This document shows, piece by piece, positions 1 through 64,000 of a DNA stretch of 64,000 nt. The notes under the pieces were generated by a model. It had not been told where the DNA came from. It ran no database searches and saw only the letters and a list, made by a program, of their open reading frames with translations. The stretch is from assembly GCA_019359315.1 (NCBI GenBank), contig JAHHHO010000003.1, forward strand, positions 62,001-126,000, read 5' to 3'. This DNA is from Myxacorys californica WJT36-NPBG1 (lineage in GTDB: Bacteria; Cyanobacteriota; Cyanobacteriia; Leptolyngbyales; Leptolyngbyaceae). The position numbers and the translations under genes are program-made. Numbering within the stretch: the stretch's first letter is position 1; each line of letters begins with the position of its first letter.

Positions 1-2
1 CA

Positions 3-158
3 AGCGGGTTTCAATCGAACGGACTACCAACTGGCTTAACGCTGATCGCGCTTGCATGGCATGATGCCTCCCTTTGCCATCTAGGAGCCGCCTATCATGA
101 CCTTCTTGGTGGCACTCTCGGCGCGACCAAGGTTCCTCTAAGAAGGCATGAGGGATGA
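3..158 (+). CDS. Amidase family enzyme, C-terminal fragment (5' end outside window)
   Basis: The frame opening at base 3 has no start in the window and reads through about 51 residues to a TGA. It contains GLPTGLTLIALAWHDA and an LGAAYH stretch, the usual end of amidase-signature enzymes (GLP-G-x-L, then a D-A-x-L helix). Amidase-signature enzymes hydrolyse amides with a Ser-cisSer-Lys triad, which would lie upstream and is not visible. The next gene encodes a domain like the C-terminal half of allophanate hydrolase, so this fragment may be the amidase half of a split AtzF-like system. Family assignment is moderately sure; substrate is unknown. Confidence 0.6.
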   Translation, partial: SGFQSNGLPTGLTLIALAWHDASLCHLGAAYHDLLGGTLGATKVPLRRHEG

Positions 159-284
159 AGTTAAGTACAATCATTCTTTCATTAGTCAATTCATAGATTA
201 ACCAGTTCAATCAACAGATTAACCAAAGGTTTTTCCGTTCCTTCTCCCTTTCCAACTCCATTAAGTTTATTAAGTGACGACGCT

Positions 285-710
285 ATGACCTCTCAATCTT
301 CTCCACTCGAACGGGTAAAAGTGGCGGTCGTGGGAGCACATCTCACCGGACAGCCGCTCAACTATCAACTGACGGACGAAGGGGCAACCCTAGTGCGTGC
401 CTGCAACACTAGCCCGATCTATCGCCTCTATGCCCTGACCGGAGGAACGATCCCTAAACCTGGCTTGATTCGTCAGCGCGAGGGGGGTAGCGCAATCGCA
501 CTCGAAGTATGGGAACTTGCGATCGCGGGCTATGGGCGCTTTGTCGCTCAAATCCCGTCTCCGCTTGGCATTGGCACTCTGGTTCTAGAAGATGGCGAAA
601 CGGTTCAGGGCTTTATCTGCGAGTCTTACGCCGTGGCAGACGCCCGCGATATTTCTCACTTAGGAGGCTGGCGAGCGTACCTCGACCAAATGCGCCAAAC
701 CGAATCTTAA
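285..710 (+). CDS. Allophanate hydrolase C-terminal-like domain protein
   Basis: The 141-residue product reads as one small domain: VAVVGAHLTGQPLNYQL near the start, then Y-R-L-Y-A-L and a G-E-V/F-E-like segment (IALEVWELAIAGYGRFVAQI), ending with G-G-W-R-A-Y. This is the pattern of the C-terminal domain of allophanate hydrolase (AtzF), which in the full enzyme follows the amidase and acts in decarboxylation of the allophanate-derived product. Here it is a free protein, 126 bases after the amidase fragment and on the same strand, so the two are probably co-transcribed. Its stop overlaps the end of the convergent kinase gene by 4 bases. The function in this split form is inferred. Confidence 0.65.
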   Translation: MTSQSSPLERVKVAVVGAHLTGQPLNYQLTDEGATLVRACNTSPIYRLYALTGGTIPKPGLIRQREGGSAIALEVWELAIAGYGRFVAQIPSPLGIGTLVLEDGETVQGFICESYAVADARDISHLGGWRAYLDQMRQTES

Positions 711-3700
711 GGTTTAGCCGCAAGATTTGCCACAACGACGACTAGCTCTTCTGGTGAAACTGGCTTGGGAATATGGGTCTGGAACCCAGACAACAACGCT
801 TGTCTCCGGTCTTCTTCTTTGGCATAGGCCGTCAGCGCGATCGCGGGAATTCTGCCACCCCGCTCGGCGGGCAATGCCCTAATTTGGCGAATCAGCGAAA
901 AGCCGTCCTGATCGGGCATTCCCAGATCGGACACCAACAGATCAGGCTTAACCTGACGTAGCGCGTTGAGGGCTTCGACGGCTGATGTGACGGCGGTAAC
1001 CTCAGCGCCCGCCTGCTCAAGAATGAAGGTGATAAGGGCGAGACTGTCAGCATCGTCATCGACGGTAATCACTCGCAGCCCGCTTAGGGAACCAATCGGC
1101 TGAGTTGAGATCGACGGCTGCTGGTTAGGAGAGGAGGGTTGAACCTGTAACCCTGGCAACCGCACGCTGAACGTCGCGCCCTGTCCCGTTCCCTCGCTGT
1201 CTACTCGTACCGTTCCTCCATGCAGTTCGACCAAATGACGCACAATCGTGAGTCCTAGCCCCAGTCCGCCCTGCGATCGCGTCGTACTGCTGTCGGCTTG
1301 ACGGAACCGCTCAAACACGTGAGGCAGAAAATCGGCGCGAATACCAATTCCCGTATCCTTAACTTGGATCTGAACCCACTCACCTACCAGCTCTAACCAA
1401 ACTTCAATCCGTCCAGAGGGCGGCGTGAACTTAATTGCATTGGAGAGCAAATTCCAGACCACCTGCTGTAAACGATTTGCATCTCCAGAGACAAGACTTG
1501 CATCCGGATCGAGTAGGGTTTGGATCTGAATGGATTTTGCGTCGGCACTGGGGCGCACCGCATCGATCGCAGCCGTAATGATGGAGGGGAGCGAGACGGG
1601 CTGAAGATCCAGGCGTAGCTGCCCGCGAATGATGCGAGAAACATCCAGCAGATCATCGACAAGCTGCGCCTGCGTTTTGGCACTGCGCTCGATCGCATCT
1701 AACGCCCGAAGGCTCGTCGAAGCGTCTAATTTCCCTTGTTTCAACATCTGCGCCCAGCCCAACATCCCGTTCAGGGGCGTGCGAATTTCGTGAGAAAGAA
1801 CTTGCAGAAACTCGTCCTTCATGCGGTTAGCCGTCTCTGCTTCTACCCGCGCCGCCTGCTCTCGAATGCGCTCGGCCCGCTCTAGTTCCGCTTGTTTGCG
1901 GAGTCGAGACATCTCTAAACTTGCCCGCACTCGCGCTAAGAGTTCGCGAGCGGAGAAGGGCTTGATCAAATAGTCATCTGCCCCTGTTTCTAACCCTTCT
2001 AGCCGCGATTCTTCGCCGGCTCGCGCCGATAGCAAGATAATGGGCACTTCTCTCGTTGCAGGATCAGCTCGCAACGCTTGGAGTAGCTGGAGTCCATCCA
2101 GCTTTGGCATCATCACATCGCTGAGAACGAGATCGGGCAGTCGGGATGTGGCGTTATTTGACGATGCGATCAGCGCGATCGCGGCTTCCCCATCTGCGGC
2201 AATATCTACATCATAGTGGGGCTGAAGCAGCCGCTTGAGGTAATCGCGCATGTCGGCATTATCGTCCACGATTAGAATGCGCGATTGGCTCCGTTCCGTC
2301 CCGTTGTCTGTTCTGTCCAGACTTGTTGGCTGTTCATGCGTCCGAGGCGCGAGTTTCGTGTTTTCATTAGTGTTTTCAACCGGGTTCTGGGGTAACCAGC
2401 GCAACGCTTCTTCGAGATAGGGCAAAGCCCTAGTCAATGGGGCCGAACCATCAGCTCGTATAGAATCAGTGCCCGTTTGAAGTGCTGCGCTTGGCAAATG
2501 AGCACAACCTGTTGGAATGGATACCGTAAAGCTCGTTCCTTGATTCACCACGCTGCGCACCGCGGTTCCTTCGGAGTTGCGCTTTGCGCTAATCGCGCCG
2601 CCATGCAGATGCACCAGTTCTTGCACCAGTGATAGCCCAATGCCCGATCCTTCAAACGTGCGTCCTCTCGCTCCCTGGACACGATGGAACCGCTCAAATA
2701 GGCAGGGCAACTCCTCAGCCGGAATGCCTGTTCCTGTATCCCGCACTTCTAACTCAACCCGATTGGGGCCTTGTCCGTCTCCATCAGAACTACCAACCCA
2801 ACGCAGTGCAACAGCAATCTCTCCTTCAAAGGTGAACTTAAAAGCATTGGAGAGCAAATTCAAGACAATTTTTTCCCACAGGTCGCGATCGACATACACA
2901 GCTTCTGGTAGAGGGGGACAGTCTACGGTCAAGCGCAGACCCGCTTGCTCGATCGCCGATCGAAAGACGCTAGCGAGTTCTACAGTAAGGGTTGGTAGAT
3001 CCGTTGGCTCAAACGTTGCTTGCGTCCGTCCTGCCTCAATCCGCGAGAAATCGAGGAGGGTGTTGACCAGTTTCAGCAGACGTAAACTGTTGCGATGCAG
3101 CACTTCAATTCGGCGGCGTTGCGGTGGGGAAAGGGGATGCTCAACATCTGCCAGCGCATCTTCAGCCGGGGCAAGCATCAAGGTTAGAGGTGTGCGGAAC
3201 TCGTGAGAGACATTGTTAAAGAACATGGTTTTGGCGCGGTCTAGCTCAGCGAGTGCCTCGCCCCGCCGTCGTTCTTCTTCGTAGACCTGAGCGTTGCGAA
3301 TCGAGACTGAAACTTGACTAACGAGCAACTCATAGAATGAGCGATAGCCTTCATCGAGGGCACGATTGGGGCTAACGCCTGCAACTAAAACGCCGAGCGA
3401 GGCCGTTTGAGTAGACGCCGCGATCGGCATGACCAAAGCAGAATGAACAGCCTCATCCCCCGGACCGCCCAGAACGGTTATGAAGCGATCGAGGGTCTCA
3501 ACGACAACAGTTTCACCTGCCGCCGCCCGCGCCAATGACCAAATTTCATCGGAGGAGGCTAAGGTAATCGATCGTGGAATGACATCATTCACGTCTAGTC
3601 CCACCGAGGCGCGTAAAGTCAGCGTACCATCTGGTTCTCGTAAGTAAAGTAGAGCAAAAGGGACATCGAGCGGATGCAGCCCAATCGCCGCGACCACATC

Positions 3701-4327
3701 GTGACAGGTTGCCTCAACACTGCGAGTCTCGCCTGCTTTCGAGGATAAATCGCGCAATAGCCGCAGCCTCCGCTCTCCCAAAACCTGCTGCGTCACTTCG
3801 CTACACACGGCCAGCATGCCGACGATTTGCCCTGCATCATCCTCAGCGGGGGCATGAGAGACGCTGAAATAGGATTCTTCTCGGTAGCCCGATCGCTCTA
3901 GCAAGAGCAGCAAAGCAGGCGTCCAGTTGGCGCTTCCCGTTGCCATTACCGTTTGAATCATGGGGCCTAACGTGTCCCACGCCTCGGCAAGCGTGATGCG
4001 GATGTCGAGTCCGAGGGCAGCGGGATGCTTATCGCCAATCAACTGTGAGTAGGCATCGTTGTAGAACTGCGTAAATTCGCGTCCCCAGGTCAGCACCATC
4101 GGGTAGCGTGAGGCAAGCATCGTTTTGATCAGCGATTTAAAGCTTGGCGACCAGGTTGCGATCGCGCCAACGGGAGTTTGCGACCAATCGAAGGAGCTGA
4201 TTCGGCTCGCCATCTCGCTTCCAGTTCCGAGTAACTCACAGTGCGGATATGTTAAACCCTCGGTTTCAGTTGTTGTTTCACTTGAAGCAGATAACGGCTC
4301 CGGCTTTTGCTCAATCGGGTGCTGCAT
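707..4327 (-). CDS. Hybrid sensor histidine kinase with two kinase modules and two receiver domains
   Basis: A 1206-residue soluble signalling protein. In order: a PAS-like region (about 60-180), a GAF-like region (about 190-350), a first HisKA with SHEFRTP (His near 372) and HATPase with N-box LLSNAFKFT and G-boxes DTGTGIP and GSGIGLSL, a receiver (VDDNAD, phospho-Asp in DVMMP near 738), a second HisKA with SHEIRTP (His near 847) and HATPase (LLSNAIKFT, DTGIGI), and a terminal receiver (VDDDAD, Asp in DLGMP near 1132). No membrane segments are seen. Such hybrids relay phosphate internally and then to an HPt protein; no cognate regulator lies beside it. The first HATPase carries an inserted dispersed repeat at 2566-2596 (AISAKRNSEG) just before its last strand. 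Confidence 0.9.
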   Translation of the reverse strand: MQHPIEQKPEPLSASSETTTETEGLTYPHCELLGTGSEMASRISSFDWSQTPVGAIATWSPSFKSLIKTMLASRYPMVLTWGREFTQFYNDAYSQLIGDKHPAALGLDIRITLAEAWDTLGPMIQTVMATGSANWTPALLLLLERSGYREESYFSVSHAPAEDDAGQIVGMLAVCSEVTQQVLGERRLRLLRDLSSKAGETRSVEATCHDVVAAIGLHPLDVPFALLYLREPDGTLTLRASVGLDVNDVIPRSITLASSDEIWSLARAAAGETVVVETLDRFITVLGGPGDEAVHSALVMPIAASTQTASLGVLVAGVSPNRALDEGYRSFYELLVSQVSVSIRNAQVYEEERRRGEALAELDRAKTMFFNNVSHEFRTPLTLMLAPAEDALADVEHPLSPPQRRRIEVLHRNSLRLLKLVNTLLDFSRIEAGRTQATFEPTDLPTLTVELASVFRSAIEQAGLRLTVDCPPLPEAVYVDRDLWEKIVLNLLSNAFKFTFEGEIAVALRWVGSSDGDGQGPNRVELEVRDTGTGIPAEELPCLFERFHRVQGARGRTFEGSGIGLSLVQELVHLHGGAISAKRNSEGTAVRSVVNQGTSFTVSIPTGCAHLPSAALQTGTDSIRADGSAPLTRALPYLEEALRWLPQNPVENTNENTKLAPRTHEQPTSLDRTDNGTERSQSRILIVDDNADMRDYLKRLLQPHYDVDIAADGEAAIALIASSNNATSRLPDLVLSDVMMPKLDGLQLLQALRADPATREVPIILLSARAGEESRLEGLETGADDYLIKPFSARELLARVRASLEMSRLRKQAELERAERIREQAARVEAETANRMKDEFLQVLSHEIRTPLNGMLGWAQMLKQGKLDASTSLRALDAIERSAKTQAQLVDDLLDVSRIIRGQLRLDLQPVSLPSIITAAIDAVRPSADAKSIQIQTLLDPDASLVSGDANRLQQVVWNLLSNAIKFTPPSGRIEVWLELVGEWVQIQVKDTGIGIRADFLPHVFERFRQADSSTTRSQGGLGLGLTIVRHLVELHGGTVRVDSEGTGQGATFSVRLPGLQVQPSSPNQQPSISTQPIGSLSGLRVITVDDDADSLALITFILEQAGAEVTAVTSAVEALNALRQVKPDLLVSDLGMPDQDGFSLIRQIRALPAERGGRIPAIALTAYAKEEDRRQALLSGFQTHIPKPVSPEELVVVVANLAAKP
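2566..2596 (-). repeat. Dispersed 31-bp repeat, copy A (in frame in the hybrid kinase)
   Basis: On the minus strand this reads GCGATTAGCGCAAAGCGCAA followed by CTCCGAAGGAA. The same element recurs at 53980-54010 and 61450-61480, with a shorter variant at 5023-5051. It contains an inverted core TTAGCGC / GCGCAA. In this gene it encodes AISAKRNSEG within the ATPase domain. Confidence 0.75.
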
Positions 4328-4774
4328 GGGTGGAAAGAAATTCTACTCGATGGGGCAGATTGTTGGGCGGCTTGTCACAGTATCTTCGCTGCTACGATGT
4401 GCCCCTAGCCACCGGGAGGATACTGCTACCCAATTATAAAGCTTGATAAATGAGACGATTGATCTTCCTTATTGGTTTGAAGATGGGTTGGGTCAAAGAA
4501 GATAATACGCTGCGAAACTCTGTCATTTATCATTGTTCTCATTTACCTCATCTTCATTTTAAGTAGCATGACTTCCAATATAGACCTCATTATCTCATTT
4601 TACTGAATATGTGTTCATAATACTATTACGCTTAAATAGTTATATTACTAGTCCTATTAATATAAACTCGTTTTACTCGCATTTTAGCAAGTGATCCTTC
4701 TAAAAATATATTTGTAAATCTCACGGCATTTGTATTGACACCTTAAGTAACTTTTTCAAATTTTCTTTCCGAAT

Positions 4775-4837
4775 CATATTCATTAAAATCGCTATCATAT
4801 TCATTAAAATCGCTATCATATTCATTAAAATCGCTAT
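4775..4837. repeat. Tandem repeat, three perfect 21-bp units
   Basis: Three identical units of CATATTCATTAAAATCGCTA plus T follow each other without a gap. The unit length equals that of the longer arrays at 14371-14581 and 51319-51632, although the sequence differs. Confidence 0.9.
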
Positions 4838-5022
4838 TTAAGATGTGCAGGGAATGAGGCTTGCGTTCCCTAGTTGATCGTCATTTCGGTTTTTACAATC
4901 TAACTGCGACGAGTACCCCAATGGGCACTGCCAAAGCGCTCTTGAGTTTTTAGGATGAAATCAACGACGGCTACTTGCGTTGATTCACTGCCAAAACTCA
5001 AAACGTTTGTGGATTAATGCGG

Positions 5023-5051
5023 TTCCTTGAGTTGAGCCTTGCGCTAATCGC
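5023..5051 (+). repeat. Dispersed repeat, diverged intergenic copy D
   Basis: TTCCTTGAGTTGAGCCTTGC followed by GCTAATCGC resembles the 31-bp element found inside three genes of this window, with two bases missing and a few changes. It lies 25 bases upstream of the start at 5077. Confidence 0.55.
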
Positions 5052-5076
5052 TTTAATCTAAATTAAGGAAACTGAT

Positions 5077-6381
5077 ATGCCTACATCGATCACTCGCCTC
5101 GATCGCCTCCCCCTCGATCGCCTCCCGATTGAACTTCTAAGACCCACCGCCACAGATACCTCTGGAGCTCCCGAACCAGACAATAGCGAGATTCGGAAGA
5201 TTGCCAACGACGTGCTTCAAGCTGTGCAGTATTCCTTTGCTTCGGTTGCTGCTAATCCTAATCAAGCGGTTCGTGCCGATACGTTAGAAGAAACATTTCA
5301 GCAAACGTTCAAGCGAATGGATGCGGCAAAGCTAGAGCGAGTGCAAACAAAAGCGACACAACTCGTGAGCGCTGCACCAGAACTGCGAACTACTCTATTT
5401 GGACGGTATGGACAACTTGAGAGTAAAGAGTTTGTGAGCATTGGGTTCGACCGTGCCCATGAAGGACTCGCTCCTCTAGCCATCGATCAGAAGCTACTCG
5501 GCATCAGAACGTCCCACCTCTCGATTCCTCAAGGCGTTGGACGAATGACACCCGAAGGACTTTTGATTCCGGCGGCAAACCTGCCTCAGGGGTTTGAAGA
5601 TTTTGAAGATGCGATCGACATGTCTACTCAGAGAGCGGCAGAATCTCATGTTTATAACGCAGAAAAGCTTCAAGAAATTTGGGGCCCCGTCTACTCGACC
5701 GATCCGTTTGCGGGTGCGGGCGCGGACGAGTTTGAGGAGCAAGCCGTTACCGACAAATTAGGGTTCTACGTCACCCGCGTTAAGTGTGTGGATGAAACCA
5801 ACCCTGAGTTCTGGGGCAGCGATGAAATTGCGATCGCAGGCGTGTCGGTCGATGAAGACGGCGACAGCAAAAAAATCTCCGAACATTATGTAGGAGGCGG
5901 ATTTGATGATGGGGATGAAAAGAACTATTCCCCCAATTGGAACTATCACTGGTTCAGTATGCAAGAAGGCAACTATTGGCCCAAGGCTTACAAAGTCGCG
6001 CTGATGCTCGCCGAGAAAGACAATGGTGGACTCTCGACTGCCCTCAACACCATTTGGGAAAAAATTGGTGAAAAGGTGAAAGAAGCGATCGCGAAGGCCG
6101 TGACGGGTGCGCTTTCTGGATATGTTGGCCCTGCCATTGCTGCAGCCATTGGTCAAGCGGTTGCTTGGATCGTTGACAAACTTGTTGGTTGGATTATCAC
6201 TGCATTCCAAGATGACATTTTCCCAGTCTTCACCGCAAGTTGTACCGTACCTAGCTTTAATGCGCGGTGGAACTATCCTAACGGCACATGGGGCAGCCCA
6301 ACATCTGATGTGCGTACCGCTCACTTCTATGGGCATGGTGGGCACTACATCGTCAACTACTACTGGAAGCTATACGCCTAG
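5077..6381 (+). CDS. Unrecognised protein with a hydrophobic/amphipathic helical insert
   Basis: 434 residues, no signal peptide. Residues 1-215 are mostly polar and helical. Residues about 225-310 look like a beta-rich domain with acidic clusters (CVDETNPEFWGSDEIAI, VDEDGDS, FDDGDEKN) that could bind calcium. Residues about 327-380 form charged amphipathic helices (EKIGEKVKEAIAKAV) followed by long hydrophobic stretches (GPAIAAAIGQAVAWIVDKLV), and the last 50 residues are aromatic beta-rich (GHGGHYIVNYYW). I do not recognise a named family. Two subtilisin-like protease genes follow on the same strand after a hairpin, which suggests but does not show that this protein is their substrate or partner. 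The start has AAGGA seven bases upstream. Confidence 0.7.
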   Translation: MPTSITRLDRLPLDRLPIELLRPTATDTSGAPEPDNSEIRKIANDVLQAVQYSFASVAANPNQAVRADTLEETFQQTFKRMDAAKLERVQTKATQLVSAAPELRTTLFGRYGQLESKEFVSIGFDRAHEGLAPLAIDQKLLGIRTSHLSIPQGVGRMTPEGLLIPAANLPQGFEDFEDAIDMSTQRAAESHVYNAEKLQEIWGPVYSTDPFAGAGADEFEEQAVTDKLGFYVTRVKCVDETNPEFWGSDEIAIAGVSVDEDGDSKKISEHYVGGGFDDGDEKNYSPNWNYHWFSMQEGNYWPKAYKVALMLAEKDNGGLSTALNTIWEKIGEKVKEAIAKAVTGALSGYVGPAIAAAIGQAVAWIVDKLVGWIITAFQDDIFPVFTASCTVPSFNARWNYPNGTWGSPTSDVRTAHFYGHGGHYIVNYYWKLYA

Positions 6382-6416
6382 TCTGCCAACTTTAAATCGC
6401 TCAGATTGATTAGAGC

Positions 6417-6460
6417 TAGGGAGAATGGGCGATCGCTGGTGCCATCTCTCCCTATTTCTT
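6417..6460 (+). terminator. Hairpin terminator or attenuator after the 5077 gene
   Basis: TAGGGAGA (6417-6424) pairs with TCTCCCTA (6447-6454), followed by TTTCTT. The stem is 8 bp with a 22-nt loop containing a HIP1 site, so it may be only partly effective. Confidence 0.5.
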
Positions 6461-6525
6461 CCCAATTCTTCGATCTGAATCTTGGCGAAGTTTAAGGAAC
6501 AGAGATTCATAACACGCCTCCCTCT

Positions 6526-7377
6526 ATGAGCATTACTCTTCCTCTGGCTGTCATGCAGCAATGGTCAAAGAACGTGATCGATCTTCGCCACTTGCTGCAT
6601 GACTTTACTATTGCGACTGACCATTCCCCCTTTCTCCGCTGGGATACCGCTCTAGAGCAAGAAGATGGTGCTGGTATTCGAGTTGCCTTACTTGACTCCG
6701 GCATTCAGTTGCAACATCCATTGCTAAAAGGCGCTCAGATACAGGCGCGAGACTTTACAGGTAGTGGCGGTGTCTTTGATCGAAGCGGACACGGAACTAA
6801 AGGTGCAGCATTACTAGTGGGACAAACGGATTTGAGAGGGCTTGTGCCTGCCTGCACATTGCTAGTCGGCAAGGTTTTGGGCGGAGATCGCGAGACTAGC
6901 GCGGTTGCGATCGCTCAAGGCATTCGTTGGGCACTGGCTCAAGGCGCTCAGGTGATCGCGCTCCCTCTGGGTCGGCGTCAGAGTTCACCGCTCGTGCAGC
7001 AAGCCGTGCGTCAAGCCCTAGCAAAAGGCTGCAAGATCTTTGCGGCGGCTGGAAATTATGGCGTTGATGTCTGCCTATTTCCAGCTCGATTACCGGGTGT
7101 AGTTGCTGTCTCAGCCACAACTTTAGCGGGTGTGCCCCTGTCTTGGTGCTGTCAATCTCAAGTCGATTGTTATGCTCCTGGACAAGATGTTTTTCCTAGC
7201 GATCTGGCAGGGGGTAGTAGCATTAATGGTTCGTCAGCCGCAACGGTTTTGGCAGCAGGAGTCGCGGCGCTACGAATGGCAAGGTCAGCAAAGACGAGGG
7301 ATGAAGTAGATTGGCGTTCATCGTTCGATCAGACACAGCTTACTAGCGCTTCGTCATCAGATTCGTCATCAAAGTAG
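6526..7377 (+). CDS. Compact subtilisin-like serine protease (S8) without prodomain
   Basis: 283 residues with the full S8 catalytic set: Asp in VALLDSGIQ (near 56), His in SGHGTKGA (near 89), oxyanion Asn in AAAGNYG and Ser in NGSSAAT (near 236). There is neither a signal peptide nor room for an inhibitory prodomain, so it is probably cytoplasmic and made in an active-ready fold. Family members of this size with no leader include intracellular subtilases and the proteases of peptide-maturation clusters. The last 25 residues are a polar Ser-rich tail. It lies between the unrecognised 434-residue protein and a second, larger subtilase. Catalytic assignment is firm; substrate is unknown. Confidence 0.85.
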   Translation: MSITLPLAVMQQWSKNVIDLRHLLHDFTIATDHSPFLRWDTALEQEDGAGIRVALLDSGIQLQHPLLKGAQIQARDFTGSGGVFDRSGHGTKGAALLVGQTDLRGLVPACTLLVGKVLGGDRETSAVAIAQGIRWALAQGAQVIALPLGRRQSSPLVQQAVRQALAKGCKIFAAAGNYGVDVCLFPARLPGVVAVSATTLAGVPLSWCCQSQVDCYAPGQDVFPSDLAGGSSINGSSAATVLAAGVAALRMARSAKTRDEVDWRSSFDQTQLTSASSSDSSSK

Positions 7378-7406
7378 GGATGCGGAATGATGCTTACCTC
7401 ATCCCT
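7376..7406 (+). terminator. Weak hairpin between the two subtilase genes
   Basis: AGGGATG (7376-7382) pairs with CATCCCT (7400-7406) and is followed by TTTCC. It starts at the stop codon of the first protease. The second protease starts 36 bases later, so read-through is likely. Confidence 0.3.
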
Positions 7407-7441
7407 TTCCAAACCCACCAATCTTCAAACTGAACTTTAGT

Positions 7442-9766
7442 ATGAATAGCACTCCACCATTTCAGCGCGTGTCGCTGCAAGAAACCCTATGCTTTGTTCT
7501 TAGCCTGAGTGCAGCAGAAGCCCAAGCCGTCCTTGAAAGACGGCTGGTTATCCCAGCAAAAACGATTTGCGATCGCACGCATCTAGATCGCGTCACGGTC
7601 GATCGCGTGTTGCAAAATCCCGCCGCCGTTCGACAACTCCGCTTAAACCCCAACCGCATTACCTCCACTCAAATTGCTCGGATTCCTCATCTCAGATCTG
7701 AACGGGCAAAAATCGTGGCTCAAGGGCGACCGTATTATGCGATCGCAGAACTAGAAGCGGCTACTGCGCTCCCTCGTGCTCTATTAGACCAGCTATTTCT
7801 GATTGCTCCGCTGAGCTATCAGGATAAGCAAGCGCACAAGGAAATCACGTTTACACCTGTTTTGGGACGCTACTTAATTCCGGCAAAAACCGATTTAGAA
7901 ACCACTGATCCTCTGGAAGCGACAGGCTATGTCGAAGTGTTGCCTTCCCTACCAGAGTTTGACTTTCGGATTGTGCAACCCAGCGAATTTGAAGCCGATC
8001 CCGCTCCCCATGATCTTAAAGCTGCTTTTGCAGGCAATGTTCATCCCGTATTGCGAGACGCCGAAGGATTTGAGCGGTATCTTGTGCCAGGATCGCTCGA
8101 CTTGTGGGTTCGCCCCGATGTTGCTGAGGCCCAGTGTTGGTCAATGATTCAAGCCTTGGGACTTCAAGTGACAAATGCCATACCGGGAGTGGGGTATTAC
8201 CGCACCAAGTTGGGCGTTATGCCAGAGGATCGGGATGTAGTTCGGGCGGTACTTGCAGCGATCGATCGCGCCCAACAGCAAGACGACGTTCTCTTTGCTG
8301 AAATCGATCAGGTCGGATTTGAAGATTTTGGTTTGGATCAATCAGTTGTGGCGAACGATGAGGAGTTTGAGGAGTCCGATCGCTATTGGAACTACGATGC
8401 CATTCATCTCTCAGAAGCTCATCTGATCACAAAAGGATCATCAAATGTCACGATCATCATTATCGATAGCGGCGCTCGTACTGATCATGAAGCGTTGAAA
8501 CCCGCATTTCGTTCCGATTGGCAGACATTAGATCTCAATTTTGATTTAGGTGTTCTCGATAGCGAGCGATCGCCCAATGAAGCGGTGATTGCCCATGGTA
8601 CAAAAGTTGCGGGGGTGATCAGTCGGCAAGATGCTGCTGCGTATGCCGTTGCGCCTAATTGTCGTATTCTGCCGATCAAAATTCCGGGTCAGTTTGCGTC
8701 TCCAGCTTATGGCTTAAGAGCCGCTGCGATTCGCCAGGCACTCACGTATCTCCAGCCCGGAGAGCGGGCAGTGATCAATCTAAGCTGGCGTACCAATGGC
8801 GAACACATCGGGATTCGCGAGGCGTTGGTTGAGGCACAAAATCGAGGGGTTGCCGTGGTTGCTTCTGCGGGTAACTATGCCCCTGGTGCTGCTCAACGAC
8901 CCGATGAACTCCACTATCCGTCTGCTCATACTTACCGCGATCCGCAGTTGACCAATCTTTGTACCGTCGCCGCTGTTGGGGTAGGCGATCGCAAAGCTAG
9001 CTATTCTTACTATGGGCAGCAGAGCATTACTGTTGCCGCACCAGGTGGTGAAAAAGGCAGCGCAGGAGCCGGAATTTACACGACATCGACTCCAGAAAAA
9101 TATGTGTACACCTGCGGGACATCCTTTGCAGCGCCTCATGTTGCAGGGCTGATTGCGCTGTTATTCTCGGTCAAACCCGATCTAAGTCCGGCAGATGCGA
9201 TCGCAATCATTAAAGACACTGCCGATCCGATCGATGCGGTGAATGCGCCGTATGCCGGGATGCTGGGCGCAGGTCGGATCAATGCACGAGCAGCACTAGA
9301 GCGGCTGGTTCCCTCGCAGAATAGAACCTATACAATCACTGCAACTGCCGGATCACACGGTCAAATTACTCCAAAAGGTTCCATTGTGGTTCAGCACGGA
9401 GCAGACCAGACCTTTGCGATCGCGCCAGATGCCGATTACCAGATTGCAGAACTGTTGATAGACGGCAATTCCATCGATATTGCCCCGTCTTATACCTTCA
9501 AAAACATCACGACGGCTCATGCGATCGCTGTGCAATTTGCTCCCCAAGGGGCAGAACCCAGCCATTATGATTCAGCAGGTCGATTGAACATTAATTTGGC
9601 AACGCTGGCAGAACTGATGACCTTACCTTCTATTGGTAGTTGGTTAGCCGATCGCATTGTGAAATATCGCGCTACTCACGGCTTCTTTAGCAGCATTTGG
9701 GGACTCTCTTTAGCAGGTGTGAGTGCCTGGACGATCGGACAAATCAAAACAAAGATTACGGTTTGA
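7442..9766 (+). CDS. Large subtilisin-like protease flanked by helix-hairpin-helix domains
   Basis: 774 residues. Domain order: a polar N-terminal part with a helix-hairpin-helix-like segment (ITSTQIARIPHLRSERAKIV, about 72-125); a subtilase prodomain-like fold (LDLWVRPDVAEAQ... LFAEIDQVG, about 210-290); the S8 domain with Asp in IIIDSGA (near 341), His in AHGTKVAG (near 384), Asn in ASAGNYA (near 478) and Ser in CGTSFAAPH (near 560); a beta-rich domain resembling bacterial surface repeats (about 632-710); and a ComEA-like helix-hairpin-helix (LNINLATLAELMTLPSIG, 713 onward). No signal peptide is visible. With the neighbouring compact protease and the 434-residue protein it forms a three-gene plus-strand cassette. 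Confidence 0.85.
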   Translation: MNSTPPFQRVSLQETLCFVLSLSAAEAQAVLERRLVIPAKTICDRTHLDRVTVDRVLQNPAAVRQLRLNPNRITSTQIARIPHLRSERAKIVAQGRPYYAIAELEAATALPRALLDQLFLIAPLSYQDKQAHKEITFTPVLGRYLIPAKTDLETTDPLEATGYVEVLPSLPEFDFRIVQPSEFEADPAPHDLKAAFAGNVHPVLRDAEGFERYLVPGSLDLWVRPDVAEAQCWSMIQALGLQVTNAIPGVGYYRTKLGVMPEDRDVVRAVLAAIDRAQQQDDVLFAEIDQVGFEDFGLDQSVVANDEEFEESDRYWNYDAIHLSEAHLITKGSSNVTIIIIDSGARTDHEALKPAFRSDWQTLDLNFDLGVLDSERSPNEAVIAHGTKVAGVISRQDAAAYAVAPNCRILPIKIPGQFASPAYGLRAAAIRQALTYLQPGERAVINLSWRTNGEHIGIREALVEAQNRGVAVVASAGNYAPGAAQRPDELHYPSAHTYRDPQLTNLCTVAAVGVGDRKASYSYYGQQSITVAAPGGEKGSAGAGIYTTSTPEKYVYTCGTSFAAPHVAGLIALLFSVKPDLSPADAIAIIKDTADPIDAVNAPYAGMLGAGRINARAALERLVPSQNRTYTITATAGSHGQITPKGSIVVQHGADQTFAIAPDADYQIAELLIDGNSIDIAPSYTFKNITTAHAIAVQFAPQGAEPSHYDSAGRLNINLATLAELMTLPSIGSWLADRIVKYRATHGFFSSIWGLSLAGVSAWTIGQIKTKITV

Positions 9767-9970
9767 CGATTGGGATGCACAAGGCATTTAGAATCGGCTG
9801 AACTTGAGGAATCAGTTGACGTTGTTTTGCAATCGGCAGTATGCCGAGGATGCCGTGGTCTTGTTGAAAGAGTGTGTTGCCGTTGGCACAGCGAAGCTGA
9901 CCGCGAGTTCTTGGCGTAAGTCTGCTTCTGTAAGAGATAAGTTATCGGGCAGGTTAATTGTAATTTGCAT
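9756..9970 (-). pseudogene. Fused remnant of a UPF0175 antitoxin and a DUF3368 (PIN-like) toxin
   Basis: Starting at the ATG at 9970, the minus strand reads MQITINLPDNLSLTEADLRQ, typical of the start of UPF0175 antitoxins, for about 24 residues, then runs into unrelated residues and stops at 9812. In another frame the same stretch reads HGILGILPIAKQRQLIPQ followed by VQPILNAL, the typical end of DUF3368 toxins, to a stop at 9756. A deletion joining the antitoxin start to the toxin end out of frame explains this. It lies 3 bases after the stop of the upstream gene and overlaps the end of the convergent subtilase gene. Confidence 0.55.
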
Positions 9971-9973
9971 CGG

Positions 9974-10363
9974 TTAGGCTCCTGGAAGTTGTCTTCGATT
10001 GCGATCGTAGATCTCGTAGAGGCGTTTGAGAACTTCAATCGGAATGCCTGCAACTGGAACAAGAATTTTAGTGGCTTCAATGCCTCCCGCAAATAGAACG
10101 CTGAAGGTATCTTGCCAGCGTTGCCAATTCTGAAGATTGGTTTGAGGCATTTGCTGGAAGCCGTTGATCAGTCTATCGAAGAGTTGTTCGTCTGTGGCGG
10201 TGGGATATTTCTGACGGAGTTGGGTGAGTAAGTCAGTGAGCTTTTGTGAGGCTGCTGCGACTTGTGGGGCGGGTGCATGAACAATCATGTCACCTTCGAC
10301 ATTGCCTGCGACTCCTGAGACAGGTGCATTGAAATTTTGTTGAACTTTGGCGATATCGCTCAT
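9974..10363 (-). CDS. Small protein with N-terminal GNVEG tag and hydrophobic C-terminal segment
   Basis: 129 residues. Residues 9-27, QNFNAPVSGVAGNVEGDMI, match QNFYAPVDTVVGNVEGNLI at the C-terminus of the NACHT protein three genes upstream. A helical part follows (KLTDLLTQLRQKYPTATDEQ), then a hydrophobic stretch (FSVLFAGGIEATKILVPVAG, about 93-112) and a basic end (NRRQ). Similar tags and PTATEAEQ-like helices occur in small cyanobacterial proteins linked to NTPase genes; their role is not established. The ATG overlaps the TGA of the RelE-type toxin gene by one base, implying translational coupling. A membrane-acting effector recruited through the tag is a reasonable but untested idea. Confidence 0.7.
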   Translation of the reverse strand: MSDIAKVQQNFNAPVSGVAGNVEGDMIVHAPAPQVAAASQKLTDLLTQLRQKYPTATDEQLFDRLINGFQQMPQTNLQNWQRWQDTFSVLFAGGIEATKILVPVAGIPIEVLKRLYEIYDRNRRQLPGA

Positions 10364-10623
10364 CAGTCGTATGCCTCGCTGCGATGTTTGATGGTGAGGA
10401 TGGAAACGATCTTGGTTTCGTCGTCAATCGCGTATAAAACGCGGTAGTCGCCTGTGCGAAAACGGTAGATGCCTGAGAAGTCGCCTTTGAGCGGTTTGAT
10501 GTTGGGGTGGATGCGGGGGTTCTGCTCAAGATGAATGAAGCATCGAGAGACTTTCTTGGCGGTAGCGAGATCGAGTTTGATGTAAAGCGCTTCGGCGTTG
10601 GCAGATAGGACGACTTCATACAT
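10363..10623 (-). CDS. RelE/ParE-type toxin
   Basis: 86 residues from the ATG at 10623 (MYEVVLSANAEALYIKL). The fold pattern is that of the RelE/ParE superfamily: an N-terminal strand, two helices (LDLATAKKVSRCFIHLEQNP), then IKPLKGDFSGIYRFRTGDYRVLY and an I-K-H-R-x-x-A-Y end with the basic residues used for mRNA cleavage in RelE members. The longer frame upstream of this ATG is out of character and overlaps the antitoxin. The start overlaps the antitoxin end by 8 bases and the stop overlaps the next start, so the three genes are coupled. ParE-like gyrase poisons share the fold, so the target cannot be fixed from sequence. Confidence 0.85.
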   Translation of the reverse strand: MYEVVLSANAEALYIKLDLATAKKVSRCFIHLEQNPRIHPNIKPLKGDFSGIYRFRTGDYRVLYAIDDETKIVSILTIKHRSEAYD

Positions 10624-10885
10624 CGGAGCGAAGGTTTCTCCAATTTTTGAACTGATTGATTGGTGTTGCTTGGGCTTGCTTGAGTTCGTTGAGGAGATTG
10701 GGATGTCTGCTGAGTTCTTCGGTTGCTTCGGTAGATTCTTTGTCGAGTAGGAAGGTGGCGAAGTCGGTGAGGGTTTGGAGATGTTCGATCGAGAGTTGGG
10801 GTGCAATCTCAGTGAGTTGGGCTTGGAGTGTTTGAGATTGGGCGATCGCGGTATCAGTTGTGTCGCTAGAGTTAGCTAGGTTCAT
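10616..10885 (-). CDS. Putative antitoxin of the RelE-type pair
   Basis: 89 residues, small and acidic in its middle part, with a helical core LSIEHLQTLTDFATFLLDKE and a C-terminal tail ending KNWRNLRSDV. The length, the position directly before a RelE-type toxin and the 8-base overlap identify it as the antitoxin. It resembles short cyanobacterial antitoxins with a -FA-FL- helix (DUF2281-like), but I cannot see a certain DNA-binding motif. It starts 29 bases after the NACHT gene ends, on the same strand. Confidence 0.7.
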   Translation of the reverse strand: MNLANSSDTTDTAIAQSQTLQAQLTEIAPQLSIEHLQTLTDFATFLLDKESTEATEELSRHPNLLNELKQAQATPINQFKNWRNLRSDV

Positions 10886-10914
10886 GAGATGGCTTTGGGA
10901 ATGGGTGTCTAAGT

Positions 10915-13659
10915 TTAGTTTACTGAATCGGATGGAGGGGCAATGAGGTTACCTTCGACGTTGCCCACGACGGTATCGACTGGAGCGTAAAAGTTTTGAG
11001 TGATGAGAGAGCGATCGCTGGTTTGGCTTTTTTGTCGATCGGCTTTCTGTGCTTCTAAATAGGCTTGAAAGATTTCGTAGTTATAGTATTTACAGTTCTC
11101 TTGGATGGCGAGGATGGTGCGATGAGCATCTTGACCTGAATCGGATGGGATTAAGGTTAGGAGATGGGGGAGATGTTGAGCAATCGAGTTTGTGTATTTC
11201 TTCGCGATTCCGCCTAACGCCTCTGCCGCCCTCCAACGCACATCGGAATCGGAATCTTCCACGAGTTGCAGTAATGCAGAAATTGCCTGTTCGCTGCCTA
11301 CCTTGCCTAACGCCTCTGCCGCCCTCCAACGCACATCGGAATCGGAATCTTCCACGAGTTGCAGTAATGCAGGAATTGCCTGTTCGCTGCCTACCTTGCC
11401 TAACGCCTCTACCGCACTCCAACGCACACCGGAATCGGAATCTTCCACGAGTTGCAGTAATGCAGGAATTGCCTGTTCGCTGCCTACCTTGCCTAACGCC
11501 TCTGCCGCCCTCCAACGCACATCGGAATCAGAATCTTCCACGAGTTGCAGTAATGCAGGAATTGCCTGTTCGCTGCCTACCTTGCCTAACGCCTCTGCCG
11601 CCCTCCAACGCACATCGGAATCGGAATCTTCCACGAGTTGCAGTAATGCAGGAATTGCCTGTTCGCTGCCTACCTTGCCTAACGCCTCTGCCGCCCTCCA
11701 ACGCACACCGGAATCGGAATCTTCCACGAGTTGCAGTAATGCAGAAATTGCCTGTTCGCTGCCTACCTTGCCTAACGCCTCTGCCGCACTCCAACGCACA
11801 TCGGAATCGGAATCTTCCACGAGTTGCAGTAATGCAGGAATTGCCTGTTCGCTGCCTACCTTGCCTAACGCCTCTACCGCACTCCAACGCACATAGAAAT
11901 CGGAATCTTCCACGAGTTGCAGTAATGCAGGAATTGCCTGTTCGCTGCCTACCTTGCCTAACGCCTCTGCCGCCCTCCTACGCACATAGAAATCGGAATG
12001 TTCCACGAGTTGCAGTAATGCAGAAATTGCCTGTTCGCTGCCTACCTTGCCTAACGCCTCTGCCGCCCTCCTACGCACATAGAAATCGAAATCTTCCACG
12101 AGTTGCAGTAATGCAGGAATTGCCTGTTCGCTGCCTATCATGCCTAACGCCTCTGCCGCACTCCTACGCTTATTGGAATCGGAATCTTCCACGAGTTGCA
12201 GCAAGCTCTCAATGCTACAGTCCGATCGCGTCTCTCCCAGAAGCTTAACCTTTAACCAAGTCGTCACGTTCAAAGCATTGATTAGTCCGACAGTCTGCCC
12301 CTGAAACTCCCGCTTCACTTCTCCCGCTAGTCTTGCTCCCAATCTCCAATCTACCTCCACCGCCAGCTTCACAACTCGAACCGTCTGCGTCTCATCCTCT
12401 ACTAATGCCAACATCAACGCCACAGGCTCTGTCCACTTCAGATAATTTAAAAAATCCTGCTTTAGTAACTCATCCTCTAGCCCAGCAACTCCATTCAGCA
12501 AAGACTCCGCCGCGTAATATTCCTGAATCAATTGATGCCGAAACTCTAGCTCCTCAGGATTCGTTCCTGCCTGAACCAAATGATGCTTCTGCAAATCCCG
12601 CAGGCACTTCCGCGCAAAATCTTCTGCATACGCCACTTTCCCATTCAGGAATTGAGCGATCGCTCTCACCGCCTCTTCCTTTGCGATCGCAACCCGAATC
12701 TCCGTCGGCTTTTCCCCCTGCATCATCACCCACGCCAACTGTTGCAGCACAGGCTTCCACCAATCGCGATCGCCCTCAATCCGCACATCTTCTTTCAAAT
12801 ACCGCTCATAGCCCTGGGTAAACTCCCGAAACACCAATCCCAAATTCTCTGGAATCGTGCCCGTCTGCTGAAACAATTCACACAGCATCCACAACAACAA
12901 CGGTGTTTGTCCAAACTCTCGCAATCGCTCTTTCAATTGCCGCAGCATCTGTTCTGCTTGCTCTGGCGACAAATACGCTCGAACAAACGCTTGCATCTGC
13001 GCTTCCGTAAGCGGCTGCATTTCTAACTTCTTTTCAATGCCGAGATCTCCCCCAAGACTCAAATCTCGCGTGGTGAAGATCATCGGCAGTTTGGGACGAT
13101 TGCGGCGAAACGCTGAAAGCTGCGATCGCGCTTCCTCCGACGGCAATTCATTCACCCCATCGAAGAGAATTAGAGATCGAGACAATACCGCTTCAAATTG
13201 GTCAGCCGATAGCCCGTGACGAGCCAACGAATTGAGAATTAATTGTTCGATCGAGCTTTGCCAGTAGCGCAATTCCACCAGTACTGGAATTCGCCAGTCT
13301 TCCTCCCCTCTCCCAAGCTTGGGAGAGGGGCTGGGGGTGAGGGCTGCCTCCGCCTCTTCCAGCATCAACCGTGCCAACGCCGTAGACTTTCCCGAACCCG
13401 GTCGCCCAACGAGCAAAACGTGCTGGTCTGCATACTGACGAATCCCTTCGAGAACTGGGAATCGTTCAACCTTTTCTTCGTTCCGCTGTTCTCGCTCCTC
13501 CCGCTTCACCGTCTGCACTATCAAGCCAAAATCAAACGGCGCAGACTGTTTTGCTCTAATCTTCTCTCTGCCCTGCGCGTCGGTCAGCGTGTAGAGTTCC
13601 GACCACTTTTCATAAGTCGCCGCGATCGACTGAAGATAGGGCTGAAACTGAGAAGACAT
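10915..13659 (-). CDS. NACHT-type NTPase with C-terminal HEAT repeats and terminal GNVEG tag
   Basis: 914 residues. A short N-terminal helical part contains EKWSELYTLTD; the NTPase has Walker A GRPGSGKST (near 84-92), a Walker B variant LILFDGVNEL (near 165) and a sensor-like FTTRD, followed by helical winged-helix-like sequence to about 470. Residues about 482-815 are 11 HEAT/PBS-lyase-type repeats of exactly 31 residues (consensus AIPALLQLVEDSDSDVRW and then RAAEALGKVGSEQ). The end carries QNFYAPVDTVVGNVEGNLI (888-906), shared with the small protein at 9974. STAND NTPases of this design act as sensors in bacterial conflict systems or as regulators. Between Walker A and the next strand sits TPSPSPKLGRGEE, encoded by an inserted palindromic repeat. 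It is the first gene of a four-gene minus-strand operon. Confidence 0.9.
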   Translation of the reverse strand: MSSQFQPYLQSIAATYEKWSELYTLTDAQGREKIRAKQSAPFDFGLIVQTVKREEREQRNEEKVERFPVLEGIRQYADQHVLLVGRPGSGKSTALARLMLEEAEAALTPSPSPKLGRGEEDWRIPVLVELRYWQSSIEQLILNSLARHGLSADQFEAVLSRSLILFDGVNELPSEEARSQLSAFRRNRPKLPMIFTTRDLSLGGDLGIEKKLEMQPLTEAQMQAFVRAYLSPEQAEQMLRQLKERLREFGQTPLLLWMLCELFQQTGTIPENLGLVFREFTQGYERYLKEDVRIEGDRDWWKPVLQQLAWVMMQGEKPTEIRVAIAKEEAVRAIAQFLNGKVAYAEDFARKCLRDLQKHHLVQAGTNPEELEFRHQLIQEYYAAESLLNGVAGLEDELLKQDFLNYLKWTEPVALMLALVEDETQTVRVVKLAVEVDWRLGARLAGEVKREFQGQTVGLINALNVTTWLKVKLLGETRSDCSIESLLQLVEDSDSNKRRSAAEALGMIGSEQAIPALLQLVEDFDFYVRRRAAEALGKVGSEQAISALLQLVEHSDFYVRRRAAEALGKVGSEQAIPALLQLVEDSDFYVRWSAVEALGKVGSEQAIPALLQLVEDSDSDVRWSAAEALGKVGSEQAISALLQLVEDSDSGVRWRAAEALGKVGSEQAIPALLQLVEDSDSDVRWRAAEALGKVGSEQAIPALLQLVEDSDSDVRWRAAEALGKVGSEQAIPALLQLVEDSDSGVRWSAVEALGKVGSEQAIPALLQLVEDSDSDVRWRAAEALGKVGSEQAISALLQLVEDSDSDVRWRAAEALGGIAKKYTNSIAQHLPHLLTLIPSDSGQDAHRTILAIQENCKYYNYEIFQAYLEAQKADRQKSQTSDRSLITQNFYAPVDTVVGNVEGNLIAPPSDSVN
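11213..12213 (-). repeat. 11 near-identical 93-bp coding repeats (HEAT units)
   Basis: Copies start every 93 bases with no insertion or deletion (for example CCTAACGCCTCT at 11213 and again at 12143). Central units differ by only a few bases; changes cluster in the codons for repeat positions 13-20 (SDSDVRWR, FDFYVRRR, SDSGVRWS). The unit at the 12.2-kb end is the most diverged. Confidence 0.95.
13305..13343 (-). repeat. Palindromic interspersed repeat inserted in frame in the NACHT gene
   Basis: A perfect 26-bp palindrome centred on AAGCTT (CCCCTCTCCCAAG facing CTTGGGAGAGGGG) is followed by CTGGGGGTGAGGG. Elements of this form are widespread in bacterial genomes, where they encode SPSPKLGRGE-like peptides when inside genes. 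Here it adds TPSPSPKLGRGEE after the Walker A helix without breaking the frame. Confidence 0.8.
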
Positions 13660-13782
13660 CGATCGGGCAATGGTAGAACGTGCTTGTTCCCCATACTATG
13701 CGATCGTAGGGTGTCTGACCCCCTCGACGATGCACCAGCAACAAGGCTATCTAAGTAAAGAACACCATTCTATGTAATATAT

Positions 13783-14277
13783 ATGACATTAAATCGAGTC
13801 AGTGCCACTTTAAGCCCAGAAGATCGCCAAGCCGTCATGGGCGCGATCGACACGATCAAACAAGCCATGCCATTCCTGGTACATTTGAGCGCAGAAGAAC
13901 GCAAAGCCTCGCCGAAAGTTGGCGATCGTAGCCGAGGCTTTATGCTCAATTGCTTAACTGCCGCACAGCAACATTCGGATTGTCTACCGCGATCGTTTGA
14001 TGTGCAAGAAATGTACAAAGATGTGAAGTTGATAGAGGAACTCTATCCAGTACTAATTGCACTCACTGAACTCCAAAGCTTGGTCGATGACACTTTTTTT
14101 GCTGCCCAAGGTGAGGCGTATACAGCCGCTCTGAAGGTTTACGACGCCGTTAAAGCTCATGACGATCTGCCAGGGATGAAGATTGTTGTAGAGCAACTCA
14201 AGCAGCAGTTTGCCCGTCGTAATAAGAAAGATACGGCGGAATCCAATTCAGAATCTATCCCTGTTGAGGCTTCTTGA
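13783..14277 (+). CDS. Hypothetical all-helical protein
   Basis: 164 residues, predicted to be nearly all helix, with no signal peptide or membrane segment. Residues about 10-130 alternate polar and hydrophobic residues (AVMGAIDTIKQAMPFLVHLS, VLIALTELQSLVDDTFF), resembling a four-helix bundle; the tail is polar (RRNKKDTAESNSESIPVEAS). I do not recognise the function. It diverges from the NACHT operon across a 123-base gap, so the two may share control. No clear ribosome-binding site precedes the ATG, and the region before it is AT-rich. Confidence 0.65.
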   Translation: MTLNRVSATLSPEDRQAVMGAIDTIKQAMPFLVHLSAEERKASPKVGDRSRGFMLNCLTAAQQHSDCLPRSFDVQEMYKDVKLIEELYPVLIALTELQSLVDDTFFAAQGEAYTAALKVYDAVKAHDDLPGMKIVVEQLKQQFARRNKKDTAESNSESIPVEAS

Positions 14278-14370
14278 TCACTCGCGATCGGAAAACCTTC
14301 CTCTAAACTGGTTCAATCTATTGGGTGACACAACGTTTCTATCTCAAGATAGGAACGTTTCTTTTTAGCG

Positions 14371-14581
14371 AAGCAACGGTTCATCGACGCAATAGAATGT
14401 ACCCATCAGCAACAAGCATGATTTCATCGACAAAACAGAACGATGCATCAGTGTGAAGCAACTGTCCATCGACACAAAGCAACTGTCCATTGATATCAAG
14501 CAACTGTCCATCGACACGAAGCAACTGTCCATCGACGCCAAGCAACTGTCCATCGACGCCAAGCAACCGTTCATCGTGACC
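14371..14581. repeat. Tandem array, ten units of about 21 bp
   Basis: Units follow AAGCAACTGTCCATCGACGC plus one base. Five central units are close to identical; the outer ones are diverged and one has 22 bases. Because 21 is a multiple of 3, both strands show repetitive open frames (KQLSIDT on plus, MDSCLAS on minus), which I take as by-products. The array lies between a plus-strand hypothetical gene and the 3' end of the rhomboid gene. Confidence 0.9.
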
Positions 14582-14631
14582 AAGGAGCAATGCTTTAGGA
14601 AGAAAGAAACTTTCTATTCGTATAACAATTT

Positions 14632-15222
14632 TCAGTTCAAAATCTTCTCAAACCACTGGGTTAACTGGGGCAGATAGCGAGCCGTAAGAACACCACTCAT
14701 AAACCCAAACAAGTGCCCCTGCCAAGATATTCCACGTCGCGTGGGCAAAAGGCCCCAAATTAGCGGGCCATAGAGCAGAACAACAATCAGTGAAATTGCC
14801 GCCGACAACAGATCTTGTTCAAAATAGCTCCGCGACAGCAGAAACCCAAAGTAGCCAAAAACAACTCCACTCGCGCCTACATGTAGCGTATTGCGTCCGG
14901 CAAACAGCCAAACTCCTAACCCACTCAACACCCAAGGAACAGCAGTCGCGATCGCAAACTCCTCAATGCCTCTAACGATCACAAACCAACCCAAGACCAC
15001 AAACGGAACCGTATTCGCTGTTAAATGGTTCCAAGTGCCATGCAGTAACGGTGCAAACAAAATTCCGCGCAGCCCAGTTTGGCTCCGGGGACGAATCCCT
15101 AGAAGATTTAAGCGATTTTGCAGCAGCAGTTGATCAAAAATCTCTAGTCCCCACATCAGAGCGATGAGGCTGCCGAGAATTTTGGCTTGGGTTTGAAAGT
15201 CGTTGGTAAGAATAGGCTGCAT
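14632..15222 (-). CDS. Rhomboid-family intramembrane serine protease
   Basis: 196 residues with about six hydrophobic segments. The rhomboid hallmarks are present: H-x-x-x-N in HLTANT (TM2), catalytic Ser in VGASGVVFGYFG (TM4) and catalytic His in WQGHLFGFMSG (TM6). Length matches the compact bacterial rhomboid core. It cuts single-span membrane proteins within the bilayer; substrates cannot be predicted. It is the last gene of a possible minus-strand run HU, cobD-like, flavoprotein, rhomboid, with a 61-base gap to the preceding gene. The tandem array starts just after its stop codon. Confidence 0.9.
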   Translation of the reverse strand: MQPILTNDFQTQAKILGSLIALMWGLEIFDQLLLQNRLNLLGIRPRSQTGLRGILFAPLLHGTWNHLTANTVPFVVLGWFVIVRGIEEFAIATAVPWVLSGLGVWLFAGRNTLHVGASGVVFGYFGFLLSRSYFEQDLLSAAISLIVVLLYGPLIWGLLPTRRGISWQGHLFGFMSGVLTARYLPQLTQWFEKILN

Positions 15223-15283
15223 TCAGAGGATCTCGTTATCTCAAGCGTTGTTAGACTAATTCTCGCTCTGTAGTGAGTCAATT

Positions 15284-16675
15284 TCACTTGGAAATGGAGC
15301 GTCGCCACGCTAAAAAGCTTGCCACACTGTCTTGTAGAAACGTATTGCGTTGAGATCGATGCTCTTTCCAATCGGTGGCTAATTGACCAATCATCTCGGA
15401 TAGAGTAGGCGAGGGAAATGCCGTTTGAAGCTGTTGGAGTTTGATCTTGTGTTGAATTGCGATCGCAAGAGCACTCAAACTTTCGCCCGCGTCTAACCCA
15501 ACAATATGCGCGCCTAAAATTTGCCCATTGCGACGCACAATCAGTTTACATAACCCTGTTGTTTTCCCTCTAAGCTGCGGCTTCAGTAGCGTTGTAAAAG
15601 ATCGGCGTAAGACGACAACATCTTTACCATAATTCTGAATCGCCTGTGATTCCGTCAATCCTATCCAAGCGATTTCTGGATCAGTTGACGCGATTTTAGC
15701 GGCTTCACTATATCTAGCGTTGTGTCTCGGAAAGAATAAAGCATTTTTGACCGCGATCGCAGCTTCATACTTCGCGACGGCTGCCTCGAAACTGCCGCAA
15801 TAGTAAACGCGAGGATTATTGGTTTGCAACCTTGCATTGGTTTTCATGGGCAATCGCACATCCATCGCTTCTAAGTTCAGCGTTGCTAGTTCTGATTCCC
15901 AACCCATTGCCAGCAGAATTTCATCTGTTTCTATTGTTTGATTGCCAATTTGAATTATCTTTTTACCATCCGCTGTTCTAATCTGCATAATTTTGCCGCT
16001 CAGAATCCGTACCCCTTCTGTTTCTAACGTAGCTTGTAGAAGGAACGCGACCTCCGGCTCGGCATTCGGAATAATCTGAGGCTGATTCACAACCAGCGTA
16101 ACTTCAGTTCCCAATCGAGCATAGGTTTGAGCGAGTTCAGCACCCGTCGAAGAATGACTGACGATCGCTAACGATTTTGGCAAGTGGGTGATCGGAGACT
16201 CGGACGTGAGGTAATCGAGCGTTTGTAAACCGTCAATCTCAGGAATTCTGGGGCGATGACGAGTCGCGATCAAGAAAGCGCGCGATCGCAGCACTCGACC
16301 ATTCACCACAAATCCAGACTGCGGCTTGCGGCAAAATTCACCCGACTGTTCAATAAACTCGACCCCGATACTGGCAAGAATCGTTGGCGAATAGAGTTCT
16401 TGTTGATCCTGCGCGATCGCATCGATCCACCCATTGACCTCAGCCCACGAGAGCGAACTCGTCTTGATCGGATCAGCATAGACCCGCAAGGCATTCATTC
16501 GCTCAATAGAATCAAAGGTATTTCCCAGCGTTGAAAGGGCAGAATGACGGCTGAATTGAGGTTGGCAACCTTGCTGCACTAAAGCAACTCGTGCCCGTGA
16601 CTGTGCAGCTTGCAATGCAGCATGAAACCCTGCGATCGTATTTCCAATAATCACCAAATCATAATCAACAGACAT
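15284..16675 (-). CDS. FAD-dependent pyridine nucleotide-disulfide oxidoreductase-like protein lacking the redox Cys pair
   Basis: 463 residues with the layout of dihydrolipoamide dehydrogenase/mercuric reductase: N-terminal FAD Rossmann motif DYDLVIIGNTIAG (less canonical than GGGPAG), a second FAD motif ending LLAMGWE, an NAD(P)-binding region around LAIVSHSSTGAELAQTYARL, and a C-terminal dimerisation domain with LIVRRNGQILGAHIVG. The expected CxxxxC after the first helix is absent (VALVQQGCQPQFSRHSALST), and the C-terminal His of the His-Glu pair is replaced (FPSPTLSEM). It should bind FAD but cannot do classical dithiol chemistry. It sits 51 bases after the cobD-like gene on the same strand. 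Confidence 0.8.
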   Translation of the reverse strand: MSVDYDLVIIGNTIAGFHAALQAAQSRARVALVQQGCQPQFSRHSALSTLGNTFDSIERMNALRVYADPIKTSSLSWAEVNGWIDAIAQDQQELYSPTILASIGVEFIEQSGEFCRKPQSGFVVNGRVLRSRAFLIATRHRPRIPEIDGLQTLDYLTSESPITHLPKSLAIVSHSSTGAELAQTYARLGTEVTLVVNQPQIIPNAEPEVAFLLQATLETEGVRILSGKIMQIRTADGKKIIQIGNQTIETDEILLAMGWESELATLNLEAMDVRLPMKTNARLQTNNPRVYYCGSFEAAVAKYEAAIAVKNALFFPRHNARYSEAAKIASTDPEIAWIGLTESQAIQNYGKDVVVLRRSFTTLLKPQLRGKTTGLCKLIVRRNGQILGAHIVGLDAGESLSALAIAIQHKIKLQQLQTAFPSPTLSEMIGQLATDWKEHRSQRNTFLQDSVASFLAWRRSISK

Positions 16676-16726
16676 AGTATTATTCGTAACTTATCGCTTT
16701 GCCAGCTTAGTACATCGCTTAGTGCA

Positions 16727-17800
16727 TCAGTGTAATACACTCGCTAAAGCATCCAAGAGAAGATTATTCTCTTCAGGTAACCGGACGGCCACCCGAAAAT
16801 AGCGATCGCCGAGTTCAGGAAAACTTAAACAATCGCGAATTAAAATTTGATGGCGCTTCAGTAATTCTTGCTGAAGCGTCGAGACTGAGCAGTTCGATTT
16901 CACTAGAAAATAGTTAACGGCACTGGGAAGAGGCGACAGTTCTGAAATTCGCGAAAGCCCATCAAATAATTGCTTCTGAGCGCTCTTCAACCAATCAAAC
17001 GTCTGTTTCTGAAACGCTGTATCTTGTACGCAAGCTTCGGCTGCCGCTGCCGCAAACGTATTGACCGACCACGGATCGCGGCGTTGTTGCCACGCTTTGA
17101 GCCGCTCCGGATGGGCGATCGCATAGCCAAACCGCAATCCTGGCAAACTGTAGAACTTCGTGAGCGATCGCAAAATAACTAAATTGGGATAGTTCTGCAC
17201 CTCATTGACCAAGCTATCTAGCTCGTTGGGCAGAAAATCCATAAACGCTTCATCGATAACAACTAACTCAAACCGCTCTAGCAGGGGCAGGACTGCCGCT
17301 CTCCTGAACAGTTGACCCGTTGGGTTATGAGGATTGTTTAGAAGCAGCCCAGAGCGATGAAATACGGGGTCAAGGTGTGACAGTCCTTGTTCCCCTAGCT
17401 CAACAGCAAGCGGGCATCGCACAACCTTTGCATCAAAGGCATTCAATGCCCGAAAGTAATCTCCAAAAGCAGGCGTTACCAGAGTTGTGGCCTCTAGCGC
17501 TGCCAAATCCCAAGCTGCCCATGTGAGCAACTCTGCGGACCCATTTCCTGGCAGAATCCAGTCTGGCGACACCTGATGAAGTTGCGCTAAGCGCGATCGT
17601 ACCTGCCGATACTCTGGGTCTGGATAGTCCCGAATCGTTGAGAGATGGTCTTGAATCGCCGAAACCGCCGATTGCGGTGGACCCAAGGGATTGATACTGG
17701 CAGAAAAATCAAGAATTGCCGAAGGAGAGCAGTCAGCGATCGATGCTGCCCACTGTAAGTTTCCTCCATGCACGGGTTGAGCCAAGTGATTTTCTGCCAA
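16727..17800 (-). CDS. cobD: CobD-like threonine-phosphate decarboxylase / aminotransferase class I-II
   Basis: 357 residues, fold-type I PLP enzyme. The start HGGNLQWAA... LDFSASINPLGPP is diagnostic of the CobD/HisC-like group with the FSANINPLG motif. PLP residues: Asn in LLNNPHNPTGQLF, Asp in VVIDEAFMDF, Lys in SLTKFYSLPGLRFGYA and Arg in VAVRLPEENN. CobD makes aminopropanol phosphate for the cobalamin nucleotide loop; cyanobacteria often keep such genes for pseudocobalamin synthesis, and cobO is present at 39.6 kb. Histidinol-phosphate aminotransferase is the main alternative. It starts 21 bases after the HU stop. Confidence 0.8.
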   Translation of the reverse strand: MAENHLAQPVHGGNLQWAASIADCSPSAILDFSASINPLGPPQSAVSAIQDHLSTIRDYPDPEYRQVRSRLAQLHQVSPDWILPGNGSAELLTWAAWDLAALEATTLVTPAFGDYFRALNAFDAKVVRCPLAVELGEQGLSHLDPVFHRSGLLLNNPHNPTGQLFRRAAVLPLLERFELVVIDEAFMDFLPNELDSLVNEVQNYPNLVILRSLTKFYSLPGLRFGYAIAHPERLKAWQQRRDPWSVNTFAAAAAEACVQDTAFQKQTFDWLKSAQKQLFDGLSRISELSPLPSAVNYFLVKSNCSVSTLQQELLKRHQILIRDCLSFPELGDRYFRVAVRLPEENNLLLDALASVLH

Positions 17801-17821
17801 TACGCGAACTTGAACAATAGA

Positions 17822-18103
17822 TTAGGCTTCAGGAGCAACCTTTTCCTTAAACAGCTTTCCTGCCGAAAATGCGGGAACGCGAGTCGCCGGAATTTCCATT
17901 TTGTCGCCAGTTTTGGGGTTGCGTCCTTCCCGTGCTTTGCGCTCACGGGACTCAAACGAGCCGAAGCCTACCAGCGTTACTTTATCACCCGTCGAAACCG
18001 CTTCAACAATCGTCTCGATCGCGGCGGTTAAAACGGCATCAGCTTGCTTCTTAGTCACACTTGCTTTGTCTGCAACTGCATCAACGAGTTCACCTTTGTT
18101 CAT
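17822..18103 (-). CDS. hup: HU-family DNA-binding protein
   Basis: 93 residues, the usual HU size: MNKGELVDAVADKASVTKKQ, then the beta-arm GFGSFESRERKAREGRNPKT and a C-terminal helix FSAGKLFKEKV. The RNP-x-TG tip that intercalates into bent DNA is present. HU shapes the nucleoid and aids DNA transactions. A strong AGGAAATT ribosome-binding site lies before the ATG. The long upstream gap suggests its own promoter; the cobD-like gene follows closely. Confidence 0.95.
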   Translation of the reverse strand: MNKGELVDAVADKASVTKKQADAVLTAAIETIVEAVSTGDKVTLVGFGSFESRERKAREGRNPKTGDKMEIPATRVPAFSAGKLFKEKVAPEA

Positions 18104-18697
18104 ACTAATTTCCTCAGAATGACGGATGGTTTAGTTATTTGTCTCAGGTTGAGACAGAAGTAAGAAAAATCAAGGTAAGTCAAGAGGATCGGCTGGGATC
18201 GGCTTGAATGCTCATTTTCTCGATTTTTCAATGACCTATTCTATAGGTTGTTGCAGGAATGTGAACCCCTGAAACCGTTAATTTATATGGATCTCGGAAT
18301 TTTTTCTCAATTCTTTCAAAAAATACTGAGTATTAATGCTTAAAAAATCAGTTTTCCTGATCAGATCTCACGGTTTCTTAAGCTTCTAGCAATGATCCCT
18401 CGCGATCGCAATCTGATTATTTTGAGCGGTGCGATCGCTATTGCTTCGTCTCATCTAAGACCAAATCACACAACGCAAGACTCGAACCGCTCACGCAGCA
18501 TACACGGATATAGATGCAAAAGTTAATATTTAGCTAACACATCGCGTATCTGAAAGCGCACGTCACAGCACTGCTCAAAACGATGAATTGAGATATCTTG
18601 CTGGTGTAAACTAGGCAAACAGCCCGCCCGTTCCTTCAGAACTTGCAGCGTTGGTGCAATTCGCAATTACTTGACCGTCCTAGCCCATCGCGAGCCA
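18104..18697. other. Intergenic region upstream of HU
   Basis: No convincing coding frame. The part near 18230-18360 is AT-rich and likely holds the HU promoter. A GGTTCGAGTC string on the minus strand near 18490 looks like a tRNA T-loop, but no acceptor or anticodon stem forms around it. Confidence 0.5.
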
Positions 18698-20350
18698 TCA
18701 TCTCAGCCCATCCACCGCAAGCTTCCGTTCCAAAGTTCCGAGTCCCAACTCGTCTGAAGAGATTGCCTCAACCTCAAACAGTGCCATCATATCTTTAAGG
18801 TTTGGATTGCCTCGACTGGCGCCCGTCAATCCCTTCGCAATGACCAAACCGCAATAGCCTTTCGTTTTCTTGCAGCGCTGCTCCCACTTCTTGCGGGCCT
18901 GAACGTGGGTTGGATCGTCTTCTCCAAACTCACCAAACAGATGAAGTTCTCCGTTTTGGGTTTGAAACAGTCCCAAATCGTAGTGATCGCCCATAAACGG
19001 ATCGGCACCCGGATTAAAACAAATCCCTCGAATACCGCCTGCCGCCGCAATGGTTTCAATCATCGATTTTGCTTTTGGGCGCGACGTTTGAATCAAAATT
19101 ACGGGCAAGCCTTCTCCCGCTTCCGCTGGTTCACCCGGCTGGTAATGATCAAGCTGCGATCGCATCCGTTCCACCATCTCCCAGGGAATCACACCCAGAC
19201 TGAGAAACGCATTCTCCGGCACTAAGTCGTCGCGAATCACAGGCATGTCGATCTCATCGTCCGCCTCATCCACCAGGCTAAACAGTTCGTCTGCCACATC
19301 TGGCAGGGTCGATACTTTGATAGAAACAGACGCTCCCTCAGCAGAAATCTTGTAGCGGCTAGAAATTGCAGGAAAGTTGTCGCCTTCGAGTTTGCGGCGA
19401 TGCTGTTTAAGGAAGCGATGCATCGCTTCTAAAATCGTGGAAAATGCGATCGCTTCTTCGTCGTAGAGAAACGAGCGAATGCCTTCTAGCGGATGCAAGT
19501 TGCCAAACACAGGCTTTAGCTCTGGCTCAGCAAACTCAGCTAACTCAAAGTCTTGATCAAATTCCTCGTCATCTCCTTCCGTTTCATAGGTCAAAAACAA
19601 ACAGTCCTGTCCTAAAAACGCTTCCTCCATATGTTCAATGGAGTCTTGCGACAACACCCGCTCCCGAAACTGCCGCAGCGAATCGAGCGATCGATACAGC
19701 AACACGCCGTATTCCATGCCCAACATGCCCATCACAGAGGCATACACCGATTTCAAATCCCACCGATTGACTTCAAGCTCTAAAATTTGATGGTCGGCTA
19801 ACAATTCCCAAGGCGCATCATTCCAAAGTTGCTCAGCCCGTTCTAGCAGTTCCTCTGCATGTTCGGGCGGCAGCGACGGTGGACGGCTATTCGAGGTTTC
19901 TTGAAAGCCTCGAAAGATTTCGTCAATCAGCGGCAAATCGGGAACGTAATCTAACGTAATGTCTAGATCTTGAAGAACGCCGCGCAAATAAAATAGGGTT
20001 TCGCGATCGCGCACCACAATCTTTTGCGGTCTAGCAGGCTTTGCCGGATTGTGAGGATGCTCCATTGCCCGGAGCAGAGTCCGGACGATCGCTTCGTGCC
20101 CCGTTTCCAGCGGTACAACATCCATCGATCGCACCATGCCCTGCGACCCATCTACCCAGAGAATGCACTCTCCATCTGCTGGGGGCTTTGCCAAAGTTGG
20201 ATCGCTCCAAGGAGTATCTGTCGCTGAGTCTTGCGAGAACGATCGCCGATCACCCTCCCACACGCTTTGAATTTGAGGTAGCTCCAGCAATCGCCGACGA
20301 GTAGAAGGATTAAGACCATTCATAACCAAGTGAGTGAACCGAGAACGCAA
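18698..20350 (-). CDS. Conserved cyanobacterial protein of unknown function (DUF6930-like)
   Basis: 550 residues, soluble and acidic, with no signal peptide. An N-terminal region (about 50-140) includes ILWVDGSQGMVRSMDVVPLE; the middle is acid-rich (DDEEFDQDFELAEFAEPELK); the last 170 residues hold VILIQTSRPKAKSMIETI, a G-GIRGICFNPGADPFMGD loop and C-K-K-T-K-G-Y-C-G. I recall this as a cyanobacteria-wide family carrying a DUF6930-type domain, without known function. The frame starts at 20350, but the Met nine residues later (MNGLNPSTRR) is an equally good start. It is transcribed alone toward HU. Confidence 0.7.
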   Translation of the reverse strand: MRSRFTHLVMNGLNPSTRRRLLELPQIQSVWEGDRRSFSQDSATDTPWSDPTLAKPPADGECILWVDGSQGMVRSMDVVPLETGHEAIVRTLLRAMEHPHNPAKPARPQKIVVRDRETLFYLRGVLQDLDITLDYVPDLPLIDEIFRGFQETSNSRPPSLPPEHAEELLERAEQLWNDAPWELLADHQILELEVNRWDLKSVYASVMGMLGMEYGVLLYRSLDSLRQFRERVLSQDSIEHMEEAFLGQDCLFLTYETEGDDEEFDQDFELAEFAEPELKPVFGNLHPLEGIRSFLYDEEAIAFSTILEAMHRFLKQHRRKLEGDNFPAISSRYKISAEGASVSIKVSTLPDVADELFSLVDEADDEIDMPVIRDDLVPENAFLSLGVIPWEMVERMRSQLDHYQPGEPAEAGEGLPVILIQTSRPKAKSMIETIAAAGGIRGICFNPGADPFMGDHYDLGLFQTQNGELHLFGEFGEDDPTHVQARKKWEQRCKKTKGYCGLVIAKGLTGASRGNPNLKDMMALFEVEAISSDELGLGTLERKLAVDGLR

Positions 20351-20584
20351 CTTTCACACGAATCGTAGCTTTCATCTTAGTCGGATAACGTCATTCCGAC
20401 ACTGGATGTCTAATTTATTTGCATCGAAGTGCTGCTACCAGCATAGACATTTGAGAGCGGGTGCGCTTAGCAAAGATTTGGAGACGCAAGCAGGGGTTCA
20501 TTTTTGCGAAAGAATCGATAGAATAGTAATTTAGATAGCAAGCATCAATTTTGATCGGCTTATTATAAGGAGCGATCGCGCAAG

Positions 20585-20953
20585 ATGACACAAGCAACAC
20601 AGTCTCAACCAAATCAATCTCAACGCGGCATTCTGATGAGCGAAACTGCCGTTCAGCAAGTCAAGATGCTGCGCGACCAGCAGGGCAAGGATCTCTGTTT
20701 GCGTGTTGGTGTGCGAGGCGGCGGCTGCTCTGGCATGTCCTACACGATGGATTTTGAAGAGCCGAGCAATATCCGTCCTGATGATGAAGTTTATGATTAC
20801 GATGGCTTCAAGGTGATCTGCGATCCAAAGAGCCTACTTTATTTGTACGGCTTGATGCTGGATTACAGCAATGCCTTGATTGGCGGTGGCTTTCAGTTTA
20901 CCAATCCCAACGCAAATCAAACCTGCGGTTGCGGCAAGTCCTTTTCTGCGTAA
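20585..20953 (+). CDS. sufA: A-type iron-sulfur cluster carrier (IscA/SufA/ErpA family)
   Basis: 122 residues. The core begins at [20 protein letters not shown] and carries the three conserved cysteines: one in [10 protein letters not shown] and two in the CGCGKSF end. These bind or pass Fe-S clusters to apoproteins. The first 14 residues are a polar Gln/Ser-rich leader typical of cyanobacterial versions. Assigning sufA rather than iscA from sequence alone is approximate. GGAG is well placed upstream of the ATG. A hairpin terminator follows, then a TPR gene commonly found next to it. Confidence 0.9.
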
Positions 20954-20981
20954 CTGAAAACCTGTCATCATACAGTGTGAG

Positions 20982-21012
20982 TCATTCGTCCTTAGTGGCG
21001 AATGATTTTTTG
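20982..21012 (+). terminator. Rho-independent terminator after the A-type carrier gene
   Basis: TCATTCG (20982-20988) pairs with CGAATGA (20999-21005) around a 10-nt loop and is followed by TTTTTTG. Confidence 0.7.
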
Positions 21013-21044
21013 TTTAACGTGTTGTTTAACCGCTTAGCCTGATC

Positions 21045-21467
21045 ATGACTCAAACTGTTGAAGCCTTATTCGATGAGGGACTAGAACGCTACAAAGCTGG
21101 AGAAGACCCGGAAGTACTGATTCCTATGTTTAAGGAAATTTGCGATCGCTCCCGCAAAACGAGTGCCGCTTGGACGTGCCTCGCGTGGCTCTACCTTTTA
21201 ACTGATAAACCGACGCCTGCATTGACGGCGGCACAGAAAGCCGTCAAGATCAATCCTCAAGATCCTCAAGCCCGCGTGAACTTGGTGCTGGCGATGTTAG
21301 AGCTATCAAAATCCGGCGTTCGACCTCACATTGAAATCACGCAACAACTGACAATGGCAGTGCCCGAGCTGAAAGAAGAAGTCATGCAGAATATTGAGGA
21401 TGGACTCGCCCGCAAGCCAAACTGGAAAAGCTTAGAGCGGGTAAAAGCATGGGTGGCAGAATTCTGA
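21045..21467 (+). CDS. Small tetratricopeptide-repeat protein
   Basis: 140 residues. At least one clear TPR pair is seen: AWTCLAWLYLLTDKPTPAL and AAQKAVKINPQDPQARVNLV; the ends are less regular helices (EALFDEGLERYKAGEDPEVL). It is soluble, with no signal peptide. TPRs form protein-binding scaffolds; the partner is unknown. It follows the A-type carrier gene by 92 bases with a terminator in between, a neighbourhood that I believe is common in cyanobacteria, which hints at a role in Fe-S assembly. Confidence 0.75.
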   Translation: MTQTVEALFDEGLERYKAGEDPEVLIPMFKEICDRSRKTSAAWTCLAWLYLLTDKPTPALTAAQKAVKINPQDPQARVNLVLAMLELSKSGVRPHIEITQQLTMAVPELKEEVMQNIEDGLARKPNWKSLERVKAWVAEF

Positions 21468-21499
21468 TCTTTGCTTCAAATTTATTCACACTGTCTAGG

Positions 21500-21527
21500 G
21501 TCAGCACTTTTCGGCTGGCTCTTTTTT
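21500..21527 (+). terminator. Rho-independent terminator after the TPR gene
   Basis: GTCAGC (21500-21505) pairs with GCTGGC (21514-21519), with one G-T pair, followed by TCTTTTTT. Confidence 0.7.
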
Positions 21528-21935
21528 AGTGAACCCAATAGCGATCCCCAAACTTACTATTACATCTGATTTATAGCAATTTTCTTAACTACCGTGAAGT
21601 TAAATTTGGGGAGTTTTCGCCTTATTTAAGAACCAGAATGATTTATACATTGTAACACGATCAAACATAAGTTAATGGAATTCTTAGAAACAGGATGATA
21701 GTATCTAGAAATCAAAGGAATTCATTCCATTGATCACAGTCTTTCAGTTAGCAACAGATCGGATTTAGAAGGGCTTTCTGCTTTAAGAAAGGCACTTCCG
21801 AGTAATGCTAACAAACCCAAGCTGAGCTTTTCAGATCCTTCTGGAGCGGGTTTAACTAATAGTTATGATGCTAAATCATAACAGTCGCTCCACCCGACTA
21901 CTTGAATTTTAACCTAGCTTAAGGAGCATTTGGCA
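21528..21935. other. AT-rich gap before a small plus-strand gene
   Basis: No coding frame. The region likely holds the promoter of the gene at 21936. The string AACTTACTATTACATC and an AAATTTGGGGAG run are visible but match no element I can name. Confidence 0.4.
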
Positions 21936-22148
21936 ATGGAAACTCAATATGTAGGTGTTAGAGCAGGTACACGGAATCACAAGGGCTACTTTGTGCAACA
22001 TGCGTCGGGCTACAAGTTGGTCGAAATTGCTGAGTCAGGCTGGGCGGTGATTTGTCTTAGCGATGCGGTTTGCCACTATGTTGATCCTGCAAATTTGCAA
22101 ATGTCTCATAAGAAAGATTCTGCTCCATTTGAATTTGAAGAACTTTAA
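21936..22148 (+). CDS. Small conserved hypothetical protein
   Basis: 70 residues from the ATG at 21936, chosen because AAGGAG lies nine bases upstream; a TTG six bases earlier would be too close to that site. The sequence METQYVGVRAGTRNHKGYFV reads as a small beta-rich fold, with GYKLVEIAESGWAVICLSDA and a Phe/Glu-rich end (FEFEEL). No membrane segment. The function is unknown. It is followed by a strong terminator, so it is a single-gene unit. Confidence 0.7.
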   Translation: METQYVGVRAGTRNHKGYFVQHASGYKLVEIAESGWAVICLSDAVCHYVDPANLQMSHKKDSAPFEFEEL

Positions 22149-22198
22149 GCTTCTGCTGTTCTCAATATCGGCATTTAATCACCATTTAATAATCATAC

Positions 22199-22234
22199 GG
22201 CTGCCCTGACACGTCAGAGGTAGCCCTCTTTTTT
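22199..22234 (+). terminator. Strong rho-independent terminator
   Basis: GGCTGCC-CTGAC pairs with GTCAG-A-GGTAGCC (5 + 7 bp, one bulged A), followed by CTCTTTTTT. Confidence 0.85.
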
Positions 22235-22270
22235 GGTAACGTGAACAGAGGTACTGTTACGCTGTCATCT

Positions 22271-22516
22271 ATGAAAGAACAATTCTTTAAGTGGTTAAAT
22301 CTAGCGCTGATGCTGGATCTATTCTTTGTGTTATTTAGCTTTGTTTGGCTTGCGATCGCGGTTATTGGTCACACTGCAAACGTCTCTCTCGGCTTAAATC
22401 TCTGGTACAAACTCTGGGAACCCGTCATGCAACCCGCCCTCGGCATTTTGATGGCAGGCGCACTCATAAGCGGCATCAGCAGTTGGGTTGCAAAGCGGTT
22501 CAGTCCAGATAGCTAA
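22271..22516 (+). CDS. Small membrane protein, two transmembrane segments
   Basis: 81 residues from the ATG at 22271; a GTG at 22241 would add 10 residues and cannot be excluded, since neither start has a strong ribosome-binding site. Two hydrophobic helices are evident: LALMLDLFFVLFSFVWLAIA and PALGILMAGALISGISSW. The linker NLWYKLWEPVM is aromatic. Found as a conserved hypothetical in cyanobacteria; no function is known. It is convergent with the epimerase gene. Confidence 0.65.
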   Translation: MKEQFFKWLNLALMLDLFFVLFSFVWLAIAVIGHTANVSLGLNLWYKLWEPVMQPALGILMAGALISGISSWVAKRFSPDS

Positions 22517-22567
22517 ACTTGAAGTTACACGCGATCGTGTTTCCAGAGTCTGCTCAACTGAAGCGAT

Positions 22568-23488
22568 TTAGCTCAGAATATTCTCTAGCGCTTGCCGAAT
22601 CGTTGGATATTGATACTCGAATCCACTCGCTAACGTTCGTTTTGGCAAAACTTCTTGACCTTCTAGCACAACTTTTGCACCATCACCTAATAGCGCCTCT
22701 AACGCAATACTTGGAACTGGCAACCACGATGGACGATTCATTACTTCACCTAACACCGTCGTCATCTCTGCCATGCGAACCGGCTTCGGAGCCGTCGCAT
22801 TGTAAACTCCTTCCATGTCTGAGTGCGTTAGCGCTCTTAGAATTAAATTCACCACATCCTCCCGGTGAATCCAAGCAAACCACTGCCTTCCACTCCCAAT
22901 TGGGCCGCCTGCAAACAATTTAAACGGCGTCAACAACTTACCCAACGCGCCGCCCATCCCTAAGATAATTCCAAACCGCAAAATCACGAGTCGCGTGCCG
23001 CTTTCCTTGACCTTACTGGCTTCTGCTTCCCACGCCTGACACACTTCTGCCAAAAAATCATTGCCCGATGGACTCGTTTCATCAAAGGTGGCCGTTTCGC
23101 TCGTGCCGTAGAAGCCGATCGCCGATGCATTGACCAAAACAGACGGCTTCGAGTTCACTTTAGCAATCGCTTCTACAACTTTCTGAGTTGTGATCTTTCG
23201 ACTATCCATCAAGGATTGTTTTCGCTCTGGCGTCCAGCGTTGCTCGGCGATCGCTTCTCCTGCCAAATTCACAACCCCGTCACAGCCTGCGATCTCATCT
23301 TGCCAACTCCCCGACTCCATTGGGTTGTACGCCACAATCTCAACATTGGAATAGGTCGATTTGGGAAACACTTTTTCTGCACTCGATGCACTGCGCGTCA
23401 AAACAACAGTGGAATGTCCCTCTGACTGCAATCGTTCCACCAATCGTGTGCCAACAAAACCCGTTGCCCCTGTCACTGCGACTTTCAT
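22568..23488 (-). CDS. TIGR01777-family NAD-dependent epimerase-like protein
   Basis: 306 residues. An extended SDR with nucleotide motif VTGATGFVGTRL at the N-terminus, VNLAGEAIAEQRWTPERKQS (the family signature), ASAIGFYGT in place of the usual YxxxK environment and a C-terminal domain (LPVPSIALEALLGDGAKVVL). The TIGR01777 group includes E. coli YfcH and plant chloroplast homologues linked to cell division (GC1/SulA-like). The reaction is unknown. It is monocistronic, running toward the small membrane-protein gene. Confidence 0.9.
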   Translation of the reverse strand: MKVAVTGATGFVGTRLVERLQSEGHSTVVLTRSASSAEKVFPKSTYSNVEIVAYNPMESGSWQDEIAGCDGVVNLAGEAIAEQRWTPERKQSLMDSRKITTQKVVEAIAKVNSKPSVLVNASAIGFYGTSETATFDETSPSGNDFLAEVCQAWEAEASKVKESGTRLVILRFGIILGMGGALGKLLTPFKLFAGGPIGSGRQWFAWIHREDVVNLILRALTHSDMEGVYNATAPKPVRMAEMTTVLGEVMNRPSWLPVPSIALEALLGDGAKVVLEGQEVLPKRTLASGFEYQYPTIRQALENILS

Positions 23489-23702
23489 GAATTGAGCCTG
23501 AAAACGCTAGATCTCACTTTAAACCAGATTTGGAGCAGACCGATAAGAGATTTTGAGTCTACATCCGTTATCACATCTGGGCAGTGGTGTAGACCTGTTA
23601 ATCAGCTTCGATGCCCGTGAGAAGCCTTTGCCTCAGTCCTGTTTAGTGTTCGCCTATAGTTTCGTCTGGGTACTCTTCGACCAGATGAAATGGAGTACGG
23701 TT

Positions 23703-24929
23703 ATGCAATGGATCGACTTTCAGCAAACGGTGAAGCAACGGTTGATCCACACACACCCAAACGATGAGCAAACCAAAGCAAAGAACTTCAACATGAAAGG
23801 ACACTCTCTTATTCGGGGTGTCGCCGGGTCAGGGAAGTCGCTCGTTCTAAAAGATCGCGTTGAAAAGATTGTTGAAGACAATTATGAATCGGTCTTAGTG
23901 CTGTCCTACAACCGCTTCATGAAAGGATGGATCGAAGCTCAATTGACTCACAAGGGCGTCAAAGCTGAATGCTGCACCTTCCATCAGTGGGCGCATCGAC
24001 TGAGGTACAGCTATAACTTTGACCAGAATGAAACATCAAGGCAGAAGATCATCAAGCTGGCTGAACAGTCTAAGCTGAAATATCAAGCCATTCTGATTGA
24101 TGAAGCACAAGACTTTTACGATGAGTGGTTTGGGGCGGTACTGAAGGTTTTGGATTCGCAAACCAATTCTCTATTTTTCGTTTACGACAATACGCAATCG
24201 GTTTACGGGCAAGCGCATCGTAGAAAAAGCGGCTGGAGTTGGGCAAAGTTAGGAATTGAAGTCGTTGGGCGATCGCAGGTCTTTGACCTTAACTACAGAA
24301 ATTCACCGGAAATTCTAGAACTGGCATGGTGGTTTATTCAACCTGCGCTAGATGAAGCGGGAATGAAGACAGCGCAGCGCGAAAATAGTCCAACGATCGA
24401 CAAAATTATTGAACCGAAGAAAAAACTTTCCAGAAGTTCAGGCGTTTTTCCACTGCTGTTGCACATCAATCGCGAACACATCGCAACGGAAATTGCAGCA
24501 CAAGTACAAATGGCGTTAACAACGCATTCTGAATCGTCGATCGCAATCCTGGTTCCTCCCACTCATACCTCTGCAAAATCGCTGAAATCTGCTATCAGCA
24601 AAGCGCTACAGAACCTTGGAATCAACCATCATGCGCCCCTAAAATCGGGAGAACGGATGACCCACATCGTTCATCGTCCCTTTGTGATTGTTGATTCTTG
24701 GAATGCGGTTAAAGGAGTAGAGTTTGATGCGGTAATTTTAGTTAGAATTGATAGAACAATTGATAGAACAGAAGAACTTGACGATCGCGACTTTGAAGAA
24801 AAAGCGGGACTTTACACCGCAATGACTCGTGCTAGAGACCATCTAGTTCTGTTGTATGAGGAGAAGACTGCGATCGTAGAGCAGGTCGAAGCCGCCCTCA
24901 GCGCACCGCCCCAACTAAAAGAAGCTTAA
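23703..24929 (+). CDS. Compact UvrD/SF1-like ATPase
   Basis: 408 residues from the ATG at 23703, which has GGAG seven bases upstream; the frame stays open for 50 more residues upstream, but they lack family character. SF1 motifs are clear: Walker A GVAGSGKS, motif Ia VLSYNRFM, Walker [10 protein letters not shown], motif [12 protein letters not shown], motif [10 protein letters not shown], motif [12 protein letters not shown] and motif [17 protein letters not shown]. It lacks the large 1B/2B insertions of UvrD and PcrA, so it may be a remodelling ATPase instead of a processive helicase. It overlaps the convergent DUF445 gene by 4 bases. Confidence 0.8.
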
Positions 24930-26155
24930 CGCAATAGAAGGACGCCCGATTGGAGAATACCAATCACAAACCCTAAAATACCGCCCAACGTCACGATCGC
25001 TTGCAGTTCACTCCTCACAATGCCGTTGATCGCGGTTTCTAAATCAGCCGCAGAAGTCGCTTTGACGCGATCGGTAATCACCTGGTCAATATTGAGAATT
25101 GGGATTGCCTCCGCCACAATTTTTTCTAGATCTTTCTCTAAGTAACGCTCTAAGATTAACGCCAACTCTTGACTCACGACTCCTAGCGACTCGTTAACCG
25201 CTTCAGACGTTTGTAGACGACTCAAAACAACTGAAGCAACGTTCTGCCAATCCACAGAGCCGCTTAAGCCCTGAAGCACATCAGAGCCTTTATCTTGCAA
25301 ATAGGTGCGGACACTATCTCGCATCGTCTTGCGCAGTTGTCGAACCGTTGAAACCGGAAGATTTTGCAACGACAGGTTTTGCATCCATTCCTTTAAACGC
25401 TGTTTCACGCCGAGCGAAAAAATCAATTCTGCCAGAACCGAATTGCACGCTTCTTTTTCATCTAGACAAAACGCCCGCAACCGAACCAGTGAATTACGAA
25501 TGCCGAACAGGTTGGCAACCACCCAATAGGTGCCACTTGTTTTTTCCCGGAAGCCTTCGTCAATCACCTGGATATTGCGATCGGTGAGGAAATCAATCAA
25601 GGTTTGCCGCAGCACATCGGGCGGAACCACCGTCTGGAGCATCCATTCTGCCAACTTTCCAGCTTGGTCATCGGTCAGTTGAAATTCCAGAATGATTTGA
25701 TCAAAAATGTGGTTTAGCTGATCTTCCAGAAAGTCTTCTCGCCGCGCCAACACCTTTAACAGCCGAGGCAGAGATTGACCAAACAAATCTCGCAGAATAT
25801 TCGCCAAAATTTTTGCCGTTTTCTGCTCTTTATCTGCTTCAAGTTGATCGAGCGACAGCCGCAGCAACCACAGCAACGCGGCTTGAACTCGATCGGTTTG
25901 CAGTAACCGCCTTGCTAAATTCTGCAATTCTTCTGGCGTCAGCAGCGACCCCATGATCGTGTCAGAGATACGCTTCGCCAATCGCTCTTGATTGCGCGGA
26001 ATTAGGCCCGGTGTAAACGGAAGCCGCTGCTTGCCAATGTAAAGTGCCCGATAAGGGCGAAACAGCATTTTGATGGCAATATCGTTGGTGAAATAGCCAA
26101 TAATGCCACCCACAATAGGAGGAGCCGCAAGGAGCCAAACTGTCGAGAGATCCAC
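24926..26155 (-). CDS. DUF445 family membrane protein
   Basis: 409 residues. The N-terminus has a membrane helix ([20 protein letters not shown]) followed by the DUF445 signature [20 protein letters not shown] and [13 protein letters not shown] long helical, charged middle follows, and a second hydrophobic segment closes the protein ([18 protein letters not shown]). The family is widespread (YheB/YjiN-like) and uncharacterised. It is followed upstream on the minus strand by a repeat-rich 101-base gap and menG. Confidence 0.9.
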
Positions 26156-26163
26156 AGGCGTAG

Positions 26164-26260
26164 AGAGGGATGAGGGATGAAGGATGAGGGATGAAAGGGC
26201 GTTAAGCGGGATATCAAATTCAATTCCTACTGAATTCTTGATTCATCCCTCATCCCTCAT
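26164..26260. repeat. Heptad-type short repeats (GGGATGA) forming an inverted pair
   Basis: AGGGATGAGGGATGAAGGAT followed by GAGGGATGAAA at the left faces TTCATCCCTCATCCCTCATT at the right. The right arm contains the TGA stop codon of menG. The arms can pair over at least 14 bp. The same motif occurs at 150-160 and 30528-30562. Confidence 0.75.
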
Positions 26261-26952
26261 TCCTTCTGAATAACTAACACTCCCATCGTACCGCCCGCGA
26301 TCGCATAGTGTGTTGCCCTTGAAAAACCTGCTTGATACGCGAGTTCAATCTGCTCAGAGCCAATCGGAAACTTATCGAGACTAGGCGCAATGTAGGCGTA
26401 CTCTTCCGTAAAGTCAAAGCGTTGCGCCATTGGAACGACAACTTCGTCAAGATACCACTCCTGAAAAACCCGAACCCAAGCGTTTTCAGGACGATGCATA
26501 TCGAGAATGGCCGCTTTTCCACCCGATTTGAGGACGCGATGAATTTCCTTGAGGCTGCGGGGAATATCGGTGACGTTGCGTAGCCCGTAGCCCATCGTGG
26601 CACAGTCAAATAGACCATCCGCAAAGGGGAGATCTAAAACATCGGCTTCGACCCAGTGAATCGGAGGTTTGAGGCAACGACGTTCGCTGCGATCGCGGGC
26701 CACTTGAAGTTGCGCCGCCGAAAAATCAGCTCCATACACCTGCCCCGTTCTGCCGACCTTCTCTGTCAGCAGTTGGGCAATATCACCACTTCCACAGCAC
26801 AAATCTAAACACGTATCTCTCAGCTTCGCCCCACTCCATTTGACCGTCATCCGTTTCCAAATGCGGTGCTGACCAAAGCTCAGCGAGTTGTTCAGTTGAT
26901 CATAAACGGGTGCAATGCGATTAAAAAGAGCTTGAACTTTATCAGCCGTCAT
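26257..26952 (-). CDS. menG: Demethylphylloquinone / demethylmenaquinone methyltransferase (UbiE/MenG)
   Basis: 231 residues. It contains the UbiE/COQ5 start MTADKVQALFNRIAPVYDQL, the SAM motif CLDLCCGSGDIAQLL, the conserved MGYGLRNVTD loop and the second signature LKEIHRVLKSGGKAAILD. In cyanobacteria this enzyme does the last methylation of phylloquinone, the photosystem I electron carrier. The stop codon lies inside heptad repeat sequence. The gene is probably transcribed alone. Confidence 0.93.
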   Translation of the reverse strand: MTADKVQALFNRIAPVYDQLNNSLSFGQHRIWKRMTVKWSGAKLRDTCLDLCCGSGDIAQLLTEKVGRTGQVYGADFSAAQLQVARDRSERRCLKPPIHWVEADVLDLPFADGLFDCATMGYGLRNVTDIPRSLKEIHRVLKSGGKAAILDMHRPENAWVRVFQEWYLDEVVVPMAQRFDFTEEYAYIAPSLDKFPIGSEQIELAYQAGFSRATHYAIAGGTMGVLVIQKE

Positions 26953-27089
26953 TAGTTAAAATCTCGGTTTGAGAGGCAATACATTGGACGAGATCCCTCT
27001 AAAATTCTAGGTTTTGAAGGGTTCGTTTGGGACATGCCGAACCAAGATTTAGAAGACAGGCATCACGGTAGCAACATTTGTAACGGATG

Positions 27090-27142
27090 TAGCGGATGTA
27101 GCGGATGGAATTATGGTCAAATTCCATCCGCTACATCCGCTA
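27090..27142 (-). terminator. Perfect 23-bp inverted repeat downstream of the REC-GAF gene
   Basis: TAGCGGATGTAGCGGATGGA plus ATT (27090-27112) is exactly complementary to 27120-27142 with a 7-nt loop. It lies about 35 bases after the stop of the minus-strand regulator gene. There is no immediate T-run on that strand, so it may stabilise or process mRNA as well as end transcription. Confidence 0.6.
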
Positions 27143-27176
27143 TCACGGCTGATCAGTTTTTTATAGAAGTCCTACT

Positions 27177-28139
27177 TTAGACTTGAGCCATAACCCGCTT
27201 AGACTGAGTGCAAATGAGTGCTAGCGCCACTTGTTGCGCCGCTAAATGCAGCAGAAATAGCTCATCTTCCCGGAAAACACATGGCTGTTGCCATTGCAGA
27301 GATAAAATTGCAAGAACTTTGCCGCAATAGGTAATGGGAACGATGAGATGTGCCTGAGTACCAGAATTGCTGTAGTGCGACACTTCAGACAACGCCGTAT
27401 CGGCCGGGACATTGACGGAAACCTGCATTTTCTTAGAGGCGATCGCGTCTTTCACCATCGGATCACGTTCTAGCCAATTTTCAAGTTCTCCCTCCTGGCT
27501 GTAGCTGCCGTAGGTCGATACCAGTCCACCGTTTTCAACTAATTGCAGAAGACTACCATCTGCCGAGAAGCTTTTGCCAAAGGCTGTTGCCATCAATTCA
27601 AGGCTGTTGTCTACAGTGGTCACTTCTTGAGCAATCTGAATGAGTGTAGAAAGTAAAGCCGTTTGCGACTGCGATCGCCGCAACTCTTCGGTGCGCTGCT
27701 TCAGCAAATCGTAGGTTTCGGCAGCGCGTTGAACCACCGCTTTCAACTCGTTCGGGTCCCACGGTTTGGTAATGTATTTATACACCTGTCCAGAATTAAT
27801 CGCTTCAACGAGATCCTCAACGTCGGTAAATCCGGTCAAAATAATCCGCATCGTGTCAGGAAACTGTGGAACCGTCCGACTGAGAAATTCGGTTCCTTTC
27901 ATTTCAGGCATTCGCTGATCGGAGATAATCACGGCAACTTCGCCTTCGGTTGCCAGTAGTTCCAATGCCCGAACGCCGCTTTCTGCTTTGAGGACGTGAA
28001 AATCACGTCGAAACGTCCGGTAAAGTAGGTCTAAGTTATCCGGCTCGTCGTCTACGACAAGCATTTTGGTTTTTTTAGGACGTTCTAGGCTCATTAGCTG
28101 ACGGGTAACACTGTCAAGTTCTGGAATGCTGTATTCCAT
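27177..28139 (-). CDS. Response regulator with receiver and GAF domains
   Basis: 320 residues from the ATG at 28139, chosen for the AAGGAG site upstream; the frame extends 34 residues further without family character. The receiver is at about 25-145: MLVVDDEPDNLDLL, phospho-Asp in VIISDQRMPEMKGTEFL, Thr in ILTGFTD and Lys in YITKPWDPNEL. A coiled linker (LLKQRTEELRRSQSQTALLS) leads to a GAF domain (about 170-315). No output helicase, DNA-binding or cyclase domain follows. Receivers with the QRMP and KPW signature are related to hydrogenase/HD-GYP-type regulators. The cognate kinase is not next to it. Confidence 0.85.
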   Translation of the reverse strand: MEYSIPELDSVTRQLMSLERPKKTKMLVVDDEPDNLDLLYRTFRRDFHVLKAESGVRALELLATEGEVAVIISDQRMPEMKGTEFLSRTVPQFPDTMRIILTGFTDVEDLVEAINSGQVYKYITKPWDPNELKAVVQRAAETYDLLKQRTEELRRSQSQTALLSTLIQIAQEVTTVDNSLELMATAFGKSFSADGSLLQLVENGGLVSTYGSYSQEGELENWLERDPMVKDAIASKKMQVSVNVPADTALSEVSHYSNSGTQAHLIVPITYCGKVLAILSLQWQQPCVFREDELFLLHLAAQQVALALICTQSKRVMAQV

Positions 28140-28428
28140 ATTATTTGCTCCTTGGCAAAGCGGGAGAACGGTTAACGCGATCCTGTGGAGCGTCGCCAGG
28201 GCGAGTCGTACATCCAGCAGAACCTTTGTGCAGCGGATCACTATTCTCTAGTCTTGCCACTTCACCAGAATTTGTAACAGTTCGGGTGTTTTGGAATGTG
28301 CGATCGCAAATGCCTCACCTCCCATCTGCGATCTCGCCCAAACATGAGCTTATCTTTTGTTTTGAGTCATTTAATAATATGAAATCCTTACAGTATAATT
28401 AATAAGAAAATATTTAACTTACACAGTG

Positions 28429-28764
28429 ATGAATTTCAAAAGTCCTAGACCCCAATCTAACATTGGAAAAGTTATAGCTGTTATGAAGCAAGATCCAGAA
28501 AGGCACTACAGTGACTCAGAGGTTTCGCAGATAGCAGGAGTACCTAAAGTAACCGTTTCTAATGCGTTCCGTGCGAAATACATTTGTCGAGACTCCCATG
28601 GAAAGTATTACTTAAGTGATGCAGTCGCATCAAGACGCGATTATATAGAAACGGTTGAACCGGTTGATGTAGTGTCTGAAGATGAGTTAATTAGGAAAGC
28701 TATACAGAGAAAAATCGACTATCATCTACAGCAAATAGAGCGATTAAAGGAGTTACTTAATTAA
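28429..28764 (+). CDS. Small putative winged-helix DNA-binding protein
   Basis: 111 residues from the ATG at 28429 (a GTG directly before it is possible). Residues about 12-65 look like a helix-turn-helix with wing: IGKVIAVMKQDPERHYSDSE, VSQIAGVPKVTVSNAFRAKY and RDSHGKYYLSD. The rest is a coiled tail with many charges (RKIDYHLQQIERLKELLN). Codon use and base composition are more AT-rich than the neighbours. It precedes two short genes at 28894 and 29183 and may regulate them; this is inferred only from position. Confidence 0.6.
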   Translation: MNFKSPRPQSNIGKVIAVMKQDPERHYSDSEVSQIAGVPKVTVSNAFRAKYICRDSHGKYYLSDAVASRRDYIETVEPVDVVSEDELIRKAIQRKIDYHLQQIERLKELLN

Positions 28765-28893
28765 ATGATTTAATGATATAATAAGCAGATGGGCGCAATT
28801 ACTTTGCACATAAGCCGCGACTGATAAAACTTTCAGTCATTCTTATGTTTGATTCAGCCTATTTACTTAAAAGAATTATATTAAAAATTTAAT

Positions 28894-29235
28894 ATGAGTG
28901 GAATTATTAATCGTGAAATTTTTCTTGACCTTAGACATTCTGCGAAACACTTACCCGATACTGCTCCAGTGCGGCGGCTATTGAGACGAGGCAGATCTGC
29001 TCATGTATTCAATGACGAAGCAACTCAATTCATCGTTACTCAAGCGATTATCGATAGGGGAGAATGGACAGGTGTCGTTCGGAGATATGAGCGTTATGGT
29101 CTGCTCTTTACCGAGTCGATTGGTAATCGAATTGATCCGGACGGTTCAACGGTTTCTCTATTCTACGGTGAGGTCAAAATAGATGCAAAAAACCGATATC
29201 ACGTCATTCCCCGTACCCGACCCAGCCAAGAATGA
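28894..29235 (+). CDS. Small protein with a toxin-like compact domain, function unknown
   Basis: 113 residues with no signal peptide. The core reads APVRRLLRRGRSAHVFNDEA, then QAIIDRGEWTGVVRRYERYG and FYGEVKIDAKNRYHVIPRTR. The short basic beta-rich domain ending with a Y-H-V-I-P-R-T-R-P motif resembles C-terminal domains of polymorphic toxins and free-standing cyanobacterial homologues; I cannot name the family with certainty. It overlaps the next gene by 53 bases, as toxin-immunity or toxin-antitoxin pairs often do. Confidence 0.6.
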   Translation: MSGIINREIFLDLRHSAKHLPDTAPVRRLLRRGRSAHVFNDEATQFIVTQAIIDRGEWTGVVRRYERYGLLFTESIGNRIDPDGSTVSLFYGEVKIDAKNRYHVIPRTRPSQE

Positions 29236-29449
29236 GTGGCAGTTTGCTGAGGTTTGGATTGAGCCGATGCTGTCCCCGCCCTACATTCTCCTACTACTAG
29301 GGGATGAGTCGGGTCGTTGCCGCGTTTTTGATCCTGCTCAAAATTATGCGATGATCTTTGATAGTTCTAGCTACGACGAAGCGCAACATTGGCTGTTAGA
29401 AGATGAATATGAACCGATTGAAGGACGGCTTTCCGCCTCTCAGTTGTAA
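29183..29449 (+). CDS. Small acidic protein paired with the 28894 gene
   Basis: 88 residues from an ATG with GAGG nine bases upstream, lying inside the end of the previous gene in another frame. Beta-rich and acidic: WQFAEVWIEPMLSPPYILLL, DESGRCRVFDPAQNYAMIFD and the tail EYEPIEGRL. No recognised domain. Its size, acidity and overlap with a basic partner suit an immunity or antitoxin role, but that is inference. Confidence 0.6.
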   Translation: MQKTDITSFPVPDPAKNEWQFAEVWIEPMLSPPYILLLLGDESGRCRVFDPAQNYAMIFDSSSYDEAQHWLLEDEYEPIEGRLSASQL

Positions 29450-29500
29450 TCAGTTGTCATCGCAGAAGTAGTGTTTAATCTATTTGCTCATATGATCACG

Positions 29501-29559
29501 CCTACATCGCATTTCAGATAGAAAGGCCAACTTCTTTTTTATCTGAAATGCGATGTAGG
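29501..29559. repeat. Perfect 20-bp inverted repeat with 19-nt loop
   Basis: CCTACATCGCATTTCAGATA (29501-29520) is complementary to 29540-29559. It lies after the acidic-protein gene. The loop carries TTCTTTTT, so no terminator T-run follows either arm. It may be a small mobile palindrome or an mRNA 3'-end structure. Confidence 0.7.
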
Positions 29560-29620
29560 GAACAGAAGTATTGCACTGTGAGAGTATTTGATGCTTGAAT
29601 TTTACGATGCTTCAGACAGG

Positions 29621-29658
29621 CAAGGGGAGGAAAATGATTTTCCTCCCCTTGTTTTAAT
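29621..29658 (+). terminator. Rho-independent terminator between the 29183 gene and rbcS
   Basis: CAAGGGGAGGAAAA (29621-29634) pairs perfectly with 29638-29651 around a TGA loop and is followed by TTTTAAT on the plus strand. It may also block minus-strand transcripts leaving rbcS. Confidence 0.85.
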
Positions 29659-29719
29659 ATTAAGCTACGATCGCACAAAATTTTGTAAAGCGATCATCAC
29701 AGCCTATTAAGTCCGCTGA

Positions 29720-30073
29720 TTAATAACGGTAGCCGCTACCACTGTTCTTAGCACCGGGCTTATGAACAATAAAGCTCATCACTTGACATTGCTTGATGTT
29801 GTCAAATGCCACAACGCGAATGTAAGAGCCACCGTACTCAGAACGGCACTGTTGCACTTCATTCAACACTTCTTGAGGAGAAGTCGCGTTAAACAACGGC
29901 AGCTTCCACATCGTCCAGTAATACTCTTGAGGAGTCGGAGCTTCTGAAAACTCAATACAGGGGAAGTAGCCCTGATCAAGCGTGTACTGAATCTGCCGCG
30001 CAATTTGAGCATCAGTCAGAGCAGGCAAATAAGAAAACGTTTCGTAACGCTGCTCAATCGGTAAAGTTCTCAT
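29720..30073 (-). CDS. rbcS: Ribulose-1,5-bisphosphate carboxylase/oxygenase small subunit
   Basis: 117 residues. [20 protein letters not shown] is the standard cyanobacterial RbcS start; [20 protein letters not shown] and [20 protein letters not shown] are conserved core strands. Eight copies cap the RbcL octamer in the carboxysome. It is the last gene of the rbcL-rbcX-rbcS operon, 48 bases after rbcX, and is followed by a strong hairpin. Confidence 0.98.
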
Positions 30074-30121
30074 GGATTCCCTCAGGCGTGAAGTAAATAA
30101 AGTCTTAGTAACAGATCAAGG

Positions 30122-30523
30122 TCAGGTCGCCTCAGGCTCCTCCGAGGCTGTCTCGGATGGTTCCGCAGGCGCATCACCACTCAAGTCAACTTGCGTCATC
30201 CGCTCCAACTGCTGTTTGCGCTGCTCCATGTTTGCCTGCTGCATACCGCTCTGCAACAGTTCTGGCAAATAATCCGCAATCTCGCTCGCTAAATGTTCTC
30301 TCACCGTCAAGATTCTAAACGCCAGATCTGGCTTTTCCAAAAAAAGGCGTCTCAAGAACTGCTCTCCATCTTGAATGCTTTCCCGCGCGGAAAACTGATG
30401 AAGCCAGTACGCTCGTTTTGGTTCAGTTTCATCTAGCTGCTCTAGAACAACTCGCACAGCCCGATAGGTCAGATAGCTGATCAGCGTCTTGGTCGTATCT
30501 TTCGCAATTTGCTTGAGATCCAT
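30122..30523 (-). CDS. rbcX: Rubisco assembly chaperone RbcX
   Basis: 133 residues. The helical RbcX core (MDLKQIAKDTTKTLISYLTY, VLEQLDETEPKRAYWLHQFS, GEQFLRRLFLEKPDLAFRIL) is intact, with a longer acidic Pro/Glu-rich tail. RbcX dimers clamp the C-terminal peptide of RbcL during assembly; the matching RbcL tail ([12 protein letters not shown]) is present in the upstream gene. It is 100 bases after rbcL, and that gap carries heptad repeats. Confidence 0.95.
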   Translation of the reverse strand: MDLKQIAKDTTKTLISYLTYRAVRVVLEQLDETEPKRAYWLHQFSARESIQDGEQFLRRLFLEKPDLAFRILTVREHLASEIADYLPELLQSGMQQANMEQRKQQLERMTQVDLSGDAPAEPSETASEEPEAT

Positions 30524-30527
30524 AGGG

Positions 30528-30562
30528 GAGGGATGAATTAGGAGAGATGAGGGATGAAGTTC
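30528..30562. repeat. GGGATGA-type repeats inside the Rubisco operon
   Basis: GGAGGGATGAATTAGGAGAG followed by ATGAGGGATGAAG lies in the rbcL-rbcX spacer. Related runs are at 26164-26260 and 150-160. Confidence 0.6.
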
Positions 30563-30623
30563 AAGAATATCAGTTCCGCCTTCGTTGCACAGCGTTGCCG
30601 CAGGCGTCCCTCATCTCGGTTCA

Positions 30624-32054
30624 TCAGATCGTATCTTGTGCCTCGAACTCGAACTTGATTTCCTTCCACAGTTCGCAAGCAGCAGCAAGTTCAGGAGACC
30701 AACGGCACGCTTCACGGATGATGTCTCCGCCTTCACGCATCAGGTCGCGACCTTCATTACGTCCTTGAACGCACGCTTCGAGCGCTACACGGTTTGCCGT
30801 TGCACCAGGCGCGTTACCCCAGGGGTGACCCAGCGTACCACCACCAAACTGAAGCACCGACTCATCGCCAAAGATTTCTACAAGAGCAGGCATGTGCCAC
30901 ACGTGAATACCACCAGACGCAACCGCCATCACACCCGGCATCGATGCCCAGTCTTGGGTGAAATAGACACCGCGTGAACGATCTTGCTCAATGTAGTTTT
31001 CCCGCAGCAAGTCGATGAAACCGAGGGTAACCGCTTTGTCTCCTTCAAGCTTACCGACAACGGTTCCGGTGTGGATGTGGTCTCCACCAGACATCCGCAG
31101 GCACTTCGCCAACACGCGGAAGTGAATACCGTGATTCTTCTGACGGTCAATCACGGCGTGCATAGCGCGGTGAATGTGCAGCAACACTCCGTTGTCGCGG
31201 CACCAGTGTGCCAGCGAGGTGTTGGCGGTGAAACCACCCGTCAAGAAGTCGTGCATGATGATCGGCATTTCGAGTTCTTTCGCGAACTCAGCCCGCTTCA
31301 TCATCTCTTCGCAGGTTCCAGCCGTTACGTTGAGGTAGTGACCTTTAACTTCGCCGGTTTGGGCTTGGGCTTTGTGAATTGCGTCAGCTACAAACAAGAA
31401 GCGATCGCGCCACCGTTGGAAGGGCTGAGAGTTGATGTTCTCGTCGTCTTTGGTGAAGTCCAAACCACCGCGCAGACACTCATACACGGCGCGACCATAG
31501 TTCTTTGCAGACAAACCAAGCTTCGGCTTAATCGTACAGCCCAACATCGGACGGCCGTACTTGTTCAATTTGTCGCGCTCAACCTGGATACCATGAGGAG
31601 GCCCTTGGAAGGTCTTCAAGTAAGCAACCGGAATGCGCAGATCTTCTAGACGCAACGCTTTCAGCGCTTTGAAACCGAATACGTTACCCACCAAGGAGGT
31701 CAGCAAGTTGGTGACCGACCCTTCCTCAAATAGATCGAGGGGATAAGCGATGTAGGCGATGAACTGATTGTCTTCGCCGGGAACAGGCTCGATATCGTAG
31801 CAACGTCCCTTGTAGCGATCGAGGTCGGTCAGCAAGTCTGTCCAAACCGTTGTCCAAGTTCCGGTAGACGATTCAGCCGCCACAGCTGCACCTGCTTCTT
31901 CAGGGGGAACGCCAGGCTGAGGAGTAACGCGGAACGCCGCCAAAACGTCCGTATCTTTGGGCGTGTAGTCCGGTGTGTAGTAGGTCAGCTTATAATCCTG
32001 TACCCCGGCTTTATACCCAGTTTTCGACTGAGTGCTAGTTTGAGCGTAAGACAT
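30624..32054 (-). CDS. rbcL: Ribulose-1,5-bisphosphate carboxylase/oxygenase large subunit (form IB)
   Basis: 476 residues, full length. Active-site motifs are all present: [16 protein letters not shown] with the carbamylated Lys and Mg ligands, TIKPKLG (Lys175 region), [12 protein letters not shown], loop 6 [11 protein letters not shown] with catalytic Lys334, and [10 protein letters not shown]. Fixes CO2 in the carboxysome. The C-terminal [12 protein letters not shown] is the RbcX-binding tail. It is the first gene of rbcL-rbcX-rbcS; a GGAAGGGAC site precedes the ATG. Confidence 0.99.
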
Positions 32055-32563
32055 TATGTCCCTTCCTGTAAAAATTAGTTCAAGACCTTACCAAGCAAAC
32101 ATCACCAGAGTGACCAGGCATTAACCTGCTCTTTACCCTTTGGCGACAAGACGTTGCGTATAGTCACTAGGAATCAGTTTGCCATCGTAGCGATCCCTAG
32201 GCGGGAATCGATTTCTTCAATTGCGTCCTGATTCGGTGTTTAGGCGCGGACTTTTCAGAATCATATCAGGATCTCGTTTCGGTTCAATTCAAACATTCTG
32301 TAGCGATTGATAACGGGAGCTAATCGATCCCCAAGTTTTGAAAAGTTTTATTGCGGTCGCTTTCGTTTAATTAAATCTGTAGAACATTGAAATGTTTTAA
32401 AGCTACGCAAAGTTCGATTGCCAAGTCCTGTTAGCACCATTCTTCAGAACCTGGAGCTTCAGCCAATCGCAAATTTTATTTCTGCTCAAAATTTTAGATA
32501 CTCAAATGTATGCGTCTCGTCTGCATACTCCAGCGATCGCGCCTCTAGAGAACCGCACCCACA
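32055..32563 (-). promoter_or_regulatory. Leader and promoter region of the Rubisco operon
   Basis: About 500 bases without a gene between rbcL and an ExbD gene, both on the minus strand. Rubisco operons of cyanobacteria usually have long untranslated leaders and regulation by LysR-type and light/carbon signals. AT-rich blocks near 32270-32420 are candidates for the promoter. No specific operator can be named. Confidence 0.5.
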
Positions 32564-32965
32564 TCACGGCTGCTCAGTTGCAATTCCCAGCCTGATATTA
32601 GGGATGGTTCGTAGCTGATCCATCACTGTAATTACCCGCCCATGGTTCACCCGCTCATCGGCATTGATAATTACAACAGCTTGACGGTTTCTACTTAGTA
32701 ATGCGCGGACTCGATCGCTTAGAGTATCGAGTTTAACGGCCTGCTTATCTAACGCTAAATTGCCCTTTTGATCGAGACTAACTACAATTTGCGCTGTATT
32801 CTGAGATTGAGCAGTCGCCGCTTTGGGTAACGAAACAGGAAGACCCTGCGATCGCGTCAAATATAACGTAGACAGAATGAAAAACGTCAGCAATGCGAAG
32901 ACCACATCAATCATCGGCGCGAGATAGATTTGAGGGGGCAGATCGGGTTCTTCAGGAAGACGCAT
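32564..32965 (-). CDS. exbD: ExbD/TolR-type biopolymer transport protein
   Basis: 133 residues from the ATG at 32965 (an ATG four codons earlier is possible). One N-terminal membrane helix with the proton-channel Asp: IYLAPMIDVVFALLTFFILS. The periplasmic part follows, with VVIINADERVNHGRVITVMD. It works with ExbB as a proton-driven motor for TonB-like or Tol-like partners. It overlaps the ExbB stop by 14 bases and belongs to a two-gene operon. No TonB gene is nearby. Confidence 0.9.
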   Translation of the reverse strand: MRLPEEPDLPPQIYLAPMIDVVFALLTFFILSTLYLTRSQGLPVSLPKAATAQSQNTAQIVVSLDQKGNLALDKQAVKLDTLSDRVRALLSRNRQAVVIINADERVNHGRVITVMDQLRTIPNIRLGIATEQP

Positions 32966-33581
32966 AAGGCACTCCATCTCCGCGGCGACGGTACAGCAAT
33001 TCTAACTGTCCACCGTATTCCTGAATTCGAGCAATTTGTCGGATGTACAACCCTCGAAAGGTATTTGCAAACATTAAAGTAAAAATTGCTACGACCAATC
33101 CTGCTGCTGTTGAAGTCAGAGCTTCGCTAATGCCACCCGTCACGCCCTGAGCATTGGTTCCGCTCACATCACCGAGTTGCAGAGACGCGAACGAAGTGAT
33201 TAATCCTAGAATCGTTCCCAGCAGTCCTAGTAAGGGTGCAAGGCTGATAATCGTGTCAAAGACCGTATTAAATCGTTTAAGTAGAGGAATTTCGGCTTGA
33301 GCTGCACTTTCTAGAGCTAGACGAAATTCTTCGGGAGTCGCGTACTCTAGCTCCAGAGCCGCTATAAAAATTCGCGCAATTGGCAAATCTGTATTCTGCT
33401 CCAACAGGGCAAATGCTCCCTTTGGACTACGTTTGTATAGGGCAAGAACTTCTCGGACAAAGCGATCGCCGCGCTTTCCGATTCTCACCCAAAACGCAAT
33501 TCGTTCAATAATCAGCGCTACCGCTAGAATCGAAAACCCAAGCAAGGGCAGCAACCAAATGCTAGTAATGATCCAATTCAT
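32952..33581 (-). CDS. exbB: ExbB/TolQ/MotA-family proton channel protein
   Basis: 209 residues with three membrane helices: [40 protein letters not shown] and [20 protein letters not shown]. The TM2-TM3 segments match the conserved LGLLGTVxG and E-A-L-x-x-T-A-A-G-L-x-x-A-I motifs that line the proton path. It forms the channel with the ExbD encoded next. The start is ATG at 33581 with a weak site upstream. Confidence 0.9.
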   Translation of the reverse strand: MNWIITSIWLLPLLGFSILAVALIIERIAFWVRIGKRGDRFVREVLALYKRSPKGAFALLEQNTDLPIARIFIAALELEYATPEEFRLALESAAQAEIPLLKRFNTVFDTIISLAPLLGLLGTILGLITSFASLQLGDVSGTNAQGVTGGISEALTSTAAGLVVAIFTLMFANTFRGLYIRQIARIQEYGGQLELLYRRRGDGVPYASS

Positions 33582-33725
33582 AGAGGGCTATAGAGTAGGT
33601 CATTGACAACCAACAATTATCAATGACGATCGCATCGTTTAACAAAATAGAACTGTAAGTAGCAACTCTTTAGTCCCTACAGAAACCTGCGAGTAATAAT
33701 CACTCCAAGCCTTTTAACTCCCCAC

Positions 33726-34517
33726 TCAAGTTTTACTTGGAAATTTCTCAATCTCGGCGTAACCACTAAAGATGAGCTTATCGCCCTCGGTTTCTAAACG
33801 GTTGAGGCGCAACATCACACCATCGAGATCAAAGCGATCGAGATCCACCATGTTGTTTAAAATTTCTGCAAAAGCGTTCGTCAAAACCTCTGAAATCCCT
33901 CGTTGCTCTTCGGGAACAACATCAGGCTCAAACTGCGAGTTTTGAAATAGAATGCGACGTCGACGAGAAATTTCTAACGTAGACGTTAGGCTAATTGGAA
34001 CCGATCCATTAGGCAAAGCCGCTTTGGCAAAAATCCGGATCTGATTGTCCGGCAACAGCTTCAGTTCAATATCAGTGAAAGAAATTGGCTCTCCACCCGA
34101 CAAGTCCATCAGAGTCGGCTCAGTCACATTAACCAACCGCTTCGCTACTAATTCAGATTTGAAGGCACGATTGATCCCTGCTTCCGTAAGCGTTACCTGA
34201 GCTACTGCTTGGGTAGGCTGCTTAAGCCGGATCTTGCCTGACATGATGGAGCCAAAATCGATCGAGACAGCATCCGTCTCGAACCACATGTCTTCAACCC
34301 AAAACTCTTTGCGAATTAAAAGCTTCTGTCCGCTCATTTTAAAGCTGTCGATACTACCCTGAAGCAGTTTGCTCGACGGAAAACAGCGCACAGAAATATC
34401 GACAGATTCGCTCTCAGAGAAAAGGTGACGAATCGATTGGCTAGCAACTTTGTTGAGCATTTGCTCGCCAAAGTCTGTACTAGAAGGTGTTTTGAGACCA
34501 GTGAAGCCACCGAACAT
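33726..34517 (-). CDS. DUF2993 (LmeA-like) protein
   Basis: 263 residues. The DUF2993 pattern is seen: a helix (GEQMLNKVASQSIRHLFSES), then ESVDISVRCFPSSKLLQGSI, DSFKMSGQ, and repeated short beta strands to the end (LRLNRLETEGDKLIFSGYAE). No signal peptide is evident. The fold is a lipid-binding tubular type by analogy with mycobacterial LmeA; in cyanobacteria its role is unknown. It is separated by 144 bases from the exbB gene downstream. Confidence 0.85.
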   Translation of the reverse strand: MFGGFTGLKTPSSTDFGEQMLNKVASQSIRHLFSESESVDISVRCFPSSKLLQGSIDSFKMSGQKLLIRKEFWVEDMWFETDAVSIDFGSIMSGKIRLKQPTQAVAQVTLTEAGINRAFKSELVAKRLVNVTEPTLMDLSGGEPISFTDIELKLLPDNQIRIFAKAALPNGSVPISLTSTLEISRRRRILFQNSQFEPDVVPEEQRGISEVLTNAFAEILNNMVDLDRFDLDGVMLRLNRLETEGDKLIFSGYAEIEKFPSKT

Positions 34518-34872
34518 GGAGTTCCTCGCTCACAATAGTTCTCTGACATTGTAACAACTAGTTAAGAAATATAACTCTGAATTTACAGTAGAAGTAAAAA
34601 TTCTCGATAGGATTATCTTGTAGCAGTCATCAGAATTGTAGACGTATTTGAGAAAAGTTGGAGAGGAGCTGGAGAGGCAATCACTACACCAACGCTTCAA
34701 TCTGTAACAAATAAGGAATGCTGTGACGAATGAGGAATGAATTTTCCTAAATCAAGACAAAGAATGGCAGTTCTAAAAACAGTGAACAAATTCCTAACTA
34801 GCCCGGAGCTAGATGACAAAGGGCTTCTAGATAAGGTTCTGTTGAAACAGTCAACCAACGTCAGCACAATGT

Positions 34873-35211
34873 ATGATGCACCGATGGTTAGTAATCCTTC
34901 GGAGATTGGCAGCGCCAATTGCTGGAGTGGCTATCTTTCTTCTAATCGCAGTACACGCTTGGTCGCCTGTCCACGCCCAAGTTAGCCTCGATTCTCGCCT
35001 TTCGCGCCTTGAAACAGATCTGGCGGGATTAAGAAATCAGGTGAACCAGTTAGCCGCCGCCCGATCGCTCTCAAGTGGAACTGCACCATCCACTGCGCCG
35101 CCTGTTTATAGACAACCTACCTCCGCCGATTCACGCTTTGATCGGCTGGCTACGCTGGTGATTGAACTTAAAGAACGAGTCACAAAACTAGAAGAACAAA
35201 GACGGCGTTAG
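34873..35211 (+). CDS. Exported or membrane-anchored small coiled-coil protein
   Basis: 112 residues. A signal peptide with hydrophobic core IAGVAIFLLIAVHAWSPVHA is followed by a likely cleavage at VHA-QV. The mature part has a coiled coil (SRLSRLETDLAGLRNQVNQL), a Ser/Thr/Pro linker and a second helix (LATLVIELKERVTKLEEQRR). Likely periplasmic or cell-wall associated. Function unknown. It precedes an exported amidase by about 200 bases on the same strand. Confidence 0.75.
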   Translation: MMHRWLVILRRLAAPIAGVAIFLLIAVHAWSPVHAQVSLDSRLSRLETDLAGLRNQVNQLAAARSLSSGTAPSTAPPVYRQPTSADSRFDRLATLVIELKERVTKLEEQRRR

Positions 35212-35415
35212 AGCGTCAGTAGAGTTTGATCCGTTTGAATGAAACTTGAATGAAACAGTTTCTCTGTCATCTCTAGGTGGCGTGAGTTATTTAGAACACA
35301 TGTTTTCAGTTGAGGCCTCTCTTTGCTTAACTTTAGAAGACCCTTATTTTGAGCTAGGGAAGACCGAATCAAACGTTTTGCTACTGCTCTCTACATCTAG
35401 TTAGCCAAGTTCACT

Positions 35416-36345
35416 ATGAAAAAAATTCTGCGGGCGCTTGCGATCGTCACTCTCGGTTTAGCAGTTCTGCTCGTCACTATTCGCGCTGGAGACGCAGAAT
35501 GGATAGAAGGTAAACGAATTCAACTTTCTACTAGCTTAACCGTTGCCCTCCAACCCACATCAGCAGACACTAGAGGATTATTATCCAGTGCTTGTGCTGT
35601 CAGACCTTCTACCTCATCCAGCAAATATAGACGACTTCCGGCTGTTACAGGGCAACTTCCGCTCAGCCGCTTTAGGCAAGGCTTAGATGCAGCAGCGAGT
35701 AAAGACTTATCTACAGACTCACCGAGCTACAGCCCTAGAGAAGAAGTTATCTTGGCACATCCAACAAACTTTGGTAGACGATTCCTTCAGGACTTGTACG
35801 GTAAGCCAGTTCAAAATGATGCGATCGTCGTTTTACATGAAACTGTTGGCTCTGCAAAGTCAACCATCAACTATTTCCGAACCTCGCATCCTAAAGATGC
35901 GGATCAGGTGAGCTACCACACTTTGATTAAAGAAGATGGTACGGTCGTTTACATGGTTCCGCCCGATCGGCGCGCCTTTGGGGCAGGCAACTCAGCATTT
36001 GGGGGTTCTACAGAAGAAGCGGTTAAAACGAATCCAAACTTTCCAGCTTCAGTTAATAACTTTGCTTACCACATCTCTTTGGTTTCACCGCCAGATGGGC
36101 GAGGGAACAGAAGCAGTCATAGCGGCTATACCAGAGCACAATATCAGTCTCTTGCTTGGCTAGTTGCCAAAACAGGTGTGCCCGACGCACGGATCACTAC
36201 TCATCGACTGGTCGATCGCTCTCGCCAACGTAGCGATCCTAGAAGCTTCGATTCTCAGTACTTTTTCAGGTTGCTCTATCTCTACCCCAGAAATCGGGAG
36301 ATCTCAATGCAGTGTTCTACTCCTGCGATCGCTCAGGAAGAATAG
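35416..36345 (+). CDS. Exported N-acetylmuramoyl-L-alanine amidase (amidase_2/PGRP fold)
   Basis: 309 residues. An N-terminal hydrophobic segment (ILRALAIVTLGLAVLLVTI) serves as signal or anchor. The amidase_2 domain spans about 115-290: first zinc His in AIVVLHETVG, conserved SYHTLIKEDGTVVYMVPPDR and second zinc site in ITTHRLVDRSRQRSDP, where Arg/Asp stand near the catalytic acid. It cleaves the bond between muramic acid and the stem peptide. A strong terminator follows at 36440. Confidence 0.88.
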   Translation: MKKILRALAIVTLGLAVLLVTIRAGDAEWIEGKRIQLSTSLTVALQPTSADTRGLLSSACAVRPSTSSSKYRRLPAVTGQLPLSRFRQGLDAAASKDLSTDSPSYSPREEVILAHPTNFGRRFLQDLYGKPVQNDAIVVLHETVGSAKSTINYFRTSHPKDADQVSYHTLIKEDGTVVYMVPPDRRAFGAGNSAFGGSTEEAVKTNPNFPASVNNFAYHISLVSPPDGRGNRSSHSGYTRAQYQSLAWLVAKTGVPDARITTHRLVDRSRQRSDPRSFDSQYFFRLLYLYPRNREISMQCSTPAIAQEE

Positions 36346-36439
36346 CAGCATTGATCCAGATCGCCTTTATCCGTAAATACTCACTGTTCACGCTCTGGAT
36401 CATCCACGTTTGCTGACTCAGAAAGGGTAGGACAGCAAA

Positions 36440-36475
36440 AAAGGGATACAACCGTTTGTTGTATCCCTTTTGATT
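36440..36475 (+). terminator. Rho-independent terminator after the amidase gene
   Basis: AAAAGGGATACAA (36440-36452) pairs perfectly with 36460-36472 around CCGTTTG. A-run before and T-run after make it active in both directions. Confidence 0.85.
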
Positions 36476-36545
36476 TGAGCTGTGATTGACTCAACGAATG
36501 TCTAGTTCTCGTCCAATCTAAAGATTTTTGACATAGACATTGACA

Positions 36546-39215
36546 TTAATTATTGTCGAGATTAATAAAGGTTTGGAAGATGTCAAACCGTGAATTATCT
36601 GGACGAGCGACTCCTTGATTAACGTTATTACTGGGGTCAACATCGCTAATGTCAATGACGTCAGCGTTAACGTACATGCCAATATAAATTGGTATGTTTC
36701 CAGACTTGCCTTGTAGCTCGCTCCATGAGCTGTCTGGAAGCATAACCCCTATAGAGCGGGTTCCACTGACGCTCTGTTTGAGGATGCTTTCAGTTACGAC
36801 ATCAGCCCCAATTTCTCTATCTTGCTCCGGGTTAATGTCCGGGTCAAGCGAAGCATAGAACTTGACTTTAAAGTCACTTGAAGTGGGTCTGCTACCTAGG
36901 TTTGCAACAGCGTATTGCAAATTGATCGTCGCGCCGGGTTGGAAGCTACTGCCAGAAGTTGTGTTTATCAGGCTCTGTCCGCTGAGGTCGATGGTCGGAA
37001 CGTCCGTAACTTTAAGCTCCAATTTATCCTTGCCCAGCGCGACGTTGAAGTTATCCGTAGCGTTCGTCTCATTCTGGTAACCGATCAGATTGATTGCCAT
37101 ACCAATGTAGTAGGGCTTGTCAATTGTCCAGAAACCGTCTTGTGTGCCTGGAAGCGTTAGCGTGACGTTGCCGTCAAAGGTGCCATTCTTACCCAATCCT
37201 TTCTTCACCAACAAGTCTTTGCCAGAGATAATGGCTTCTTGATTACCATTGAGTGCGATCGCCAGTTTTTGGTCTCCTCTGGTTGGAACAGAGTCGAACG
37301 GATCAATCACTGAATCACGCGAAATATAGAACGACACTGTGAAATCGCTCGCGACAAAGGTTTCCAAATTTTTAATCTGGAAGGTGGCGTTAACCTTGTT
37401 AGCAGCAGGATCAGTGCTGTCAACCAAGGCAAACGAAGGAGTCTCACTAGCAAATGCTGTACCCGACAAATCAATTCGGCGCGGTACACCCAGAATGTCT
37501 AGCGTATAAGTCGTTGCCTGTGTTGCTCCGCCAATTTGGACATAATAGTCGCCTCTCTCGATCTTTTCCATAGTGCCTGCCTGATAGGCTTGCTTCGTCC
37601 AGGCCCCATTCACATTTTTATAGAGTTCTACTAAGGCCTCTCCACTCACCGAAGCGGTTAGATCAGTCTCAATGCCAACCGAGAACTTATAGAAGTCATT
37701 CTCACCCAGACCGATTTTGTCCTGATACTTACCAGCGTCGTCTAGCATCCCGATGTTAAACGCGGTTTCGAGCGTAGCACCACTAATGCTGAACGGTTGA
37801 GAGGTCAATTTACGCTCAAGCGTCCCCTGAATTTTCCACCCCGCGTCGATGCCGTTGTACGCTTTGCTGAGATCTGCTCCATTGCTATCCTTGAGGAGAC
37901 TTACTGTGGTTGCAGTTCCATCAATCAGCCAAATTGCGGCCGATTGCAAAGATTCAGAGCGCCATAGGAGATCGGCTTTGCCATCTCCATTGAAATCGGC
38001 CACTTGTTCTACTTTCCACTCTTGCCCAACAGACGGCAAACTGACAAATTGGCTAGTTGTGAGACCATCCATTAGAGCGACTGCAACATCGTTGTTGACG
38101 CTGCGACAGAACAGGTCTGCCTTGCCATCTTTATTGAAATCAGCCACTTGTTCTATTCGCCAACCTAACCCCGACTCGATTGCTCTAGTGTCGCTAAATT
38201 GCAGTCCGTCCATCAGCCAAAGCCCAAACGTTCCAGTCTGTTCGTTTCGCCAGATGAGATCGTCATTGCCATCAGCATTTAGATCGGAAACGAACTGAAG
38301 CTTCCACTCCAACGGAATGCTAGGTCCAAGTGCTCCCTCTAGCTTGGTTATGCCACTCAGCAAGAAGACCGCAGTGCCTCCATCTGTAGAGCGCCAATAC
38401 AAATCGTCTTGGTTGTCCCCGTCAAAGTCGCCGATCTTCTCAATTGACCATCCTTTTGCAGATTCAAGCAGTCCAGAATTGGCTATCGTAGCGCCTTGCA
38501 TCTGCCACAAAGCAACTGTTCCGGTAGAAACTCCGCCCTCATACCGTTGCCAAACTAAGTCAGCAAATTTGTTGCCATCAAGGTTCACCGTATCAACAAC
38601 CTTCCAATCGAGGGGAACTGTGTTACCGAGAACAGCACTAACGACTTGCTTGTCTTTGACAAACCAGAATGCGAGTTGCCCTGAGTTTAGATTGCGCCAA
38701 ACGATGTCATCCTCTCCATCGCCATCAAAGTCGTCGAATCCTTGAGTTTGCCACTCTGGCCCAACCCCATTGATGGTGCTAAAACCTGTCAGGGTGCTAC
38801 CTGACATTTGCCAAATTGCAGCTTGCTGAGCGGCAGCATTGTGCCAAACGATGTTGTTGAAATCTCCTGTTGTATTGAACTCAACGTTGAGCTTGTAATT
38901 AGCAGATGTGACTGCTGCAGGATCTAACGCAACTTCAATGTAATAGGTTCCTGAAGGAATGCTGTCGAGCAGGATGGACTCAGACAAGCGAGATGGCTGA
39001 TTTGATTCAACGGTGCGATCGCTACCGTAAACTTTGAGCAGGGCGTTGCCTGTTAAGTCGGTCAAAGCAAGTCTTGCATTTAGGCTGCTGCTGCTGCTAG
39101 CAGAAACTTTGTATAGTTGGCTAGTATTGCTGCTGCTGAGCGTTCCCTCTTCGATCTGTAAGCTGAAGGGACTATCGAGCGATTTTGCCGCAGCAAATTG
39201 TTCATCGGTAGGCAT
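36546..39215 (-). CDS. Large secreted-type protein with FG-GAP/VCBS beta-propeller and CARDB-like domains
   Basis: 889 residues. Order: a pre-peptidase C-terminal-like beta domain (about 15-115), then seven propeller blades with calcium loops of the form D-x-D/N-x-D-G (DFDGDGEDDIVWR, DFDGDNQDDLYWR, DLNADGNDDLIWR, DFNKDGKADLF, DFNGDGKADLLWR; about 118-470), a second PPC-like domain (about 475-585) and two CARDB/Ig-like domains (about 590-870). There is no signal peptide and no RTX nonapeptide. Such proteins in cyanobacteria are often exported by type I systems; here export is inferred. It is flanked by terminators and appears monocistronic. Confidence 0.85.
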   Translation of the reverse strand: MPTDEQFAAAKSLDSPFSLQIEEGTLSSSNTSQLYKVSASSSSSLNARLALTDLTGNALLKVYGSDRTVESNQPSRLSESILLDSIPSGTYYIEVALDPAAVTSANYKLNVEFNTTGDFNNIVWHNAAAQQAAIWQMSGSTLTGFSTINGVGPEWQTQGFDDFDGDGEDDIVWRNLNSGQLAFWFVKDKQVVSAVLGNTVPLDWKVVDTVNLDGNKFADLVWQRYEGGVSTGTVALWQMQGATIANSGLLESAKGWSIEKIGDFDGDNQDDLYWRSTDGGTAVFLLSGITKLEGALGPSIPLEWKLQFVSDLNADGNDDLIWRNEQTGTFGLWLMDGLQFSDTRAIESGLGWRIEQVADFNKDGKADLFCRSVNNDVAVALMDGLTTSQFVSLPSVGQEWKVEQVADFNGDGKADLLWRSESLQSAAIWLIDGTATTVSLLKDSNGADLSKAYNGIDAGWKIQGTLERKLTSQPFSISGATLETAFNIGMLDDAGKYQDKIGLGENDFYKFSVGIETDLTASVSGEALVELYKNVNGAWTKQAYQAGTMEKIERGDYYVQIGGATQATTYTLDILGVPRRIDLSGTAFASETPSFALVDSTDPAANKVNATFQIKNLETFVASDFTVSFYISRDSVIDPFDSVPTRGDQKLAIALNGNQEAIISGKDLLVKKGLGKNGTFDGNVTLTLPGTQDGFWTIDKPYYIGMAINLIGYQNETNATDNFNVALGKDKLELKVTDVPTIDLSGQSLINTTSGSSFQPGATINLQYAVANLGSRPTSSDFKVKFYASLDPDINPEQDREIGADVVTESILKQSVSGTRSIGVMLPDSSWSELQGKSGNIPIYIGMYVNADVIDISDVDPSNNVNQGVARPDNSRFDIFQTFINLDNN

Positions 39216-39530
39216 GGCAGTTATTCTCTATGAGCAAAGGACGTGAAAGGACAGCAAACTTTTCTGGCTTCAGGCTCTAGAATTCCCCGATTCTTAAGGT
39301 CAACCAACCGTCTTGTATTTTTTTGATGAAGGTTAGCAACGCTGACCTGCTTAGCAAAGATACGAATAAGGCGTTTGTACAAGTACAGATTTATACAAAT
39401 AATGGAAACAGGCCTCAGAGTTAATACTGAAAAAATGTTCAGTGCTTTGCAGTCTCTTCAAACTTTTGATGATTTACGGAAGCAATACTTCAGTTCAGAG
39501 GCTTTTATTTCTGGTAAATAGAGAAAACAG

Positions 39531-39569
39531 AAAAAATGCCCACGATCCTAAAGGGTGGATCATGGGCAT
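39531..39569 (-). terminator. Rho-independent terminator of cobO
   Basis: ATGCCCACGATCC (39536-39548) pairs with 39557-39569 with one mismatch. On the minus strand the stem is followed by TTTTTT (39531-39536). Confidence 0.8.
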
Positions 39570-39614
39570 CTGATTTGAATGGACTTGTTGATACAAGATT
39601 TAGTTAAAACTCAG

Positions 39615-40250
39615 TTAAAACTCGATTCCGGGTTGGGCCTTTACCCCCTGTTCGCGGAAAGGGTGCTTAACTAGGGTCATCTCTGTTACTAGGTCAGCCT
39701 TTTCGATTAAATCCGGTGGCGCTCCTCGCCCTGTAAGGATGACGTGGGATTCTTCTGGCTTTTGGTCTAACCCTGCCAGCACTGTTTCAACATTCAGGTA
39801 GCCCAGCTTAAGCGCAATATTCACTTCATCAAGCAGAACTAATCTAAAGTCAGGATGGTGAATGTAAGATAGCGCTTGCTCCCACGCTTCTGTTGCTTTT
39901 TGAATGTCGCGATCGCGATCTTGAGTTTCCCAAGTAAAGCCTTCTCCAAGAGCGTGAAACTCAAGCTGATCGCCCCATTTCTCAAACGCAGCTTTCTCGG
40001 CGGGTTCCCACGCCCCTTTAATGAACTGCACGATCGCCACTTTATAGCCATGACCGAGCGATCGCAACACCATTCCCAACGCTGCCGTAGTTTTGCCCTT
40101 GCCATTTCCGGTATGGACAATGATCAATCCTTTCTCGCGATCGCGCTCTGCCAATCGTTTGTCTTGAACTTCTTTACGACGCTGCATTTTGAGGCGATGC
40201 TGAGCAGCGTTTAAAGACGATTGATCTGACGATTCTGAAGAGATAGTCAT
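39615..40250 (-). CDS. cobO: Cob(I)yrinic acid a,c-diamide adenosyltransferase
   Basis: 211 residues. P-loop HTGNGKGKTTAALGMVLRSL, then VQFIKGAWEPAE, LVLLDEVNIALKLGYL and LTGRGAPPDLIEKADLVTEM are all CobO/BtuR signatures. It transfers the adenosyl group from ATP to cobalt(I). The N-terminal 40 residues are charged and helical, as in cyanobacterial versions. It fits with the cobD-like gene at 16.7 kb. It ends in a terminator and is likely monocistronic. Confidence 0.95.
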   Translation of the reverse strand: MTISSESSDQSSLNAAQHRLKMQRRKEVQDKRLAERDREKGLIIVHTGNGKGKTTAALGMVLRSLGHGYKVAIVQFIKGAWEPAEKAAFEKWGDQLEFHALGEGFTWETQDRDRDIQKATEAWEQALSYIHHPDFRLVLLDEVNIALKLGYLNVETVLAGLDQKPEESHVILTGRGAPPDLIEKADLVTEMTLVKHPFREQGVKAQPGIEF

Positions 40251-40988
40251 AAGCGTAGGAAGCTAGAGGCAGATTTGCAACACTTTGGTTCTAGATACTT
40301 CTAGCCTACCAGCCTGACTGAGCCTTTAACTAATCTGAAAAGTCTATACCTATTTAACTAGATTGCCTTTGAGCATTGATGTTACTATGGACTAGTCCGT
40401 GCTTAGTAACAGGTTACAAAAACATTGAAACCGTTCTCGTTTGCTGGATACCCTTGGCGTCCGCTGTGGTATCTGGAAATGAAGTTAAAGCGCAAGCGAC
40501 AATGTGACCCTGCGCTCTCTTGGGCAGATCGTTGCGAAGCGCCCAGTATGAACTGACCGATCTGTAACTCTAGGTTTGCAACTAGCTCTTGAAACGCTTT
40601 TTAATGGTTGGATTTGCGAACTGGATCGGTCATCTTCTCTGTAGGAAGAATTTCAAAAAATAAACAATTCATGGAGTCGGTTATCTGATGATGGGCCACG
40701 AGGTTTAGATGCCTAATCATCAGAGCGTCGACTCAATTCGTTGAGAAGCTTCCAAGCTTTTGCAGGTAGGTGTGTTGCTACTAAATGTCGCACTGGCTGT
40801 TTGGCAGTCCCTTGTGCAAAATTTGGTTGACTTCGCCAAGTTCTAAACATGACTTCCCTTGTCGTGCTGAACCGCTTTTTTGCCCATCCTCAAGGTGGTG
40901 CGGAAGTTTTCTCTGCGTCAGTTAATTAAACTGACTTCTACTGTTCTAAACCTCACTTTATGCGTCTTAACTTTTTTGGAGTGCAACA
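40251..40988 (+). promoter_or_regulatory. Long gene-free leader upstream of the deoxyhypusine-synthase-family gene
   Basis: 738 bases without a convincing frame. Several complementary segments occur: TGACCGATC near 40555 with GATCGGTCA near 40624, and a two-stem hairpin at 40674-40734. Both the cobO promoter (minus) and the promoter of the gene at 40989 (plus) must lie here. The structure suggests a structured 5' leader or a separate small RNA. Confidence 0.45.
40674..40734 (+). ncRNA. Candidate structured RNA (two-part hairpin)
   Basis: GAGTCG (40674-40679) pairs with CGACTC (40729-40734); inside, CTGATGAT (40685-40692) pairs with ATCATCAG (40716-40723), extended by GGGC/GCCT, leaving a 14-nt loop CACGAGGTTTAGAT. 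I match it to no known RNA family. Confidence 0.35.
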
Positions 40989-42191
40989 ATGTCCAAACTT
41001 CTCAGTCACAAAATTACGCCCTCCCCCATGCCTGCCGAAATTAGTGTTGTAGACCTAATTGATGGCTATTTCACTGCGTATAACTCAGCAAGGCTGCGGG
41101 AAGCCTGTCACTTGCTAAGCCGCGAAGTGATGCAAGATGGCGTAACGGTGGCACTCAGCTTGTCGGGTGCGATGACCCCAGCGGGTTTTGGAACGTCGGT
41201 GCTGGCTCCCCTGATCCGTCACGGATTTGTGGATTGGATGATTAGCACCGGAGCTAATTTGTATCACGACATGCACTATGGGTTGGGCTTGGACTTGTAT
41301 GCCAGCAACCCCTTTGTCGATGATGTCAAACTGCGCCAAGAGGGCCGAATTCGGATTTATGACATCGTGTTTGACTACGATGTGCTGCTGGGTACAGATG
41401 CCTTCATTCGAGAAATTATTAAGGCAGAACCGTTTCAGAAGCGCATGGGAACGGCAGAATTTCACTATCTGCTCGGAAAGTATGTGCATGAAGTGGAGCG
41501 TCGGATCGGAGTGAAAAATCCCTCACTCTTGGCTACGGCATATGAATGCGGCGTTCCGATTTACACCTCGTCTCCGGGAGATAGCTCGATTGGCATGAAC
41601 CTAGCTGCGATGGCGCTAGAAGGATCAGCGTTGCAAATTGATCCGCTTGTGGATGTGAACGAAACCGCCGCGATCGCTTATGCGGCTCGTGAGTCCGGGA
41701 TTCCAGGTGTAGATGGAAAGAGTGCTGCGTTAATCATTGGCGGCGGCAGTCCTAAAAACTTCTTGCTGCAAACCCAACCTCAACTGCACGAGGTGTTGGG
41801 TTTAGAAGAAAGAGGACACGACTACTTTGTGCAAGTCACGGATGCCCGTCCCGATACCGGTGGTTTATCGGGTGCAACGCCAAATGAAGCGGTGAGTTGG
41901 GGGAAGGTTGACCCCGATGAGTTGCCAAATACCATCGTTTGCTACACCGACAGTACGATCGCGCTGCCGATTCTCACCGCTTATGTGATTAATCAATGTC
42001 AGCCGCGATCGCTCAAGCGTCTCTATGATCGGCGTCCTGAGATGATGGCCAAACTGAAGGCGGACTATGAAGCTGCAAAGTTGCGCCCTGCTGACTCCGT
42101 TACGGAAGCCAGTTCTTTCATTGCAAAGGTTGAACGCGAACCGATTGCAACCTATCCATGCGGCACTCCGATTCGTAATAGTCGTCATTAA
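40989..42191 (+). CDS. Deoxyhypusine synthase-family protein
   Basis: 400 residues. The family's NAD-binding and active-site blocks are present: [70 protein letters not shown] and [20 protein letters not shown] followed by GKV, whose Lys corresponds to the catalytic Lys of human deoxyhypusine synthase. Bacteria lack eIF5A, so the acceptor must differ; homospermidine synthesis from spermidine/putrescine is the likely reaction, as shown for some bacterial relatives. A long leader precedes it and a strong terminator follows. Confidence 0.88.
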
Positions 42192-42214
42192 GTTCAGTCG
42201 CTAGTTTCTAATCG

Positions 42215-42243
42215 GGCAGGCAGAAATGCTTGCCTTTTTTTTG
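42215..42243 (+). terminator. Rho-independent terminator
   Basis: GGCAGGCA (42215-42222) pairs with TGCTTGCC (42227-42234) around GAAA, followed by eight T. Confidence 0.92.
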
Positions 42244-42245
42244 TT

Positions 42246-42911
42246 CTACTGGCCCGATTGATTGGGCACCGGAGGAACGCCAGAATCAGACGACGGCTGT
42301 GGTGACAGTTGACCTGCGGGATTTTGATCGAGAGGTGCTGATTGACCAGGAAGCGGTTGGGTTTGGCTCGGAGCAGTGGGTAGCTGTTGCAGTCCGTTTG
42401 GATTTGCAGGATTGGTTGGACTGAGAGGCGATCCGGGTAAACCAGGAGCAGGTGTTGGAGATTGAAGTCCTGGGGCGACTGGAGTTTGTGATTGTCCGGG
42501 CACTTGAGTTGTCGGCTCAGTCGCGAGGGCAACGCGATCGCCGCCGACTGATCTTAGGATGTCCAGCACCTGAATCACGTCGTTGTAAAATGCCGTTTGA
42601 GAGGCTCTAAGTACCAGTAACCCGTCTGGTCGCTGAGCCTGATAGTTCTTCAGCACTTGAAAAAGCTGAGCACGATTGACAACTTGCGTGTCTACATAGG
42701 TTTGTCCTGTGGAATCAATGGTGACGACTAGCGTTTCTCGCATTTGCACGTTGCTGGTCGCGGCCCTCGGTAAATCCAAGTTGATGCCTTGCTGACGAGT
42801 TAATTGCAAGGCTGCCAGGATGAAGAAGGTCAGAATACAGAAAATCACGTCGATGAGCGGAAGAATCTGAATCTGAGCCTCCTCGCCGGGGGAGTCAAAA
42901 TTAATTTTCAT
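42246..42911 (-). CDS. exbD: ExbD/TolR-type protein with long Pro-rich tail
   Basis: 221 residues. The ExbD part is at 1-135: QIQILPLIDVIFCILTFFIL with the channel Asp in its membrane helix, then LDLPRAATSNVQM and DVIQVLDILRSVGGDRVALA. The remaining 85 residues are Pro, Gln and Ser rich (APGLPGSPLSPTNPANPNGL), likely an extended periplasmic tail that could bind peptidoglycan or a partner. This tail is absent in the ExbD at 32.6 kb. It follows an ExbB gene with a 46-base gap. Confidence 0.88.
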   Translation of the reverse strand: MKINFDSPGEEAQIQILPLIDVIFCILTFFILAALQLTRQQGINLDLPRAATSNVQMRETLVVTIDSTGQTYVDTQVVNRAQLFQVLKNYQAQRPDGLLVLRASQTAFYNDVIQVLDILRSVGGDRVALATEPTTQVPGQSQTPVAPGLQSPTPAPGLPGSPLSPTNPANPNGLQQLPTAPSQTQPLPGQSAPLDQNPAGQLSPQPSSDSGVPPVPNQSGQ

Positions 42912-42957
42912 AGGAGACGAAGAATAGGAGGATGCGATCGTTTGGCTTGAAGCAGGG

Positions 42958-43614
42958 TTAGTTGAGGCGTTCAGGCAGCGCTTTCCCGTGTTGAAGTTGC
43001 CATTGCTGCCGGTAACGCACTTCTAATTCGTTGCCTGTCCGTCGAAACATTTTAGCTTGATTGAAAACTAAGCTTTGGAAGATGCGGTAGAAGGCGGCTG
43101 CAACGATTGCGACAACTAAGCCCGCTGCTGTGCTGATTAACGCCTCCCCGATTCCGGAGGTGACACCCGTTGTAGAGGCAGTTCCAATATCTCCAATCCG
43201 AATGGATTGCAGCGAAATGATCAGACCAATCACGGTTCCGAGCAGTCCAAGTAAGGGTGCGAGCGTAATTACGGCTTCTAAAATTTTGTCGCCGCGACGC
43301 ATGGATGCAATTTCTTCGTCGGCGGTCGATTCTAACGCGAGCCGAAAGAGTTCGGGATCGGGATCTTGCAGTCGCATGGGTGAATAAAGGAACCGTCCAA
43401 TTGGCTGATCGTATGATTGCCGCGCAATTTCGGTGGCGGCGATCCAATCCCGCTTTGAGGTATCCAGAATGCGATTTGCGACTTCTTTTTCCTTGTTTAA
43501 AATGTTGAACCAGAACCACGATCGCTCGATTACGGCGGTGAGCGTCAAAATTGAAAGCAGCAGGAGCGGGATCATGGTCACGCCGCCTTTCTGAAATAGT
43601 TCTACGATATTCAT
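42958..43614 (-). CDS. exbB: ExbB/TolQ/MotA-family proton channel protein
   Basis: 218 residues with three membrane helices: [40 protein letters not shown] and [20 protein letters not shown]. The channel motifs are as in the other ExbB of this window, and GGVTMIPL is the typical start. It forms a proton-driven unit with the following Pro-tailed ExbD. GGAGGAGA lies just upstream of the ATG, a strong ribosome-binding site. Confidence 0.92.
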
Positions 43615-43767
43615 TCATCTCCTCCCATGCGTGCCTGACCTTAAAAATGTTAATTTTGCAACTTCAAATCAGAAGCATACCAAATTTGCAGATCCCCTAA
43701 GCTTTCTACGGAAAGCTCGAGAGAATCTCAGAATAAGGCAGAACCAAAATGACGGTCAGGAATAGTC

Positions 43768-44490
43768 TTAAGGCGAGAGCCGGGCTTTCTTCAACCGATT
43801 GGTTTCGTACCACTCTGCAATTTCTGGAACCCAAGCTTTAAAGTGATCCCAACTGGATTCACACAGTTTTTGGGCTTCTAGTTGAGCGTCTGCCTTCCAA
43901 CGCAGGTCTAACAGGTGCATTAGCGATCGCACGTTGGCTGACATCACCCAATGCTGCCGCACATCAAACGGAATTAAGCCTCTCGCATGTTCTTCTGAAA
44001 ACCCTTGCTGAATGCGGGTTTGATACCGCTTGCACGCTTCGAGACACCACTCAACATCTTGCTGACGCTGTTCGAGCGTGTATTCGTATTTTTTGCCTTG
44101 GCGATCGCTATAAAATCCTAGCGGGCGCAGATAGAAGACTTCCTCGACTTCGCGCTTGCCTTCGACCACATCAATAACGCGCTGCCCCGTATAACGAAAA
44201 GATTGGACATCGAATGAAATTCCTACCCGATGCGTCCGAATCTGCTGCATTGTGCTGTGGGGAAACCAGCCACAATTGAGCACAATCTGAGGATGCTCTA
44301 GCGGCCCGTAGTGCCCTCTATTGCCTGCAAGCAAGTGTTTGATAATCATCTCTCCAGCTTTGCGCTCATCGGGAAAGCGATCGCGATCGTCCCAGACAAA
44401 ACCTTCTGCATAATCCTGGTGCATCGCCGCATAAATCGTTTGCTGGGGGTTGGGCGTTTGGGAGATAACTTCGACTTTAAAGCGATCCAT
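43768..44490 (-). CDS. thyX: FAD-dependent thymidylate synthase
   Basis: 240 residues. The ThyX motif R-x-H-R-x-x-S-x-x-x-x-S-x-R appears as RTHRVGISFDVQSFR. Other family blocks are HYGPLEHPQIVLNCGWFPHS and ARGLIPFDVRQHWVMSANVR. It makes dTMP from dUMP with methylene-tetrahydrofolate, FAD and NADPH. No thyA is seen in the window. It appears monocistronic. Confidence 0.96.
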   Translation of the reverse strand: MDRFKVEVISQTPNPQQTIYAAMHQDYAEGFVWDDRDRFPDERKAGEMIIKHLLAGNRGHYGPLEHPQIVLNCGWFPHSTMQQIRTHRVGISFDVQSFRYTGQRVIDVVEGKREVEEVFYLRPLGFYSDRQGKKYEYTLEQRQQDVEWCLEACKRYQTRIQQGFSEEHARGLIPFDVRQHWVMSANVRSLMHLLDLRWKADAQLEAQKLCESSWDHFKAWVPEIAEWYETNRLKKARLSP

Positions 44491-44653
44491 AGGTTGAGTT
44501 GGAGAAGCTGTGAGTTTTCTATGTAGAGGGGTTTGAAACAGATAGAGTACCGTGATCGGAAACGGCAGGGCTAGTCCTTTAAGTTTTTGTCACGATCGCC
44601 AGCAAGATCGATTAAGCTAACTGACAGCACCCTGTCGTTTTTCAAGTCTCATT

Positions 44654-45538
44654 GTGGCAAGACGATTTTCTCTGATTTCCGCCTGCTTAGCGTTGGGATT
44701 GGTCGCTGTGATGCAACCTGCATCCGCACAGCTTATCCCTCATACTCCTCAAGTTGATCTGACTAAATTAGAGCAACAAGGACTGGGACTGCTTCAAGAG
44801 GCAACGCAGCTTGCTCAATTTCAGCAGTTTCCGCTGGCAGTGTCCCGGGCACGACTTGCCACTCAGCTTGCGCCAAAAGCCCCCGAGTCTTGGGCGGTTT
44901 TGGGCAGTTTGTACTTACAAACCAATCAATTGGATAAGGGAATTTCCTCCCTCAAGCGCGCTCAAAGCCTTGATCCGAGAAATGCTGCCATTCCATTTGC
45001 ACTTGGCAGTGCCTATTTTCAGAAGACGGACTACAACCAATCAATCAGCTACATTCAAACGGGTCTCAAGCTGAAACCAAATACGCCAGGAGCGCTATTT
45101 GACTTGGGCAATGCCTACATGATGCTGAAAAAGCCGAAAGAGGCGATCGAGAGTTACCAAAAAGCGTTTTCTCAAGATAAAGAATTTTGGCCCGCCATCA
45201 ACAATATCGGGTTGTTGAGATATGAAGCGGGAGATCCCAGCGAAGCGATTAAACTGTGGAAGCAGGCGGTTTTACTAGATGCGAAAGCTGTTGAACCCAA
45301 ACTGGCAGTGGCGATCGCACTCTATTCAAAAGGCGATCGCGCTCAGGGATTAGCGCTGGGTGAATCTGCAATTAAGATGGACAGCCGCTACAGCGATCTT
45401 AAGTTTTTGAAAGACAATCTTTGGGGCACTCGCCTGTTAGCCGATGCCCAAAAGTTCTTCGCGCTTCCCAAAATTCAAGCTACGATTGCCCAAGCTCAAT
45501 CCGAGAGAACTACGCCTCCTGACAGCCTTAGTCAGTAA
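44654..45538 (+). CDS. Exported tetratricopeptide-repeat protein
   Basis: 294 residues, GTG start (TTG one base earlier is out of frame). Signal peptide SLISACLALGLVAVMQPASA with cleavage at ASA-QL. Five to six TPR units cover about 45-235: AWAVLGSLYLQ-like unit (ESWAVLGSLYLQTNQLDKGI), NAAIPFALGSAYFQKTDYNQ, PGALFDLGNAYMMLKKPKEA and PAINNIGLLRYEAGDPSEAI. Probably periplasmic or thylakoid-lumenal, where TPR proteins assist assembly. Function is not predictable beyond that. Confidence 0.85.
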   Translation: MARRFSLISACLALGLVAVMQPASAQLIPHTPQVDLTKLEQQGLGLLQEATQLAQFQQFPLAVSRARLATQLAPKAPESWAVLGSLYLQTNQLDKGISSLKRAQSLDPRNAAIPFALGSAYFQKTDYNQSISYIQTGLKLKPNTPGALFDLGNAYMMLKKPKEAIESYQKAFSQDKEFWPAINNIGLLRYEAGDPSEAIKLWKQAVLLDAKAVEPKLAVAIALYSKGDRAQGLALGESAIKMDSRYSDLKFLKDNLWGTRLLADAQKFFALPKIQATIAQAQSERTTPPDSLSQ

Positions 45539-45674
45539 CATGCGCTAAATCCGGTGAGCATCGAGGGTCTTCTGAAGTTAATCTGAATGGTTTGCGACTC
45601 TTGACATCGCTCGGGTGTCCGGGATCGTCGCGATCAAGAGTGAAGTGTGAGAGTGGTTAGTTTTGGGTGGCATC

Positions 45675-46310
45675 ATGCGATCGCGAAGCGAGTTTTCTCC
45701 AGAATCAAAGTCTATCTCTAGACAGCGTTCCACCAAACGGGGACGGTCTCGCCGTTCGTCTCTCTGGCTTTGGGTGGCGCTGCCCCTCGTGATCTGGTTT
45801 GGGGTTCGTGCGGTTCAGATTCACTTTGAGCAGCCAGACGCCATTCTTATGTTAGGCGGGTCTAAAGATCGAGAACAGTTCACCGCCAAATTTGCTCGAC
45901 AGCATCCTGATTTACCGATCTGGATTTCATCAGGAACACCCAGAGAATATACAGAATGGGTATTTTCTGAAGCTGGAGTAGATTTAGAGCGGTTGAATCT
46001 CGATTATCAAGCGGTTGATACGGTTACGAATTTCACTACACTGGTCGATCAGCTTCAGCAACGAGGCGTTCGCAGCGTTTACCTGGTTACGTCGGACTAC
46101 CACATGCAGCGTGCCCGTGTCATTGGCGAAATCGTGTTGGGAAGTCGAGGAATTCACCTCAAGACAGTTTCTGTCCCGTCTGCTACGGAGTCCGAACCTG
46201 CTAGGGAGCCCGAACCCTTTATAAAAGTGCTTCGGGATGGCGGACGAGCGATTCTTTGGGTCACTACAGGACACACGGGTTCGACGTTAGCGCATTGGAA
46301 GGACGAATAA
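45675..46310 (+). CDS. YdcF-like DUF218 protein
   Basis: 211 residues from the ATG at 45675; a TTG 12 bases earlier is an alternative. A basic Arg/Ser-rich N-terminus is followed by one membrane anchor (LWLWVALPLVIWFGVRAVQI). The DUF218 motifs follow: DAILMLGGSKDREQFTAKFA, IWISSGTPREY, DTVTNFTTLVDQL and YLVTSDYHMQRARVIGE. Related proteins (SanA, ElyC, YdcF) act in envelope maintenance. Likely anchored in the plasma membrane. Confidence 0.85.
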   Translation: MRSRSEFSPESKSISRQRSTKRGRSRRSSLWLWVALPLVIWFGVRAVQIHFEQPDAILMLGGSKDREQFTAKFARQHPDLPIWISSGTPREYTEWVFSEAGVDLERLNLDYQAVDTVTNFTTLVDQLQQRGVRSVYLVTSDYHMQRARVIGEIVLGSRGIHLKTVSVPSATESEPAREPEPFIKVLRDGGRAILWVTTGHTGSTLAHWKDE

Positions 46311-46406
46311 TTACGGAAGGATGAATAATTGGAGACGGCTGTTGTAGTTTTTTGGCCTGAGAATCAGGACACTGCCGCATCCTAAGAACTTCACAACGAC
46401 AAAATT

Positions 46407-46703
46407 TTAGGACTGTGTTTTCTCTTGCACCAGAACATAAGGCTGAACAATGAGCGCGTTAAAGCGTTTTTCCTGGTTCTGGTTCCAAACGGCTTTCTGC
46501 TCGTCTGATGGCTTATAGAGCAAGCATTCACCAATCCAATGTTGAACTGAGGTCACATTATCGTTCGCGATCGCGACTCCAACCTCAACTAAGTCCAATC
46601 CTTCTGCTACAACAATGACCGCGCCTCGTTCTTCATGTGGCATTAGCCAATCCCACTCGGCTTCATCTACCGTTTCTTTTAGTTCGTCTCTTAAATCCGA
46701 CAT
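46407..46703 (-). CDS. DUF2288 family protein
   Basis: 98 residues. MSDLRDELKETVDEAEWDWL and PHEERGAVIVVAEGLDLVEV match the DUF2288 family, followed by VGVAIANDNVTSVQHWIGEC. Soluble and acidic. Function unknown. It diverges from the DUF4168 gene at 46749 across 45 bases, so the two promoters overlap. Confidence 0.85.
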   Translation of the reverse strand: MSDLRDELKETVDEAEWDWLMPHEERGAVIVVAEGLDLVEVGVAIANDNVTSVQHWIGECLLYKPSDEQKAVWNQNQEKRFNALIVQPYVLVQEKTQS

Positions 46704-46748
46704 CTCGCTGTATTCTCAAGGCTAGAGTTTCAATAGAAGGACGTCTAG

Positions 46749-47201
46749 ATGCAATTAGCCTTGCACATAACCTTGAAGGAAACGCTGCAAACTCTACTCG
46801 CCATCGCGATCGCCCTATGTTTCACATTAGCTAACCCTAGCGCAACGTTGGCTGCATCTGCTACCGAAAATAGTTCTATCGTGACCTCCCAAACGGCTCC
46901 TAGTGCTCCTAGTGTGGGGATCGATGCGAGTACCATTTCTTCAGAGAAACTCAGTCAGTTCGTTTCCGCCTGTCTTCAGGTTGTAAGCCTAATCGAGCGT
47001 CGAGAAGGAGAACTGCAAGCAGCAGAGACTGACTCTGAATCTCTCCGCCTTCAGCGCGACATTGAGATAGGCGCGATCGCCATCATTGAACAAGCAGGAT
47101 TAACTCGGCAAGAATATCTCCAGCTTTTGAGCTTGGCAAACGTTGATCCCGAGTTTGGCGAGCGAGTCGCAACTCTTTTACAGGAAGCTTCAAATTCCTA
47201 A
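46749..47201 (+). CDS. DUF4168 family exported protein
   Basis: 150 residues. Signal peptide with core LLAIAIALCFTLANPSATLA cut near TLA-AS. The mature part has a Ser/Pro/Thr linker and the helical DUF4168 domain (SEKLSQFVSACLQVVSLIER, IIEQAGLTRQEYLQLLSLAN). Families of this type occur in the cyanobacterial cell envelope without a known role. Confidence 0.8.
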   Translation: MQLALHITLKETLQTLLAIAIALCFTLANPSATLAASATENSSIVTSQTAPSAPSVGIDASTISSEKLSQFVSACLQVVSLIERREGELQAAETDSESLRLQRDIEIGAIAIIEQAGLTRQEYLQLLSLANVDPEFGERVATLLQEASNS

Positions 47202-47560
47202 AGAGTTTTAGGGGAATGAGAGGTTAGTGGTGTAAGCCTATGGTTGAACGGTGGTTGAACGATCGCATCGCCCTTGTGAAAGACGCGATTAATTGTGTCT
47301 CTACAACATTGCGTCAAAGCTAATCAACAGGTCTACACCGCTACCCAATCTAAGCTTGATAGACTACTAGCCTCTCAAATGGTCTCTCAAAAAAGTTGTT
47401 TGATTGCAAAGCAGATCGATTAGAGTAGGGCTGACAACGCCTGAGCGCTCCCATTCTTTAAAGTTCACGACCATTCGTTAAATTAAGTTGAGATTTGTGA
47501 GGCTTGGCAGAATGGCTAAGTCTGACCCACTTTCCCCCTTTGCCCCCATGTGAGAACAGG
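47202..47560. other. Gap upstream of ftsQ
   Basis: About 360 bases with no convincing gene. It contains short repeated TGGTTGAACG strings near 47240. It probably holds the ftsQ-ftsZ promoter. The ftsQ frame extends into the last 57 bases but without family character. Confidence 0.4.
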
Positions 47561-48388
47561 ATGACTAGCATCGCCCCCGTATCGCCCACTGACTTAAACC
47601 ACCGGCGACGCACCCTGCGTCGCCAACGGCGAGTTCGATTTTTTCAGAGCGGCTGGCGGAGGATCGCCGTTTTAGGACTTGCGGCTGGCTCCGTTTGGGC
47701 AGCAACTTTACCGGCTTGGGTGATTCGTGAGCCTGAGCAGGTTGAGATCGAAGGCAACCGGCTGATCTCACCGCAAGCCCTTCGATCGCGCTTGCCGCTC
47801 ACGTATCCACAGTCGCTCTTCAAGATTCAGCCGCAAGCGATCGCAGAAGCGCTCAAGTCAGAAGCCCCGATCGCTCAAGCCACTGTCGATCGCCAACTCT
47901 TTCCACCGAGTTTGACGGTCAGAATTCAGGAGCGGGTTCCGGTTGCCGTCTCGACGTCGAGCGGCGCTCAGTCTACTGCTGCTCAATCTACGCTTTTAGA
48001 TGAGAGCGGTCTATTGATTCCCCTCAAAAGCTATACGGCGTTCAATCAAAACTTTAAACTGCCAACATTAAAAGTTACAGGTAAGCCAGAATCTTATCGC
48101 CCCTATTGGTCAGCGTTTTACCAAACCCTTCTTCAAAGCCAAGTTAAGGTTCTTGAAGTGAGGTGGGATGATCCCTCAAACTTAATGTTGAAAACAGAAT
48201 TTGGGATCGTTCATTTCGGCGCTTACAGCGCTAATTTTCCCAATCAACTCCGACGGCTCGATCAAATGCGCCGTCTGAACAGCCGCATTAACCCCAATCA
48301 AATTTCGTATATTGATTTGAGCGACCCCGAATCCCCCAAGGTTCAGATGAATGCGTCCAAAACTCCTGTAAAATTAGGTACTCCATAA
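47561..48388 (+). CDS. ftsQ: Cell division protein FtsQ
   Basis: 275 residues from the ATG at 47561 with CAGG upstream. A basic cytoplasmic tail (NHRRRTLRRQRRVRFF) precedes one membrane helix (IAVLGLAAGSVWAATLPAWV). A POTRA domain follows: VEIEGNRLISPQALRSRLPL, SLFKIQPQAIAEAL, and PPSLTVRIQERVPVA. The rest is the beta domain ending NPNQISYIDLSDPESPKVQM. It links early and late divisome proteins. It lies 104 bases before ftsZ. Confidence 0.92.
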   Translation: MTSIAPVSPTDLNHRRRTLRRQRRVRFFQSGWRRIAVLGLAAGSVWAATLPAWVIREPEQVEIEGNRLISPQALRSRLPLTYPQSLFKIQPQAIAEALKSEAPIAQATVDRQLFPPSLTVRIQERVPVAVSTSSGAQSTAAQSTLLDESGLLIPLKSYTAFNQNFKLPTLKVTGKPESYRPYWSAFYQTLLQSQVKVLEVRWDDPSNLMLKTEFGIVHFGAYSANFPNQLRRLDQMRRLNSRINPNQISYIDLSDPESPKVQMNASKTPVKLGTP

Positions 48389-48492
48389 CGCATAAGGTGT
48401 GGGACAATTTCCCAATTAGCTAATTTCTTCGACTACGCCTAAAGCTGTCCGAACCCAAATTACTGTCTGTCCTCCCATCGCTTGAGATTCCA

Positions 48493-49800
48493 ATGACGCT
48501 TAATAATGAGTCAAATACCGTTCCAATGACACTTCATGAGAGGCAAGAGCAAGGCTACGAAAGCTCTCATGCGGAGGGGTCATCGAATAATTTCTCAACG
48601 TCAGCAGAACCTTCTAACCCCTTTAATTCTGGTTTGTATATGGGGCAATCTGCTGGACTCAAAGCTGTACCTGGCGAAGATGTAAGGAGCGGTGATATTG
48701 TGCCTGGGAGCATGGCGAAAATCAAGGTTATCGGTGTGGGTGGCGGCGGTGGAAACGCGGTCAATCGCATGATTGCAAGTGATGTGTCGGGCGTTGAGTT
48801 TTGGTCAATCAACACCGATGCTCAAGCGCTTGCTCAATCTTCTGCACCCAAACGGTTGCAGGTGGGGCAGAAATTGACGCGAGGACTGGGGGCTGGTAGC
48901 AATCCCGCGATCGGGCAAAAAGCCGCCGAAGAATCTCGCGATGAAATTGCTTCAGCGCTGGAACATTCAGATTTAGTATTTATTACGGCTGGCATGGGAG
49001 GCGGTACAGGCACCGGCGCGGCTCCGATCGTGGCAGAAGTGGCAAAAGAATTAGGCGCATTAACCGTCGGGGTGGTGACTCGTCCGTTTACGTTTGAAGG
49101 ACGTCGTCGCACGGGTCAAGCGGAAGAAGGAATTGCCGCGCTGCAAAGTCGCGTCGATACGCTGATTATTATTCCGAATGACAAATTATTGTCGGTGATT
49201 TCGGAGCAGACTCCGGTACAAGAAGCGTTTCGCACGGCAGATGATGTGTTGCGCCAGGGCATTCAGGGCATTTCTGATATCATCACGATTCCGGGATTAG
49301 TCAACGTTGACTTTGCCGATGTGCGGGCGATCATGGCGGACGCGGGATCGGCATTGATGGGAATTGGTATCGGTTCTGGCAAGTCGAGAGCGCGAGAAGC
49401 GGCGATCGCAGCAATTTCTTCTCCTTTACTAGAAGCTTCAATCAATGGAGCGCGGGGTGTGGTGTTCAACATTACGGGGGGGCAGGATTTGACGCTGCAC
49501 GAGGTTAATGCTGCCGCCGAAATTATTTATGAAGCGGTTGATCCCAACGCCAATATCATTTTTGGTGCGGTGATTGACGATCGGCTTCAAGGAGAAATTC
49601 GGATTACGGTGATTGCAACTGGATTTTCCCCAGACGTCCAGCCGACGGTTATGGGCAAAACGGAGGCTCCAGTTCCAAAGCGGCTTTCGGTTAACCCTGC
49701 AGCAACACCTACAGCTGATCCTGAGCAAAAGCAGCAACAACAGAAACCCGGTGGACTGGATATTCCCGAATTTCTGCAAAGACGCAGACCGCAGAAGTAG
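48493..49800 (+). CDS. ftsZ: Cell division GTPase FtsZ
   Basis: 435 residues. The tubulin GTP-binding signature GGGTGTG is present in [14 protein letters not shown]. Other blocks: [18 protein letters not shown] and [20 protein letters not shown]. The C-terminal [10 protein letters not shown] is the conserved peptide that binds FtsA/SepF/ZipN-type partners. The N-terminus has a roughly 70-residue polar extension before MAKIKVIG, which is typical of cyanobacteria. A terminator follows at 49828. Confidence 0.97.
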
Positions 49801-49827
49801 CTGACAGAACAATAATTAGTCATAAAA

Positions 49828-49880
49828 GCAAAAATGGATGCAAGCCCGAGATCTTTGACTCGGCTGCATCCATTTTTGCT
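49828..49880. terminator. Bidirectional terminator between ftsZ and moeA
   Basis: GCAAAAATGGATGCA (49828-49842) pairs perfectly with 49865-49879, and an inner CCGAG/CTCGG stem closes the loop. A- and T-runs at the ends serve both convergent genes. Confidence 0.85.
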
Positions 49881-49901
49881 TTCTGCTAACTAAATTTCGG
49901 C

Positions 49902-51161
49902 TTACTTCCCGTAAGTGAGCAGCATTTGGATTGTGTCTCCTGCCTGAACGTGAGTTTGCGCGGAAGCTTCGCTGTTGCTGGAAGCAATCGCAACGACTCC
50001 TAAAGCATTTGTGCCTGCCAAATTAATCAAATTACCGGAACTGCTGCTGCCGCCTGCTGGAGTGAATCGGTAAGCGCCGTCGAAGATTTCAACGTTGCCC
50101 CACAAATACGATTCGCGTTTTCCATCCGATCGCAGATCTTGCGTCGTTATCGCTTTAATAAATCTCGGTTTCCAGTCTCGCGCTAATCCTGACCGTTTAA
50201 GGATGGCAGGCTGCACAAATCGCCAGAATGTCACTAGCGCAGAAACCGGATTGCCTGGAAGACCAAAATATAGAGTGTTGGGAAATGTCGCAAAGGTGAG
50301 CGGCTTTCCGGGTTTGATGGCGACAGAGCGAATGTGAATTTCGGCTCCTAGTTCTGCCAAAATGCGATCGACATAATCGTAATCGCCGACCGAAACGCCG
50401 CCTGAAGAAAGAATGATGTCGGCGGATTGGATGGCAGACGCGATTGCGCCGTTCAAACGGTCTGGATCGTCTTGCACAATGCCCATTGTGAGCGGTTCGG
50501 CTCCGAGTTCAGCGACAAGGGCCGCTAAAGCGTATTGATTAGAATCTACAATTTGTCCTGGCTGCAATGGTTGCTCTGGGGAAACTAATTCATCTCCAGT
50601 CGATAGAATTGCCACTCGCACACGCCGAAATACAGGCACTTGAACACATTGCGCGGCAGCTAAAACTGCAATTTCTGGGGCTTTGAGAACAATTCCAGCC
50701 GATAAAAGGGGTTCACCTGACTTATGAAACGCTCCTTGATGCCGAACAAACGCTTGCGGTTCAGACGGCGGCTCTAAAACTAACACCGTTTCCGCTTGCC
50801 GTTGGGTATGTTCTTGAATGACGATCGTATCTGCTCCGGTCGGCATCACTGACCCCGTTAGAATTCGGGCAGCTTGACCAGGTTGAACACTTTTTTGAGG
50901 TTGATAGCCTGCCGGAATCTCTTCAATAACTTCTAGAACGGCAGGTTGATCAGCACTACAGCTTTTCACATCCTCAAATCGAACTGCGTAGCCGTCCATC
51001 GCGGAGTTGTCCCAGTGGGGAAAATCGAGGCGACTCGTGACTGGAGATGCGAGAATGCGATCGTGGCACGCTTCTAACTCAACGAGTTCCACATCTTGCT
51101 GAACGTCTAATGCTTGAACGGCTTCGAGAATTAACGCTTCAGCTTCTTGAGCAGGCAGCAT
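49902..51161 (-). CDS. moeA: Molybdopterin molybdotransferase MoeA
   Basis: 419 residues, full length. Conserved segments: HWDNSAMDGYAVRFEDV, ILTGSVMPTGADTIVIQEHT, VAILSTGDELVSPEQPLQPG, SSGGVSVGDYDYV and KPGKPLTFATF followed by YFGLPGNPVSALVTF. Domain IV is at the end (residues about 340-419). It inserts molybdate into molybdopterin. Convergent with ftsZ. Confidence 0.96.
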   Translation of the reverse strand: MLPAQEAEALILEAVQALDVQQDVELVELEACHDRILASPVTSRLDFPHWDNSAMDGYAVRFEDVKSCSADQPAVLEVIEEIPAGYQPQKSVQPGQAARILTGSVMPTGADTIVIQEHTQRQAETVLVLEPPSEPQAFVRHQGAFHKSGEPLLSAGIVLKAPEIAVLAAAQCVQVPVFRRVRVAILSTGDELVSPEQPLQPGQIVDSNQYALAALVAELGAEPLTMGIVQDDPDRLNGAIASAIQSADIILSSGGVSVGDYDYVDRILAELGAEIHIRSVAIKPGKPLTFATFPNTLYFGLPGNPVSALVTFWRFVQPAILKRSGLARDWKPRFIKAITTQDLRSDGKRESYLWGNVEIFDGAYRFTPAGGSSSSGNLINLAGTNALGVVAIASSNSEASAQTHVQAGDTIQMLLTYGK

Positions 51162-51318
51162 ATGCTAGACATTTACTACAACAGGTATTCCTAGTATCCC
51201 ATCTCAGCCCCAAGCCGTCTGTCGTGCTCTAGATACAATGCCTCTAGCTTTCTCCTCTGCTGTAAACAGAAGATTGAGGATGAAGGGCAACATCTTTGCA
51301 TTTAGCCGTAGAGACAGT

Positions 51319-51632
51319 TATTGGAATTGCAGAAGTAGCAATTGGGATCGCAAAAGTAACAACTGAGCTTCACAAGTAGCAATTGAGTTTGTGAAGGCAG
51401 CAATTGAGTTTGCAGAAGTAGCAATTGAGTTTGCAGAAGTAGCAATTGAGTTTGTGGAGACAGCGATTAGGATCTCACAAGTAGCAATTGAGTTTATGGA
51501 AGTCGCTTTTGCGATCGCCTAAACAGCAATTGAGTTTAGAGAAACAGGAATTGAGGTCAGGGATACAGGAATTGAGTTTATGGGAATCGCTTTTGCGATC
51601 GCGGATTCAGCATCTGTAGTTGCAGAAATAGC
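51319..51632. repeat. Tandem array of about fifteen 21-bp units
   Basis: Units follow AATTGAGTTTGCAGAAGTAG plus C. Two neighbouring central units are identical; two others are replaced by TTTTGCGATCGC-type sequence, a HIP1 site in the same phase. One unit has 20 bases; all others are 21. It fills the gap between the divergent moeA and 51720 genes. Confidence 0.92.
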
Positions 51633-51719
51633 ACCGAAAAACCTTGAAAAGATTCGGTAGATTCGCAAGAAGTATGAAATGATCGAGTCATCCTTCATGC
51701 CTCCAGCTTTATTTGTTTT

Positions 51720-52112
51720 ATGGATACTCCCTGTCACTTTATTGTTGAGGGAAACCCAGCGCTCGTTTATGCCAGTCGCGATGGCTCCCCTGGAAAAGTA
51801 TTACCCACCCTAGAACGATTTCTAGATAAGTTTTGGCAGGAACGCGATGTTTCAGGTGAATCTCACGACACGCCAGAATGTTTAATCGCTCAAATCGTGG
51901 TGCGATTTGGCTTCGAGATCTGCGAAGATGACTACTCCAACCTCAAAGTCGGTCTGAAGTATGATCCTACGGCTCGCTATCTTTACTTTGTTGGCGACGA
52001 TCGCACGGTCAGCGTTTGGGTCACAGATGAAGCGTATAAGCAGAATCCAGAATTAGGGATCAACGCCTGTCAGCCATGGATTCAATCGGCAACGGTGGGC
52101 GGAGATCATTAA
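51720..52112 (+). CDS. Hypothetical protein
   Basis: 130 residues, soluble. The N-terminus is MDTPCHFIVEGNPALVYASR; the middle reads CLIAQIVVRFGFEICEDDYS and DPTARYLYFVGDDRTVSVWV. Mixed alpha/beta pattern, acidic, no signal peptide. It resembles conserved cyanobacterial proteins of unknown function. It overlaps the end of the convergent DUF2252 gene by 4 bases. The 21-bp array lies immediately upstream. Confidence 0.65.
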   Translation: MDTPCHFIVEGNPALVYASRDGSPGKVLPTLERFLDKFWQERDVSGESHDTPECLIAQIVVRFGFEICEDDYSNLKVGLKYDPTARYLYFVGDDRTVSVWVTDEAYKQNPELGINACQPWIQSATVGGDH

Positions 52113-53308
52113 CTGAGATCCTTCCAGGCCGCTTCAAAAATTTGATAATCTGCTTCCACCTGGGAGGCATACGATCGTGCGTAATCCAACACGAGTGGAT
52201 GCCACGAAGCAGCGTCTTGAGCGAAAGCAATTAAATCATCTGCGATCGCAGATCCCTGTCGTCCGCTGCTTCGCAACTGTCCCCAAGCCACTACTCCTGC
52301 CATGGTTTGCACCACTTTCACGAGCCGTTTTAGCTTGCCATTCCATTGGTTCAAGTCAACCCGATCGGCAGTGGGCTGAAGTTCTCGCAGCACAAACGAT
52401 TTACCATCAAGCCTGAGCGGATTGAGCAATGCGGGAGCCGATTCTTGAAATCGGAACTGAATCGCTGTGATCCGTTCGGCTTGGCTGTTCCAAGATGGCT
52501 GCGGCAGTGGGGCATAAGGCAGAAGCGATGACGATCGCGCTGCTTTAAGATCCAGCAGATAATTTTCGTGAGGGGAGCCGTCGCCTTCGACCAAAATAAC
52601 GTAGCGTTCTAACCCTAAACTGCCCGTTCCAGCAATGCGATGGGCAACGTCTAACACGTTAAAAAATTTAGGATTGGGTTGATGCGATGCCCACGTGTTG
52701 ATCAAGGTTGTGACGGCTTCTCGCTCAGCATCGCTCACGGCAAACGTTTTCTCTGGGATTAATTTCAGCGATCGTGTTTTCTTTTTGAGATCAGTTCGTT
52801 CATCTAAAAACTGCTGACGATTTCGCGTTGTTAGATGCTCCAGCAAATCTTGAACCAGCCCTGTTGCCGTTGCACAATGCACAGCGCTGGATTTTCCCGT
52901 TTCCAATGCTGCCGTGTACGTGTTCAAAAAGTATTCACACAAATCTTGCGCGTCTTCGTCGTTCACCCCCAGCGTATGCGCTCCGACTAGAACGCTCGTT
53001 AGGAATCTAGCAATATCCCACGTACAAGGCGCAAGTACCGCCTCATCAAAATCATTCACATCAAAGTAAACTAAGCGATCGTCACCTCTGAAGCTACCAA
53101 AATTCTGAAAATGCAGATCACCGCAAATCCACACAGGAGGCGCTTTTGCAAATATATCAACAGGCAAATCTTGGTAGAACAAATGACACGTTCCGCGCAG
53201 AAATCCAAAGGCGTTTTTTGTCATCGCCTTATATTTCAGCTTCAACGTTTTAGGCCTGCGCCCCGCGTTAAAGGCTTGAATTCGGTCAACTAGATCTTGC
53301 TTAGTCAT
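52109..53308 (-). CDS. DUF2252 family protein (kinase-like fold)
   Basis: 399 residues. The DUF2252 core is clear: MTKNAFGFLRGTCHLFYQDL, VWICGDLHFQNFGSFRGDD, VYFDVNDFDEAVLAPCTWDI and RFLTSVLVGA. The GDLHFQNFG and DFNDFDE-like motifs recall the catalytic and metal loops of aminoglycoside-phosphotransferase-like kinases. The substrate is unknown. It follows the metalloprotease gene by 30 bases on the minus strand and may be co-transcribed. Confidence 0.85.
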   Translation of the reverse strand: MTKQDLVDRIQAFNAGRRPKTLKLKYKAMTKNAFGFLRGTCHLFYQDLPVDIFAKAPPVWICGDLHFQNFGSFRGDDRLVYFDVNDFDEAVLAPCTWDIARFLTSVLVGAHTLGVNDEDAQDLCEYFLNTYTAALETGKSSAVHCATATGLVQDLLEHLTTRNRQQFLDERTDLKKKTRSLKLIPEKTFAVSDAEREAVTTLINTWASHQPNPKFFNVLDVAHRIAGTGSLGLERYVILVEGDGSPHENYLLDLKAARSSSLLPYAPLPQPSWNSQAERITAIQFRFQESAPALLNPLRLDGKSFVLRELQPTADRVDLNQWNGKLKRLVKVVQTMAGVVAWGQLRSSGRQGSAIADDLIAFAQDAASWHPLVLDYARSYASQVEADYQIFEAAWKDLS

Positions 53309-53338
53309 GCGGCTATGATTTTCCTTTCAAGTTAATCT

Positions 53339-54109
53339 TTATTCTCTCTTAGAAACCTTCCATCCTAATCGGGTTGGTTGCTCATACACCCGCTTCAACG
53401 TGTTTACATCCCGCTCGGAGATAGGCAAGGGATCGCGCACCTGCGAGAAATACATCGCATCCGTTTCAAGCCGGCTATGCCCCCAAATTCCTAAAGCATG
53501 ACCCAACTCGTGGCGTGCCGCCGCTAATAAATATACGTCTGCCTGGCTCGGTTGAATAAAAATCGAACACCGATGATATGAAATTCCGGGTGATCCCTTC
53601 GTGTAAAGTTCAAATCGCGTTTCTGCCGATCGCACTCGCGCAACAGGTGGAAATCGAATCGGGGGAGCCGAACGCACAATTGTAATATCGGCGTCTTGCG
53701 CCTGCGCCACGGTTGTTAAAGGCAAATAAACGCTCCACTGCGCGATCGCGTTCTTCACCGCTTCCACCCAGACTTGAGATCTTCCTCCACCTTGCCTAGC
53801 ATCGATATAAACCTTGATCGGAAACTCCGACCATACGAGATACTCAGGCGGCGTCCGCTCTACCCGCTCAAAATAATTTCCGCGCTCAGACAGACTGCGC
53901 CACTGAGCTAGAGTTGGCGGTAGGGGGTGGCGTTGAGCCGCTGGTAGGGCGGTGATTCCTGTAGAAGCTTGTAGAGCGTTTCCTACAGAGTTGCGCTCTG
54001 CGCTAATCGCAGGAATCATAGACAGCAAAAAAACGCATCCAATGCCACAAAAGATAGCGCTTAGATGCGTTCTAATCAATCGATTAATCCGTCGCCCAAT
54101 CCAATTCAT
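53339..54109 (-). CDS. Exported matrixin-like zinc metalloprotease
   Basis: 256 residues from the ATG at 54109, which has GGAG eight bases before it. Signal segment LSAIFCGIGCVFLLSMIPAI. The metzincin motif HELGHALGIWGHS gives three zinc ligands and the catalytic Glu. Upstream is PIKVYIDARQGGGRSQVWVE and QDADITIVRS, typical of this cyanobacterial peptidase group. A copy of the 31-bp dispersed repeat encodes AISAERNSVG exactly at the end of the signal segment. The gene follows secG by 32 bases. Confidence 0.85.
   Translation of the reverse strand: MNWIGRRINRLIRTHLSAIFCGIGCVFLLSMIPAISAERNSVGNALQASTGITALPAAQRHPLPPTLAQWRSLSERGNYFERVERTPPEYLVWSEFPIKVYIDARQGGGRSQVWVEAVKNAIAQWSVYLPLTTVAQAQDADITIVRSAPPIRFPPVARVRSAETRFELYTKGSPGISYHRCSIFIQPSQADVYLLAAARHELGHALGIWGHSRLETDAMYFSQVRDPLPISERDVNTLKRVYEQPTRLGWKVSKRE
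53980..54010 (-). repeat. Dispersed 31-bp repeat, copy B (in frame in the matrixin gene)
   Basis: On the minus strand this reads GCGATTAGCGCAGAGCGCAA followed by CTCTGTAGGAA, encoding AISAERNSVG just after the signal segment. Matches copy C at 61450-61480 except for one base. Confidence 0.8.
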
Positions 54110-54141
54110 GGGCAATTCTCCACAACGTCGTCTGTTCAGGC

Positions 54142-54375
54142 TTACCGGCCGAGCCAACCCGCACTCAAAATCACAGTCAGTCCCATAAACAGAACGGTCA
54201 AAATCCACGTTGTCCGGTTCAACGTCGTTTCAGCACTTTTAGCACTGGTAAACAGTTGGGCTTGTCCACCCAAACCGCCCAAACCATCCCCCTTTGGGCT
54301 ATGCAGCAGGACAAGAATGATAATTCCCACAGCAGAGAACATCCAAATCGCCCTTAAAGCAGTAATAAGCGTCAT
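54142..54375 (-). CDS. secG: Preprotein translocase subunit SecG
   Basis: 77 residues from the ATG at 54375; the frame extends 30 residues further but has no SecG character. Two membrane helices: IWMFSAVGIIILVLLHSPKG and ILTVLFMGLTVILSAGWLGR. The GDGLGGLGGQAQLF loop is the family hallmark. It stimulates SecYEG. It lies between gpmI and the metalloprotease gene, and the gpmI-secG linkage is common in cyanobacteria. Confidence 0.95.
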   Translation of the reverse strand: MTLITALRAIWMFSAVGIIILVLLHSPKGDGLGGLGGQAQLFTSAKSAETTLNRTTWILTVLFMGLTVILSAGWLGR

Positions 54376-54497
54376 CGTACAAATCCCTAAAGTGAAAGCT
54401 GAAAATCGAGTTCTAGGCAAAAGATCGACGGTGAAAGACCGGTTTGCAATGAATGCAAAGCCCAAAAGGGCGCGAACAACTCAAATTCTCTTTCTAA

Positions 54498-56096
54498 TTA
54501 TCGCGCAATTTTCACAGGCGTCCGGTTTGCCCTGACATCAAACTCGGCTTTCTGAATCATCGATCGCCCAGTCATTTCTATGGGCTGCTCTAGATTCAGA
54601 ATGTCCAAAATCGTTGGCGCGACATCTGCCAATCGTCCATCGTCTCTCAGGGTGACCTCAGTTCCATGTCCTGGAATCTTGATTCCTTCCCCTTCGACTA
54701 AGATAAACGGCACTGGATTCGTGGTGTGTGCTGTCCAAGGATTGCCCTCTTCATCCCACATCACTTCAGCATTGCCGTGATCCGCAAGAATAATGGCAGT
54801 TCCTCCCGCTCCAATGACTCCTTCTAAGAGCTTGCCTAAACAGCGATCGACGGTCTCAAGGGCGCTGATCGTCGCGTCCATCTGTCCTGTGTGTCCAACC
54901 ATGTCAGGATTGGCGTAGTTGATCACAACGAGCGAATAAATCCGCTTTTCAATCGCCGCGATCGCCACATCGGTCAGCGGTCCCGCGGACATTTCAGGCT
55001 GGTGATCATAGGTCATCACCATTGGACTAGGGACTAACTCTCGATCTTCCCCGGGAAACGGATCTTCTAGCCCGCCGTTGAAGAAGTACGTCACATGAGC
55101 GTATTTCTCCGTTTCGGAAGTGCGGAATTGCCTCAAACCCTGACGAGAAATGACTTCGCCCAAAATGTTATCTAAGTTTTGAGGTTGAAATGCGACCGCG
55201 ACCGGCATCGACGGATCGTATTGCGTAAACGTGGCAAACGAAAGCGGCTCGATTCTAGAGCGCTCAAATCCTGAAAAGTGAGGATCAACGAATGCTTGCG
55301 TTAGCTGTCTCGCGCGATCGGGGCGGAAATTAAAGAAAATCACGCCATCATTCGCTTCAACGGCTCCCGGAGCAATTCGAGTGGGAACTACAAATTCGTC
55401 GGTAATGCCTTGCTCATAGGAGGTTTTCAGTACGTCTAACGCCGATTGTCCTGTGCCTTCGCTGGGCTGGGTCATCACGTCGTAGGCTTTCTGAACGCGA
55501 TCCCACCTGCGATCGCGATCCATGCTGTAGTAGCGCCCACCCACAGTCACAATGCGACCGATGCCAATCCGATCGATCTGTGTTTGTATTTTTCGGATGT
55601 CTTCTAACGCGGAGGTGGGAGGAGTATCGCGTCCATCCGTTGAAACGTGGATGCAAACATCCTGAATGCCTTGCGCTTTTGCCAAGTTGAGCAATCCAAA
55701 CAGATGGCTCAGATGAGAATGAACGCCCCCGTTGGAACATAGCCCCACCAAATGAAGCTTGCTTCCCTTAATGCGAACCGTTTGGCAGATCTCGACCAAT
55801 GTTGGATTTTTGAGCAAACTGCCGTCTTCAACCGCATCTGAAATCCGAACTAGCTCCTGAGGGACGACCCTACCCGCGCCGATATTCAAGTGCCCCACTT
55901 CCGAGTTGCCCATTTGACCCTCGGGCAGACCGACATCTTTCCCCGATGTCCGAATCAGAGTGTGAGGATAGGCAGCCCATAGGCTGTTGATGACGGGAGT
56001 TTTCGCAGCTGCGATCGCGTTGCCGTCTGGGTCTTCGCGATAACCCCATCCATCTAGAATAATCAGGACTACGGGAGAAACAGGCATTTGCCCCAT
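54498..56096 (-). CDS. gpmI: 2,3-bisphosphoglycerate-independent phosphoglycerate mutase
   Basis: 532 residues from the ATG at 56096 (AAGGG nine bases upstream); a GTG 18 bases earlier is possible. VVLIILDGWGYREDPDGNAI and the catalytic Ser in GQMGNSEVGHLNIGAG are at the start. Metal-binding blocks are IHVSTDGRDTPPTSAL, NYANPDMVGHTGQMDATISA, ADHGNAEVMWDE and AHTTNPVPF. It interconverts 3- and 2-phosphoglycerate in central carbon metabolism. secG follows in the same direction. Confidence 0.96.
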   Translation of the reverse strand: MGQMPVSPVVLIILDGWGYREDPDGNAIAAAKTPVINSLWAAYPHTLIRTSGKDVGLPEGQMGNSEVGHLNIGAGRVVPQELVRISDAVEDGSLLKNPTLVEICQTVRIKGSKLHLVGLCSNGGVHSHLSHLFGLLNLAKAQGIQDVCIHVSTDGRDTPPTSALEDIRKIQTQIDRIGIGRIVTVGGRYYSMDRDRRWDRVQKAYDVMTQPSEGTGQSALDVLKTSYEQGITDEFVVPTRIAPGAVEANDGVIFFNFRPDRARQLTQAFVDPHFSGFERSRIEPLSFATFTQYDPSMPVAVAFQPQNLDNILGEVISRQGLRQFRTSETEKYAHVTYFFNGGLEDPFPGEDRELVPSPMVMTYDHQPEMSAGPLTDVAIAAIEKRIYSLVVINYANPDMVGHTGQMDATISALETVDRCLGKLLEGVIGAGGTAIILADHGNAEVMWDEEGNPWTAHTTNPVPFILVEGEGIKIPGHGTEVTLRDDGRLADVAPTILDILNLEQPIEMTGRSMIQKAEFDVRANRTPVKIAR

Positions 56097-56354
56097 ATGT
56101 TCATGCCCTTTCACTTAATATTTCTCCGCAAATCATACCACTGCAATTGAGAGTCCTACCTTATCTACCACCGAGAAAAAACATTTTTTTGTAGTGGAGC
56201 TAAGACGAGATTTAAGCCAGGTTTTGAGAACTTACGCTCTAATAGTCAATCGAAATTCTCCATTCGTAAATGAGTAGAAACTCTCATTGCAACGGTTGAA
56301 TGAGTGATCCCCAGTCCTCTTTTCTCTGCTTTCCATTTTTTAGCAAACTGAGAA

Positions 56355-58067
56355 TTACTTTTGCCCCTTTCTCGCCTTTTCTTTTTCTTTTTGCTTCGCG
56401 CGTTTTTCTGCTATTTTCTCTGATTTTTCAGCTTCAATTTCCAAAAGCTTTGCCTTGTCTTTCTCTTCGGCAATCTTGTCAAGGTAGTAGTGATAGTCGC
56501 CTCGATATAGCCGCAATTCGCCGTCTCGAATTTCAACAATTTTGTTAACGGTTTGCGAAATGAAGTAACGATCGTGAGACACGATAATGACGCTGCCATC
56601 ATAGTTGCGGATGGCGTCCTCTAACATCTCTTTAGCCGGAATGTCTAGGTGATTGGTCGGCTCATCGAGAATCAGCAAGTTGGCTGGACGCAGCAACATT
56701 TTTGCGAGTGCAAGTCGCGCTTTCTCGCCCCCGCTCAAGGCTTCCACATTCTTGAAAACGGTATCACTACTGAACAAAAATCGACCCAACAATGTCCGGA
56801 CTTCCTCATTTTTCCAGTCAGGTACTTCGTCATGAATCGTGTCCAACACCGTTTTTTTGAGATCCAACGCTTCTGCTTGATTCTGCTCGAAATAACTTGC
56901 AATAACGTTATGATCCCCTAACGTTACTGTTCCCTCGGTCGGGGCTTCAGATCCAATTAGTAATCGAAGTAAGGTCGATTTTCCGGCTCCATTGGGGCCA
57001 AGAATTGCAATGCGATCGCCGCGTTCAATCAGTAATTCTGCTCCGAGAAATAAAATTTTGTCATCGTAAGTGTGCGTCAGATCTTTAATGATCACGACAT
57101 CGCGACCGCTTCGGGGAGCGGGTGGAAACCGGAAGTGCAGCGATCGCCCGCTTGCCTCAGGCGCTTCAATCCGTTCAATCTTGTCTAACTGTTTCTCGCG
57201 GCTTTTAGCTTGGGTACTGCGAGTGGCACTCGCACGAAAGCGATCAACAAAGGCTTGTTGCTTCTCAAGTTCTTTCTGCTGCCGCTCAAAAGCGCTTAAC
57301 TGAGCGTCTCGCATCTCTTGTTTCTGCTGCAAATAAGCAGAATAGTTGCCGAGATAAGTAGTAGATACTCCTCGCTCTGTTTCGACAATTTGGTTACAGA
57401 GCCGATCTAAAAATTCTCTATCGTGAGAGACAATTACCATCGGGGTAGTCAACCCTCGGAGATAAATTTCAAGCCATTCAATGGTTTCCAAATCCAGATG
57501 GTTAGTCGGCTCGTCTAACAGCAGTAAATCTGGGGTTTGCAGCAGAATTTTGCCCAAACTCATCCGCATCTGCCAACCGCCACTAAAGGCGCTGACTAAG
57601 CGATCGCCGTCGTCGCCATCAAACCCCAATTCCGGCAAAATCTTTTCAATCTTGGCATCCAACCCGTAGCCATCCATTCCTTCAAACCGCCGTTGGAGCT
57701 TGTCCATCTTAGTCAGCAGTTTGTCTAGCTCATCAGGCGTTGCCGTCTCCATTGCCACATGCACCTGCGAGAGCGCTTCGTGCACACTATTTGCTTCTTG
57801 AAAGGCTCGCCAGAATTCTTCCCGCACTGTCCGCGTTGGATCAACTTCGAATTCTTGAGTCAGGTAAGCAATTCGCAGACTAGACGGACGAATGATTTCT
57901 CCAGAGGTTGGCTCGACTTCGCCCGCGACAATTTTCAGTTGAGTTGATTTTCCTGCCCCGTTCACGCCAACTAAACCGATGCGATCGCCAGGTTTAACTT
58001 CCCAATTCACATCCTTGAGTACTTCGCCAGTCGGGTAAATCTTACTGATATGTTCCAATCGCAGCAT
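56355..58067 (-). CDS. ABC-F family ATPase
   Basis: 570 residues with two ATPase cassettes and no membrane part. Cassette 1: GVNGAGKSTQLK, AFSGGWQMRMSLGKIL, LLLDEPTNHLDLETIEWLE. Cassette 2: GPNGAGKSTLLRLL, ALSGGEKARLALAKML, LILDEPTNHLDIPAKEMLE. Between them is a charged linker (ERQQKELEKQQAFVDRFRAS), and a Lys/Glu-rich coiled end follows. ABC-F proteins act on ribosomes (EttA, Uup, YbiT-like). Which subtype this is cannot be settled. Confidence 0.93.
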   Translation of the reverse strand: MLRLEHISKIYPTGEVLKDVNWEVKPGDRIGLVGVNGAGKSTQLKIVAGEVEPTSGEIIRPSSLRIAYLTQEFEVDPTRTVREEFWRAFQEANSVHEALSQVHVAMETATPDELDKLLTKMDKLQRRFEGMDGYGLDAKIEKILPELGFDGDDGDRLVSAFSGGWQMRMSLGKILLQTPDLLLLDEPTNHLDLETIEWLEIYLRGLTTPMVIVSHDREFLDRLCNQIVETERGVSTTYLGNYSAYLQQKQEMRDAQLSAFERQQKELEKQQAFVDRFRASATRSTQAKSREKQLDKIERIEAPEASGRSLHFRFPPAPRSGRDVVIIKDLTHTYDDKILFLGAELLIERGDRIAILGPNGAGKSTLLRLLIGSEAPTEGTVTLGDHNVIASYFEQNQAEALDLKKTVLDTIHDEVPDWKNEEVRTLLGRFLFSSDTVFKNVEALSGGEKARLALAKMLLRPANLLILDEPTNHLDIPAKEMLEDAIRNYDGSVIIVSHDRYFISQTVNKIVEIRDGELRLYRGDYHYYLDKIAEEKDKAKLLEIEAEKSEKIAEKRAKQKEKEKARKGQK

Positions 58068-58171
58068 GAAAGCTCTCCAGGGCAGGTAGCGGGTTATCGG
58101 TTTTAAAATCTTAACAAATGCTACACAATTCGAGAGACAATATTGATTTTGTTATGGATTTCTGAGCGGCT

Positions 58172-58519
58172 TCAAGCGGTGGCTAATTGATCAGGCAAGG
58201 TGAAGTATCCATCAGCATTAGGTTCAAAAGGCAGGACAAAGGCGATCGCGTCTACGTTTAGCGCTCCGTACACATGCGGAAATTTTTCGCCTCCATTCAC
58301 TCCTTCGTATTTGATCTCAGCCTGAACTTTCTCGGACTCAATACACAACAGCACGAGAGAAGATTGCCCTTGGTAAAAAGAATTAGCAACCCATACGACC
58401 TGCTCTGGTTTAGAGCAATGAATAAATCCTTCGGAATCTAACGTGTCGCCCCGGTAGATACCAGTCTGTTCAGCGTATTGCCACTGGTCGCTTTGGGTAA
58501 TGTGTAGAATTAATGACAT
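58172..58519 (-). CDS. DUF952 family protein
   Basis: 115 residues. MSLILHITQSDQWQYAEQTG, then DSEGFIHCSKPEQVVWVANS and FPHVYGALNVDAIAFVLPFE are DUF952 blocks. The fold is related to ADP-ribosyltransferases, with H-I, Y and S-positions conserved, but activity is unproven. A 46-residue frame ends 23 bases upstream and may be in the same operon. Confidence 0.9.
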   Translation of the reverse strand: MSLILHITQSDQWQYAEQTGIYRGDTLDSEGFIHCSKPEQVVWVANSFYQGQSSLVLLCIESEKVQAEIKYEGVNGGEKFPHVYGALNVDAIAFVLPFEPNADGYFTLPDQLATA

Positions 58520-58542
58520 TTTGGTTGCAGCACAACGGCTTC

Positions 58543-58683
58543 CTAGCGAAGACTTAATTCAAAAGGAGATGCGATCGCCTGAAAAGCGGTGCCAGAAATT
58601 GTGGAGTTTGTCGGAGTTCTTGCACCCGCCCAAACACTGAGTAGCAGAGTTATGATTGCGGCTTGAAACAATTTTGCCAACAT
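58543..58683 (-). CDS. Possible small exported or membrane peptide
   Basis: 46 residues: starts MLAKLFQAAIITLLLSVWAG, ends FQAIASPFELSLR with TAG. GAGG lies seven bases before the ATG. The first 20 residues look like a signal peptide or anchor. The gene lies directly upstream of DUF952 on the same strand. It is too short to be sure; conservation would decide. Confidence 0.45.
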   Translation of the reverse strand: MLAKLFQAAIITLLLSVWAGARTPTNSTISGTAFQAIASPFELSLR

Positions 58684-58930
58684 TTTTAGACCTCACCCAA
58701 ACGTTTGTAAACCGATGAAGAATCTTCGCCAAGCAAGAGCGGATTACTTCTATAGCAAGATACTACTTTAGAGTGATGCGCTTGCTTCACCTTTCTCAGA
58801 GAGAATCATGCTATTGGCTTAAGTTCTTATACGTCTGAGCGTTCTCTGTGATGCATCTTCTTGAATTAAAGATTTACTCTTCACAGAAATTGTTGTGGAT
58901 TGTTCACAAACTTGAGGAGTATTGCCCTCT

Positions 58931-59377
58931 CTAGGCTTGATTACAGCGAATTTCAAGCATGAAACCATCAGGGTCGTAGAAATAGATTCCGCGTCCTGTG
59001 GGGCGACTGACGGGACCGTGATCAATCAAAACGCGATGTTCGTGCAACACTGCGATCGCGCGATCGAACAACTCCGGTGCAATATCAAACGCCAAATGAT
59101 TCGCTCGTGTGAATGCTGCTTTTGGGTCAGGATTGGGGGGCCGCAAGTCGGGTTCCCAAAACAAATCCAGAATGATGCCATCGGGAGTTCTGAAGTTTGT
59201 CACCTTTCCAGAGGCAACCTCTGCTTTTAACGTTGCGGGCACTTCTTCGCCTTGCAGTTGATGCAGTCCTAAAACCGTGCCGTAGAAGTGACGCGACGCC
59301 TGCATGTCCCGCACATTTAACGCAATATGATGAACGCCTCGTAAGCATCCGGTAAGGACAGTATTGGGATGAGACAT
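58931..59377 (-). CDS. VOC-superfamily (glyoxalase/dioxygenase-like) protein
   Basis: 148 residues, a single VOC fold of two beta-alpha-beta-beta-beta modules. GVHHIALNVRDMQASRHFYG and VLGLHQL give the first metal His; ANHLAFDI gives a second; GRGIYFYDPDGFMLEIRCN gives the terminal Glu. The H-H-E set suits a metal-dependent lyase or dioxygenase. The substrate is unknown. The start is ATG at 59377. Confidence 0.88.
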   Translation of the reverse strand: MSHPNTVLTGCLRGVHHIALNVRDMQASRHFYGTVLGLHQLQGEEVPATLKAEVASGKVTNFRTPDGIILDLFWEPDLRPPNPDPKAAFTRANHLAFDIAPELFDRAIAVLHEHRVLIDHGPVSRPTGRGIYFYDPDGFMLEIRCNQA

Positions 59378-59411
59378 AAGTTACAGCAACAAATAGGAGT
59401 TTCCCTCATTA

Positions 59412-60458
59412 TTACTGCACCTTTGCCGAACGGGGAGCGCAGCTAACTTCCCCTTTAGGAGAGAATTCAGGAACGAGCGGAGCATCCATCGACGGCTTCT
59501 GAGTTTGACAAATGACTGGAACTGTAGTGCCTGTCTCAGTCGCAAATACTCCGCCGATATAGCTCTTGAGTCCAGCTTCTCGTGGTGAGGCCGTGATGAG
59601 GGAGCGATTAGTGCAGGGCGCAACTTCGCAAGCAGCATCACTCACTTTTAGTCGGTAAGCATAGTCGTAGCTTTGAGCCATTAAATTTGCCGATCGCTCC
59701 AATTCTTCTAAGCTATTGGCAAAGCGATTATTCTGTTGATAAAACTTTTCTTGCGCCGTGTTCATCGCTTTGAGATACGCTTCTGCCCGTTGTTGCTTTT
59801 CGTCGGGCGGTTGCTCGTCAGGAGTTGGCATCACCTCTTCTACCCGATTTTGCGCTGCTTTTGAGGTAGAGAGAAAGGCGGCAACGCCTCCGATGAGAAA
59901 TGCTCCAACCACAACCAGCATAATGGGCAACGAGTAAGCCAGCCAGTAAGTCTTCAGCGATGAGAAGAAACCGCTGGGCGGCTCCTCAGGCTCCTCCCCC
60001 GCTTCGGATTCTTCCTCTGCCTCTTCTTCGGCTGGCTCAGGGGGTAACTCTACTTCAAAATCTTCTAACCAAAGATGGCTATCTTCTTTTAGCTCAATCG
60101 GCGCTTCTGGTTCCTCTGGTTCAGCATCAGGATCGTCAAGCCAGAGTAAATCATCTGGCAGAATCGGGTATAGCTCAAGCTCTTGAGTCCAAGAAAGGGA
60201 GTCAGTTCCAAGCTTTTTGCCTTGCGCTCTGACAGTTCTAATGGAATCCGTTCCAAGCTCCAGTAAGCCCTTTTGAATAAATGCAGTGAGCGTTTCCCGG
60301 TTGAGGGTTTTTGGAGACTCTAACAGAATATTTAAACAGTCGTGTTCTCGTTCGGCATGGGCTGTAATGCCTTTAGGTTCTAAGACTGCATTCATTAATG
60401 CTGCGATCGCATCTGGCTCACCCTGTTTAGCGAGATCCAAAAGATTCGACTGTTCCAT
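59412..60458 (-). CDS. Type IV pilin-like protein with an N-terminal cytoplasmic domain
   Basis: 348 residues. Residues 1-160 are soluble: a helical domain (QGEPDAIAALMNAVLEPKGI, TLNRETLTAFIQKGLLELGT) and a Glu/Pro-rich linker. One membrane helix lies at about 178-198 (SLPIMLVVVGAFLIGGVAAF). The outer part resembles cyanobacterial type IV pilin-like G/H proteins: AYLKAMNTAQEKFYQQNNRF, ANSLEELERS and LKSYIGGVFATET. There is no prepilin peptidase site (G-F-T-L-x-E), so it is a membrane-anchored relative rather than an assembled pilin. Confidence 0.75.
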   Translation of the reverse strand: MEQSNLLDLAKQGEPDAIAALMNAVLEPKGITAHAEREHDCLNILLESPKTLNRETLTAFIQKGLLELGTDSIRTVRAQGKKLGTDSLSWTQELELYPILPDDLLWLDDPDAEPEEPEAPIELKEDSHLWLEDFEVELPPEPAEEEAEEESEAGEEPEEPPSGFFSSLKTYWLAYSLPIMLVVVGAFLIGGVAAFLSTSKAAQNRVEEVMPTPDEQPPDEKQQRAEAYLKAMNTAQEKFYQQNNRFANSLEELERSANLMAQSYDYAYRLKVSDAACEVAPCTNRSLITASPREAGLKSYIGGVFATETGTTVPVICQTQKPSMDAPLVPEFSPKGEVSCAPRSAKVQ

Positions 60459-60795
60459 CTGAAGAAGTTCTCGACGTGGAGTAATTCGCTAATCAACCAA
60501 CTTACAACCAATTGACACCGCACAATCGCTTCGACGGCGGCAGTTTGCTCTTAATCTACATCATCTTTAGAAAAAAGCTGAATTGGACGCTGCACTTCTG
60601 CTCCTTTCTGAATCATTTAAGTAATGCACTCATGCGAATGCCCTTTCAGGAAACCCTTTGACGAGATTCTTTTGTTGAGATTTTGGGGTAGGCAGCTAAG
60701 TCCCGGTTCGCCGTGAATGAACGGGGTTTTTGGGAACACTTGTATTTAACAGAACAATACCGTCTATCGTTACTGATTACTCCAGGAGCAGGGCA
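60459..60795. other. Divergent intergenic region between the pilin-like and HPt genes
   Basis: About 340 bases without a convincing gene. The HPt frame stays open to 60730 but has its best start at 60796. The region must contain two divergent promoters. Confidence 0.4.
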
Positions 60796-61782
60796 GTGCA
60801 ATCAGTTAAGCAGCAGCAAATTCTTGGCTATTTCATTGAAGAAGCGAAAGAACATCTCGATACGATCGAGCAAGGATTAGTCGATCTCAAATCGACAATG
60901 GCAGATGCAGAGCGAGTGAATGAGCTATTTCGGGCAGCGCACTCGATCAAAGGCGGAGCGGCAATGCTCGGCTTTGACAGCATTCAGAAAACGGCTCACC
61001 ACTTTGAGGACTGTTTCAAAATTCTCAAAGAGCACTCGATTAAGGTCGATCAGCGCGTTGAAGACCTGTTTTTAACTGGCTTTGATACGTTGAAGGCACT
61101 GATCGTAGAGCTTCAAAGCCCGTTCGGATTGCGAGAAGAGGCGGCTCAGCAAGCGGTGTTAGCCGCAGAACCAACCTTCAATGAATTGCAGAAGTATTTT
61201 CAAGTTTTACTCTCTGGTGGAACATCTGGTAGTGGAACGATGCCTACCGCCGCTAAGGGCAAATCTGCTTCTACTCTTCCTGCAAATGCGGCGGCTCAGA
61301 TCAACGCCATTCTGAAGGCGATGCTGCAACTGTTTAAGCAGGGCGATTCTCCAAAAAGTCGTCAGCAGCTAATTGCCTTGTGCAATCGCTTAATTCAGGT
61401 TAGTCCAACGGCGAAACCTTGGGTTGTTGTGGTTCAGATGGCTCAACGGGCGATTAGCGCAGAGCGCAACTCTGAAGGAATTGCAGTTCACAACACGTAC
61501 GCCACGATCGCGCCCGTGCTAATTCGAGACTTGAAGCAGGCCAGTGACTTGCTTTTAGCAGGACGCACCGCCGAAATTACAGCCAGCGCTAATTTGCAGA
61601 AACTCGTTGCGCCTGCAACAACGTTGCGCTCTGCCCCTGCTCCCCAACCTGCACGCGCTTCCACTCCCAAACAGGTGTCTATCCCGCTTGAACCGAGAGC
61701 GGCAGCTAGAACCTTGCTAGAAGTGTTCAACAAATCCCAATTGATTGAAATTGCTGAGTTTTTGATGAAAGCTATTCAGTAA
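60796..61782 (+). CDS. Stand-alone histidine phosphotransfer (HPt) domain protein
   Basis: 328 residues from the GTG at 60796, which has AGGAG seven bases upstream; a TTG at 60730 is less likely. The HPt domain is at about 5-120: FIEEAKEHLDTIEQGLVDLK and phospho-His in FRAAHSIKGGAAMLGFD, as in CheA-type P1 domains. The remainder is Ala/Pro/Ser rich with a second helical part (INAILKAMLQLFKQGDSPKS). It can relay phosphate from hybrid kinases; the kinase is not nearby. A dispersed repeat (copy C) encodes AISAERNSEG at about 219-228. Confidence 0.8.
   Translation: MQSVKQQQILGYFIEEAKEHLDTIEQGLVDLKSTMADAERVNELFRAAHSIKGGAAMLGFDSIQKTAHHFEDCFKILKEHSIKVDQRVEDLFLTGFDTLKALIVELQSPFGLREEAAQQAVLAAEPTFNELQKYFQVLLSGGTSGSGTMPTAAKGKSASTLPANAAAQINAILKAMLQLFKQGDSPKSRQQLIALCNRLIQVSPTAKPWVVVVQMAQRAISAERNSEGIAVHNTYATIAPVLIRDLKQASDLLLAGRTAEITASANLQKLVAPATTLRSAPAPQPARASTPKQVSIPLEPRAAARTLLEVFNKSQLIEIAEFLMKAIQ
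61450..61480 (+). repeat. Dispersed 31-bp repeat, copy C (in frame in the HPt gene)
   Basis: Reads GCGATTAGCGCAGAGCGCAA followed by CTCTGAAGGAA and encodes AISAERNSEG. It differs from copy B by one base and from copy A by two. Confidence 0.8.
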
Positions 61783-61808
61783 CAGTTAGGATTAAATCTA
61801 GAGGTCTG

Positions 61809-61840
61809 AGCGCTGAATGAGTAATGCTTTCAGCGCTTTT
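61809..61840 (+). terminator. Hairpin terminator after the HPt gene
   Basis: AGCGCTGAA (61809-61817) pairs with TTCAGCGCT (61829-61837), followed by TTTGAGTTTT. The start of the next gene is 25 bases further. Confidence 0.65.
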
Positions 61841-61862
61841 GAGTTTTAGGAGAAGATCAACC

Positions 61863-62750
61863 GTGAAGATTGGATTTATCGGAATTGGGCTGATGGGACT
61901 ACCGATGGCGCAACGGCTGATCGATGCTCAACATTCTCTCACGGCGTACAATCGCACATCCGCTAAGTTGGAGCCGCTAAAGACGGCGGGAGCCAAAATT
62001 GTGGATGCTCCAGACCACGCGATCGCGGCTTCTGAAGCGATCGTTCTCATGCTCACTGATGCCACCGCGATTCGCAGCGTATTGCTGAGCGAGGCATCAC
62101 GACAACATCTCTTTGGGCGCATAGTGATTCAGATGAGTACGATCGCGCCAGATGAAAGTCGAGAGATTCGAGATGAGGTTGTGGCAGCAGGTGGAGAATA
62201 TATCGAAGCACCCGTGCTTGGCAGTATTCCAGAAGCTCAATCTGGCAACCTGATTGTGATGGTCGGTTCAGAACCAGCGCAGTTTGAGCGAGTGTTGCCT
62301 CTTCTAAATGTTTTTGGTTCAGAACCAATCCTTCTAGGTGCAGTCGGATCTGCTTCTACGGTGAAATTAGCGCTAAATCAACTGATTGGCTCAATGACGA
62401 GCGCTTTTTCTGCCAGTTTAGGGCTTGTCGTCCGTCAGAATGTGGATGTAGAAGCGTTCATGAGTATTTTGCGTAAAAGTGCGTTGTACGCGCCAACCTT
62501 TGATAAGAAGTTGCAGCGAATGCTGGATAGAAACTATTCAAATCCTAATTTTCCAACCAAACATCTCAAAAAAGATATCGATCTCTTTATTAAAACCGCT
62601 CACGCTAATGAGTTGAGCGTTGAGAATGTGAAAGGAGTCCGCAACGTCCTTGAACAGGCACTTCACCAGGAACTTGCAGAAGGGGACTATGCCGCTTTGT
62701 TCTCCATAATTTGTCCTAGCGTTCCCTCGACGTTTGCTGAGCGATCGTGA
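61863..62750 (+). CDS. 3-hydroxyisobutyrate dehydrogenase-family NAD(P)-dependent oxidoreductase
   Basis: 295 residues from the GTG at 61863 (AGGAGA nine bases upstream); the frame extends 13 residues further. Nucleotide motif VKIGFIGIGLMGLPMAQRLI, then TAYNRTSAKLEPL, MSTIAPDESREI (substrate loop), VLGSIPEAQSGNLIVMVG and the catalytic Lys in VKLALNQLIGSMTSAFSASL. The family includes hydroxyisobutyrate, tartronate semialdehyde and succinic semialdehyde reductases. The substrate is not fixed. Confidence 0.88.
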   Translation: MKIGFIGIGLMGLPMAQRLIDAQHSLTAYNRTSAKLEPLKTAGAKIVDAPDHAIAASEAIVLMLTDATAIRSVLLSEASRQHLFGRIVIQMSTIAPDESREIRDEVVAAGGEYIEAPVLGSIPEAQSGNLIVMVGSEPAQFERVLPLLNVFGSEPILLGAVGSASTVKLALNQLIGSMTSAFSASLGLVVRQNVDVEAFMSILRKSALYAPTFDKKLQRMLDRNYSNPNFPTKHLKKDIDLFIKTAHANELSVENVKGVRNVLEQALHQELAEGDYAALFSIICPSVPSTFAERS

Positions 62751-63522
62751 CGGGCCTTAGTAGCTATCCAGTCTTCTTAGCTGTAATGGATACAACAGCT
62801 ATGTTTAAATTTGCTCACTTCCCTCTGTCGCCGTATATACTGCTGGTGAATCTGTTTACGGAGACCTTGAATTAGATTTGGCTGAATCAGCTTGAGCTGT
62901 TGTATTGGTTTGAGTTTGACCGAAGCTTTCACGAAATGATTAGCGCTTGATTGGCTATGGTTGTTTTTTGCTTACTGAAGGTGAGCATCTATTCGAGTAA
63001 ATTTGGTTTGCTAAAAGAGCTTTGGCCTGGAGGTACAAAATAAAACTCAGTACTTTCCGGAAAGCTTTCTCTTGAAATGAAAGATACATCAGATACCGTT
63101 CTAGGCAAACTCTGACTTCTACAGGCACACCAATGCCATCATTTAGTGTTTTTTGTACAGGCAATAGTCTAAGTCACCCTATTAATGTGAATTAATAGAA
63201 CTTGGTTTAGAAATAAATGTAAAAAAGAATACTTAGAAGGGCATTTTAAGCTCAGTGCAAGTAAGTAAATATTCTTCAAGAAAGCTTTAGAGACTCTTGA
63301 AGAGGCAAAAAGATTTCCTGAAGACCACCTGAAAAGGTTTTAGAGAACACTTCAAGGTCGTTAATGTTACAACAGCCCCACTAGTAACATTAATCGACAC
63401 TTTAGCCCCAGCTAAATCCCCACGGTGTCCTCTGAGTTACCCAACTCGATTGTACCTCTCGCATCGCCCCCGCAGAATGACCCGTTGAACGCGACAGTCA
63501 CCGTTTGAGTCCAACACAAGCT
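62751..63522. other. Gene-free AT-rich gap upstream of the glycosyltransferase
   Basis: No convincing gene in about 770 bases; a 69-codon minus-strand frame at 62955-63164 shows no protein character. An inverted pair TTAATGTTAC (63361-63370) / GTAACATTAA (63384-63393) lies 130 bases before the glycosyltransferase start and could be an operator or a hairpin. Confidence 0.5.
63361..63393. promoter_or_regulatory. 10-bp inverted repeat, possible operator
   Basis: TTAATGTTAC and GTAACATTAA are perfect inverted repeats separated by 13 bases (about two helical turns centre to centre), a spacing fit for a dimeric regulator. No regulator can be named. Confidence 0.35.
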
Positions 63523-64000
63523 ATGCGTGTCTTAATCTATTCTTACAATTACTATCCAGAGCCAATCGGGATTGCACCACTCATGACCGAACTCGCTGAA
63601 GGCTTAGCCAAGCGAGGGCATGATGTTCGAGTCATCACAGCGATGCCAAATTACCCGCAGCGACAAATTTACGAAGCGTATCGGGGGAAGCTTTACACAA
63701 CGGAAGAACGCAACGGAGTGACGATCCAGCGTAGCTATGTGTGGATTAAGCCAAAGCCAAGTCTAGTCGATCGCATCCTGCTAGACAGTAGCTTTGTCTT
63801 CACTAGCTTTTTCCAAGCGCTTCGAGGTTGGCGACCAGATTTGATTCTGTTGACTGTGCCGCCTTTGCCTGTGAGCGTGCCTGCCGCCCTCTTAGGTTGG
63901 CTGCACAACTGCCCGATCGTTCTCAACGTTCAAGACATTCTGCCTGAGGCGGCGGTGCATGTCGGGCTAATCAAGAACAAGCTGATGATCCGTGTTCTTG
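63523..64000 (+). CDS. Family 4-like glycosyltransferase (WcaI/WbuB-like), N-terminal part
   Basis: At least 159 residues from the ATG at 63523; the gene runs past the window. MRVLIYSYNYYPEPIGIAPL is the usual GT4 N-terminal start, followed by EGLAKRGHDVRVITAMPNYP, RILLDSSFVFTSFFQALRGW and VLNVQDILPEAAVHVGLIKN. These match the colanic-acid WcaI/WbuB-like transferases that build extracellular polysaccharide at the inner membrane. Only the acceptor-side domain is visible. Confidence 0.85.
   Translation, partial: MRVLIYSYNYYPEPIGIAPLMTELAEGLAKRGHDVRVITAMPNYPQRQIYEAYRGKLYTTEERNGVTIQRSYVWIKPKPSLVDRILLDSSFVFTSFFQALRGWRPDLILLTVPPLPVSVPAALLGWLHNCPIVLNVQDILPEAAVHVGLIKNKLMIRVL

What the first reader, a model, noticed from the sequence alone, without database searches (positions are those of the whole stretch)
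9974..13659. NACHT-HEAT NTPase and a small hydrophobic protein share a 19-residue tag
QNFYAPVDTVVGNVEGNLI ends the NTPase and QNFNAPVSGVAGNVEGDMI opens the 129-residue protein at 9974; 11 of 19 residues are identical, and the rest of the two proteins is unrelated. Both genes are in one operon. Known: bacterial NLR-like NTPases and their effectors can share short amyloid-type signalling motifs. Inference: the tag mediates homotypic recruitment, and the hydrophobic C-terminal segment of the small protein is the effector part. Tag position is reversed relative to the usual N-terminal placement on the NTPase.
Basis: partly seen in the sequence, partly recalled or inferred. Interest (0 to 1): 0.8.

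Follow-up and report, generated by a model that had tools for sequence, protein, structure and literature searches.

The report
Matching tags wire sensors to partners
In many cyanobacteria a large sensor-like protein ends with a short tag that is repeated at the start of a small helical protein from the same gene cluster, and the two tags change together between species, which suggests that the tags are how the two proteins find each other.

Summary
The pair is one case of a wider cyanobacterial arrangement. The small protein is a 20-40 residue Asn/Gly/Ile/Val-rich tag plus a helical tail with no significant match in the family libraries tried. Tail hits occur in 122 of 291 genomes of the class. 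Of 76 short tail proteins, 41 have a neighbour with a matching tag, against about 7% for other loci; in 38 of 41 it is at the partner's C-terminus. About a dozen tag classes co-vary; cross-class matches are rare. Tails up to 94% identical carry unrelated tags, so tag and tail shuffle independently. Partners are NACHT-HEAT NTPases, LRR-Roc-COR GTPases, DUF6232, pentapeptide, AbiTii and TIR proteins; NACHT-HEAT, Roc-COR and pentapeptide proteins also occur fused to the tail. Best reading: homotypic tag-tag recruitment, mirror-image to published amyloid NLR signalosomes. Amyloid assembly and the tail's role (output or adaptor) are inferred. The 'hydrophobic effector' idea is weak: 14 of 105 tails reach a membrane-helix threshold. 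35 of 76 show no partner.

The parts
10915..13659 (-). 914-aa NACHT-HEAT STAND-type NTPase, the tagged sensor candidate; 84 residues precede the Walker A motif, which leaves little room for an N-terminal effector domain
   Evidence: ORF; Pfam NACHT E 7e-7, HEAT_2 E 6e-109; Walker A at residue 85
13384..13407 (-). Walker A motif GRPGSGKS, residues 85-92
11137..12120 (-). HEAT repeat array, about residues 514-841
10942..10998 (-). C-terminal tag QNFYAPVDTVVGNVEGNLI of the NTPase, residues 888-906, eight residues from the end
10616..10885 (-). 89-aa antitoxin-like ORF between the tagged genes (weak DUF2281 similarity, below cutoff); a similar ORF lies at the same place in L073
10363..10623 (-). 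86-aa ParE/RelE-type toxin gene, overlapping the antitoxin-like ORF by 8 bases and the small-protein gene by 1 base
   Evidence: (PF05016 E 9e-12)
9974..10363 (-). 129-aa tag-tail protein
10283..10339 (-). N-terminal tag QNFNAPVSGVAGNVEGDMI, residues 9-27; very low confidence (unstructured) in the predicted monomer
9995..10267 (-). tail domain, residues 33-123, predicted five-helix bundle with the conserved FAGG.EA.K...P.AGIPIEV stretch

Best explanation
The two proteins are halves of one signalling device. When the NACHT-HEAT NTPase senses its trigger it oligomerises and brings many copies of its C-terminal tag together. These clustered tags template the same beta-type fold on the N-terminal tag of the small protein, so that many tail domains are recruited and crowded onto the sensor. 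Crowding switches on the tail domain, which in this split form is the output. The same device exists in many cyanobacteria with about a dozen different tag classes and several sensor types, and also as a single fused sensor-tag-tail protein; the split form looks like a fission of the fused form with the tag kept on both halves. Shown by sequence: paired occurrence, co-variation of the tags, independent shuffling of tags and tails, and the fused forms. Inferred: physical tag-tag binding, its amyloid-like nature, activation by crowding, and that the tail is the output (cell death or dormancy is a guess).
For: Tag profile: 37 of 291 genomes have a hit at E 0.05 or better, 11 have two, and in 10 of these 11 the two lie on one contig within 2 kb. 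Tail-protein test: 41 of 76 short tail proteins have a tag-matched neighbour (43 before two HEAT matches were dropped), other-locus mean 6.9%; 0 of 10,000 permutations reach the mean score. In the 40 short proteins chosen by tail profile alone, 21 of 40 against 8.3%. Control short ORFs without a tail: 32 of 504. Cognate tags: median score 74, cross-class median 19, 3 of 1424 cross-class scores at 40 or more; within the five larger classes cognates still score higher, 0 of 20,000 permutations. Synonymous sites between cognate tags are near saturation (dS about 2.3; dN/dS 0.16), so these are not recent DNA duplicates. Tails at least 50% identical have unrelated tags in 214 of 439 comparisons, which argues against the tag docking onto a matched tail surface. 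Fused tail proteins mostly lack a tagged neighbour (27 of 29), and many are of the same kinds as the partners. Tag composition is Asn, Gly, Ile, Val and Gln rich and Leu, Arg, Trp and Cys poor, and the tag is unstructured in the monomer model.
Against: 35 of 76 short tail proteins have no tag-matched neighbour in the fetched stretch by this test (33 in the listing, plus the two HEAT matches). No binding, fibril or toxicity data exist here. Some partners carry candidate effectors of their own: a trypsin-like domain in L098, AbiTii in L116, TIR in L067. At L156 the two tail proteins that are fused to pentapeptide repeats match an N-terminal tag on a CHAT-protease protein, which looks like the tail protein recruiting an effector rather than being one. 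The tail has no recognised fold relative, and most tails are not hydrophobic enough to insert in a membrane. dN/dS is biased downwards because the pairs were chosen by protein similarity. Related genomes and near-duplicate loci are in the sample, so counts are not independent events.
Confidence: 0.5

Rival explanations
1. The tags do pair homotypically, but the tail protein is an assembly adaptor or brake, not the output. The output would be another module: the sensor's own N-terminal domain, a TIR, AbiTii or CHAT partner, or the toxin encoded between the two genes.
For: Partners include a TIR protein (ThsB-type model, E 5e-44), AbiTii (E 3e-45) and trypsin-NACHT-HEAT, which are likely effectors themselves. 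At L156 two pentapeptide-tag-tail fusions share their tag with the N-terminus of the next protein, which has a CHAT domain (PF12770 33.4 bits, cutoff 24; solved CHAT protein E 5e-12; tag scores 107 and 98). Toxin genes lie between the two tagged genes: among the 36 in-between ORFs scanned, BrnT 4, PIN 3, ParE 2. The tail alignments show no obvious catalytic residue set and most tails are not hydrophobic.
Against: Of the ten partners with a G.PGSGKS Walker motif, eight have it at residue 58-158, leaving little room for an N-terminal effector (L093 at 284 and L098 at 346 are exceptions); those N-termini were not all searched one by one. 13 of 41 pairs are too close to hold a gene between them. 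A control of 36 (of 72 eligible) nearby genes also contained antitoxin and PIN families, so the toxin link is weak.
Confidence: 0.34
2. The tag is a docking peptide: both copies bind the same groove of the tail domain, and the sensor's copy displaces the small protein's own copy to relieve autoinhibition.
For: It would also produce two similar peptides, and the tag is directly next to the tail.
Against: Tails up to 94% identical carry unrelated tags, and 152 of 2099 tail pairs under 30% identical have tags scoring 50 or more; a docking groove would have to change with the tag.
Confidence: 0.07
3. The tag is only a spacer or cap left from splitting a fused sensor-tag-tail gene, with no recognition role.
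For: The order sensor-tag-tail is seen in long tail proteins (29 scanned), so a fission origin is natural.
Against: Synonymous sites are near saturation while the peptides stay 54% identical, and cognates score higher than same-class non-cognates: similarity has been kept long after any split.
Confidence: 0.08
4. The resemblance is chance or low-complexity similarity.
For: Tags are Asn/Gly rich, which raises background matches.
Against: 0 of 20,000 shuffles with the same composition reach the window score; other-locus and non-tail controls give about 6-8% at the same threshold.
Confidence: 0.01

Closest known systems
BASS motifs with BELL effectors (bacterial amyloid NLR signalosomes; Dyrka 2020, known here only through PMC7889193, PMC12261475 and PMC9815663)
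   Same: A motif of about 25 residues shared by an NLR-type NTPase and a small helical protein encoded next to it; many motif families; known in cyanobacteria; sometimes with CHAT or TIR proteins.
   Different: Here the motif is at the C-terminus of the partner in 38 of 41 pairs and just before the tail of the small protein, the mirror image. Partners extend to Roc-COR GTPases, DUF6232, pentapeptide and AbiTii proteins. Most tails lack a clear membrane helix. Whether any tag equals one of BASS1-10 could not be tested because that paper is not held.
Fungal HET-S / NWD2-type amyloid signalosomes (PMC7889193 section 9 and passages; PMC9815663 passages; HET-S/NWD2 names recalled)
   Same: NLR and effector encoded side by side and sharing a short motif, with helical-bundle effectors.
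   Different: HeLo-type effectors carry the motif at the C-terminus and use a released N-terminal helix (PMC9815663 passage); here the tail follows the tag, so its C-terminal end would be the free one.
Effector-associated domains (EADs) and TRADD-N systems of multicellular bacteria (PMC8195603, PMC7159879, passages read)
   Same: A constant recruiting module is combined with variable sensor or effector domains in cyanobacteria, including STAND, HEAT and pentapeptide proteins.
   Different: EADs are domains thought to pair with themselves. Here the matching part is a short diverse tag, and the constant part is the tail.

Membership tests
BASS/BELL amyloid NLR signalosome | Motif at the N-terminus of the NLR | tested here: not met
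   Residues 888-906 of 914 in the window; over the set 38 of 41 partners C-terminal, 3 N-terminal (L075 NB-ARC, L077 NACHT, L131)
BASS/BELL amyloid NLR signalosome | Motif at the C-terminus of the effector protein | tested here: not met
   Residues 9-27 of 129; in the tabulated tail proteins the tag precedes the tail
BASS/BELL amyloid NLR signalosome | Motif shared by products of adjacent or neighbouring genes | tested here: met
   Window pair; 41 of 76 short tail proteins; permutation 0 of 10,000
[quoted passage not shown]
   Five helices predicted, block pLDDT 71-87 between residues 31 and 120; hydrophobicity maximum 1.63 in the window, family median 0.88
BASS/BELL amyloid NLR signalosome | Sequence belongs to one of BASS1-10 | not testable with these tools
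   Motif profiles not held
BASS/BELL amyloid NLR signalosome | Motif forms amyloid fibrils | not testable with these tools
   Only composition and lack of structure in the monomer model were seen
NACHT STAND NTPase | NACHT P-loop domain with C-terminal repeat sensor | tested here: met
   PF05729 E 7e-7, 29.6 bits over cutoff 26.7; HEAT repeats E 6e-109; Walker A GRPGSGKS
Effector-associated domain (EAD) system | Globular adaptor domain shared by NTPase and partner | tested here: not met
   The best local alignment of the two proteins is a 26-column tag only; for the NTPase only the best 25 of 49 Pfam rows were shown
ParE toxin (type II toxin-antitoxin) for the gene in between | ParE domain | tested here: met
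   PF05016 E 9e-12, 45.8 bits over cutoff 23
ParE toxin (type II toxin-antitoxin) for the gene in between | Recognised antitoxin beside it | tested here: inconclusive
   Overlapping 89-aa ORF with only a weak DUF2281 match below cutoff

The most novel reading that the evidence does not exclude
Cyanobacteria have a diversifying 'tag code': about a dozen or more short beta-type tags wire many kinds of proteins (NACHT and NB-ARC NTPases, LRR-Roc-COR GTPases, membrane DUF6232 proteins, TIR, CHAT and AbiTii proteins) to one undescribed family of helical tail proteins by homotypic, prion-like assembly, in mirror-image order to fungal and known bacterial systems. The tail would be a new family of cell-death or dormancy effectors or hub adaptors, and tags and tails are re-assorted in evolution to make insulated signalling lines in one cell.
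Probability: 0.4. Interest if true: 0.9.

Novelty: new variant of a known kind. Interest (0 to 1): 0.78.

Why it matters
In the papers read here, amyloid-type signalling between NLRs and effectors has the motif at the N-terminus of the receptor, and the receptors are NLRs. A mirrored version that also serves Roc-COR GTPases, AbiTii, TIR, CHAT and membrane proteins would mean that short self-recognising tags are a general wiring principle in cyanobacteria. It supplies a large natural set of cognate and non-cognate pairs for testing how specific such tags are, and a domain family without a library model whose function can be tested. It also shows that many cyanobacterial proteins annotated only as 'pentapeptide repeat', 'HEAT repeat' or 'hypothetical' share one C-terminal module.

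Tried and rejected
Tail domain against family libraries: five members against Pfam and NCBIfam, the window protein against PADLOC, five members against PHROGs: only weak matches (Pfam best E 0.0036, below its cutoff; PHROGs best 0.0079). Matches of the tail profile to designed helical proteins in the PDB, some at strong E-values, were set aside as helical-bundle artefacts. Foldseek gave no match at E 0.001 or better (45 at E 10 or better, best 1.9), and the second look gave Z 5.8 at most, to a de novo design; weak rows such as MCL-1, Bak and Fis1 were not used.

Viral contigs gave no relative and phage records none at E 0.01. The genome-contig scan gave 10 loci, so the genome search was used for the bulk.

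The toxin-antitoxin genes between the two tagged genes looked like a third component. A control of 36 genes (of 72 eligible) from the same loci also contained UPF0175, Phd/YefM, TacA and PIN families, so I treat this as a noticed pattern, not as part of the mechanism.

The rank test counted same-class tags from other loci, and tags of other tail proteins, as rivals and so under-reported pairing; it was replaced by the test. The first within-class comparison used segments chosen to maximise the own score; it was redone on full windows. The genus search held only two genomes. One paper search was void because of a wrong date limit. One search failed on wrong coordinates and was repeated.

I first took the fused tail proteins as having only chance-level neighbours (2 of 29). 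The check showed that both cases are one locus, L156, with a real tag on a CHAT protein. For these 29 the mean own score also exceeds permutation (11 of 10,000 reach it).

Rows dropped before counts: loci L104, L105, L106, L108 and L109 as copies of G-genome loci; 2 of 107 tail ORFs with fewer than 15 residues before the tail; L110_2 and L111_1, whose match was HEAT repeat and not tag (43 to 41). Near-duplicate loci were kept (for example L094/L095, L117/L120, L145/L147).
Full report
OBSERVATION. They match at 13 of 19 residues, and the best local alignment of the two whole proteins is this stretch, 26 columns scoring 74, against a maximum of 57 in 2000 shuffles of the small protein. The long protein is a NACHT-HEAT NTPase. 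Between the two genes lie an antitoxin-like ORF and a ParE-type toxin gene, all on the same strand and closely packed. In the window's own genome the tag profile finds only these two places at E 0.05 or better.

TWO MODULES. Homologues of the small protein show that it is a tag followed by a tail. Similarity searches with it found relatives in which the tail is kept while the N-terminal 20-40 residues are quite different. A profile of the tail (A3) finds hits in 122 of 291 genomes of the class at E 1e-5 or better; in most of the larger genomes only 18 candidates were scored, so this may be low. In a phylum sample 17 of 117 genomes were hit; all 17 are the window's own genome or of its class, and how many of the 117 lie outside that class the output does not show. 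The tail also occurs on plasmids: one tail (from L065) matches 33 plasmid records, those named being cyanobacterial. One is from Calothrix sp. PCC 6303, whose HEAT-repeat protein WP_015201148 lies directly upstream of the tail protein WP_015201147; that record has the same length and match coordinates as the contig of G252, locus L102. Five tail proteins gave no match over cutoff in Pfam or NCBIfam, the window protein none in PADLOC better than E 0.013, and five members none in PHROGs better than E 0.0079.

PAIRING. I worked with 106 loci: 46 reached through the tag or the whole small protein, and 60 that I picked from the tail-profile list (about 40 with short and 20 with long frames). They gave 107 tail ORFs, 105 with at least 15 residues before the tail. 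For each I scored the 45 residues before the tail against both ends of every neighbouring gene without a tail. Of 76 short tail proteins (260 aa or less), 43 had a neighbour scoring 40 or more; two of these were HEAT-repeat matches, leaving 41 (37 at 50 or more). The mean rate against other loci was 6.9% at 40, and no permutation of 10,000 reached the observed mean score. Counting only the 40 short proteins found by tail profile alone gives 21 of 40 against 8.3%; the other 36 give 20. Short ORFs without a tail in the same loci gave 32 of 504 at 40 or more; the 20 examples printed (of 25 at 50 or more) look mostly like duplicated genes or repeated ORFs. Thirty-five of 76 tail proteins have no tagged neighbour by this test; six or so of these are at contig ends, and at least one (L076) has an upstream HEAT protein whose C-terminal tag the profile sees (E 0.002) but the score does not.

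GEOMETRY AND CLASSES. In 38 of the 41 pairs the partner's tag is at its C-terminus, 0-18 residues from the end, and in 36 of 41 the partner is upstream on the same strand. Single linkage gives 13 tag classes; one of them (L086, ten residues) is by eye a fragment of the NAPV type, so I say about a dozen. Examples: NAPVxGxAGNVEGD, INQVGNINSGDVTIQGDQIG, GDKVxGDKI repeats, FPNAxKVQIFEQVDTY, DLRGANIGNLAETVQGDQI, ATIGVNYAAENSNI and GGDYYEIKNKGTYVHGDYY. Cognate scores have median 74; cross-class scores have median 19, and 3 of 1424 reach 40. Inside the five larger classes (31 pairs) cognates still score higher than shuffled partners (76.6 against 64.5; 0 of 20,000 within-class permutations). Cognate tags differ at synonymous sites close to saturation (dS 2.34, dN/dS 0.16 over 1115 codons). 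The dN value is biased low because pairs were selected by protein similarity, but the dS value shows that these are not recent DNA copies.

SHUFFLING. Among tail pairs at least 50% identical, 214 of 439 have unrelated tags (score under 30); for example tails of L090 and L103 are 85% identical but carry a FPKAEKVQVFEQVDTY tag and a NAPVTGVSGNVEGD tag. Conversely 152 of 2099 tail pairs under 30% identical have tags scoring 50 or more. Tag and tail are independent modules, which argues against the tag docking onto its own tail and for tag-to-tag recognition.

PARTNERS AND FUSIONS. Among the 41 partners Pfam finds HEAT in 13, NACHT in 11, COR-B in 10, COR-A in 9, Roc in 7, LRR in 7 and DUF6232 in 7. 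Single cases include AbiTii (L116), NB-ARC (L075), trypsin-NACHT-HEAT (L098) and pentapeptide proteins (L078, L146), and a ThsB-type TIR protein cut by its contig end (L067). In 29 long proteins the tail is fused to the C-terminus of larger proteins, in most with a tag-like stretch before it (L097_4 and L101_22 lack one): pentapeptide 11, HEAT 9, NACHT 7, Roc 4, COR 3. Of these 29, 27 have no tag-matched neighbour. The other two are neighbouring pentapeptide-tag-tail fusions at L156 (G283); both match the N-terminus of the next gene product, which has a CHAT domain (scores 107 and 98; CHAT 33.4 bits over cutoff 24; solved CHAT protein E 5e-12). The mean score of the 29 exceeds permutation (11 of 10,000 reach it). 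The split form is what fission of sensor-tag-tail would leave, with the tag kept on both halves. That would also explain why the order is reversed compared with published systems.

STRUCTURE. AlphaFold2 with 11 sequences gives an unstructured tag (pLDDT under 50 for residues 1-29) and five helices between 33 and 123 (block pLDDT 71-87; mean over the chain 69.5, pTM 0.57). No solved fold stands out. The tags are enriched in Asn (2.85-fold), Gly (2.0), Ile, Val, His and Gln and poor in Leu, Arg, Trp and Cys. This fits what the literature says of amyloid signalling motifs, about 25 residues, diverse, often with polar residues (PMC12261475 part 1 of 6; PMC8086366 passages), but it is not a test of fibril formation.

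COMPARISON. [quoted passage not shown] passages of PMC9815663 say the same order for fungal motifs. The window pair has the opposite order on both proteins, so two defining features of that class are not met, though the working principle may be the same. The original motif paper (Dyrka 2020) is not held, so I cannot say whether one of the tags is already listed there. Ten searches of the held open-access library (one search was void) gave, in their capped listings of titles and abstracts, none that describes C-terminal tags on sensors paired with this tail; this says nothing of papers outside that library.

MECHANISM. I judge it very likely that the pairs are functional partners, likely that the tags recognise each other, and about even that they do so as amyloid-like beta assemblies. 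What the tail does is open. Against a membrane effector: 14 of 105 tails have a 19-residue stretch of hydropathy 1.6 or more (threshold recalled); the window protein is just at 1.63. For an output role: the window NTPase has 84 residues before its Walker A motif, few for an effector domain of its own, while the tail is the constant part. For an adaptor role: some partners are themselves likely effectors (TIR, AbiTii, trypsin, CHAT). Both readings share homotypic recruitment, to which I give about 0.84 together. The link to defence rests on those partner domains, patchy presence (122 of 291 genomes; absent from the one other genome of the genus) and plasmid carriage; it has not been shown.

Noticed in passing
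window 10363-10885; L132, L128, L139, L133, L094, L095, L090, L142, L074: Toxin-antitoxin type genes often lie between the sensor gene and the tag-tail gene (Pfam among 36 in-between ORFs: BrnT 4, PIN 3, ParE 2, UPF0175 2; which locus holds which was read by eye). Nearby control genes also include such families, so the enrichment is uncertain.
   Followed up: partly
L156 (G283:C37), 291-5481: Two neighbouring pentapeptide-tag-tail fusions and a following protein that carries the same tag at its N-terminus, then a CHAT-protease domain: a possible receptor-adaptor-protease line.
   Followed up: partly
window about 9769-9972, minus strand: Directly downstream of the small protein, what looks like a frameshifted remnant of another toxin-antitoxin pair (UPF0175/DUF3368-like by eye and recall; the two frames printed each hold only part).
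   Followed up: no
window 6526-7377 and 7442-9766, plus strand: Two adjacent subtilase-type (S8) peptidase genes run towards the tagged operon; the second also has a helix-hairpin-helix domain and a weak InlB-type repeat below cutoff.
   Followed up: no
L132, L128, L130, L139, L136, L137, L143: GTPases of Roc-COR type (L132 checked, the others by the counts and their P-loops) end in tags with GDKVxGDKI-like stretches that recur before the tail of the next tag-tail gene; the five-residue periodicity suggests a small beta-solenoid.
   Followed up: partly
L117, L120, L121, L123, L126, L140, L148: Short proteins of DUF6232 type (7 of 41 partners; L117 checked) with hydrophobic segments end in a tag and lie 23-41 bases upstream of a tag-tail gene; perhaps a membrane-linked version of the device.
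   Followed up: partly
L075 (G266) and L077 (G188): Two pairs where the tag is at the N-terminus of the NTPase (NB-ARC, NACHT), as in published bacterial systems, while the tail protein keeps its tag before the tail.
   Followed up: partly
L098 (G155): Two different tail proteins in one cluster with different tags; one matches the upstream trypsin-NACHT-HEAT protein, the other has no partner in the stretch.
   Followed up: no
window 14365-14677: A short tandem repeat region read as repeated QLSIDTKQ-like units on the plus strand and SMDSCL-like units on the minus strand, next to a rhomboid-like ORF at 14632-15222 (name by recall).
   Followed up: no
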